Assembly: GCA_963924555.1 (NCBI GenBank)
Contig: OZ004591.1
Span: 186,001 to 250,000, forward strand
Reading direction: 5' to 3'
Source: Crambe crambe
Lineage: Eukaryota; Porifera; Demospongiae; Poecilosclerida; Crambeidae
DNA length: 64,000 bases
Position 1 is the first letter of the stretch. The number at the start of each line of letters is the position of its first letter. Below the pieces are notes generated by a model. That model made no database searches and was not told the origin of the DNA. It was given only the letters and a program-made list of their open reading frames with translations. Both the position numbers and the translations under genes were made by a program. Below are positions 1 to 64,000 of this stretch, piece by piece.

Positions 1-705
1 TTGGAATAGTCATAAGAGAGTTGGTCGAAAAGTAAAGAAGTAAAACCAGAACCAGTCCCACCACCAAAGGAATGATATACAATGAATCCTTGGAGACCAG
101 TGCACTGTTCTGCAAGCCTGCGAAGCCTATCTTGCATGACAGAAAGAAGGTCTCGCCCCACACTGTAATAACCACGGGCATAATTGTTGGCAGCATCTTC
201 ATTTCCAGTGATGAGCTGTTCAGGGTGGAAGAGTTGGCGGTATGTACCAGTACGCACCTCATCTGCATGATAATCATCAACTTAGTCAAACTAGTGAGGG
301 TTGGAATGTGATTTTACCTATGACTGTTGGTTCAAGATCCACATACACAGCACGAGGAACATGTTGACCAGCACTGGACAAAGCAAAGAAGGTGTCTGCA
401 CCATCACCTTCAGTGTTCATCTCTTGATCAGTTGACAACCGTCCATCAGGTTGAACTCCATGCTCAAGGCAGCAAAGCTCCCAGCAAGCATTTCCTATCT
501 GGACACCAGCTTGTCCAACATGGATTGATAAGCACTCTCTCTTTATAAAATGTCAATCACAATTATTAATGCATTATATCAGGACATAATAAATTATAAT
601 TAATAGGTCATCCCTACACGGTAGTGGTTGTTATCTGCATATTTTTTATTCTCTTGGTTAAAAATTATACAATTTCCTGCTCCACAATGGCCATTATCTT
701 ACCAT
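1..705 (-). CDS. TUBA: Alpha-tubulin, divergent isotype 1 (partial, cut by window start)
   Basis: Microtubule subunit that pairs with beta-tubulin and holds the non-exchangeable GTP. Exons on the minus strand: ATG alone (705-703), 540-318, and 262 to beyond position 1. The first intron follows the initiator ATG directly (ATG|GTAAGA), as in many animal alpha-tubulins. The second exon reads [11 protein letters not shown] and ends EPTVI; the third begins [17 protein letters not shown] and contains the GTP-binding loop GGGTGSG. The 55-nt and 162-nt introns have GT/AG ends, and the split codon G|AT restores Asp. It is unlike the three canonical copies: position 24 is Cys instead of Tyr, position 40 is Gln (loop [12 protein letters not shown]), and helix H4-H5 residues read [12 protein letters not shown]. 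The C-terminal half lies outside the window. Family certain; isotype role unknown. Confidence 0.93.
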
Positions 706-945
706 TGCGGATGAGATCCTGTAGCTAGCTACTGAGAGCAGACGTGAAGTGTTTCTCTCCTCTTAGCGTTTTTCCAATCGCATAGATTGATACGCGGATA
801 AGTCTGCACTGCCTAGAAGCTTTTTAAAGCTTCCTTTTCATTTCTTATTGAGCACTCTTATACTCTCCATAGATCTAGACCGATTGCGTACTTCATTACA
901 CGCATGCGCAGTAGTATCTTGCAAAAATCACTTGATAATAATGTG

Positions 946-2408
946 TTACTGATTGTCATCTTCATGCATATTATTTTCCTCTTCAGTGTAGTCCACTCCG
1001 ATTTCTTCATAGTCTTTCTCCAGAGCAGCCAAATCTTCACGGGCTTCAGAGAATTCTCCCTCTTCCATGCCCTCTCCCACATACCAGTGGACAAACGCAC
1101 GCTTGGCATACATCAGATCAAATTTGTAATCAAGACGAGCCCAGGCTTCAGCAATGGCTGTAGTGTTGGACAACATGCACAAGGCACGCTGCACTTTAGC
1201 CAGATCACCTCCAGGTACGATGGCAGGGGGTTGACTATTGATGCCGACCTTGAAACCAGTGGGACACCAGTCTACAAAACTTATGTCTCTTTGGGATTTC
1301 ACTACACTAATAGCGTCATTTACATCTTTAGGCACAACATCTCCTCGATACAGCATGCAGCAGGCTATATACTTGCCATGACGAGGATCACACTTGACCA
1401 TCTGGTTGGCAGGCTCAAAGCAAGCATTGGTGATGTCAGAAATGTTCATTTGCTCGTGGAAGGCCTTTTCAATGCTAATAAGGGGGGCATAGGTGGCAAG
1501 AGGGAAATGGATACGTGGATAAGGTACAAGATTGGTCTGGAATTCAGTCATATCAACATTGAGGGCTCCTTCAAAGCGGAGTGAGGCAGTGATAGAGGAC
1601 AAAATCTGAGCTATGAGACGGTTGAGATTAATATAACTGGGCCTTTCAATGTCCAGATTCCTGCAGCAAATGTCATAAATGGCTTCATTGTCCACCATGA
1701 AATTGCAGTCAGAGTGCTGCAGAGCAGTATGAGTGGTGAGGATGGAATTATAGGGCTCAACAACGGCTGTGCAGACTCGAGGGGCAGGATATATAGAAAA
1801 TTCCAATTTTGATTTCTTTCCATACTCCAAAGAGAGGTGCTCCAATAGGAGTGAGCTAAAGCCTGAACCAGTACCTCCTCCAAAAGAATGGTAGACAATG
1901 AAACCTTGGAGACTGGAGCACTGCTCTGTCAGTTTGGAGAGTCTATTTTGTACTTCACGAAGAGTCTCTCTTCCAACAGTGTAATAACCCCTTGCATAAT
2001 TATTGGCTGCATCTTCCTGCCCCGAAATTAGTTGGTTGGGATTAAAGAGCTGACGATAAGTACCAGTACGAATTTCATCTATAGAAGTAATAACAAGAGC
2101 TGAATTTTTATAAAATGGCATTATTAATGATCATACCAATCACTGTTGGTTCAAGATCTGTATACAATGCTCGAGGAACATACTTTCCGGTGGAAGATTC
2201 AGCAAAAAAGGAATCTTTTTCATTTTTATCATGACCAGATGCTGAGTCTCCATTAGGTAGGATTCCATGCTCCAAACACCATAGCTCCCAGCAAGCATTA
2301 CCTATCTGGATGCCAGCTTGTCCAACGTGAATTGATATGCACTCGCGCTACAGTAAAGAGATAGAGTTATCATTATTCCCTCATTCACGCTAGCTGATGA
2401 CTAACCAT
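946..2408 (-). CDS. TUBA: Alpha-tubulin, divergent isotype 2 with altered K40 loop and tail
   Basis: Exons: ATG (2408-2406), 2347-2137, 2078-946; total 1347 nt, 448 residues. The N-terminal exon is 12 nt shorter than in the other four genes because the luminal K40 loop lacks four residues (reads [17 protein letters not shown]), so position 40 is His and no Lys40 acetylation context remains. The body keeps GGGTGSG and the alpha-specific catalytic region, but has many substitutions ([30 protein letters not shown]). The tail is [14 protein letters not shown], ending in Gln, so it cannot enter the detyrosination/tyrosination cycle. It lies 0.24 kb upstream of the first gene and 0.25 kb downstream of the third, in the same orientation. 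No stops or frameshifts; it looks functional and specialised, for example for cilia or germ line (inference). Confidence 0.93.
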
Positions 2409-2660
2409 AGTGAGGCAGATTTCTTGGACTCAGTAAGATCAGCCACAAGTTAGTTATGGGGATCAGGCGTTCACAGTAACGCCACACGCTCCTAGGGGTC
2501 ATTGTTGATACTATGAAGACTTTTCTTGTCAAAGAAAAAGGACGCGCGCGTACAATGCGCGCATATTTGTACGCATGCGCAGTGAAAATCGAAGGATAAT
2601 GGTAATAATTATGTGTACGTGGATAAATAGATAGAGAGTTAAGTGTTCAGCAGTCAATAG

Positions 2661-4378
<1,718 letters not shown>

Positions 4379-4656
4379 TTTTAGGCCGAGAAGATTGAGT
4401 TAGAGATAAGTCTTGAAGATAAGATTAAGAGAGAGACTTTTGCGACGTCAGTCACTCGAAAAGCTTCTGAAATTGGAAAATTGAAGTGAAATGCGGCTTT
4501 TTATTGCCGTGGTAATTGCGCGTGACCATACTGCGCATGCTCAAAATAATATTTTATACGCGCATGCGCGCAAGCTCTGAAGCAAGCAAAAAAGGGGAAA
4601 TATAAAAAGTACAGCCTACTCTCTACCTAATACTTTTAGTTCATGTCCGAAAGAGT

Positions 4657-6412
<1,756 letters not shown>

Positions 6413-6725
6413 TCTCGGTAGAGTAGTAGATCAATACAAAAAGGATACGATTATAGCTCCAGAGAGAGACTGTGCAACGATTGTCCGCTCAGAAGCTATT
6501 CAGGACTGTTAAAAAAAGTGTCAACTAAAAAACCATGGTTACATAATTAATGATTTCCTAATAAGGCACGCAACGGCCAATGCGCATGCGTGATAATATT
6601 CATCTGCTGACATAACATGTGTCCACTATGGTGTAAAATAGCAGCTGAACTATTTTTTAAGTGGTTATATGGATAAAACTAAAGAAAGTTACATGTTTAT
6701 GGGCTGAGCTAAGCATCAAGTTAAG

Positions 6726-8308
<1,583 letters not shown>

Positions 8309-8620
8309 TTTCAATAGAGGATAGAATGACTATAGTTGAGATGAGATGAAAGGTTACTTCTGTAGACACACAGAGAAAAAATGTAACGATTTTTCCCTCG
8401 ACGTGGCTTGAAAAGTGACGATGCGCTGTTTGCGACCTTTATTTATTTAGCTAGAGGCGTGAATGCCATGCTGCTGTTGCTAAGGGGGCGTATCTCGTCT
8501 AGTGATAAAAATTTGTAGGGTTTACCCCTCTATGGTGTATCAAAGGTGGGCGTGTCATGTTTGTGCGCTGTCAGGCTAGAAGCTTTAAAAAAGTGTAGCT
8601 AGCGCAAAGCAGACCTCAAA
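8309..8620. promoter_or_regulatory. Divergent promoter region, alpha-tubulin C / Ig-FN3 receptor
   Basis: A 312-bp gap between the start codons of two divergently transcribed genes. On the minus strand it holds a TATA-like AAATAAATAAAG (8441-8452) at a plausible distance for the tubulin gene, and GACGT cores near 8400 and 8417. I see no clear TATA box for the receptor. Promoter activity is inferred from layout. Confidence 0.45.
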
Positions 8621-11600
8621 ATGATCTTTGGAGGTGGGGCTGGTCAATATCTGCAGATTTTTCTAGTGTGGCTTCTTCTGCAACAAAGCCACTGCCAAAT
8701 AAGTAAGTATCTTACTTATAATAATAAAATAGTCATAAACTAATAATTGCTTGTTTCAATCCAGCATTCACCATGCCTCCTAGTGATCTAGTGATTGCCA
8801 GAGGGAGTCCAGCACTTTTCAACTGCACATTCACATCCACTGGCTCATTCTCAATCACATGGCAGAGAGGGGGACGTATCCTCTCCCCTTCCATCTCCAA
8901 GTACTCGTACCTGTTTAATAACAGTCTTCTGATTGACCCCACGGAAACTGGAGATGAAGGAATGTACTCCTGTGTGGTTACTGACCAGAACACCATGCAA
9001 GCCTTCACACAAAATGCTTCTTTGACATTTGCTTGTGAGTTTATATACCAGTACTCATGCGTGCCTGTGCTGTGAATGCCTTAGGCTAGTATATAATTAC
9101 ATCATGTCACAACTGAGTACACTTGAAATTCAAGCAAGCAAATTTAAGGCATAAGGTAAAGTGGGGGTATTTCGAATGGCAAATATTTCTGAAACTACTG
9201 AAGCTTCTGAGCTCAATGTTGGAGGATATAATAGTAGAATATATCTTTCAAAATAGAGCTCATAAGCTCGAGGAGTTTTGAAAATATTTGACCCTACGGA
9301 ATAGCCCCACCGTTTGGAATAGCCCCGCTTTGCCTTACTGGTACACACTAACACACAATAATCAAATATCTTTCATACTTGCATGCAGTCATTACCAATT
9401 CCTTCGTGACTAACCCTGAGAGCCAGACAGTTGAAGAGGGTTCTCTGGCTTTGTTTTTCTGCATTCACTCTGGAAGTGTTCCACCTGTTGACATTGAGTG
9501 GAGACGGAATAATGTCACCATCATCACTTCATCTAGAGTCATCGTTCGATCCTCTGTGCTGCAACATACCAACCCTCCCCAAGTCTCTAGCTCTCTGGCC
9601 ATCACTTCAGTTCAAAGGTCAGATGTGGGACAGATCACATGTGTGGCCAGAAACCCTCTCCTTCAGGGCTCCCCTGTCACCAGTGCTCCAGCTATCTTGA
9701 GCATCACAGGTGAATCCCAGTATGTGTTAAAATAGGACACCTCCTTTAATATAATGATACCCTCCAGTTCAGCCATTTGCTCCATCCATTACTGTACATC
9801 CTGATGACCTTGTGGTGCAAGAAGGCAGGACAGCCAATCTCTCCTGCTCTGTCGATGGGGAACCAGTTCCTGTAATCACTTGGAGCTTCAACAGCAGTCT
9901 CATCAGCCCCTCCCCTCAAATCACCATATCAACCACTAATGGGGGGAGGATGTCAGTGCTTGCTCTAGCTCGTGTGGAGAGAGTAAACACAGGCACTTAT
10001 CAATGTACTGCCACTAACTCTCAGGGAACAGTCAGCAGCAGCACTGCACTACTCCAGCTTGCAAGTACATGAGAACAATATAGTCTGCTGAATGAATCTA
10101 GCACATGTACTCTATGCAGGTCTAGGCACCACATTTATGTTGCAGCCTGCAGATAACACTACTGTGATTGGTGAGATTGCTCTGCTGGACTGCTCCTCCC
10201 CTCCAAGCATACCCTCAGCTGTCATCTCCTGGTCACGCAACTTTGCCCAACTCAACAGCCCTCGATACCAGGTCCTGCAAAATGGGAGTCTGATGATCTC
10301 AGACGTAGAGCTAGGTGACCATGCCTCCTACACCTGCACTGCAACTAATCCTCTTCTAGGGGCATCACAAACCAGTCGAGGAGCTACACTCACTGTCATT
10401 GGTATGAGGGAGTGGCTAGCTGAAGAATATGTTTACTCACTAGCTGAACTTCACAACAACTTTCTAGCTATGTTCTCTCTTTGAGTCATGCAATATTGAT
10501 TATTCTAGCTATAGTAGATAGTAACTTTGTTACTGTGTTTTTGACCATGTAGGTGAACCTTCCATCACTACTTCTGCTAACATCACCCTTGGGCAATCAG
10601 CTTCTTTCTCCTGTTCACCTGTTGGCTCCACCTCGCCACAGATCACATGGTTCCAAGGATCAGCAGAGATAACAGCGGACTTTCCAAGGGTGACTCTGTC
10701 TGACTCTGGCTCCACCCTCACCATCAGTAACGTCACTGTTCAAGACGGAGGCTATTACACTTGCAGAACTCTCTTCCCCTCAAGATCAACACAAGCACGT
10801 GCTCTTCTCACTATCCTGGGTACTCAAAACTCCAGCAGTATTACCTAGCTAACCACGCTTGCTACTCAAAACTCCATAGCTAGCTAGCTAGCTACTCAGC
10901 TTAAAGCATAATATGTTATTTACTGACTGTTTCTCTCCATTCAGCTCCTCCATCCTTCCAAAATGCATCCCTCAATCTGACAGCTATCCAGTCTCTCCCA
11001 GTCATCATTCCTTGCTCCATCTTCCCTGATGCCAGTGCCACCTTCACCTGGTCCTTTGAAGGAGTCCCTCTCTCTCCTTCAACCAGCGGAGGTGCCCTGG
11101 TCCTCTTCCAGAATGGAAGTCTTGTCGTCTCTAATGTCCAGAGTGCAAATGAAGGATCCTACATCTGCGTTGCTAGTAACAACCTGGGAAGGACAAGTGG
11201 AGTTGTCTATTTGGAAGTCCTAGGTAAGTCTTCCAAGAACTGTATACTCTTCTAGTTTTAGAGCGGCCAAAATGATAAAATTTATAATGTAATCACTTCA
11301 CCTTCATTTAGTGGCACCTGGAATAAATGCTGCACCAGCAAGTTTGACAGCAGTCATGGGGAATACAGCTACTCTGCGTTGCACAGCCACTGGTGACCCC
11401 ATTCCAGTTCAGAGTTGGTCTCGGAATGGAATAACTCTAACATCTGGATCCAGATTCCAAATCAGTGCTGATGGACAAGTCCTGACCATAACTGATGTGA
11501 GGGAGGAGGAAGATGAGGGTGTATATATCTGTCATGCCTCCAATTCTGCTGGTACAGACTCAGCAACTGTCACCCTCAACGTCATCTGTAAGTGATACTC

Positions 11601-14600
11601 GAGGTCTTCACACTTTAGATAGCAACTGTATGTTCCTTCTCTACTGTTCTAGTTGCACCCAGTGCCTCTACCACACCATCTAGCCTGAGACTAAATGCTG
11701 GCTCTGTGGCTAACTTCACGTGTACAACTACAGGAGACCCCTCTCCTCAAATCAGGTGGCTCAGACAGAACTCTGATGTGTCAACCCTGGGAGACCAGAG
11801 GATACAGGTTCAACCAGCCATAGGTGGGGGGTTGTCCCTAGTAATTAGAGACCTACAAGGAAATGATCAGCAACAATATGTCTGTGAAGCCACCAATGTG
11901 GTCTCCATGGATACCTCCACCGTTTCCCTCACAGTGCTAGGTCAGACCCTGTCAATGACATTATTTTTAGTGAACTTTGATTTGAATTATTCTATTTTAG
12001 TGGCTCCAAGCGTGAACATCTCGGGGCAACTGAACGTGGTGCAGGGAAACCCCCTGACAATTGACTGTAATGTGATTGGTCAGCCTGCTCCAGTTGTGAC
12101 CTGGTTTAGGAGTGGTACTGCAGTTCAGGAGAACTCTCGAACGACAGTGGACAGTCAAGGAAGATTGCAGTTCACCACCACTTTCTCTACAGATGCAGAC
12201 ACTTACACATGTGTTGCCACCAGTCAACTCAGGACAGTCTCTGCTAACACAACACTCCAAGTCTATGGTATGCATGACAACAAGGAATGATACGGAGTCA
12301 CTATAATTGCTACTCTTACTCTCCATTGTGATATTTATGTATGTAGTTGTGCCTGTGATTCGAGTGAGCATGCCTATGCTTATTGCTAATGAGGGCATGA
12401 GTGCTGTGCTGGACTGCTTGGCAACAGGCAACCCTGAACCCACGGTCATGTGGTTCTTGAACTCTGTCCTATACCCAAATCCCGGAGCCCCTCGCTTCCA
12501 GCAAGCCTCCAACAACAGTCTCCTTATCTCAACTGTCCAGAGCTCTGATGGAGGAACTTACATCTGTCAGGCCACTAACATTGCCGGCACTGAATCCTCC
12601 ACTATTCAACTTGTAATTCATGGTGAGTTCAAGATCATAAAAAACCTAACCAGGGTCACAAGCTTGTTACTGTTTTCTTGCTTGTTGTTATCTTTCTTTA
12701 TTTCTTTAGTGGCACCTATTATTGTACCAGTTGCTACCATGGTGACTGGTATAGCTGGCATGACAACTACTTTAAGCTGCACAGTTACTGGTGTTCCTGC
12801 TCCAATCCAAACTTGGACTCGAAATGGAATTGCTCCATCTGATTCTCGGTTCCAAATTTTGAATAATGGGAGCGACTTGATCATAAGTGAAATACGGGAA
12901 GAGGACCAAGGGGAATACCGTTGCCATGCCTCCAACTCAGCAGGATCTGATACTGCTGTTGTTCGATTCAATGTCATAAGTTAGTTATAAGCTGTGCCTT
13001 CAATTTCTACTTCAAGTGTTTTCTTTCTTTCTTTCTTTCTTTCTCTTTCATTCTTTTTGACAGGTATTCCAGTAGTTCAAGTTCCCATAGCGACAGTCAT
13101 TGTTGTCCAGAGATCTAGTGCTGTTTTGGATTGCCTGGCAATGGGTGACCCTGAACCCGTGGTCCGCTGGTTCTTCAACTCAATGCCAGTGTCCATTTCT
13201 ACAAGCTCTCGCTTCCAACAGTCATCCAATAACAGCCTCACTCTCTCCAATGTGCAGACCACTGATAGAGGAACCTACACGTGCACTGCCACCAATGCTG
13301 CAGGCACCACCTCTGCCACCATACAACTCATAGTCTATGGTGAGGGACTGGATAGCCATGTTGTGGCCCCCATAAAGTATTTTATCACATCTGTTATTTG
13401 TTTAGTTGTTCCTGTGATAACAGTAGTGGAGAATCCAGTGATAGCAGTGATAGGAAGAACTGCTAGTCTGAGCTGCCTGGCTACTGGTGATCCCGCCCCA
13501 GTACAGACCTGGACACGTAATGGAGGAGCAGTGTCTGGCTCTAGAGTCCAGATCAGTGCTGACGGCAGCAACCTGACCATCAGTGATGCAAGAGAAGAGG
13601 ATGAGGGTGTGTATCAGTGCCACGCCTCCAACCCTGCCAGGACACAATCAGAAATAGTCACTCTGAGTGTCATAAGTAAGTCATCATGTGATAATCATGT
13701 GTGATTTGTCTATAAATATATTATATAGTCCCCCCTAGTTTTACATTGCTAAACAACGGTACTGCAACAGAAAACACCCAGTTTTCCTTGAACTGTATGG
13801 CTTCAGGAGACCCCACCCCCTCAATCACGTGGTCATCCAATGGGAATGTCCTCCCTTCCACACAAGGAGTCCTTCCCTTCTCTCCTGTCCTCCAAGAGAA
13901 TGCTGGACCCTACACTTGCACTGCTACCAACGTGGCTGGAACCATATCATCACAAGTCTTCCTGAATGTGGAATGTGAGTCCAAACCACTATCTGGAGCA
14001 GTCCATGCTGCACACTAGTAGTTACAGCCCTCAGCACAGAAGCTACAGTAATTTAACCTTGTCATTCAGATCATATAGCTACATAAGGTTCTCTTTTATT
14101 GCTGCAGATCGACCAAGCATAGTGCGGCCTCCTGCCACTTCCTCAGTTGCTCTTGGTTCACGTATTGAACTGACTTGTGGAGTAGATGGGAACCCTCTCC
14201 CACAAATCACATGGCTCCTCAACACCCGCCCCATTCCAAATGCCCAGCAGGCGTCTTATGTCATCACCGTGGCATCAGCTGCTGATGCAGGTGTTTATAC
14301 CTGCATGGCATCCAATAGGATAGGAACTGCATCCCACAGTGCTACTCTCACTGTGCTCTGTAAGGAAGATTAGCTACCTATAAGAGTTGAAGTGTCATCT
14401 TTTTGCTTTCTTCTCTAGTCCCTCCATCTCCTCCCACCTTATTAGTAGCTACTTCCATCTCCTCCACTGTCATCTCTCTCCGATGGTCTGCAAGTACTAA
14501 TGATGGGGGTGCTCCCCTCACTGCCTATGTGGTTGAGTTCAGGGCCGCTGGCTCCACGTCTAGTATGTTCCAGTCCAGATCTTTTGGCGCTACTGTCCTG

Positions 14601-17479
14601 TCAGGTGACCTGGGCAGTCTCACCCCATTTATCACTTATGACGTCAGAGTGCTCGGAGAGAACGCAGTGGGGAGGGGCGATCCCAGTAACACACAGACAA
14701 CAAGAACTCATCCAGATGGTATGTGGAATACAACTGTGCTTGTTTGTTTGCTTGTTTGTTTTGTTGTTATTATTGTTGTTGTTGATGCATCATGATGATG
14801 ATGATGTAATAATTTCTCTGCTTCTTTAGCTCCCACTGCACCTAGGAATTTTGGTGTGGCCAGCTCCATCCCCTCATTGTTGAGCTTGCGGTGGGAGGTG
14901 CCACAGCCCATCAATGGGATGCTAGCGGCCTATGAGCTTCGCTATGCAGAGGAAGTCCTCTTTGACAGCAACTTGCAGGAAAGACTTCTGTTCCTCACCC
15001 AGTTCACCATCCCCAATGTCAGAGGAGGTGTGGTCTACAGGATAGAGGTGCGGGCAAGTACTGTGAGTCTGACAGGAGAGACACTATGGGGACCCTTTGC
15101 CATACTAAGAGTCAGAGATGGTAGGTATCTACACTACTGCCCTCCAGGAAAATATTTTTTTCACTCTCCTCCTTTCCAGGAATGGAGTTGGAAGTTCCTA
15201 CACTGGCCCCCACTACACCATCTCCCAGCACTGAGCCCCCTAGTACTGCCACACCCACCACTGAGCCTCCCAGCACAGCTCCACCCAGTACTGCCAGCAC
15301 TGCTACCCCCAGCACTGCTACCCCCAGCACTGCTACCCCCAGCACTGCTACCCCCAGCACCGCTACCCCCAATACTTCACCTCTGAGCACATCAGAACCC
15401 ATCACAACATCTGTTCCCCTGAACCCACCAACATCTGTCCCAGCTGTCGTGACAGCTTTCATTCCTCCTCAGACCACTGGACAAATCCTCATCTACTGGA
15501 GAGTAAGAGAAAAGATATATGCACTCTAACACTCTTCCATTCTCTCTTCATTGCAGGAGCCGTCCCCTCCATCAGATGATTTCATAGGTTACCACATCAC
15601 CATATCGCCCACTCCACCTCCTGCAATAACCATGCCCATTCTTGTGTCACGGACCCCAATCAGTGGTTCCCACGTCCTCATGGGCCTTGCACACTTTACC
15701 AACTACACCATTACTGTAGCAACATACAACAATGATGGGGTGGGTCCTCAAACAGAGATGTCCTCAGCCATGACTCCCGAAGCAAGTAAGTCAACTCCAG
15801 TCTCTAATCAGTCTAAGTTCAAGTTCAAATGAGTCAATATTCTAGCATGTCTGGTCTACGTCTTGTCCACGACACGTACATAGTTCCACTACTGAATGTG
15901 TTTGTTCTTCTTGTGCAGCTCCCAGTGCTCCCAGGGCAGTGGAGGTGAATGATTTGGGTTCAGGGTCCATCATCATCTCCTGGCTCCCTCCAGACCAACC
16001 CAATGGCATTTTGACCGGCTATCTCTTACGTGTCCTGAATGATGTCACAGGACAGGAAGTTGATAGGAGGGACATCTCTCTAGCACAAAATCAGCAGAAT
16101 CAGATACAAATCGTCAACATTGCTGGATTGGACTTGGAAAATATTCGATACCGGATCCTGATTTCAGCTCGCACACAAACTGGTACTGGTCCTGATTCAG
16201 AACCAACATTTATTGGTACTGAAACCCCAACAACAATGAGCTCCTCTTCTTCCCCACCATCGGAAACAACCTCCCCCAGTGATGTCACAAGAGGTACCAC
16301 AGATATGTTAAGAAACACCACGGACGTCACAAGAGTCACCACAGATACTACGAGAGACGCGACAGACATGACGAGTGGCACAACAGACATCAGTTTGAAT
16401 GTCACAAGTGGCCCAACAGATGTCACACGTGATGCAGTTTACTATGTGGTGAGGATCGTCCCACCGGTGGTTGCAGTCCTCCTCTTGATCGTCACGGTGA
16501 TAGTGGTAGTACTCTGCTGCTGCTTCTATGGCCGTGGAGGAGCTAAGAGGAGAAAAGGGGTCTACAAGTTTGAAGGATTTGATAATGACTACAGATTGGA
16601 GTGAGTGCTATAGTCTATCCCATACTATTAACAGAGAGTTATAAAACATTCATTCATGGTTGTAATGAGTAGTTTGATCCATCTTACTATCCTTACTTCA
16701 GATTGAAGCAGCAACTACCTCCAGTGGAACAGGTAGAGCCAGATGGCTCGGATGAGTCTAATTACATCAAGGGGGCTCTCAACTCCAATTTCACCTTCAG
16801 TCCCCCAAGTCAGGAGTCCAGTGAAGAAGATTCAGTGGACCTGGGAGAAGGTAAGTTCCACCTACGTAGGCTAAGTACCAGCTATGGGCCTAACCTCAAA
16901 AGAGCTAGAGGTGATTTTATAGATAAGGTTTTGTTCATAGCGGTTTTCTCATTTTCTTACGATACAATACAGAACTTGGAAATCAGGTGATCCTGATGCC
17001 ATCAGGGGGTCATGATGCAGTGGGACGAGATGCCGTCCAGGAGCAAGAGGAAGAGGAGGAGGAGACTCAGGATGCCTTCATGTCTGGTTACACTTCATCA
17101 GGACGTGTACAAGATAACCGCAGCATTGGAAGTCACTCTGAAGCAAGTTCAGTAACCTCTGGCCAAAAACCTGTCTACAAACCAGGTAGAGTTCACCTCA
17201 CGACAACTATCTCCCAAATGTTTGATTATTCTAATCATAGGGGATTACTCATATGCTGAGTTGAATGCCATACGAGCCAAGAAGGCAGAAGAACGAGCAA
17301 GACGCTTCGGTAAACAGGGCCAAGCCTATGCCACTCCAACAAATGCAGGGATAGGGAACTTTAACCCCATCATGGGGATGTCATCTGGTGGGATACTGGA
17401 AACAAGAATTGGACAAGTGGGAATGGCAAGGAATGGAGGATTGCCCACTGTTCCTGAAGCAAATGCTCATATGTACTAG
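8621..17479 (+). CDS. Giant Ig/FN3 transmembrane receptor (15 Ig, 4 FN3)
   Basis: Exons: 8621-8702, 8765-9034, 9389-9709, 9768-10064, 10120-10401, 10553-10819, 10945-11223, 11312-11587, 11653-11940, 12001-12267, 12347-12622, 12710-12979, 13064-13339, 13406-13675, 13729-13974, 14108-14359, 14419-14718, 14830-15120, 15180-15502, 15557-15785, 15919-16600, 16702-16850, 16973-17185, 17241-17479. This gives 6645 nt, 2214 residues. Exon 1 encodes a signal peptide (IFLVWLLLQQSHC). Exons 2-16 each encode one I-set/C2-like Ig domain (Cys, Trp, D.G.Y.C) with phase 1-1 borders. FN3 domains: exons 17, 18, 19-20 and 21; exon 19 starts with a Ser/Thr/Pro mucin-like stretch. Membrane span about residue 1965-1990 (VVAVLLLIVTVIVVVLCCC), followed by KRRK. 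The roughly 220-residue tail has DYSYAEL near its end. Architecture resembles Dscam/sidekick/hemicentin-type adhesion proteins; orthology not claimed. Likely cell adhesion or recognition. Confidence 0.93.
9144..9338. repeat. Possible degenerate MITE in receptor intron 2
   Basis: Intron 2 is 354 nt, far longer than most of its neighbours. Its two ends carry imperfect inverted repeats: TAAGGTAAAGTGGGGGTATT near 9150, and the reverse complement of a GGGGCTATTCC-containing stretch ending GCCTTA near 9337. This would explain the intron length by insertion. No coding capacity. Target-site duplication not resolved. Confidence 0.4.
15290..15371 (+). repeat. 15-bp coding minisatellite (mucin-like Ser/Thr/Pro repeat)
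   Basis: In-frame copies of ACTGCTACCCCCAGC encode the pentapeptide STATP inside exon 19 of the Ig/FN3 receptor. They form a likely O-glycosylated spacer between FN3 domains 2 and 3. Adjacent copies are nearly identical, so length variation between alleles is likely. Confidence 0.85.
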
Positions 17480-20400
17480 CTAGACTAACTACACTTACTA
17501 CTGTAGAGAAACATTCTCAGGTCCTTAGTACACCATTTAATAGGAGCTTTGAGTGAGAATCTGATCATTCCAAAAACACTTCACACCCTTTCACAAGGCT
17601 AACACTCCACGCTATGAAACATATTTATCTCCTCATGATGTAATTTAATTTTCTGAATGACACATTTTGAACCTTCCATAGCAACATACGTCATCTAACA
17701 GCAGCACGTGTAATGACACATCAGAACATCATTAATCACTATCTTATTATACTACCAAATGCAAGTAAGGTTTTGAAGTTTTAAAACATTCTTTCCTATA
17801 TTCTGTGGTAGCTCATGCAGTGTAGAGTTTTGATAACCTGTATAATATTATAGAGTAAGGGCAGATGAGAGAAAAGAGTTTTTTGTTTATACAGTTCTAT
17901 GACCTGTCAGTGTTAGGGTTAACTACAGGATGATTCTGCAAGCATGCAATTTTAATGTGTCTACATTGTATATACATTGTATATACAATGTAACAATGTA
18001 TAATAATCACACAAAAATTAAACAAAAAGTATAAAAATTAGCTAAAAGTATATAACAGTTTTACAAAAGAGTTGTTAAGATATTAACCATGTGCAAGTTT
18101 TTACTGGGGCTTGAGAATGATGCAGTGTTGGCTGGTGGTTTGTTGAAGTGAATGAAGTGATTTGTCAATAAGAAGAATGACCAGTTGTTACCCAAGTGAA
18201 GTGAAATCAACTGTAATGATTACATCATGCGTGACGTAAATCGAATAAGGTCTTAGCGCATCCTGAATGAAGATATTGATAACATTATGGCAGGTGGTGA
18301 AATGGAGGATGATGAGGAATCAATTGACAGTGAAGATGACACAGAAACAGTTACTGATGAATAATGATGCCTGATTTAATCACTTATGTAAAATCCTTAA
18401 TAGTTAGCGCCACTTACCCACCATCTGTGGGGAACTTTTTTTGTAGGTTCACTAGTTTCACCTTTTAACCACATTGTGCATGTTGCTAAGGAGTGTTTTC
18501 TGGGTCAGGAATGCTGTTCAGTAGCACCCCACTGAAGCACCTCATACGAGCAGCCATTGACATCAGAGTCACTAATGAATGCACCACACTGACTGCACAG
18601 CACTCAGACAATGCAGTAAGCTAAGACAGCTGCATGTATCAATCAACAGTGCACAAGGTCAAATAATTCAGTGTCCAGTTCATGAAAACTGAGTCCTTCT
18701 GTCTTCAGTCAGTGGCCAGAATATGGGCGTGGTACAGGGGCGGGATTTCAAAGTAGGTGTGACTTGTGATAGAATTTAGTGTCCCTGAAGTTAGTTTCTC
18801 AAAGTTGGAAGAAAGGGACATGAAAAGAAGCAGGGAAGAATCATCTGTTCAGTTTACACTAAGATGCGTTAAGTACCCGATTGTGGAATGTCAGGATAAA
18901 CCACACTACAAACCACTTGATGACGTTTCATAAGGCTTCACATGATGTAGAGACTGGCACTTGTTCTATTGAGCTAGCTGTAGCCACAAACCACGTATCA
19001 ACTGACGTTTTGATGACATCACAACTGTGGGTCTGAACTCTGAAGCAGATATTTTCTATACTTTTCAACAGTCATATTTCATTTATGACAAGGTTTTGTG
19101 CATATCATATTAAAGTTTAAATTGTGTGGATCAGATAGCAACTAAAAATTTTGGGAACAGACCATTTGCATCGAGATGTCCGGTGTACTAAAGTTGACCA
19201 GTTTGGAGAAAGTTGGAAAAGTAGTGCCAATAAAACTTGTATAACTTTTTATTGGTTTAACATACAATCTGATTGCTCCACACTATAAAGAAAGGGCTAG
19301 TTAAGCCTCCATTCAAGTCTCAGAAACCTTTTATGAGTAGAAAGTTTGCTGTGTCACTCCAAAATAAGTGATTTTTTGTGACATTTCATTGTCCTGCAGT
19401 TCAGTGTGTTTTCAAGCTAGACTTAAGTTTTTTGCATGATTATATAGTTCATACTGTTGGCTATCCACATGCAAAGTATCAAAGGCCCAATCCATTTTGC
19501 ATCAAGATGTCCGGTGTACTGAAGATAGGTACCCATGCCGAAATCTCACTAGTTAGCCCTGCCACATCAGAGAGGGCACTGAGTTTTTGCTGAATTAAAG
19601 GTAAAGAGAGTGATCACCAACCTTTCATTTAGTAAGTATCAAAAAATGAAAGCATTTCTGAGATATCACAGGTAAAATACAGTAATGTTAAAAGTCAAAT
19701 TCTACTCCATTGACCTAGTACAAGCCACCAGACAGGAAGTGATCACGTAATTAACACGTGTAAACTGTGTTGCAGGAGGGGTCAGTCAGGATGATGATGT
19801 GTCCGAGCTCATGGGATTGTCACAGGATGCCTTAGATACTGATAGACCCATTTGGAGGGTGTACCAGGAGATTGTGGGCTAGAAAAATTAGTTATATAAA
19901 AAGATATTTAAGTCCCACCAGTGTATATCTGTGATTCAATAATAATGTATTTTCATTTTTTGCATGTTTAATTAAATGTTTTTGTAATGTGATTTCACAA
20001 CTTCAGAAATTTTCGCTAAATTTTGGTGACGAAGATAGCATTTCAATCAATTTAATTATTTTAAAAAAACAATATTATATGTATCAATTTTTTGCTCTTA
20101 CACACTAAAAAAAAAAATGTCCTTTATTTTTATCAACGATTCTGAAAAGTAGATACTGGAAGATTTAATGCAGTAATTTTTGAAATTATATTACCATGCA
20201 ATCAATGAAAATTTAATTTCAAAGAATTATACCTTAATCACCTTGCACTGAAAAGTTATTACTATTTTTCATCTTGAAAAAATAATGGAACACCATGCCT
20301 GGTTGCAGTGATCAGCTGCTTTAATTGTTCGCGTCAGTGCAACAGTTCTGCTTAAATCTGGTTCAAACCAGCTCTTTGAGATCCCCTGCTCTGCAAGACA

Positions 20401-20500
20401 GAGATGATGCAGTTGCAAAAGTACATCTAATCTTACATGTAGGGATTATTATTAAACCCAGCATAATCTTGTTTGCTCACAGAAACTGCTATAGGTAAAA
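17480..20500. other. Intergenic, mostly featureless; two exon-like fragments
   Basis: About 3 kb between the receptor stop and the NTPase gene. 17480-18190 is the receptor 3' region, duplicated at 28420-29012. It contains an inverted TACATTGTATATACATTG-type AT-rich stretch near 17967. A short open stretch at 18293-18364 encodes an acidic peptide (MAGGEMEDDEESIDSEDD and onward). Two diverged copies of a segment with ATCAAGATGTCCGGTGTACT lie near 19170 and 19500. A possible terminal exon is listed separately. I found no complete gene. Confidence 0.5.
19774..19879 (+). other. Orphan terminal-exon-like fragment
   Basis: After a good acceptor (tgttgcag) an open frame reads GVSQDDDVSELMGLSQDALD, continues DTDRPIWRVYQEIVG and stops at 19877-19879. 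Codon use and composition look coding rather than random. I could not find the upstream exon; the acidic open stretch near 18293 is a candidate. It may be a remnant gene or transposon fragment. Family not recognised. Confidence 0.3.
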
Positions 20501-20587
20501 CCCTACATGGCATTTTTATTTGAAAATTTTCATTATTACTGTTACGATTTCAACATCACAGCATTAACACAACAGCATAGTAACAGA

Positions 20588-21919
20588 CTAACTAAGAGGT
20601 ATGGCATCAAATGGCAGAATGAATTTATCGGCACCCTTTGGTTCCAACTGTGGGAAGCGGAATTTTTCAGTAATACAATTTGGTATTACAAAACAAACTC
20701 TCCAGTTTTCTTCCACGTCTGGGAATTGCTCATATATTTGATTTAAGTTCTTCAAATTATGATTTTTCTTGAGCGTGATTAGAAAAATCCAAGGCGGCAT
20801 GACATAATCAATACCAGTTTTATTACTTTCAGTAGGTGTGTACAAGGCACCTTTCTTAGCTGGGTTTATCTTGTCCTGATTGGAAAATAAGATGTACTTT
20901 CGAACAACAGGAACATCGAATAGCTTGTCAGTAGGCTTATGGCGTGCCTTATGCTGGAGGTGATGTACTCCTTCATCAGAAATTGGTTTAAAGAGATCTC
21001 GAAGGACTTCAGTTTCATATAGCTTTCCAAGAAGTGTTGAGTTGTTGGAGGATGCCTTCCAGTCTATTTGATTTCTTGCTAATGCATCCCTGATTTTCAT
21101 TTTAATATAATGTGACGGGAAGTCTAAGGTACAGTCACAATAATCTGCCTCATCCCCTGTCACTATTGGCCACCTGTGGAGTATCCACTGATGACTCTGT
21201 GATCTATCGTCATATGCCAGGTGAGACCACTCAACTTGATTGATTGTATCAAGCAAACATTGACTTGATAAGAAGGACTCAAGCTGGTGATCATAAGCTT
21301 TCTGAAAGACCTTTTGGAATCGAACCACTCGTCGAATTGAACCACCCCACTTTTCATATAGTTCCTCAACTTGTTTTTTTTCCATACCGTAGCAAACTTT
21401 GCAACATTCAGCGAGCTCTCTTTCTCTCCATGGAGGCATAAAGAGATTAATTATATTTTCTGTACTGAAACCGCCATATTTCGTCCTGCCTGGGGAAACG
21501 AAAAGGATGGTAATTGCTTTGGTAGGTGCAACTTCAGACCCAGATGACGGGTCAAACAGGTGAATTATATATTCTTCACTACTTTTCAATAACATTCTTG
21601 GGTCAGCATCTTCCTCGACTTCATTTCCATGAAAGTACACACTCCTTCTGTCCACAGTGACAAAAACTTTTCTCTTGTCTTTGAGTAATTCTTGCTTTAC
21701 ATATGGCAAAAAACAGCTTTTCCCCACTCCAGGTGTTCCTGTAAGTCTAATCCCTATTGATGTTGATCTTTGTTCGCATTCAATTACACATATATTCTCT
21801 TTCACCGCCTTCACAAGCTCTCTGTATGCTTCTCGAATGTATATCTTCTCAAGATTGAGGTACGAGGGACTCTGAAGGATATCATCTATAAGAGTACAAT
21901 TGGTGAAAGTGACAGATAC
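20588..21919 (-). CDS. Crinkler/RHS-like P-loop NTPase with probable REase-like C-terminus (5' incomplete)
   Basis: A single long open frame. Counting from the GTG codon at 21814, the protein shows Walker A GTPGVGKS at about residue 26-33, an FDPSSG strand (87-92), a hydrophobic strand ending FVSPGR (about 101-110), MPPW (126-129) and GGSIRR (157-162). This order is typical of the NTPase of Crinkler (CRN) and trypanosome RHS proteins. The C-terminal 150 residues have GKLYETEVL (263-271), GIDYV (334-338) and FLITLKKNH (344-352), matching the E...D...(T/E)xK layout of PD-(D/E)XK nuclease-fold domains. The frame stays open upstream to 21919 with no ATG before Walker A, so an upstream exon is missing, or the copy is decayed at its 5' end. 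CRN-type proteins are thought to act in intracellular conflict or as effectors; the role in animals is unknown. Confidence 0.75.
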   Translation of the reverse strand, partial: VSVTFTNCTLIDDILQSPSYLNLEKIYIREAYRELVKAVKENICVIECEQRSTSIGIRLTGTPGVGKSCFLPYVKQELLKDKRKVFVTVDRRSVYFHGNEVEEDADPRMLLKSSEEYIIHLFDPSSGSEVAPTKAITILFVSPGRTKYGGFSTENIINLFMPPWRERELAECCKVCYGMEKKQVEELYEKWGGSIRRVVRFQKVFQKAYDHQLESFLSSQCLLDTINQVEWSHLAYDDRSQSHQWILHRWPIVTGDEADYCDCTLDFPSHYIKMKIRDALARNQIDWKASSNNSTLLGKLYETEVLRDLFKPISDEGVHHLQHKARHKPTDKLFDVPVVRKYILFSNQDKINPAKKGALYTPTESNKTGIDYVMPPWIFLITLKKNHNLKNLNQIYEQFPDVEENWRVCFVIPNCITEKFRFPQLEPKGADKFILPFDAIPLS

Positions 21920-21989
21920 TTAAGGCACATACTAACGTTCTTCCTAATGGAGTACTTAATACCCTTCTAGAAAGTAACTTTAAAGGCCG

Positions 21990-23400
21990 ATAATATGACA
22001 CTGAACACACTGCTTAATTTTCTCTCTATATTATGGTCAAAAGGCAATACTAGCAATTGTAATCTATTTTTTGCACGATTTCTAAATAGCATGGTATTAA
22101 CCAATATTTGTCATCAGATCAAACGTAACTAGGGCTAGCTGAGCAGCATGGATGTAGTCTGGCATAGCCACACCCCCGAGTGCGAGATGGTCTGGAAACA
22201 TTCAATATACCGAGTTGTCAGAAGTAGCAGAAAATCTGCTACTGCATGAATATCGTTACCTAACCACAGTGTGAACCAGTGTACACCACAGGCATGCACA
22301 GCAGTAAGCCAACACGTTTTTGCTGTGCTCCTAACTGGATTTGGGAAGAGATTGTGTTTTGCTGTCCTCCCTTTAGCTTTTGATAAACTTGTTACTTCTT
22401 TTCTATATCTGAGCCACAACCATAGCAGATATACGTATCTACATCTTTCCACTGCAGCTGCTGCTTTCCAGCATATAATCACATGTTTTTATTACTTTCC
22501 ACAATTACACAGCATGACCACCATAATGGAAATTCCAATCTGACAGCTTGCAGTATTTACCAGACTCTCCCCTCATGCTTGGGGCGCCAGGCTGCACCAA
22601 TCCAATCATGCTGCTTGTGCATTGAAGGCTGGTGATCATGAACCTACAACATAGCTCTAGCACTCACAACCTTTGTCAATTGAGGTTCCAGTTGACCTTC
22701 TCCTACTGGCTACACATTAAGTAAGACTAGGACACAGCTGTAGTTTGTTTCAGAAATTCTGGTAAGGATCATGAAATGTGCCCACACATGAGCAAGAAGC
22801 AAAAGGCTACATAGATATGTGCAGCTGAGTGGAGACACGAAGTTGTTTATCTCCCGAGGTACAAACCTTCAGCGCAGATCCAGAAGCAATTTCAAGCATG
22901 AGTGAACTGTCTGACTAACTAGCTAGAGAACTACTGCTCACCAGCTTGATCAGTGTTGTCTTTGAAAAAAAGCATGCTTTCTTTATAGCAGCCAAGAGGC
23001 AGAAAAGAGGCGTGGCCAAGAAGCTTGTACTACACTGACAGCTGGACAGTTTAAAAGATGCACCTGAACAGTTGAAAATCAGAATTAAATGATTTCGTTT
23101 TTTTAATCAATAACTTTTCAGTTGCTGTGCTTGTAGCCGTTTGAACTGTGGCTTGATCAAGACAGACAATTACTATAACCTTGCATATGCACTGAGGGTA
23201 TTCCCAAAGGGTATGACTTTCCAACTTGGTATCTCATTTTATAGAGTCCCATATAATTAAACATGCTAATTCATTGGAGTGAATAAAATTTACTCACTTA
23301 TCATGATGTTTGGAGAAACATCAGAAGCCATGGGAGCTCTTTGCCTAAAGGTTGTGGATGGTCAGTAATCAGCAGGAAAAAGCCAACAAGGGAACAGTCC
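21990..23400. other. Intergenic, no gene recognised
   Basis: I see only short random open frames, no splice-consistent exons and no tRNA. Composition is ordinary. Confidence 0.4.
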
Positions 23401-23434
23401 CACAGCAGGGCGGGAGGAAGACTAACTGCTATTA

Positions 23435-23580
23435 CACAATAAATATTTCAATTCAAGAGTAGCTAGCAATAAATCTCAAGTGTGACCGTTAGTAGTAGTG
23501 TAGCTAGCTACGGTTTGAACGCTTATGGGTCAGGAGACCGACGACAGAAACGAGCCGACGAGGGAACAAACTAGTCTGGC
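23435..23580 (+). repeat. Dispersed repeat, copy 1 (direct repeat with 25377-25520)
   Basis: Begins ATATTTCAATTCAAGAGTAG, includes GTGACCGTTAGTAGTAGTGT and ends in a GACGAGGGAACA segment. The same order recurs at about 25377-25520, and its second half recurs again at 25550-25635. No coding potential; belongs to the repeat complex at 23.4-26.8 kb. Confidence 0.8.
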
Positions 23581-23956
23581 ATCGCCAGCTCAGCTTTTCT
23601 TCTTTTTGGGGAAGAAAAGTGGTCTGGGAGCTCTAGCATTAACTACTTGTGACACCCGCGCGCTCTCTCAAAAATGATAGCAATAATACATGCGTGTTGA
23701 ATAATTTTCCGAAGCCAGTCGGTAGAATTGCCTTTGAAAATCGCTGATACAACTTCCAGCCGTTCAGGCTTCAGGCCAGGTATTCCTAGCTCTTTAAGCA
23801 CAGCTCTTGGTTACTTCTCCATAGCTGTAGCTCTGCCAACCTGGACTAAGTCGTGGGTGTGTCTCACCAACATTAATACTACTTCACGTGACTGAATAGA
23901 GCAATCTGATTGGCACGCAGCTATAGCTGTGCACGCAGGCGACACAAATAGTTGAT

Positions 23957-24866
23957 GCATGCATAGATATGAGGTTTTACGGGATTGGAAACGCCCAATG
24001 AACTGCACAACAGTGGCACATTGACAGATGCACACGCGCATGCAGCATTAATTATATTAATGGTCGTGAAAAGAGATCAATATTCACTCCTTTCAAGGCA
24101 ATTAAAGTGATGTTCTGCCCCTACAGCTCACAGAATAGTACAAGTAAGCTAAGGGGAAGGTATTGAAGAAGTGAAGAGTCAGAGAGCTGAAGTTGGAGAG
24201 TCTGAGGAAGGAAGTTATTAATTATTCATAATTTTTTTCCCTTATAATTATAACTATGAGTACCTATCATTAATTTTATGTGATTGATTTGAAAGAAAGG
24301 CCAGAATGACTTTTGGTATTAAAATTAGACATTATTATAGCTAGATAATTTGCCCCAAAGTTATCCGCCAGTTTCTGCCTCATCAGCATTATTGCAATAC
24401 TTCCAGCTTTGGATTTTGATACCATCCACCTCAAGAATTCGGCTCAGTCAGCTGTCCTGTGGACCCTATGGATATTAGGGGGGAAATATAGTAAGCTTGC
24501 CATCTCCATAGGATGACTATTGTATAGAAAACAAATGCACCAATTCCATTTACTGTTCTATCCTTTCCCTGAAATAACTAATACAGTTGCAATATTGTTA
24601 ATCTATTTCTTGGGAGAGGGATTACAGTTTTAATACCACTTGCAAATGCTAGAGACAATAATATGTCAGCTAATACAAAAACTAATATTACTATTCCATG
24701 TAGCTAAAGTTTACATGCCTTTTGATCAGAAAATGGGCAACAGCAATTGATTCCATCAAGCGTGAGAGGGAATACAGTCCCATTAACCACTACAGTAGTA
24801 TTTGTAGGAATAAACTTGAAGTTCTGAACTGAAATTTATTTCATACAGTAAATCTATGCCCTAGTG
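23957..24866 (+). repeat. Left arm of large inverted repeat
   Basis: About 0.9 kb whose reverse complement reappears at 25802-26757. It starts with CATAGATATGAGGTTTTACG and ends near GTAAATCTATGCCCTAG. The arms differ by scattered substitutions and small indels. Between them lies a 0.93-kb spacer holding another copy of the end motif and a MITE. Likely a foldback-type or decayed DNA transposon; no transposase frame seen. Confidence 0.85.
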
Positions 24867-25009
24867 TATTATAGTATCATTGGCATAAGTCTTACCTTAC
24901 GGATCTTGTCAGAACAGCAACTTTGACGAAAGTGCTTTGTCATTCAGCTGTCAACACGCCTCGGTTGTTAGTTGCTAACGAGAGCACGTGATCCATTTCC
25001 AATCCCATA

Positions 25010-25264
25010 CACAGCGAAAAATCTACAACTTGTAAGCATTCTGTAACAGGTATGTAAGAGAACAAAAATCCGTAAACCCTAGGCACCGGAAGTACTAATT
25101 TTTGATCTGTAGGCAGTTGGTGGGGCAGCAGGTCCGATACAGTCAAAAAATACGACCTGTTACAGACTTGTAGATTTTACTGACCCGTTACAGACCTGTG
25201 TACAGGTCATAACTGGTATGTGGGGCAGTCCAGACCTGTTACAAGTTGTAGATTTTTCGCTGTG
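25010..25264. mobile_element. 255-bp MITE with 25-bp perfect TIRs and TA target duplication
   Basis: The terminal inverted repeats are identical over 25 bp and begin CACAGCGAAAAATCTACAAC. The element is flanked by TA on both sides (25008-25009 and 25265-25266), as for Tc1/mariner-type insertion. Removing the element plus one TA rejoins a sequence that is the reverse complement of 25757-25797 with about two mismatches, so an unoccupied copy of the target exists in the same window. Non-autonomous: no open frame of note inside. Confidence 0.85.
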
Positions 25265-25376
25265 TAAACCTCTTATATCTATGATGCATGCTAGAGCCAC
25301 CAGATCACAAGCTGGGCTGGCGACGCCAGACTAGGAACAAACAGGAGCAGGAGAGAAACTGACAGCTATTGCATAA

Positions 25377-25660
25377 TAAAATATTTCAATTCAAGAGTAG
25401 CTAGCAATAAATCTCAAGTGTGACCGTTAGTAGTAGTGTAGCTTGTTCTATCTAGCTACGGTTTGAACGCTTACGGGTCAGGAGACGGACGAAACGAGCC
25501 GACGAGGGAACAGTCTCACAGCGGGCAGCAAGCAAACAGGAGCGGGAGACTACGGTTTGAACACTTACGGGTCAGGAGACCGATAACCGAAACAGGTTCA
25601 ACAGTCTCACAGCGGGCAGCAGGCAAACAGGAGGGAGACCACAATAAAATATTTTGGCTC
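25377..25660 (+). repeat. Dispersed repeat, copies 2 and 3
   Basis: 25377-25520 matches 23435-23580. A partial third copy (GGTTTGAACACTTACGGGTC, then CAGTCTCACAGCGGGCAGCA) follows at about 25553-25635. This forms part of the spacer of the large inverted repeat. Confidence 0.75.
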
Positions 25661-25801
25661 GGTTTTGCCTAAATTGAATGTCAGCACCAGGGACTGAACG
25701 GCAACACCATGTACCATGTACCAGAAGGCACGAGAATTGTGCGAGGGTTTTAGCATAGATATAAGAGGTTTACGGGATTGGAAACGGATCACGTGCTCAC
25801 G

Positions 25802-26757
25802 TGCTAGGGCATAGATTTACTGTATGAAATAAATTTCAGCTCAGATTTTCAAGTTTATTCCTACAAATACTACTGTAGTGGTTAATGGGACTGTAATCCC
25901 TCTCACGCTTGATGGAATCAATTGCTGTTGCCCATTTTCTGATCAAAAGGCATGTAAACTTTAGCTACATGGAATAGTAATGTTGGTTTTTGTATTAGCT
26001 GACATATATTGTCTCTAGCATTTGCAAGTGGTGTTAAAACTGTAATCCCTCTCCCAAGAAATAGATTAACAATATTGAAACTGTATTAGTTATTTCAGGG
26101 AAAGGATAGAACAGTAAATGGAATTGGTGCATTCGTTTTCTATACAATAGTCATCCTATGGAGATGGCAAGCTTACTATATTTCCCCCCTAATATCCATA
26201 GGGTCCACAGGACAGCTGACTGAGCCGAATTCTTGAGGTGGATGGTGTCAAAACCCAACAGCCAAAAGCTGGAAGTATTGCAATAATGTTGATGAGGGAG
26301 AACTGAGCAGAAACTGGCGGATAACTTTGGGGCAAAATTATCTAGCTATAATAATAAATGAATTTATGTCTAATTTTAATACCAAAAGTCATTCTGGCCT
26401 TTCTTTCAAATCAATCACATAAAATTAATGTATAATGAGCAATGATAGGTACTCATTGTTATAATTACAAGGAAAAAAGTTATGAATAATTAATAACTTC
26501 CTTCCTCAGACTCTCCAACTTCAACTCTCTGACTCTTCACTTCTTCAATACCTTCCCCTTAGCTTACTTGTACTATTCTGTGAGCTGTAGGGGCAGAATA
26601 TCACTTTAACTGCCTTGAAAGGAGTGAATATTGATCTCTTTTCACAACGATTAATAATAATTAATGCTGCATGCGCGTGCGCATCTGTCAACGCGCCACG
26701 GTTGTGCAGTTCATTCATTGGGCGTTTCCAATCCCGTAAAACCTCTTATATCTATGG
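25802..26757 (-). repeat. Right arm of large inverted repeat
   Basis: Reverse-complement partner of 23957-24866, ending in CCCGTAAAACCTCTTATATC. The end motif (reverse complement GATATAAGAGGTTTTACGGG) occurs at least four times in 23.9-26.8 kb in both orientations, so it is probably the true terminal sequence of the repeat family. The Ig pseudogene begins about 120 bp beyond. Confidence 0.85.
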
Positions 26758-26876
26758 TTTTAGGCGCGGCGCTAGGCCGTACTGCACTGATTTGTGACCT
26801 TTGCACTCCAGTGACTCAACTTACACAAGACCACGTACCACCAGTTCTATAAGTCTTACAGGTAGTTGGTCCCATG

Positions 26877-29012
26877 CAACTGTATGTTCCTTTTCTACTG
26901 TTTAGTTGCACCCAGTGTCTCTACCACACCATCTAGCCTCTGGCTCTGTGGCTAACTTCACGTACACAGCTACAGGAGACCACTCTCCTCAAATCAGGTG
27001 GCTCAGGCAGAACTCTGGGAGACCAGAGGATACAAGTTCAACCAGCCATAGGTGGGGGGTTGTCCCTGGTAATTAGAGACCTACAAGGAAATGATCAGCA
27101 ACAATATGTCTGTGAATCCAATGTGGCTTCCATGGATACTTCCACTGTTTCCCTGACAGTGCTAGGTCAGACCCTGTCGATGACATTATTTTTAGTGAAC
27201 TTTGATTTGAATTATTCTATTTTAGTGGCTCCAAGTGTGAACATCTCGGGGCAACTGAACGTGGTGCAGGGAAACCCACCAGTCAACTCGGGACAGTCTC
27301 TGCTAACACAACGCTCCAAGCTAGTCTATGGTATGTGACAACAAGGAATGATACAGAGTCACTATCTGACTGGTATAGCTGGCATGACAACTACTTTAAG
27401 CTGCACAGTTACTGGTGTTCCTGCTCCAATCCAAACTTGGACTCGAAATGGAATTGCTCCATCTGATTCTCGGTTCCAAATTTTGAATAATGGGAGCAAC
27501 TTGATCATAAGTGAAATACGGGAAGAGGACCAAGGGGAATACCGTTGCCATGCCTCCAACTCAGCAGGATCTGATACTGCTGTTGTTCGATTCAATGTCA
27601 TAAGTTAGTTATAAAGCTGTGCGTTCAATTTCTACTTCAAGTGTTTTCTTTCTTTCTTTCTTTCTTTCTTATTCTTTCATTCTTTTTGACAGGTATTCCA
27701 GTAGTTCAAGTTCCCATGGCGACAGTCATTGTTGTCCAGAGACCTAATGCTGTTTTAGATTGCCTGGCAATGGGTGACCCTGAACCCGTGGTTCGCTGAT
27801 TCTTCAACTCAATGCCAGTATCCATTTCTGCAAGCTCTCGCTTCCAACAGTCGTCCAATAACAGCCTCACTCTCTTCCAATGTGCAAACCACTGATAGAG
27901 GAACCTACACGTGCACTGCCACCAATGCTGCAGGCACCACCTCTGCCACCATACAACTCATAGTCTATGGTGAGGGACTGGATAGCCATGTTGTGGCCCC
28001 CATAAAGTATTTTATCACATCTGTTATTTGTTTAGTTGTTCCTGTGATAACAGTAATGGAGAATCCAGTGATAGCAGTGATAGGAAGAACTACTAGTCTG
28101 AGCTGCCTGGCTACTGGTGATCCCGCCCCAGTACAGACCTGGACACGTAATGGAGGAGCAGTGTCTGGCTCTAGAGTCCAGATCAGTGCTGACGGCAGCA
28201 ACCTGACCATCAGTGATGCAAGAGAAGAGGAGAAGAATGAGCAAGACGCTTCAGTAAACAGCGCCAAGCCTATGCCACTCCCACAAATGCAGGGATAAGA
28301 AACTTTAACCCCAACATGGGGATGTCATCTGGTGGGATACTGGAAACAAGAATTGGACAAGTGGGAATGGCAAGGAATGGAGGATTGCCCACTGTTCCTG
28401 AAGCAAATGCTCATATGTACTAGCTAAACTAACTACACTTACTATTGTAGAGAAACATTCTCAGGTCCTTAGTACACCATTTAATAGGAGCTTTGAGTGA
28501 GAATCTGATCATTCCAAAAACACTTCACACCCTTTCACAAGGCTAACACTCCACGCTATGAAACATATTTATCTCCTCATGATGTAATTTAATTTTCTGA
28601 ATGACACATTTTGAACCTTCCATAGTCGTCTAACAGCAGCACGTGTAATGACACATCAGAGCATCATTAAGAACACACAAACAAGTAATAGTTAAAAGTG
28701 ACTGTAGATAAGTGTTCCAGTGTTAGGGTTAACTACAGGATGATTCTGCAAGCATGTAATTATAATGTGCCTACATTGTATATACATTGTATATACAATG
28801 TAACAATGTATAATAATCGCACAAAAATTAAACAAAAAGTATAAAAATTAGCTAAAAGTATATATAACAGTTTTACAAAAGAGTTGTTAAGATATTAACC
28901 ATGGTGCGAGTTTTTACTGGGGCTTGAGAATGATGCAGTGTTGGCTGGTGGTTTGTTGAAGTGAATGAAAAAAAGAGTGATTTGTCAAAAAAGAAGAATG
29001 ACCAGTTGTTAC
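26877..29012 (+). pseudogene. Broken partial duplicate of the Ig/FN3 receptor gene
   Basis: A DNA-level copy of 11624-18190 with introns retained and large internal deletions. 26877-27170 matches the end of intron 8 plus exon 9. Exon 10 has lost its middle. Exon 11 and the start of exon 12 are gone (junction near 27367). Exons 12-14 follow with the CTTT-rich intron. At about 28230 the copy jumps from the end of exon 14 directly into exon 24, then continues through the stop and 3' region. In the exon-13 copy the domain Trp codon is TGA (27797-27799, GCTGATTC), and a 1-nt insertion at CTCTCTTCC (about 27870) shifts the frame. Cysteines around exon 9 are also altered. It cannot encode the receptor. 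Retained introns exclude retroposition. Confidence 0.9.
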
Positions 29013-29200
29013 ACAAACCATTCTGTGTAAGGTGGAAGTAGAATGTCTAGTGTTTGGCTGGTGGTATGTTGAAGTGAAGGAGAATCGTAGAGAAGAAATA
29101 TACTTACTACACAAAGCCATTCTGCACATAAGAGAGATAACCATTCAAAATATGACCACCCCTCAATTAAAGCCCACCAAGTATACATCTTATATCGATC

Positions 29201-29937
29201 TCAGTATGCAAAAAGTACCTGTTTGTATTGAACAGTGTTTCCATGGGTACCCACTTCACTGAAGGTCTCCCTTTCTGGAGGGGAACGGGATCGCTGGCGT
29301 CGATGCCCAACTCCTACATCAGACTTTGCTCCCCTGTGGTCCCATCCTGGAAAGAAATTTTCATGCAAGGCAAAAAGAAAGGATTTAACCTGCAACCTTC
29401 AGATTAAAACGATTATACATAGCTATTTCACTTGCCTGTAAAGGATCCCTTTTCGCTACTGCTGGAAATGGAGAGCTCGGTTGAAGTTTCACTGAACATG
29501 GACTCCCTACCTCTGGAAGGGTTCCTGTCCTTATCTCCGAGTCCAGGGTAGTTGGCCATGGAGGGAGGAACCACATCCTCTCCAAATGGAATGAACTGGT
29601 CTGGACTGGCAAGAGGACCATTCATCATTCCATGAAGCCTTGGTTGCTCTCTAGGGTACATAGGCCTCCCGCCTCTATCAAGACTTGGACGACGCCCAGG
29701 TCCACTGTGGTCATGCCCAAAACTGCTGGAACTCTGTATACTAGCCTCTTGGTCGGAGTCGATGGGAGGTTGGATGTAGATAATGTCCTCGTCCAATGGT
29801 TGGTGGATGTTCCCTTCACTCTTGATGTAGGGTAAGTTCTTTGCACCCATGCCCACCCTTATGGGGGCTGTGGAGGTGCTGTAGGAGCGCTGGTTGCATT
29901 GGGCTCGGGGGAGGGTGTTTTGTCCAGGGGTGGAGCC

Positions 29938-29968
<31 letters not shown>

Positions 29969-30588
29969 TGATGATGAGGGTGGCGATGAGGGTAGTGCTG
30001 GGTATCCTCAGGGTTCCACCCTCGGATGTCCAAAGGACTGTTTGTAAGCGGGGGAGGGGCATGCGATGGAGGAGGAGGGATGTTGGTGGCCCCGTTGTTA
30101 CCTGCTACTCCTGTTCTCTGCTGGAGGTTGGAGTGGGCACTGTTAGAACGGATGTGCAGATCATGAGGGAGCGTGTTCCCATTATTCGTGTCTGGAACTT
30201 CATAAGGAGAGGGGATTCCTCCTAATGTATTGGCACGTCCACGTTGGGACTGCTGTTGGACCACGACTTGGTGAGTAGGTGGGGCAGATGCAGCACTTAC
30301 TGGGGAGAAAACAGATCCCATGCTCTGATCGGTCATCGTACGTGACATTGGAACAAACCTAGAAGTCTCGGCATTCTCTTCCACCATTGGCAAGGGACCA
30401 GGATGAGTCACTTTACGAGTCATGGAGGAGTGGGTGGATGCAGTGCCACCAGTAGCTCCACTCCCAGCCCCACCACCTCCAATGGGACCAAAGGCCTCCT
30501 CTGCTGTCTGCAGTGTTGGCATTTGATCTGCAGGAGCTGGAGAAAGAGGGAGGGGTCTCTGAGCCAGGTTCTGATGCATGTGAAATGG

Positions 30589-30629
<41 letters not shown>

Positions 30630-33600
30630 GATGTGGGTACGACTGAAATTGTTGGTGCTGCTGTTGCTGCATGGAGAAGGGAGGACTGTGGAGGGAGGTG
30701 GCAGTGCTTGGAGTCTGAGGGGACAGATCTCGTAATGGGATGACATTTCCATAGCCTTTAAAATTCATATTGGCATTATCACTGATGTCTGCAATCAGAA
30801 ACAATATAATTATGCATACAGCACCTAAAAAGATATCATGCAAGCATTTGACAGCCATTGAAAAGAAACAGAAACTCGAATTATTTCCGTTTCTAAGTGA
30901 TCAAGATTAGAAGCTTCCACTGAAAGGAAATATGAAGTGCTTATCCTCCCTTGACCTCTAAGATTACTGACACCACTCCTTCAAGATCACACACTGTCAA
31001 CAGCTTGTGCACAAAATTGAAATCTGATACTGATGGCTGACTGGACTACCTAGGAAGCCTCACCTGTGACATAACCGACAGATCCCTTCCTTTTCTCGTG
31101 TAATTTTTTGCAGATGACGATAGTGATGACCACGATGATAGCCAGACATATGAAGCCAGGGATTAGTATGTAGAAGTATGGGTAGTCCAGCATTGACCCA
31201 CTTGTACAGCTTCCCAGTGTAAACTCCATACTAGATACATTGCTGGCCTTGTCAACATCATTGACAGCAGCTACAGTGACTCCATAGCAGTCCATGGGCA
31301 GACTCAGCACAAGTATGGAGGATGGGTAAGTCACTTGAAATATATCGAATGAGGATTGATCTGGATGTTGGAACAAATGGACGAAATAGCCAAATGGGTT
31401 GCCGTTCCATTGGTGCTCAGGAAGAGGGTCCCAGAAAATGGTCACCACGTAAAATCCATTGCTTTGTTTCGTAGAATTGTACCTAAGATTACTCACTGCA
31501 GCCATTGGTTCTAAGGGGAAGGAGAAAAGGTTTGTTCAATTCATTGTCTACTTTAGTGTCATGCCATTAACTATTATGGTGGATTTGATGGTTTTGATAC
31601 ACAGAAAAGGGATTTACTGGTCTAGCATGTGTATGTATGATGGGACGGTAAAGGGTCCTTCTGGATGTGAAAACCATGAAATTTTACCATGTGCACAAAA
31701 GTTTTCCCACTATATTGTACTGGTATGTACTTGTGGCACTAGTGGTGTTGGATACAACAGTTGAGTTGGGACCATAGTTGCCTCCCTCACACATCAGTCT
31801 GGCAAAAACGCTGTAAGTAGTAAAGCTCTTCAATTGGTTCAAGCGAAGTGTGACACGCCCACTGCTGCCAGCCTCAGAGCGACTGATATTGTTGCTTACA
31901 ATGGTGGAACTGGCAGGGTGGTAGAACACCTGGTAGCCACTAATGTTACTGAATCTGGTAGTGTCCCAGCTGGCCACCAGTGACTGACTCCCATCCTTTC
32001 TCACCTGCAGCCCTTCAACTTGAGCTATATACACAAAATACACCATACAAACCTCTAGAATAAATTTTAGCTAGAGCAACATCATACAACATAACACTCA
32101 ATTAGTACACCCTGTATGTGCAGGAATACCGCCTTAAGATGAAAGGTTGTAATTACTTCACAGGTACAGAAGGTCAGTTTGCTTTAACAAATCTAACCAA
32201 ATTCTCCTAAAGAGCTAGAGGACATGTACAAAATAGTGCCAATACACGAATATTTTGCACAACACCATGTTACACAATCAGTGTTAGATTTGGTACACAC
32301 AGTTTTGAGACCACCCAAACCCTGTTAGGAGATCACACAGACACATGCATGGTCCACTTCATACCACACCAAAACCCTGTTAGGAGATCACACAGATACA
32401 TGCATGGTCCACTTCATACCACACATTTATGAAGAGACAGACCTCTTAATCTAATCCCATTCCATCAAGGGACCAGCCCACTGCTATGGTACATGCTATG
32501 GCATTATGTGTGTGAATACTGTTATAGTCAATGAATAGAATTACCACATACACTTTGTCTTGACTACAAAAGCCTTTGGACAATTGAACACTCACTAACA
32601 AGTGGATACTCTGAGCAAGAGATAAGGATTGGAAGGGTGTTAATGAGCTGCAAGCTTGTTGTCATACTGCAGCTGCTCACAGCCATACATGTACCAGAAT
32701 GTTACTGCCACGCTACATACCTTCACTACATATTGTATAGATACAGTACACAACCAATGAGGTCATCAGTAGGTTACTTACCTATAACAGCTGTGCATGA
32801 TCTAGCTGGCAGGAAACATGCATGTACACACTGGCTGATGCAGCCCACAAAAAAAAATTTACAACCTTTTATAGAACCTTTGATGTGGTAGGTCAGGGAA
32901 GAGAGTAGATTATAACTCCAGACCCTTTATCCTACTGGGCTGAGGAAGCCAGCCCATGGTGAAAAGTGGTATCATAGGACACCATTTCAAGGTAACTTAA
33001 TTTTCTGGCTAATGTTGTTGCTGGGACTGGAACTGCCACTCATAAACAAGTAATGCACGATTCCTCAAATCCAGGGCAAGGAAGGCCTTATTTGGGGGCT
33101 GTATGAGTAGCCACTGCCAAGAATGTATAACAAACTGGTGTGTGTACCCCCAACTTGTCTGAGATCAAACCTCCTATCGAAAAGACAAATCTATTGGGGA
33201 CATAGACACTATTATTACGCTGACATGAGGTGGGTAATGGAATTAAGAAAGATTAATAGCAACTAATTACCCGGCATTTCACGAGTGCCAGACTGAACAA
33301 GAATCTATTCCACTCCCAAACCTTCAAAGTTAACAGCTGCACTGTGTAGAGAGTTTAGTCCAAACTTGTGAAACATGAGTTCACTACAGAAATGATAACA
33401 CCACATAGCCACCCATTCCCTTAATCACCTAGACTATGAGGAATCCAACATTACAGTATGGATTATATCACCCACACAGCTGCTACAAAGCATTCTTGCC
33501 CATTCTCAAATGGCTATCTCAAAAGAAAATTGCTCAGTCCATTAGCTCATATAGGTAGAGGTATGGTGAAATAATCTTGCTGCCTTATTTAGAGGTCACT

Positions 33601-34667
33601 GATAAAGATGCTGCAGTAACATCACCTTCCATTGACATATTGCTTCAATAATAGGCACAAATGACTGTCAACAGCCGCTCTTTAAATTATTAGGCCTAGC
33701 CAAAAGCAGAAATTTTCAAGTGGGTAAATCTGCTCTTCCTTCCTGTTTAGACCACCAGGGCTAATCAATAGCCCTTATAAGGAAAGATTTACAAATACAA
33801 AATGGAATTTTTGCCCATACCACTAATACTAGGGGCCCCAATGTACAACTTTGATTCACAGCAGCAAGTGAGCTAGTATTCATATAGGCTTTTGTGCTGA
33901 TATTCATTCGTGTTTCAACTCACTTTGTTGTGAGTTTATTATGTAAGTGGAGTGGCAGGCACTGAAACTATAGCTGATGTTGCCACTGTTTCCATTTCTG
34001 ATTGGTTTAAATTGTGTAATTTGTGTATTATTGTGTGTATATATCAATCATTGACTCAATCTTCTAGCTGGATATCTTCTAGCTGGATATTATTATGAAT
34101 CTTCTAGCTGGATGGCCCTACTGTAGCATAGAAAGGTGAAAAGGCTGTAGAAATCAATCTTGCAATTACAATTTGAGCAAGCAACTCAGGGTTGCAGGAC
34201 ATGTATGTACCCCTGGGACATTTTGGAGTGTAGACCTTAGATATATATATATCAATGAGTCATGACCTGAGAGTTACCTCGCTCGCAATTTCAATGAGTC
34301 ATGACCTGAGAGTCAGCTCACTTGAATCATACTGGCTGAAATACTCGGCCTGATTACCAGCCCAAGTATGGTACAATACTATCTGCTATGGTCCACATAT
34401 ACAATGATACATACCTCTGATGCATAGGGAGTCTTGTGCATATGAAACTGTAGGGAAGAAAACAGTAACATGTTGTATTATGGCTTTAACAAGGATTACA
34501 GAGGTGAGAGGGCACCATTAATTAACAACCATGTGAGGCGGGATAACTGACTGGAGATTGGAGAACTATGCTGCTAACTCGCATGCTCTGATTTCACAAT
34601 AGTTATACATACCTTCCAGGCTGATCAGCCAACATAGACAGAAGGAGGCGAGGAGAGAAATCAGCAT
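29201..34667 (-). CDS. Two-FN3 transmembrane receptor with long polyQ cytoplasmic tail
   Basis: Exons: 34667-34613, 34447-34415, 32024-31731, 31510-31064, 30788-29436, 29346-29201; 2328 nt, 775 residues, all internal junctions in phase 1. Exon 1 encodes a signal peptide (MLISLLASFCLCWLISLEG). Two FN3-like domains follow: AQVEGLQVRKDGSQSLVASW and onward, then a second with VVTIFWDPLPEHQWNG. One membrane span lies at about residues 240-262 (ILIPGFICLAIIVVITIVI), followed by CKKLHEKRK. The roughly 510-residue cytoplasmic part is disordered, with a CAA-encoded run of about 15 Gln, a second shorter CAG-encoded run, and Ser/Pro-rich segments. The last intron has a GC donor (ACAG|GCAAGT). No orthologue recognised; likely a signalling or adhesion receptor. 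It shares a 354-bp divergent promoter region with the sirtuin gene. Confidence 0.85.
29935..30632 (-). repeat. Two trinucleotide runs encoding polyglutamine
   Basis: A GTT run on the plus strand (about 30588-30630), read as CAA codons, and a GCT run (about 29943-29966), read as CAG codons. Both lie in the cytoplasmic tail exon of the FN3 receptor. Different codons in the two tracts point to independent expansion. Confidence 0.85.
32048..34414. other. 2.4-kb intron of the FN3 receptor with short tandem duplications
   Basis: No exons seen on either strand. It contains a two-copy direct repeat of about 54 bp (AACCCTGTTAGGAGATCACA and onward, 32317-32426), three copies of TCTTCTAGCTGGAT (34060-34110) and two copies of AATGAGTCATGACCTGAGAG (34253-34313), a sequence with an AP-1-like TGAGTCA. 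Confidence 0.6.
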
Positions 34668-35021
34668 GCTTCAGTAGTAGACGAGGGTTCCTATTTATGA
34701 ACTGCGAGCCGCTTGGGGCCGAATACCTAGCTAGCAGCTGCTGTTCTATGATGGACGCTTATGCTAAACTTCAAGACAGGTGAACACAATGACTTCAATT
34801 TGCGGCTTTTGATGAATCTCTTTGATCATGTCATTGAACCGGAAGTAGCAAAGCCGGATCGCGGAAGTGACATGAGTTCATCATCCGCTCGCGCGCTAGC
34901 TAGAACGTTACCAAGACAACGCTTGTACCGTGTACCAAGCTGGGCTTTAATTAGAATATTAGCGTTGTTGCGGTCCTGAAGATTCTCGTGCCATGCTGCG
35001 CCATCATGGAGTAAAGATGCG
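34668..35021. promoter_or_regulatory. Divergent promoter region, FN3 receptor / sirtuin
   Basis: 354 bp between two head-to-head start codons, relatively GC-rich with CpG-containing stretches (CATCCGCTCGCGCGC near 34880). No TATA box evident. Function inferred from layout. Confidence 0.5.
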
Positions 35022-36678
35022 ATGCTAGTAGTGCCTTCGCGCTTTGCTCTTTCCCTCTGCCCGAGGTCAGTAGTCACAGCTGGGTCCACAAGGTCAAAAC
35101 CTGTGCTCTGGCTCGCGAAATTGCTACAACCATTCTCGACCATGGCGGTTTCTGGCTCGGGTGAGAAGGCACTGGAGAGTCCCTTCTCCTATGCAGAGAT
35201 GTATGGAACGGAACATCCCACTCATGGCTTAAAGGCATCTTCAACTGTTTCAGGAAAGCGGAAATCCAAGGGAACTAAGACGAAGAAACATACACCGACC
35301 TCGTCAGCTTCACTCAAGCAAAACTCGAAGAAAAAGAAAAAACAACCAACCTCAAGGATTGCTTCTTATCATTCTTCTCAAGTGGCTTTAGTAAAAAATC
35401 TTAGTCCATCTTCCTCCTCTACCTCCACCTTCTCCATGCCGAAGGTTGATCATGACTCATCATGCTCGGCACCAGTGGAGAAAGCCAAGCTGAAAGTCAG
35501 GTGCCTCTCTCCATTGTCGGGGACTAGCAATCCTACCTGCTCTGCTACAGACAATGGCAGGGTCAAAACACGCTTCCTACTGCCAACGGAACCTTCAACA
35601 ATAGAAACAATAACAGCAACAACAACAACAATGGCCAGAAAAAACAACAAAGACCCTAATCCTACCACCTCTCTCCTGACCTTTTCCAAACTCTCCACTT
35701 CTGACTTCATACTCACCATGAACAGAAAACAAGAAGATTTCAGAGGTGGAAATTCTCAAACATATAAGGGGGGAGTGGCCTATCAGCGTAGCAGTAGTAG
35801 TAATCGTGAGAGTATCAACCTTCCCCCTCACATGAGATTGCCTCGACAAGATTTTCATTCCACTGGACCCAACATCATGGAGAGAATCGGACGGAAGAAA
35901 GGGCTGTGGCCTACCGACGTTGAGGAGATAGCTAGAGGTTTGGGTAGATGTCACTATCGCAATATCATCGTCATGTCAGGGGCCGGAATAAGTACCCCCA
36001 GTGGAATCCCTGATTTCAGGTAGAGTTATAGGGGCTGGAATAAGTACCCCCAGTGATTATTGCTAGCTACTTGGCATTGCCCAAGTTCGTTAAATCTAAA
36101 TTGGGAAATGTTCCCTAAAATAATTATTAGCCTCTCTAAACTGCCTTTGAACACATGTTCAAGGATCATGCATGTATGAAGTACAAATTATTATGAGAAT
36201 ACCTTTCATTGTAGGAGCCCAGGGACTGGTCTCTATGACAACCTCCAGCAATACAAGATCCCGGAGCCCATGTCCATATTTGACATCACATACTTTTCGC
36301 AAAATCCCAAGCCTTTCTTCACACTCGCCAAAGAACTGTTCCCAGGAAAATACAGGCCAAACACAGTCCATCACTTTGTCAAGCTCCTGCAGGAAAAGAA
36401 AGTCCTTCTGCGAAACTATACCCAAAACATTGATGGCCTGGAGAGAAGTAAGTCACTAATTAGGGGAGTTACTCAGTACAGTAGAGACTTTACAGTTGAT
36501 TACATGGTGGGACAATGAAGGTTGTGTGATGTATCAGTTGCAGGTATTCATCCTGGTAAGTTGGTTGAAGCACACGGATCCTTTGCCACTGCTTCATGCA
36601 TCCAGTGTAAGACCAAACAAGAGATCACCAAGGTCAAGGTCTGTGCATATAATTATGTATCATGACTTTAAAATGTTA

Positions 36679-36745
<67 letters not shown>

Positions 36746-38364
36746 GGCAAGTATATTTGGAGGGAGGACCCCACGCTGTAAACATAAGAACTGTTTTGTA
36801 AGTCGCTATAGGCCAATCTGCCTATTACAGGATAATGTTTTCCTTCCTTGGCTGCATAAGCTTGCTTCCTACCACAGTATTTGTCAGTGCAGCATTCCAT
36901 TGACCACAGCAATTAAAGGAGGGTCATACTCTTGATTGGTTTCCTATACTTGTTTATGATGCACTTCATATGTGGCATGTTTACCCACCATATGTAATAT
37001 TTACCTTCAAGATGTGAACTGTTATTATAACACTAGATATCACAATTTCTTATCACACACATACTCTGCAGGGATTGGTTAAGCCTGATATTGTGTTCTT
37101 TGGTGAGGATCTCCCTGCTCGCTTCCATTCCCTCCAGCTTCATGACTTTGCAAAGTGTGACCTCCTGATTGTCATGGGCACTTCATTGGAGGTAAGCGGT
37201 CTTTAAAATTAATTTCCAGCACTTAGGACTGGAGTGGAGTGGAGTGGGGTGGGGTGGGGTGGCAGAATGGCTATTGGACTTACAGTGGGTATTTCGTATG
37301 ATTTAACAGTAGCTAAGCATTGTGGAGCAGAGTTGGATATGTCTGACCTGGGAACATTAATGTATGGGAATGGGAAATGCCTTATACTAATGACTAACAT
37401 GAGGCCAGGATCAATTTCATTGCCAATGCAATTACGTGTCCAAGTATTTCTGTGGGAGGAAACCACTTAAAAGGAAAAAAGAATATATTGGTAATGAACA
37501 GGGGGTACCTTACAGCATTTTGAGATATAGTAGTATTGTGTGTGTGTGTGTGTAGGTTGAGCCTTTTGCTAGCCTGGCTGCCCTACCCCGTTTCAATGTG
37601 CCGAGGCTGCTCCTGAATCGTGAACTGGTGGGTCCCTTTAAGCACCAGCGGAAGCGGAGCACAGATGTGGCTATGACTGGTGACTTGGTGAGGAGTGTGC
37701 AGGACTTGGTCAAGAGTGCTGGATGGGAGACTGATTTAGAGAGACTTGTAAATCCTGTTAGTAGTGTTGTTAGCAGTGGTGGTGCTGGTGCTCCTCAGAA
37801 ATCCATTGATGATGACAGACTTCAAGTCTCTCTTGAAGCTGGATGTCGCATTAGTGGTGAGTGTTCTCTCTCGCACATGTGTGGCGCTCCACAGTTGTGT
37901 TTTTGTGTACGTCTACAGAGGTCCCAACAGTGACATCATTTTTAACAGAGAAAGAGTGCAGCATCAATACAGACACTCCTCTGCAACCTCCCTCATCTCA
38001 GCCTTCCATCACCTCCACCAACCCTCAATCAACCCTAACTAACCATCCATCCATCATTGACCACCAGTCCACTCCATACCCTTCATCTACCACTATCCTT
38101 CTCTCTGCCAACAGCACCAGCACTCCAGTAGCTGATCTCCTCTCTGATCTCACTCTCAGTGATCTCAAGGAGAAGTTTGCAAAGGAAAAGGCTGAAACTG
38201 CAGCTGGATCTATCACACCCACTGGAGGTGTTGTGGTGGTTCAAAGTGAAACCACACCCACTTTCCAGTCCACCAGCATTCCAGAGAGTGTGGGTGGGGC
38301 TGAGCAAGAAAACACTTTAAGACCACCATATCCTGATGAAGCACTGGACATAATATCAGAGTGA
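35022..38364 (+). CDS. SIRT3: Class I sirtuin, NAD-dependent deacylase (SIRT3/SIRT2 type)
   Basis: Removes acyl groups from lysines using NAD. Exons: 35022-36019, 36215-36447, 36538-36638, 36747-36797, 37072-37191, 37556-37856, 37919-38364; 2250 nt, 749 residues. Core motifs: [35 protein letters not shown], the catalytic His in LVEAHGSFA, Zn ligands CIQC and [15 protein letters not shown], and GTSLEVEPFASL. The core and [12 protein letters not shown] resemble SIRT3 most. From the first ATG the N-terminus is basic, Ser/Leu-rich and without acids ([20 protein letters not shown] and onward), like a mitochondrial presequence. A second ATG at 35142 has a better context (GACCATGG) and would give a 709-residue form without it. 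Unusual: about 255 disordered residues precede the core and about 200 follow it; the second Zn pair is spaced Cx4C. DPAGT1 starts 43 bp after the stop. Confidence 0.92.
36680..36744. repeat. (CT)n microsatellite at a splice acceptor
   Basis: About 32 CT units run directly into the acceptor of sirtuin exon 4 (…CTCTAG|GCAAGT), acting as its polypyrimidine tract. Length changes could affect splicing of the 51-nt exon that carries the second Zn-binding Cys pair. Confidence 0.9.
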
Positions 38365-38407
38365 ATAGCAGAGGTGAACTACTTTTTTATTCAGATTTTT
38401 CAATATT

Positions 38408-40527
38408 ATGATAGGAGGTTATTTATTTGACGATCATTTCCTCATTGTTTTGACTAGTGAGCAAAAAATGTACCTAGCTATCATAGTCAACGTTTGCATG
38501 GCTGTAATCGCCTACGTGGTGGCAGATCGTCTCATTTCCTCTCACGATGTGCTGAGTGGCTTCATCAGAGCAAATCTTTTCGGAAAAGACATGAATAAGA
38601 CATCGGAAGCCAGAGTGTAAATTCTAAATAATGCGCACCGTACAAAGGGGCTTGATATATATTTATTCTGTGCAGACCTGAAGGGTTGGGAGTGATATCT
38701 GGGGCTGTCTTCCTTGTAGTTCTGTTTCTCTTCATTCCTATTCCCTTCCTGCCCTCACTCTTGGCCCAAGATGAAACTTTCGACCACCGTGAAGTATGTC
38801 GCCCACTAGCTAGCTCCACTCATGACCACACACCAAGATCAAAATGACATTTTCTACCTATAGAGTTGTTTATGGGACCTCTAACTATAGCAAATATTTT
38901 TCTCTTCTTCCCTTTTAGTTCTCCCAGTTTATCTGTGCTCTGCTTTCCATCTGTTGCATGATTTTCCTCGGATTTGCTGATGATGTGTTAGCACTGCGCT
39001 GGCGAGTGAAACTGATGCTGCCTACCATAGCCTCCCTGCCTCTCCTGATGGTGTACCTAGTGAATGGAGGCTCTACCACCATTGTCCTTCCCTTCCCAGT
39101 ACACTCCCTCCTGGGCATATCACACCTCAACCTTCGTGAGTCCAGTGCCACACATCATTATTGATTCTATGTTGCTTTTATTCTACAGATTTCCTCTATT
39201 TTTTGTATATGGGGATGTTGGCTGTGTTCTGTACCAATGCTATCAATATCCTTGCGGGTATCAATGGTGTGGAGGTGGGTCAGTCCCTGGTCATCTCCCT
39301 GTCTGTGCTCCTCTTCAACTTGGTGGAATTGCCTGGCATCCATCGACATCAGCACATCTTCTCCCTCTACCTCGTCATACCCTTCATAGCTGTGTCCTCT
39401 GCCCTCCTCAAGCATAATTGGTAAGCCAAACAAAAAACTTCTCTCGCCCCAGAGTCAGAAGAAAAAAATTCAAGGTCAGATCATGCAAATTGGATCTACT
39501 CTTATCCACCTACTGTTGTCCCTCTTGCCCATCCCTCAGTCTCTATCCTCCACCTGCTGTTGTCCCCTTGTCCCTCCCTCATTCTTACTGCTGATGTCCC
39601 TCTTGCCCATCCCTCAGTCTTATCCTCCACCTGCTGTTGTCCCCTTGTCCCTCCCTCATTCTTACTGCTGATGTCCCTCTTGCCCATCCCTCAGTCTTTA
39701 TCCTCCACCTGCTGTTGTCCCCTTGTCCCTCCCTCATTCTTACTGCTGATATCCCTCTTGCCCCTCCCTCATTCTTACTGCTGATATCCCTCTTGCCCAT
39801 CCTTATCCTCCACCTGCTGTTGTCCCTCCCTAATCCTGTCAGGTATCCATCTCGTGTATTTGTGGGCGACACCTTTTGCTACTTTGCTGGCATGACATTT
39901 GCTGTGATAGGGATCCTTGGTCACTTTAGCAAGACCCTCCTTCTCTTCTTCATCCCACAAGTCATCAACTTCCTCTACTCTGTCCCTCAACTCTTTGGCA
40001 TCATCCCTTGTCCACGACACCGCCTCCCAAAGTGAGCAAGACATGCCCCCTCCCTCCTAAGAAAGTTGTTTCAATCTCAACTTTGAGATTAAAGTGAATG
40101 TTTAGTTCCAGCTCAAGTTTTAATAGGAATGTTCTTTCATGGTTATGTTATCTGTTTTAGATTTAATCGTTCATCTGGTCTTCTTGAGATGAGTTATGTC
40201 GAGTTCAAGGCCTCACAGGTCAATAAGACTACACTCACATCCCTCAAAGTAGCCAGGATGCTAGGTATGATTGCCATGGAGACTAAAGAGGGAGACGTGA
40301 TCAGAATCAATAACCTGACACTGATAAACTATGTCATCAAGTGCACAGGACCACTCCCAGAACAAACAGTCACAAGCTTCATGATGAGCATTCAGGTATA
40401 TAGATAGTGGGGAAGACCCTCCAATGTATTCATAATTATGCACTGCTGTGATTAGGTACTGGGGACCCTGGTGGCTTTCTTCATTCGATATGGACTCGTT
40501 CATTTCTTCTATGAGGTCAACGCTTAG
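38408..40527 (+). CDS. DPAGT1: UDP-GlcNAc:dolichyl-phosphate GlcNAc-1-phosphotransferase
   Basis: Catalyses the first step of N-glycan precursor synthesis, making GlcNAc-PP-dolichol in the ER membrane; the target family of tunicamycin. Exons: 38408-38616, 38676-38793, 38919-39135, 39189-39420, 39843-40031, 40161-40395, 40456-40527; 1272 nt, 423 residues (403 from a second ATG at 38468, closer to the usual 408). Family motifs: [25 protein letters not shown] with the catalytic Asp pair, [33 protein letters not shown], and [13 protein letters not shown]; end [13 protein letters not shown]. Several membrane spans are visible. It follows the sirtuin stop by 43 bp on the same strand, with no AATAAA between. 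Intron 4 carries a minisatellite. Confidence 0.95.
39500..39832. repeat. Minisatellite in DPAGT1 intron 4
   Basis: Four or so copies of a pyrimidine-rich unit of roughly 70-75 bp built from CCACCTGCTGTTGTCCC, TTGTCCCTCCCTCATTCT, TACTGCTGAT(G/A)TCCC and TCTTGCCCATCCCTCAGTC. The strand bias (C/T on plus) fits a polypyrimidine intron end. Long antisense open frames here are repeat artefacts. Confidence 0.85.
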
Positions 40528-40707
40528 CAGCAAATGACTCATTCCCTCTTTTATATCCTACAACACAACATGACAACTTGTAGATCTGAACTTTTTTTTG
40601 CATAAACTAATATCTATGATTCTATTGCCTCAAGACTATGTGAAATTGACATGCTAACTGGTACTCAACCCTAATGAAGCGACATCTAATCATCAGATAT
40701 GATCAGA

Positions 40708-43694
<2,987 letters not shown>

Positions 43695-43808
43695 CGTCAA
43701 CGTGCAAGGGGTCAAAGGTTACCACTCACTTTGGCGGGCTGCGTAGGAAATAGCGGACAGCTGATTATGGCCACCGACAACTTGTTCTGAAGCTCATACC
43801 GCTCCCAT
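43695..43808. promoter_or_regulatory. Divergent promoter region, GK / PROSER3-like gene
   Basis: Only 114 bp separate the two head-to-head start codons, so the 5' UTRs and core promoters must lie within or overlap this gap. No TATA box. A GTTACC half-site (43717) resembles half an RFX X-box, which is too little to interpret. Confidence 0.5.
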
Positions 43809-46573
43809 ATGGAAGCAGTTTTCACCAAGAATGTCAGGTGAGCGCGCTAGCAGCTGGAGGGTGGGGCAGGGGTCTAGCTGTAGTTTGGTGCTGTCTTTGT
43901 TCACTACATTAGGGGGTTATTCTCCTCACCTCCAGTGGCCAAGTCTTTTTATTGTCCCACTACTCCCAGAGATACAAACAAAGACAAGAAGCAAGTAAGA
44001 CCTGCAAGAACCCACAATCTCCAATAACCTCTCTTTCTGTTCTCAAGGTAATTAGTGGACCCAATCAGCCTACAACTCCCCATAAAGTGGGCAGCCAATC
44101 TCACACCCTGGCACCTCTCTCTCCCCTCTCAACCTCCCCCTCCTCGCCAGAGTCCATTCCAATATGGGACGTCAGGGCATGGACTTTGACCCTGAAAGGG
44201 AGGTGTGATGGTGATGTCAGCAGTGGGTCATCGAAATTCAATGAGTCATGGCCTAGCAGGACAGAGCAAGATGCAGCAGGCACAAACCCACTTACTTCTC
44301 AGCAGGAACAGGATGTATGTGTGGTCAAGGAAGTGGATGTGGATGGAATGATTGCTGAGGGAAATGAAAATTCAACAGAAAGTCAATCCACTTTAGCACG
44401 GTCAGCAGTTTGTGTTGTAAACTCATTCCGTGAATGCAATAATTTTATGTAGATACATTGAGCGATTTCGACATGCCCCTCCTACTTCTAGAAATAGTCG
44501 AAATTCACTTGAGAAACCTTTCTGGTGGAAGGAAATGGCAAGTGTGTCCCAGGGAGATCAACAAGACACACACCCCCAAGGCACTTCAACACCCAACACA
44601 TCAAGTTCAAAGGTCAGGGAGTCAAAAATTACAACTCTGGATTATGCTGTGATATCATGTGGCCACATTGCAGGTGCATTCATTCACAGACCCCAGTCCA
44701 AGAGTGTCGTCAGGAGAGGATGGTCTGGATAGTCGTTCTCAAGACCTTCTGGAGAGGACTTCTGATCTTCTCACAAGTGCCAATGACTCACTGCCTGCAC
44801 AAAAGTACTTGAACACACTGCGATTTGCTCCTGAACCAAAACCCCTCCACACCAACCAGCAACCCAGAGGTAGGTCTGGTATGTGTGTGCATCATTGCTA
44901 CACAAGTGTGTAAGGTGAAGTAGTCTTTAATTTCTGATTCCAGATCTCTCTCTCAAGCCTTCGGAGGACATCCTTGTCCAGTGGAGGTTAAGACGAAAGC
45001 TTGAACAGGCTAGACTGGAATCAGCCACACTCACCCACCAGACTAGATTCTACCATCATCACCATAGCAGCAGTGTGTGTCGTCAGCATTGCCCTAGTAG
45101 TAGTGGGTATGTCTGTCATTGCCAAAACACAGCAACTAGAGGTGGAAGTGGTGGTGAGTTAGTGGATCAATCCTGTCAAACTATGCCCGAGGCCAGATAT
45201 AAAATGTCTACCACTCTTCTTTTGACTGGAAAAGGTCATCACTCTGAAGTGAATTCTCCTCTATTGCACCACCAATCCAAGCCCTCCCCTTCACCTTTTA
45301 ATGACATGCCCTCCCACGAAGACCAAGCCTCCAGTTCCAAGGCCCCACCTAGAACCTTGCCCACTTCCGAGCGTCAGGATGTCACTCCCACCACCCATGA
45401 TCATCAAGCCTGTGTAGCCCCACCCACTTCTAAAGACCCTGTACTCTTGCCCACTCATACTGCTAAGGATCATATTTGCACAACCCCACCCACTTCTCAA
45501 GATCACAGGGTCTCATCTATACCCTCTCCCGGAGGTCACGTCTTCACAGCCACACCCACTTCTGGAGATCATGATTCCACTCCAACTCATGTTTGCACAG
45601 CTCTGCCCACTTTTCATCAGACCCCACCTACCACAGCCCATAGAGTTAAACCCACACATGGAGGATTAGCGCTACGGGACACCAGTCTCCATGGAGATGA
45701 GGAGGGGGAGGAGGGGGAATCACAACTGCTAATCACATTCACATCAGAAGTAGAGAGCCCAAGTACAAGCCCCACCCCCATTCCTACCCCTTCAATCAGA
45801 CAGACACACATCCACTGCACTCGTGTTGTGTCATCACCAGTCAGAAAACTGAATGAGCAGGAATATCCCCTTTCACCTCCCACCCCTCCATCATCATCCC
45901 ATCAAAGTAAGAACAGAGTTAGCTAATGAATAAGTGAAAAATTGACCATGATAATGAATAAAATGATCAATTAGAAGAGGCCTCACTGTCTCTATCTGGG
46001 TCATGAATACAGTATTGACCCAAGACACCATGGAGACACTAATCTTCCCATTTGCTCAGCAAACATGTAGGCTTTCCCAGGCCAACAATATCTTGTATGC
46101 TATATTTACAAGATTCATCACTTGAGTTGGTCCCATTGCAGTCAGTCTTATTCATGTATTTATGGATGGATGTTATCCATCAATGTAGGCACTTCTTCAA
46201 AGTACCCTCCACAAAACCAGCCTTGCCCTGAAACCATAGAAACTGGAATTCCTTGGGATTGTGATATGGATGATGAGCTGCTGAAATTGCTGATAACTAA
46301 GGCCAGACTCTTTGAAGCTCAAATTGGGTAGGTAAATAGTAGAACATTAGTGGGCATTGAAATTACCCAGGCCAGCTGTGAGCTATGCAACTTATGCTTG
46401 CATCCTGTGGGTTCTGTTTGAGATGTAATTCATTACTTACTCCTTCAAAAAGTCTGCTGCCTTAATGATATTCATTGTCACTCCAAAGGCGATTGAGAGG
46501 TCTTTGATGTGTATTTTTAACTTGTAGGGAAATTGATTGCCGTCTAATGGCTTTGCAAGATCAAGGACAATAG
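43809..46573 (+). CDS. PROSER3: PROSER3-like protein (proline/serine-rich)
   Basis: Exons: 43809-43837, 43936-44400, 44453-44612, 44674-44869, 44944-45906, 46189-46327, 46528-46573; 1998 nt, 665 residues. Mostly disordered Ser/Pro/Thr-rich protein, but three short blocks match vertebrate PROSER3 as I recall it: FNESWPS; YIERFRHAPPTSR followed by FWW; and the basic helix EDILVQWRLRRKLEQAR. A C-terminal helix KLLITKARLFEAQIG completes it. The 52-nt intron at 44401-44452 (CG|GTCAGC) is needed to join ARYIERFR in frame. PROSER3 is poorly characterised; a centrosome/cilium link has been proposed, but I cannot vouch for it. The 321-codon fifth exon is the variable part, with repeated PPTS-type phrases (Thr/Pro/His-rich, residues about 350-490). 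Confidence 0.75.
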
Positions 46574-48896
<2,323 letters not shown>

Positions 48897-51546
48897 AGAA
48901 TCGGCAGCTAACTAATTTTTATTTTATTTTTATAATTATAAGGTACAATTTCTTACAGTGGCCAAGTTTCATTTATCATCGCTTGTACTCACTTTAATTT
49001 ATGGATTATTAAAAAAAATAGAATGAAAAAAAATCCTCTTTATGATTGTTATTACCCATCATGCACTAGTTGATCTAGTGTTATTTTTATTAATTATATT
49101 GTTTAAAAAAAGAAAAGAAAAACATTCTGCAGTCAACATGGATGAAAATAGGTTATCCGTCTGGTTTTTTCATACTAGACTTGCACACATAACAGATTGG
49201 AGAGAGATTAGAGTGCTTCTCAACCCATTAATGAGTATTAATGAATATTAAAACAATTAACACTAATTGATAATATTCATAGCATGCCAAGGCACCCATC
49301 CCAGATAACTGGAGCAGTGTAGTAATGAATTACCCACTTTAGGCCCCCAGCTAGTGTAAACATTGGCTGGCCAGAGTCTTGGGTGTGACTTCCCCTCATC
49401 CCTGCTAACACCGCTAACATTACTGCAAGGAAGGGTGGGGTGGGTTAATCAACTTATCACTGTTTCCTGGTCTGTAAACAAATTGTTGGGAAATTATGCG
49501 TGGATGGTTATAGTGCAAGTGCATTGTTCTGGAGGATGTGTTGTCATAGGGGAGTTACAATGATTTTAATTGGATCATTCTATAGCCAGCACAGATATAA
49601 TTAGAACCATTATAGTCATAATGTGATTAAATGTTGCCATAAGGTTATGGGTAATCGAATGAGTAGGTGTGTCCCTCCAGACTGGCCCTGTTATGAAATT
49701 ATTACCTACTGAACATACACAACTGCAAAAATCCCATTCCATGGTATACACTATTAATAGAGTCCAGACTGAACTTGGCCACGATATAATTCCCACACTG
49801 AACCCACAAACATTCACACTTCATTTGCATCATTAATCAATTAATCTGCAGCTGTATGGCTGCATTTTTTGCATGCATTCTCTCATTATTAAGTCCACAC
49901 ATCACATTGATTCCCACATTAGGCTACAGGCATAATCATTTATGCTAGAGTGCCAATTATCAATTAATAATAATTATTATTTTACATGTCAGTTTGATAT
50001 TAATTATAGCGTAGGCATGACACTGCATTATGGTACTTGCTATATGTATCTCATTTGCATAAAATGAGAGAGGCCACATCACTATAGCAGAATACAATGC
50101 ATTGCAGCTAACTATAATATTATTGTGGATAGCTATAATTGTAATTTACATACTGCACTGTGCAGGATGTATATACTGCATGGATGGATTCAATCTATTG
50201 TAGTGACTCTAACCAGTCCAATTCAAAATCTCATTATCTCCTCTTGCCATCCATCTTGTAGGCCATTTCAGGATGGTTGGGAATAAGAAGTATGTAGTGG
50301 ACCTAAGCCATGCAGTTGTGTAAACCATGTAGATCCCCAAAACATTAACCTACCAAGTCCTTGAGAAATTTAATGTGAAACTAATTCATGCGGCATGCAT
50401 ACGACATGCGTGTTCATGCACGCATGTGGCATACAAAGTCCGTGCATTCCACGGACACCAAGTCATGAGTGCATGTGATAAAACATTCGACCACATAACA
50501 ATGGACAACGCTATACAGACAATAATGGAAGGCATCCATGCATGGAGGTGATCTCACCTAGCCGTGCAGGAAGATAATTGGATTACTCACCATGACCAGC
50601 TACAATAGAAGACAAAGAATGAGGTCACAGAGCCATTGCTAAAATATGATTAGAAAAAAAAACCTGAATTTGTAATTCGATTATGACTGCATACTTGAAC
50701 CCTTCTATTTCCAAACTCATAAGTTTTTCCAAATTGATAACATTTCAGGCATTCTAATTGGATTGGCGCTCCCTTATCAGACATCTGTCCCCAATATTGT
50801 CTAGTGCAGTATTCAATATCAAAAAAAATAGGAATGCAATCAACTCAGTTAAAGATACTACCACATTAGCCCCACACGCACAGGGACTTGGCCGGAAAAT
50901 CTAACCATAAGTGTACCACCTAGAAAAGGTACAGCAATTTCATCAGGCAAAGATTATATAATCTAGCAGGTGAAAGGTTGGTATCAGATGTTCCTTGAAT
51001 GTGACAGTATAGGAATAATTATTGAGATCACATGAACACGTGTCAGGACATGAAGAGCGGAGAAATTATATCAACCAAACCACAATTCAAATTACGATCA
51101 ATACACATCACCACTCCACTATGTGTGGAATGCTCTCAGCGATAGAAATCCTGCAATCTCAAGCCACTACTGATGATCACAACAGACAAACCCTACTGGC
51201 CGGAGCACACACACAACACCCAGAACCACCACATTGTAACCAGCTGCGCCATTCACTAAATTAATTCATTTTTAACTAGTAACAACATCAACTCATGTGT
51301 ACATTAAAAATAATTATTACATAAGAGTTTTATTATGAGGCATGCATGAATACTCAAAAAAAACAAAAAACAAAAAAAAAACACGAAACAAAACTCCATA
51401 ATAGCAAACAGCATAATTATAAATAAATCTGCATGTTAGTAACCACAAAAAGTATAGTTTTATATTGTGACCTAATAGAGAAAAAAAAAGTCCTCTAGGA
51501 TGGACCCCAGAAGATAGTACAAAGTTTTACCTGAACCTCTTCATCT
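48897..51546. other. Gene-free AT-rich DNA between homeobox gene and ARCN1
   Basis: 2.65 kb between convergent genes. Rich in TAAT/ATTA words, including TTAATCAATTAATC (49832) and a dense cluster near 49955-50000 (CAATTATCAATTAATAATAA). No exons or RNA genes seen. Candidate regulatory DNA of the homeobox gene (inference). Confidence 0.45.
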
Positions 51547-54500
51547 CTAAATAATTTCAAATTTTTCACCCGTGAAAAGAACTTCACTCGAGAACTTGAC
51601 TGGCTTGTTGGTTTCTGATAGAGTCACTGATGCCATCTGCATTACATTGAGGAAGGAAAGGAAGACTATTCATAATCATTGAAGCACCAGTACCACAGAA
51701 CTAAAGCAAAAACAGTGAAAATAGAGGTGGTATTTTTCATTTATTTTCAGCAATAAAATTATGAAGGTCCACTATTCTGTGTGCTAGTAGCGAGTAACCA
51801 AAGTATTAATGTCTGAGATTTCCCAGTGATAGGTAAGCTACTAACAATGGATTATCACTGTGGATGAACTAAATCACACCTACCACTGTTACATAACAAT
51901 GATGTAAGTAGTAGTAATGACGATAATAATAGATGATGATGATGATGATGATGTACCATATATCTCTCTCAAGTAAATATAGACAAGGAGGATAATAAAA
52001 GAATGCTATTATGTTCAAGGAATAATTCTAATTATTCCCACGTACCCACAATATGAGGGGGATAAAAGACCATGATTTATCGTATTATATTATATCGCTT
52101 TATATTCACCACAAAACAGATCAAGAATGCACTTGAAAATAGCACTCCCAAGGATGAGTGAGTCGGGAAGGAGGACCCAAAACAGATGGCGGGAGATTTG
52201 GAACAATTAGAGCAGAGCCATAAAGACCCTCTCACGTTTCAGGCCAACATAGGATAAGGTTGCAGCTTAATGGTTGCAATACTGTCACTTAGCAGACCAG
52301 TAACAAGATAGCCCATCTGAGAACTAAACCTTTTGAAGTGCCTAATGTGGCATCTCTTAAACTCCATGAAGTGGTCACTGGAGTGCTGACTTCTCTGGAA
52401 AAACGTTAAGAATGTGAACTCTCTTTCAACCCGGCTCATTTTTTTGGGTTAATTGGATTCATTGATGTCGGTAATTGCATGGCCTGTGATGAGAGATTAT
52501 GGTGAAAGGTTATGCAATCAAGATCCATTTCATGGACCAACTACCTTATTGAAATCTAATTGGTTAGTCGACTGGCCCTGCCCGCCACAATAAAAGCATC
52601 CTTAAAAATGCAATTTTGAGATGCAAAACACGTCCGCCATTCCTATCGGCACCTTTGCAACATCTGGCTAGCTCCCCGATCACTTTTATTGCCACCTGCT
52701 GGGCTCATTGGGATGCCCCACCTGCTGACTCAGCACCACATGATTGCACCCGCTAAGCCCCCTCATAGACAAAACTTATAAAATAACTTTATTATTGTTT
52801 TTCTAACAGAGTGAACACAATAACAAGCTAAATAGAGTAACATACGAGTTTATTTGCACTCAAATAATATTGTGAACACACACACCCCGGCAGACTGGCT
52901 ACTTGCTGCAGTGAAAATAATTCAGCCTTAATTTGATAGAGTGAAGCTATAATATGCCATTAGAGAGATTGTTTACAAGTGGTGGACAAGCAGTGGGCTT
53001 CACCAAGTACGATAGAGACTATGATAAAGGAGATGGTTGGTGTAGTGATAAAGGAGATGGTTGGTGTAGTGAAATTATGTAGCAACTCAAATATTTTCAC
53101 AGAAGGAACAGCATAATTACATTTTCCTCCCCTTCCTACAAAGATGAATGCTACTGTAGGAGTAATCACTTAACGGCTGCATGTATGTACATGTATTGAT
53201 ATGCCGGGACTACATGTGTTATGTGACATATTTTGTCCAGGAACAATTCAATGCATGCATGAGCAAGCTGAACGCCATTGGATCCAAGCAACCAATCCAT
53301 CCTCACTCATCAAGACTAATGAATCAAAGGATAGCAACCATTACTCAACTGCACAATCACGCAGAATGCTGCACACACAAAACTACCAAACAACACTAAT
53401 GGATGACGCTGAAACACTTCTGAGTATTCCAATAAGCCACCCAGCACATGTCATAAATTATAGCACTTGATCCTAGACTGCTTTGAAGTGTAAGCGATCA
53501 GAGAATTCCGAGGGGAATATACCACCCACTAACTTGCTCCGTCGGCAGCAGAGATGTTATGGATCATGGAACTCGCTCATTGGGAACATAGGAATGGGAA
53601 TGGATTTAATTGCATAAGGAATGAGAAACAAAGGCCCCATGAAAACAGACTTAAACTCGAGAGACATAGTCCACGGTGATTTTTCATTGATAGCTATGAC
53701 TACACACAGTGCAACAAGGACAAGTACAGAGTACGTATGTGGAACGTCAATGAGAGGCCTTGCTGATGAGATAAAAATAGATTGAGCATCAGCAAGATTT
53801 GGTCAGAGATATCCCAAACCCTATAACTGAAAACTGGCAATTTGGTCAGAGATATCCCAAACCCTATAACTGAAAACTGGCAATTTCCATAAATGCAAAA
53901 CAAAATAAAACAAAACAAAACAAAAAAACCAATTGTGCTAAGAATAGAATGGAATGGAGTCATGTAATGCAATGTTCCTGTGTACGTTTCCTGTTCATGC
54001 ATGTTGATAATTATGTGTCAGAATGACACACTTCCTGGTAGTATAAGATTTCATGGCTTTATTTTACTAACACAAATTATGGATTGATTAAAGTATGGAC
54101 CAACAAAGTAAAGAGGATTTCCTTATCATAATACAAGTATAGTTTAGAATCCATATAATCAGACATCGATTTCCTATACCTCATCAGTCGTCAGACCTAA
54201 ATTACATTCTCGAATGATGTGCATGATACTGGAACCCACATAAACCCCCCACACTCGTGGTTAATACCTTCTAGAGATTTCCCTGATTTCCCCATGCTAG
54301 GATAACTTTTAAACACAACATAACACATGATGCTTGAACCCACATAAACTGCACATACCCATGGCTAATGCTCGCTCTTACTTCCTTCCCCAATGCAAGG
54401 ACACAAGATGCTTGAATCGCACATACCCATGGCTAATGCTCGCTCTTACTTCCTTCCCCAATGCAAGGACACAAGATGCTTGAATCGCACATACCCATGG

Positions 54501-57500
54501 CTAATGCTCGCTCTTACTTCCTTCCCCAATGCAAGGACACAAGATGCTTGAACCGCACATACCCATGGCTAATGCTCGCTCTTACTTCCTTCCCCAATGC
54601 AAGGACACAAGATGCTTGAACCGCACATACCCATGGCTAATGCTCGCTCTTACTTCCTTCCCCAATGCAAGGACACAAGATGCTTGAACCGCACATACCC
54701 ATGGCTAATGCTCGCTCTTACTTCCTTCCCCAATGCAAGGACACAAGATGCTTGAACCGCACATACCCATGGCTAATGCTCGCTCTTACTTCCTTCCCCA
54801 ATGCAAGGACACAAGATGCTTGAATCGCACATACCCATGGCTAATGCTCGCTCTTACTTCCTTCCCCAATGCAAGGACACAAGATGCTTGAACCGCACAT
54901 ACCCATGGCTAATGCTCGCTCTTACTTCCTTCCCCAATGCAAGGACACAAGATGCTTGAACCGCACATACCCATGGCTAATGCTCGCTCTTACTTCCTTC
55001 CCCAATGCAAGGACACAAGATGCTTGAACCGCACATACCCATGGCTAATGCTCGCTCTTACTTCCTTCCCCAATGCAAGGACACAAGATGCTTGAATCGC
55101 ACATACCCATGGCTAATGCTCGCTCTTACTTCCTTCCCCAATGCAAGGACACAAGATGCTTGAACCGCACATACCCATGGCTAATGCTCGCTCTTACTTC
55201 CTTCCCCAATGCAAGGACACAAGATGCTTGAATCGCACATACCCATGGCTAATGCTCGCTCTTACTTCCTTCCCCAATGCAAGGACACAAGATGCTTGAA
55301 CCGCACATACCCATGGCTAATGTTCGCTCTTACTTCCTTCCCCAACGCAAGACACAAGATGCTTGAACCGCACATACCCATGGCTAATGCTCGCTCTTAC
55401 TTCCTTCCCCAATGCAAGGACACAAGATGCTTGAACCGCACATACCCATGGCTAATGTTCGCTCTTACTTCCTTCCCCAACGCAAGACACAAGATGCTTG
55501 AACCGCACATACCCATGGCTAATGCTCGCTCTTACTTCCTTCCCCAATGCAAGGACACAAGATGCTTGAACCGCACATACCCATGGCTAATGCTCGCTCT
55601 TACTTCCTTCCCCAATGCAAGGACACAAGATGCTTGAACCGCACATACCCATGGCTAATGCTCGCTCTTACTTCCTTCCCCAATGCAAGGACACAAGATG
55701 CTTGAACCGCACATACCCATGGCTAATGCTCGCTCTTACTTCCTTCCCCAATGCAAGGACACAAGATGCTTGAACCGCACATACCCATGGCTAATGCTCG
55801 CTCTTACTTCCTTCCCCAATGCAAGGACACAAGATGCTTGAACCGCACATACCCATGGCTAATGCTCGCTCTTACTTCCTTCCCCAATGCAAGGACACAA
55901 GATGCTTGAACCGCACATACCCATGGCTAATGCTAGCTCTTACTTCCTTTCCCTATGCAAGGATACATAACTGATGTGTATGATGTAAGAACCCACAAAG
56001 TTAAAAACAACGGAAGTAACAACACTCTTACTAGATTCATTTGTACATTTATACATTTATATTTATACTCATTAACGATAGATCAGGTGTTGAGATGCTA
56101 AATCTATGCTGCCAGAACCCACAAGATCAGACATAATTACACTTGTACGGCCAGAGACAAGAGACATGGGACACTATTGCTGCCTGCCTGGGGAGACTGT
56201 AATGTAAGACTCCAGGACCAACACAAATAGACTTAATGGCTCTGAGCCCACCCACACAGGATTTCCTTCTTTCTCTCTCTCTCTCTTTTTTAAATTACAC
56301 ATACCATCTGTACACAAGCAGTGTCAGTATGTACCTGCATCCACAATGCATGCCGGCACCCACACACAGAGAGACTCTTTGATATCAACAACAGACAGCA
56401 AAATTTATACCTTACTTTATAAGGCCTAATATTAACACTCCAACCCACAGAATTGTACAGGATTTCCTCAGTCTATCATCATTGATTGTACACGTTTGCA
56501 CAATACAGAACCAACAAGTGATGGCCGGCAGTATTCATTCTGCATGCTTCCATACATGCAATACCACTGAGCAAGATCACACAGTACAGACACTTCAATC
56601 CATAAAATCTAATACCAGAACGTTCTATTTCCATACAATACATCCAATGCTGAATCAACAAAAAACAGAGGTCACCATGCTTTCATGTAATACCACTGAG
56701 ACATAGATACTTGAATCCATAAAATCTAATACCAGAACGTTCTATTTCCATACAATACATCCAATCAACAAAAAACAGAGGTCATAACTGAATGTCACGA
56801 CTCCTATAAATAATTGAACATGTCATCATGCTAGTTATAGAACTAGCTAGTTCTGAACATCATGCCTGGAAATCAAGTGAAACCCACACAAGCTGGCTTA
56901 CACAATGCCAAAAGACAATACACATAGACTTATTTGAAGACGAGGTCAGAATCAACAGAGAGAGACAGGGCGAATGGAATACTCCCAAGGAAGTAGCAGG
57001 TTTGGCAAGCAACTCAGACTTGCTCAATTCAGATGCTATTATTATTACACATTCAAGCTCATGTGAGTGGGCCCAGCTGTACCTAAAAGTCTTCTGTTGA
57101 ACTCTTAATTGTACAACATTACTTAATGCTGTTGAAATGACACTACTTACACAGGCCTCAGCCAGGCATTGTAAGTAACTGATTAATTGGATCAAGGACG
57201 GGCCATATTAGATTAGCGTACTATTTGAGTGTTCATTTGTTCAAAATACTAGTATTATAGGCCGAAGCCCCAGGCTATCTGTTGGCACACAAGGACATGT
57301 TCGGGTATTACAACTGTGCAGTAGTTGTGCAGATAGACATAATCCATCATGGTGTCAGGCCTGTACTGGTGATCCACCATATATGAAGCAGGGAGGTCAC
57401 CCTATTGCAACTGTTTCTTATATGCATGGACTGCAAGCCTGAGAGTGATGCTTTCCCAATCTGCAAAGAAGACTGGAATGCTACTTTCCCTTATCCAGAG

Positions 57501-58549
57501 AGCAAACCAGAACTATGCTTTCCTTCTTGTCATTATTACACAACTCTCATCATGCACATGTTATTTGCAGAGAGAGACCTTACTCATAAATATGCCGTCT
57601 GATATAGCTTGCCTCTTCCAGACTCCAACTTGTACAAGTGCTGAATGTGATGCCATTTTGGCCCTCACATTTAGCAGATTTCCACACTTCATCCCTACTG
57701 GTAAATATCCTGTCACTAGTCCATCATCAATTTGCTTCCAAGTGGTACTAATGTGTCCTCTGTCCCTGCTGTGACTCAATGACCTTGAATCATAGATCAG
57801 TAGCAAGCCAGTGTGGCGAGATCCAGACAGAGGCATGGTCGACTGCACACCCATTATCTCACCATTTCTCATCATTTATCAGCATTCAAATTTCCCAATC
57901 AGAGTGGAGTAGGTCTAACCACTAAACCAAACCACCACACACTAGTCAGTGTGATTGGGCTTATTAGCAGCTGCTTAGAGGTTGGCAGGGCAACCACCTA
58001 CAGCCTCTTATCTCCGACCCATTTCAAATTTTCAGACCAGTAGCATAGGTATGTGGCCCAAACACACAACATTCATCTTCAATACAGCAATTTAAGATTA
58101 ACATAGTCACGTAATGTGCATTTGTTGAATTAGACTTAATTCAGGAACATACTTATCTCCATGATTCACTGATGCTCAACTTAGCTATTTGTGTTCACTT
58201 GATCCCCTGATCATTCATTGTTTCTCAATTCTTAACCAAATTTCAAATTCACTCCTAGAGCAGCTCTCTCCTGGTGCTTTAATGTGAAATTTGGTCAAGA
58301 ATTGAGAGATTTAGAGCAGATATAGTGAATGATCAAGTGCTTACCTCAATATTGCAGTAAGACTTGGAGGACAGGAAGGAGACTTTAATTGGGAAGAAAT
58401 CGCTGGGGATGGCAGCAATGGAGAACTCCATACTGCCTTCCTTGGTGGAGGCATCCACCATAGGAAGTCTCCAGTTGAGACAGTGTTTCTTTGGCTCGTA
58501 GTTGTAGTCCCCATCTACCTCCCCTACCACTGGAGCTCCCACACCTGAC
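51547..58549 (-). CDS. ARCN1: Coatomer subunit delta (archain), last two exons
   Basis: COPI coat subunit for Golgi-to-ER vesicle transport. Two exons of the C-terminal mu-homology domain are visible: 58549-58345 (205 nt, entering in phase 2 and leaving in phase 0) and 51636-51547 (90 nt including TAG). The first encodes SGVGAPVVGEVDGDYNYEP, then RLPMVDASTKEGSMEFSI, DFFPIKVSF and KSYCNIE. The second encodes MASVTLSETNKPVKFSSEVL and ends GEKFEII. Both match the end of animal delta-COP, whose final residues follow the same pattern (…KYEIL). Upstream exons are not in view and must lie beyond 58.6 kb or outside the window. The joining intron is 6.7 kb, about a hundred times the typical intron here. 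Confidence 0.9.
51637..58344. other. 6.7-kb last intron of ARCN1
   Basis: No further exons were recognised on either strand. Besides the 68-bp minisatellite it holds small tandem duplications: GATAAAGGAGATGGTTGGTG twice (53023-53070); a roughly 42-bp unit GGTCAGAGATATCCCAAACC twice (53800-53885); a roughly 90-bp unit with AATACCACTGAG and CCAGAACGTTCTATTTCCAT twice (56560-56785); and a GAT microsatellite (51932-51952). AT-rich with many TAAT cores. Confidence 0.7.
54329..55970. repeat. 68-bp minisatellite, 24 copies
   Basis: The core CCCATGGCTAATGCTCGCTC recurs exactly every 68 bp from 54358 to 55920 (23 intervals, two of them 67 bp). Copies are nearly identical; they differ mainly at GAA(T/C)CGC, while two copies have GTTCGCTC with a one-base deletion (AACGCAAGACAC). 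The unit length is not a multiple of three, so reading frames rotate. Flanking partly similar segments (TTGAACCCACATAAAC, 54240-54345) look like the ancestral unit. Confidence 0.97.
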
Positions 58550-61500
58550 CTGAGGGGGCAGAGAAAAAACACCAGGGGGGTTATCATTAAGTGGTATATG
58601 GTGCAATACAAATAAGCACATCAAATTTTGAAAATTTGGGGATTTGAAACAAGGCAGATTCAGCAATGAAAGAATATCACACGAGTGGGGGTTAGTTTAA
58701 TATCATGATGCTACTGCAAGAAACTGTTACAGTTACGCGTTTCACTTGGAAAAGCTCGTTGGAACAGTCCGATATACGGTGACACTGTCCTATGACTGAA
58801 ATTTTTTGAGTCAGAGTAGTTAGTGGAAGAGTTTATACTTTATTTCATGTGCTAATGGTGAAGTATTGGAACTAATGCTTCCCATTATGACAATTCACAT
58901 GCTTTCACAAGCACACACCAAACAAGAGAAAACAGAGTAGCTGAAACAAGGAGTAAGAGGTCACATGGAGAGGCAGACAGCACTTGGCAATGTAAAGCAC
59001 TGCACATCAATCATCAATCAATGGCCATGAAGATGTAGTAGATAAGGGCTAGGGATTGAGATGAGATGCTGAATGGCCAGCTAATGGCTAGTAAAGGAAG
59101 ATTACATCCAGCAAATGATCTGATAGAATGTGATTGAAAGAATGGAGAGAATGGAACAAGTATGTACACTCGCATGTCTTCACTCCCATCCAATCACTTC
59201 TCACACATTTCTCCAGTTGATGACTCTCAGTCCTTGAACAGCTCTTTTTTTCTTTTCTCTTAGAGGATTATTAATAGTGCACCAGATGTTCGCCTAATTA
59301 AAGCCACTGAAGGCACACTAAAGCACTGTAGGCAATTCACAGCATGAATTCCACATGAATTCCACATACACCAAAGTAAACCATAGAGGACACATGCTTA
59401 AAACTCAGTAATAACAGGATCCACTCTATGAAACCTGCTTACTGCGACCTTTGTACCATATAATTACAGGGAGAAATGTTAATGAGGGGCTGCCTGCCGC
59501 CTGTAGACACCTTCTTATGCAAACACATTATCATTAGCCACAAGAATTAGCACCCACAGACAAAGCAGTGACCTCCAACCTCATTAAATGGCCTAATTCT
59601 CTCTTAATGTGATTTGGAGAACGACATGCCACATAATAGAAAGAGGCTGTGGTGGTAATAGTGCCTACCCAAGGGAAAAATGCACTCCAGTCGACAACTA
59701 TGGGACACTCTAGAACATGTGGTACCAGTTGCAATAGAGTTAAATTATAGTGCAATTTACAAGTGGCTAATCCATGAGCAGCCAGTTGTGACTTGCTTGG
59801 CTTCATTGTGAGGGGGAGGAGTTAATAGCCGTACAAGTGATCGTTACCTCATCAAATATGGCCACAGTTGGATAGGAATCAAAATCCCTCCACCTCACCA
59901 AATATGACCACAGTTAGTTGGATAGGAATCAAAATCCCTCCACTTCACCAAATATGACCACAGTTAGTTGGATAGGAATCAAAATCCCTCCAGCAACCAC
60001 AATACTTCATTGGGGTGGAATCCCTCTAAATAAACTGTTGGGTAAAACCCTGCTAATCAAACTTTCAACTTTTACTCCATTAGCATCACTACTCTAATTT
60101 AAACCTTCAAAATTAATAAGGTCATCCTTCTACCTAATTAGAGCATTAATTCTAGTCCATAGTTGACAAGTCAGCAGCTCTCCTTCCACACTTAGCAGTG
60201 ATACTTAACGAGGCAACAGCTTAATGAGATAATTGAGTGAGGAATTGTTATGGTGCCTGGGGGTCAACAAAAACGCTGGAGGGACTGCACTACCAGACGA
60301 CACAACGAACACTCCACTAATCACATCACAACAGTCTCATCCAGAAAAGCTTTTCTATATCACATGCAACACTAGACTGCAAGGACATCCTGAAGTGTGC
60401 ATGATAGTGTTATTTCTCTCCCAGTGTTTATCCTGATATTTCCTAGCAGCACCCTAATGGGTATCCCGAAATGGATATCTTGAGAAGGTTCTGATGGGTA
60501 TTTTGAGATGTTCTGATGGGTATCCTGAGACATGTTCTGATGGGTATCCTGAGATATGTTCATGATATCTTCTGACGGGTATCTCGAGACATGTTCTGAT
60601 GGGTATCTTGAGATATGCCCTAATGGAGGTTTATGTTACACTTGAAGGTTTTGATGATGTGGTGTCCTATTGAATTGCAGCAGTGAGCTCTCTGGAGAAA
60701 GGTCTAGATTTACAGTTAATGGGTGAGTGATTGCTTTGATGACTAGGTGGGGAACTCTTTGAGGGAATCAACAAGCTGGTTCAGTCTTCTAATGGAGAGT
60801 CATTACACCCATTCTGAACATACTTGCAATTCTTATTTTCCTTTATGACGCAACCGATGCACGGAATTACTTAAACAATTTTTGTAACTGACTCTCTCTC
60901 TCTCTCTCCTTTGCGGTAAGAATCTCTTTCTCCTCCAAACTTTGAAAAACGGAGAGATGTAGAGTGAACTGGAAGATGGAGGTGGGAGAGGAAGATGGGG
61001 CTGGGGAGTGGAGGTCCTCTTAAGATGGTATGCAGTGGCATTCTTATAAAGGTACCAATATCAAATAACAACAGATGTTTTGGCAAGCTTCAAATCTGAT
61101 GACTAGACTGCTTCATAACTTATCGCATTATTGCAATTGGTTGGACTTTCCATAATTGATGAATGCATAAGCCAATTAATTTGCTAGCCCATTCCATTAA
61201 TGCACTGACAATAAGAGGTACACTTTAACAATGAGATTAATCCATTCCATACTTTAATAATATAAGGAGAATTCCATACTTTAATACATGTAAGAATAAT
61301 TATATGAGGAGACTAATAACTTCATTATATGGTCACACCATGAGTCTAGAATGTAACCCTAGCAACCACATGGCAATATTAATTAAAGTACATAATTATT
61401 ACACTACATGATTTATTGTAAGCATTTTCCACATTACTAATACAATACATGGAAACAAAGTGTCAATATTTGTCAAATATGGTCCTCTTAAGATCGTTGG

Positions 61501-64000
61501 CAATTGAAAGGATAGCTCTAGGAAAGTATGATTCTTTGACTGTGGCCTTATTAGCCAGAGCCTCCGTGCTACGACATTATTATGATAATGAAGCTAAACA
61601 CATCATAGCAACCTCAGTCTATCCTCATTACGCATGATAATGAGATCTAGCATAGTGACGCCTAGAAACGGAGTTATTACAATGCTGATACAATGACAAC
61701 AACAGAGCAGTCTAACTAATACCATACATAGCAACAAAGCTTGACAATTGCACTGCACTATGGCTGCCTTCAGGTATGCAGAATTCTATTTTTAATATTA
61801 CAACCTCAGAACTCCTAATTTTCCTGTCGTGGCCAGACATATGTTGAACCAACAAAGAACTAAACGTCACTATGTGTCACATTAAATCGTCTTCCACATT
61901 AAACACACAAAATAAGTTGGAAATTGAATAAGAAGTGGGATCAGGTGATTGGACAGGATGTATGAGCATCCCAAACAGGTCTAGTCGGACCATATTTACC
62001 TTCAATGGAAGCATGATTCTCCTTCCCTGCAACTAACACCCTGTTAAAATGTAACAACACGAACCTTGTTTACCAGCATTTCTCCACCACAAGTTATTGG
62101 CGTCATCAACCAGTTGTCTTATCTGCACCACCAAGGGAAGCAGTCTTTCCCGAATACACCACACCACAACCATATTCTCTGCACTGAAGTTACAGTGAGC
62201 ATGACCTGAACTGCAGAGCGCTGAAATCATTATTTAATGTGGAATCATTATTTACCCTGAGGGAAGCACAAGTCCAAGGGTTAGGAACGCTCAGCACAAT
62301 GTGATCGACATAATATTAACCCCGGACCAATAATATTTACCTCCAGGGAAGACCGATGCTCTACAGAGCTAATATGAATATCACTCTGCTAATAATATTT
62401 TTAATCACCACTGAATGCTGTTTATTTACACACACGAGCTAAGTGTCAAACCACACACTTCGTAGATGCTGCACCACAAGCATGCCGATTACACGTATTT
62501 GCTCACAAGCGACTGCATGGATCAGCCAAATTAGATTTCCTATTAAAATAGGTAGTGAGTGCAATTCCAGTCAGTCTCCTGCTCAGACTGAACCCCTAGA
62601 TCCAGCACGTTTTGTTGGTGTCAATATCTTTAGGCAGTTGATGATCACCAAACCAAAATTGCTGTACGGTACCATGGTAGCTACCTATGCCAGTCACTCT
62701 TTCCCACATCTGACATCACCAATTGCAATCAAAGCAATCGCATGTCTGTCTGTCTGCCTCCAGCACTTTCCTACTTAAAAGATATGATAAAACAGACCAT
62801 GATAAACCCTTAAAATTTTTTGACTCGTTTGGTAGTGCCGATGGGTCTATGAGGAAATAAGAAAACCCCCTCAGTGTCCACACGTCTGGGACAAGTCCCA
62901 TCCAAGGTTCTTCAAATTCATTTGATCCATATGTTGTGATCTCATCATTCTGACCTTGCCTCAGGCCATTGTCACCTGATTAATTGCCTCAGGTCACATT
63001 CCAACGTCCACCAATTAATCGGATTAGTGGAGGTATTAATTGAGTTATAACTACCACAGCCTGAGTCAACTGTAGCATCAGTCCTGTCTGCCTGCCAGGT
63101 TTCTCTAGTAGATTGCTGAAGCTACAAGGGCTCCTGAAGGGCTGCTAAGGGGCTGAAGAAGGGCTACGAAGAGCTACATGCTGCAGAGGCCATGAGAAAA
63201 ATAGAAATATAATTTTTGGTAAACATTTTTCTTACCTAGAAATTCCATTCCTGGAATATTAAATGATGCAGTTAGGCACCACAACAAACAAAATAACACG
63301 ACTGAAGCACACATCACCTTGATAACAAACCACAAAATAAATAATCCAGCAGGGCAGGTTGGTTGGTGCTGACCAGAGCCAGACACACAGACGTAAGCAT
63401 TGGCAGCCACAGAAAGACTGAAAGTTACAGAACAGGGAACAACAGGCCATTTTGTACAAGGAGAGGAAGAGACGACACAACCAAGTGAGTGGTCAGGCAG
63501 AGACAAAGAGGAACTAAGCGAGTGGTCAGGCAGAGACAAAGAGGAACTAACAAGGGACAGACTACATTAACGAGGATGATATCACATTAATTAAGTTCAG
63601 TCATCATTTGTCTTAGGACAATGGATCATGTCTTAAATTCCCCCTGAAGGAATCAGTTTGCTAATTGCAGAATGCAATTATTGCTCAGTAGGAGTGAGTA
63701 TGATGAGTCTGGTGAAGAGATGAACTCACACTAATTCAATTGACCATCTGACTATAGGATGCAAGTGATACATTACTGGAAAATTGTGATATCGAGTGCA
63801 CTTGGTGGGTCTAGTGTGTATTAACTATAGGATGCAATTAGCTATTGTTATGATGCTGTAACAATGTGTACCAGTATGCCTTGCATCACTAGCAATTTTT
63901 GGTGGGTCTGCAAACTCAAGAATAACTGAATCAGCTGTATTTATAACAAATACAGGAAGACAAGAAAAACACAACTTGATGGGTCTAGTGGAAGGAATAA
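58550..64000. other. Gene-free AT-rich DNA, probably ARCN1 introns and flank
   Basis: No exon could be assigned. Contains three copies of a roughly 45-bp unit (AGTTGGATAGGAATCAAAAT) at 59850-59995; a degenerate roughly 21-24-bp tandem array TTCTGATGGGTATC(C/T)TGAGA at 60455-60620; (CT)n at 60890-60907; and a two-copy 34-bp unit (GAGTGGTCAGGCAGAGACAA) at 63483-63550. TAATTA-type words are frequent (for example 63012-63042). Confidence 0.5.
60455..60620. repeat. Short-unit tandem array (about 21-24 bp)
   Basis: Seven or so degenerate copies of TTCTGATGGGTATCCTGAGA with spacing of about 21-24 bp. On the minus strand this reads as a repetitive SQDTHQN-type peptide, which is a repeat artefact and not a gene. 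Confidence 0.85.

What the first reader, a model, noticed from the sequence alone, without database searches (positions are those of the whole stretch)
48897..64000. Genomic-regulatory-block-like desert around a homeobox gene, with ARCN1 as bystander
Everywhere else genes are spaced by 40-400 bp and most introns are under 150 nt. Beside BarBsh there are 15 kb with only two ARCN1 exons, and the ARCN1 last intron is 6.7 kb, AT-rich and full of TAAT/ATTA cores. A developmental gene flanked by a housekeeping gene whose introns host its enhancers is the classic regulatory-block pattern, reported in sponges for other loci.
Basis: inference. Interest (0 to 1): 0.7.

Follow-up and report, generated by a model that had tools for sequence, protein, structure and literature searches.

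The report
Possible homeobox control region in ARCN1
Next to a Bar/Bsh-type homeobox gene in a compact animal genome, a housekeeping gene carries two giant, mostly unique introns, and the densest clusters of homeobox-protein binding cores in the sampled DNA lie here, making it a plausible but unproven developmental control region.

Summary
The gap is real. After the single-exon Bar/Bsh-type homeobox gene (47859-48896) the window holds only two detected coding exons, the last two of ARCN1 (delta-COP), on the other strand. ARCN1 runs to at least 70.25 kb; two neighbouring introns are 6.7 and 7.2 kb against a 69-nt median for predicted introns. The stretch matches almost nothing else in the genome, shows no other coding sequence, and contains a 1.6-kb minisatellite.

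The last intron is neither unusually AT-rich nor rich in ATTA/TAAT, and gene spacing elsewhere is 1-9.7 kb in my (coarse) models.

A better signal lies beside it: the two densest 500-bp ATTA/TAAT clusters in 334 kb are both here, at 49.5-50.0 kb (homeobox 3' flank) and 61.1-61.6 kb (the other giant intron). Of 136 tetramers only ATTA behaves so.

A regulatory block with ARCN1 as bystander is plausible; the published sponge pair Isl-Scaper appears linked in this genome too. Conservation, chromatin and cross-species synteny, which define such a block, could not be tested. A Bar-like paralogue elsewhere has no such gap, and an NK-pair gap has no ATTA excess.

The parts
47859..48896 (+). Bar/Bsh-type homeobox gene, single-exon CDS, 345 aa; presumed target gene
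   Evidence: Open frame; Pfam Homeodomain 2.3e-22; best PDB relatives 'BarH-like 1' (2dmt) and 'BarH-like 2'; homeodomain 41/60 identical to human BSX as recalled, highest of seven recalled
48897..51546 (.). Convergent intergenic stretch, including the unmapped 3' UTRs of both genes; 63.5% AT, 33 ATTA/TAAT per kb
   Evidence: two short weak matches elsewhere in the genome
49528..50027 (.). Densest ATTA/TAAT cluster in 334 kb (31 in 500 bp); candidate element 1
   Evidence: 0 of 200 order-2 simulations reach it; rank 1
51547..51636 (-). ARCN1 last coding exon
   Evidence: tblastn with recalled human ARCN1; spliced frame intact
51637..58344 (-). ARCN1 last intron, 6,708 nt; ATTA/TAAT at background
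   Evidence: few matches elsewhere (51641-54340, 56000 onward)
54347..55967 (.). Minisatellite, 68 bp x 23.9 copies, inside the last intron
   Evidence: a 201-bp piece matched at this locus only
58159..58337 (.). Short dispersed repeat (MITE-like by my reading) within 10 bp of the penultimate exon's donor site
   Evidence: Dozens of places listed; 40 of 524 candidates scored
58345..58549 (-). ARCN1 penultimate coding exon
   Evidence: PDB coatomer delta 2.2e-26
58550..64000 (-). Window part of ARCN1 penultimate intron, 7,162 nt in all (to window-equivalent position 65711)
   Evidence: no other dispersed match in the part searched, to 64000
61139..61638 (.). Second densest ATTA/TAAT cluster in 334 kb (28 in 500 bp), inside the ARCN1 intron; candidate element 2
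   Evidence: 0 of 200 order-2 simulations reach it; rank 2 at 500 bp, tied second at 200 bp

Best explanation
The 3' flank of the Bar/Bsh-type homeobox gene and the two giant 3' introns of its convergent neighbour ARCN1 most likely hold cis-regulatory elements for the homeobox gene, with ARCN1 as an unrelated host. The two leading candidates are the homeodomain-core clusters at 49.5-50.0 kb and 61.1-61.6 kb. Homeodomain proteins, perhaps including the gene's own product, would bind there and act on the presumed promoter near 47.8 kb from about 2 and 13 kb away, by proximity rather than stable looping, which was absent in the one sponge mapped by Micro-C. Shown: gene layout, intron sizes, low copy number, absence of other detected coding sequence, the clusters. 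Inferred: regulatory function, target gene, promoter position and binding proteins.
For: Introns of 6.7 and 7.2 kb against a 69-nt median. Few matches elsewhere in the genome, unlike two other large gaps nearby that hold many dispersed repeats. No other coding sequence found. The top two 500-bp ATTA clusters of 334 kb are both here, uniquely among 136 tetramers, and 0 of 200 simulations reach either. ATTA has the largest excess of any tetramer against control non-coding DNA, 301 vs 209 expected; CAATTAA occurs 13 times vs 3.9 expected. Precedent: in Amphimedon, enhancer-like elements lie in Scaper introns beside Isl (PMC5429095, section 12). Islet-type homeodomains and SCAPER_N lie within 30 kb of each other in this genome.
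Against: The last intron has no ATTA excess. The C15 NK gaps are not enriched and the C19 Bar-like gene has no gap. At a 200-bp scale the intron cluster only ties for second with a place elsewhere, and the third 500-bp peak, 23, lies elsewhere. TAAACG, a Bar-type site as I recall it, is not enriched (1 vs 2.1), and the leading hexamers are a mixed lot. No CpG-rich peak marks either cluster. In Amphimedon, introns with enhancer-like elements are only modestly long (median 99 vs 71 bp, PMC5429095 passage). In Ephydatia the 243 distal elements are mostly intergenic, median 3.8 kb from a TSS (PMC12221973 section 7), so an element 13 kb away in a neighbour's intron would be unusual. No conservation or chromatin data. 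ATTA is a short, promiscuous core.
Confidence: 0.42

Rival explanations
1. The introns simply grew neutrally by minisatellite expansion, insertions and drift, and ARCN1 tolerates this; the ATTA clusters are chance or composition.
For: A 1.6-kb minisatellite and a dispersed repeat sit in the gap. Other large gaps exist without a known homeobox gene: of five exon-to-exon gaps over 6 kb in 264 kb, three are elsewhere, one of them mostly single copy.
Against: Tandem arrays and the dispersed repeat make up only about a sixth of 48897-64000 (summed). The cluster signal is specific to ATTA among 136 tetramers.
Confidence: 0.26
2. Only the homeobox gene's own 3' flank is regulatory (the 49.5-kb cluster); the ARCN1 introns are long for unrelated reasons, so there is no bystander arrangement.
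For: The strongest enrichment is in the flank (33 per kb) and the last intron has none; sponge distal elements lie close to TSSs.
Against: The second-ranked 500-bp cluster of 334 kb lies inside an ARCN1 intron.
Confidence: 0.2
3. The intronic elements regulate ARCN1 itself or an intronic non-coding transcript.
For: They lie within ARCN1; long introns can hold a gene's own enhancers (general knowledge).
Against: Housekeeping genes seldom need homeodomain input (general knowledge); no Rfam family at the gathering score and no tRNA in the window.
Confidence: 0.08
4. Undetected small exons or a lineage-specific gene fill the gap.
For: Short exons score weakly; ARCN1's own exons were near or below background in the coding scan, and Pfam caught only one of its two exons here.
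Against: No other Pfam match in six frames; no coding score in 48897-65710 above the simulated background.
Confidence: 0.04

Closest known systems
Isl-Scaper microsyntenic pair in the sponge Amphimedon queenslandica (PMC5429095; section 12 and passages read)
   Same: Homeobox gene beside a functionally unrelated gene, some of whose introns are far above the genome's usual length
   Different: There, histone marks show enhancer-like elements and the pair is conserved across many animals; neither is shown here. Here the neighbours are convergent.
Genomic regulatory blocks of vertebrates and insects (PMC2688929, PMC5585340; passages read)
   Same: Gene-poor stretch around a developmental regulator; bystander with large introns
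Distal cis-regulatory elements of the sponge Ephydatia muelleri (PMC12221973; section 7 and passages read)
   Same: The flank cluster, 1.7-2.2 kb from the start codon, is within their usual distance range
   Different: Those were mostly intergenic and defined by accessibility and H3K4me1; none mapped here

Membership tests
Genomic regulatory block | Target gene is a developmental transcription factor | tested here: met
   Pfam Homeodomain and Bar-type best PDB matches; its developmental role is inferred from family
Genomic regulatory block | Functionally unrelated bystander gene in the block | tested here: met
   ARCN1/delta-COP; its 3' half is matched at this locus only, frame intact over the five 3' exons spliced. 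That it is unrelated in function is general knowledge
Genomic regulatory block | Low gene density or long bystander introns | tested here: met
   Introns 6.7 and 7.2 kb vs median 69 nt
[quoted passage not shown]
   No relatives of this genome are held
Genomic regulatory block | Target-bystander synteny kept across species | not testable with these tools
Human ARCN1 and BSX both lie at 11q23-24 by recall only, megabases apart: a lead, not a test
Genomic regulatory block | Elements act as enhancers of the target, not the bystander | not testable with these tools
   Needs ATAC-seq, histone marks, reporters
Bar/Bsh (Barx/Barhl/Bsx) homeobox family | Homeodomain closest to Bar/Bsh members | tested here: inconclusive
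   PDB top matches BarH-like 1, then BarH-like 2; 41/60 to BSX, 38 to BARX1, 37 to BARHL1, 34 to MSX1 and less to the others, against recalled human sequences, one of which (HHEX) was evidently out of register; no tree built

The most novel reading that the evidence does not exclude
An early-branching-animal regulatory block in which a Bar/Bsh gene drives itself through homotypic homeodomain-site clusters, one of them hidden in an intron of ARCN1, and in which the loose linkage of ARCN1 and BSX in humans (recalled) is a relic of the same ancient arrangement.
Probability: 0.08. Interest if true: 0.8.

Novelty: new member of a known kind. Interest (0 to 1): 0.42.

Why it matters
Dozens of conserved gene pairs with enhancer-like signatures are already listed for the sponge Amphimedon (43 of 60, PMC5429095), with Isl-Scaper the worked example. 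Whether this pair is on that list was not checked. If confirmed, this locus would add a case with small, sequence-defined candidate elements, two of 500 bp, at which distal gene control in early animals without stable chromatin loops could be tested directly.

Tried and rejected
Coding content: hexamer scan, home-made gene finder (the first version, merged genes and was replaced), six-frame Pfam: nothing found but ARCN1 in the gap. The second gene finder itself misjudged this locus, joining ARCN1 exons to a false exon at 48.1 kb over an 18-kb intron; ARCN1 was therefore placed by homology.

Repeat origin: not supported for most of the gap, whereas the gaps at 17480-27131 and C14:430834-437601 hold many dispersed repeats ('transposon' is my reading). 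The search tool warns that it skips simple repeats and very common words, so lack of a match does not prove rarity.

'Any homeobox gene here sits in a gap': rejected; in the 20 kb seen around the C19 Bar-like gene, predicted genes lie close on both sides and predicted introns are at most 544 nt (the finder did not call the homeobox gene itself). 'Homeobox gaps share ATTA enrichment': rejected for the C15 NK gaps. CpG islands as marks of open elements: no peak at either cluster. Rfam and tRNA: none. DNA search of plasmids with the homeobox gene: none.

Limits: control non-coding DNA comes from my own gene models and part lies in a tandem gene array, so its blocks are not independent. The gene finder penalises long introns and may under-call them. 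Four introns of 5 kb or more were set aside. Control stretches overlapping two repeat-rich gaps were dropped. The desert set leaves out exons, the minisatellite and 58131-58581. A tree of homeodomains was not built.

Full report
The window is C14:186001-250000 of a 143.1-Mb genome in 119 contigs. The genome gives 30 matches to the homeodomain model, a lower bound, and CpG is depleted (observed/expected 0.30-0.39 in the C14, C15 and C19 stretches sampled).

Anatomy. The homeobox gene is a single-exon CDS at 47859-48896 with a clear homeodomain whose nearest solved relatives are named BarH-like 1 and BarH-like 2. Against seven human homeodomains recalled from memory (one, HHEX, out of register) it is closest to BSX (41 of 60), while its C19 relative is closest to BARHL1 (38 of 60). 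ARCN1 is convergent with it. Exact splice joins give introns of 6,708, 7,162, 894 and 2,093 nt between the last five coding exons, with an intact frame. The 3' half of ARCN1 is matched at no other place in the genome. Beyond ARCN1, compact genes resume: a PUS7L/TruD-like gene (two sub-threshold but concordant matches) and, by recalled resemblance only, a fibrillarin-like gene.

How unusual. A home-made gene finder over 314 kb predicted 484 introns, median 69 nt, 90th percentile 298 nt. After setting aside 4 of 5 kb or more, 6 of 480 reach 1 kb and 2 exceed 2 kb, one of which is an ARCN1 intron. Among exon-to-exon gaps in the 264-kb C14 stretch, five exceed 6 kb: the two ARCN1 introns and three others. 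Of those three, two hold many dispersed repeats and one is mostly single copy (8.3 of 9.4 kb searched).

What fills it. DNA searches of the whole genome with 46580-51545, 51641-54340 and 56000-64000 found themselves, 12 short matches (one of about 200 bp at 77%, the rest under 70 bp), and one dispersed repeat at about 58159-58337. The tool skips simple repeats and very common words, so this does not prove rarity; 64001-65711 was not searched. A 68-bp minisatellite of 23.9 copies fills 54347-55967, and a 201-bp piece of it was matched nowhere else. Six-frame Pfam found only the ARCN1 penultimate exon.

Homeodomain cores. In unique non-coding DNA of the gap ATTA/TAAT occurs 21.3 times per kb against 14.8 in control non-coding DNA of nearly the same AT content (60.5 vs 59.5%). 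It has the largest excess of the tetramers (301 vs 209 expected); in 500-bp blocks, 28 against 75, p=0.009, optimistic because blocks are not independent. Leading hexamers are mixed. CAATTAA is over-represented (13 vs 3.9), TAAACG is not (1 vs 2.1). The excess is not in the last intron. It lies in the flank (88 vs 66 expected; the flank is 63.5% AT) and the penultimate intron (144 vs 111). The two top 500-bp clusters in 334 kb, 31 at 49528 and 28 at 61139, are both here; the next are 23. Neither was reached in 200 order-2 simulations of its own segment. With windows of 300, 500, 800 and 1000 bp both stay on top; with 200 bp the second ties with a place elsewhere on C14. Running the 500-bp ranking for all 136 tetramers on repeat-masked sequence, only ATTA has both top clusters in this gap; six others have one.

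Controls that cut both ways. An NK-type pair on C15 borders a 20-kb coding-poor gap; the 8 kb of it searched is mostly single copy, but the C15 gaps are not ATTA-enriched (47 blocks). The Bar-like gene on C19 lies among close neighbours with small introns (20 kb seen). Two Islet-type homeodomains (my reading of the sequence) lie 17 and 30 kb from a SCAPER_N match on C19, so the pair of the published sponge case appears linked here; its introns could not be fetched.

Literature. In Amphimedon, 43 of 60 conserved gene pairs contain adult enhancer-like signatures, with Isl-Scaper the prime example (PMC5429095, section 12). In Ephydatia chromatin loops were absent and 243 distal elements lay a median 3.8 kb from TSSs (PMC12221973, section 7). 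I found no paper joining ARCN1 with a homeobox neighbour: ARCN1 with BSX gave none, BarBsh with sponge none, and in a third search none of the 20 papers listed of 139 held ARCN1. The Amphimedon pair list itself was not seen.

Verdict. The gap and giant introns are genuine, and the homeodomain-core clusters are a specific, unexpected support for a regulatory reading. Membership in the class of genomic regulatory blocks stays untested on its defining features.

Noticed in passing
54347-55967: 68-bp minisatellite of 23.9 nearly identical copies inside the ARCN1 last intron, a 201-bp piece matched at this locus only; its unit carries a TAAT core.
   Followed up: partly
23962-25013 and 25804-26758: Two inverted ~1-kb copies of a dispersed element with dozens of 92-99% identical copies genome-wide, suggesting recent transposition.
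   Followed up: partly
58159-58337: Short dispersed repeat within 10 bp of the ARCN1 penultimate exon's donor site.
   Followed up: no
949-7898, minus strand: Tandem tubulin genes: Pfam Tubulin and Tubulin_C for one, three more by similar ORFs.
   Followed up: no
L030-L032 (C15:5044354-5064495): 20-kb coding-poor gap beside an NK-type homeobox pair; the 8 kb searched is mostly single copy; not ATTA-enriched.
   Followed up: partly
L035, L036 (C19:1346101-1359000): Two Islet-type homeodomains near a SCAPER_N match at C19:1376237: the Isl-Scaper linkage appears kept, with two Islet-like genes.
   Followed up: partly
C14 about 309-410 kb (L013-L023): Large tandem array of near-identical exons resembling extracellular-domain repeats.
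   Followed up: no
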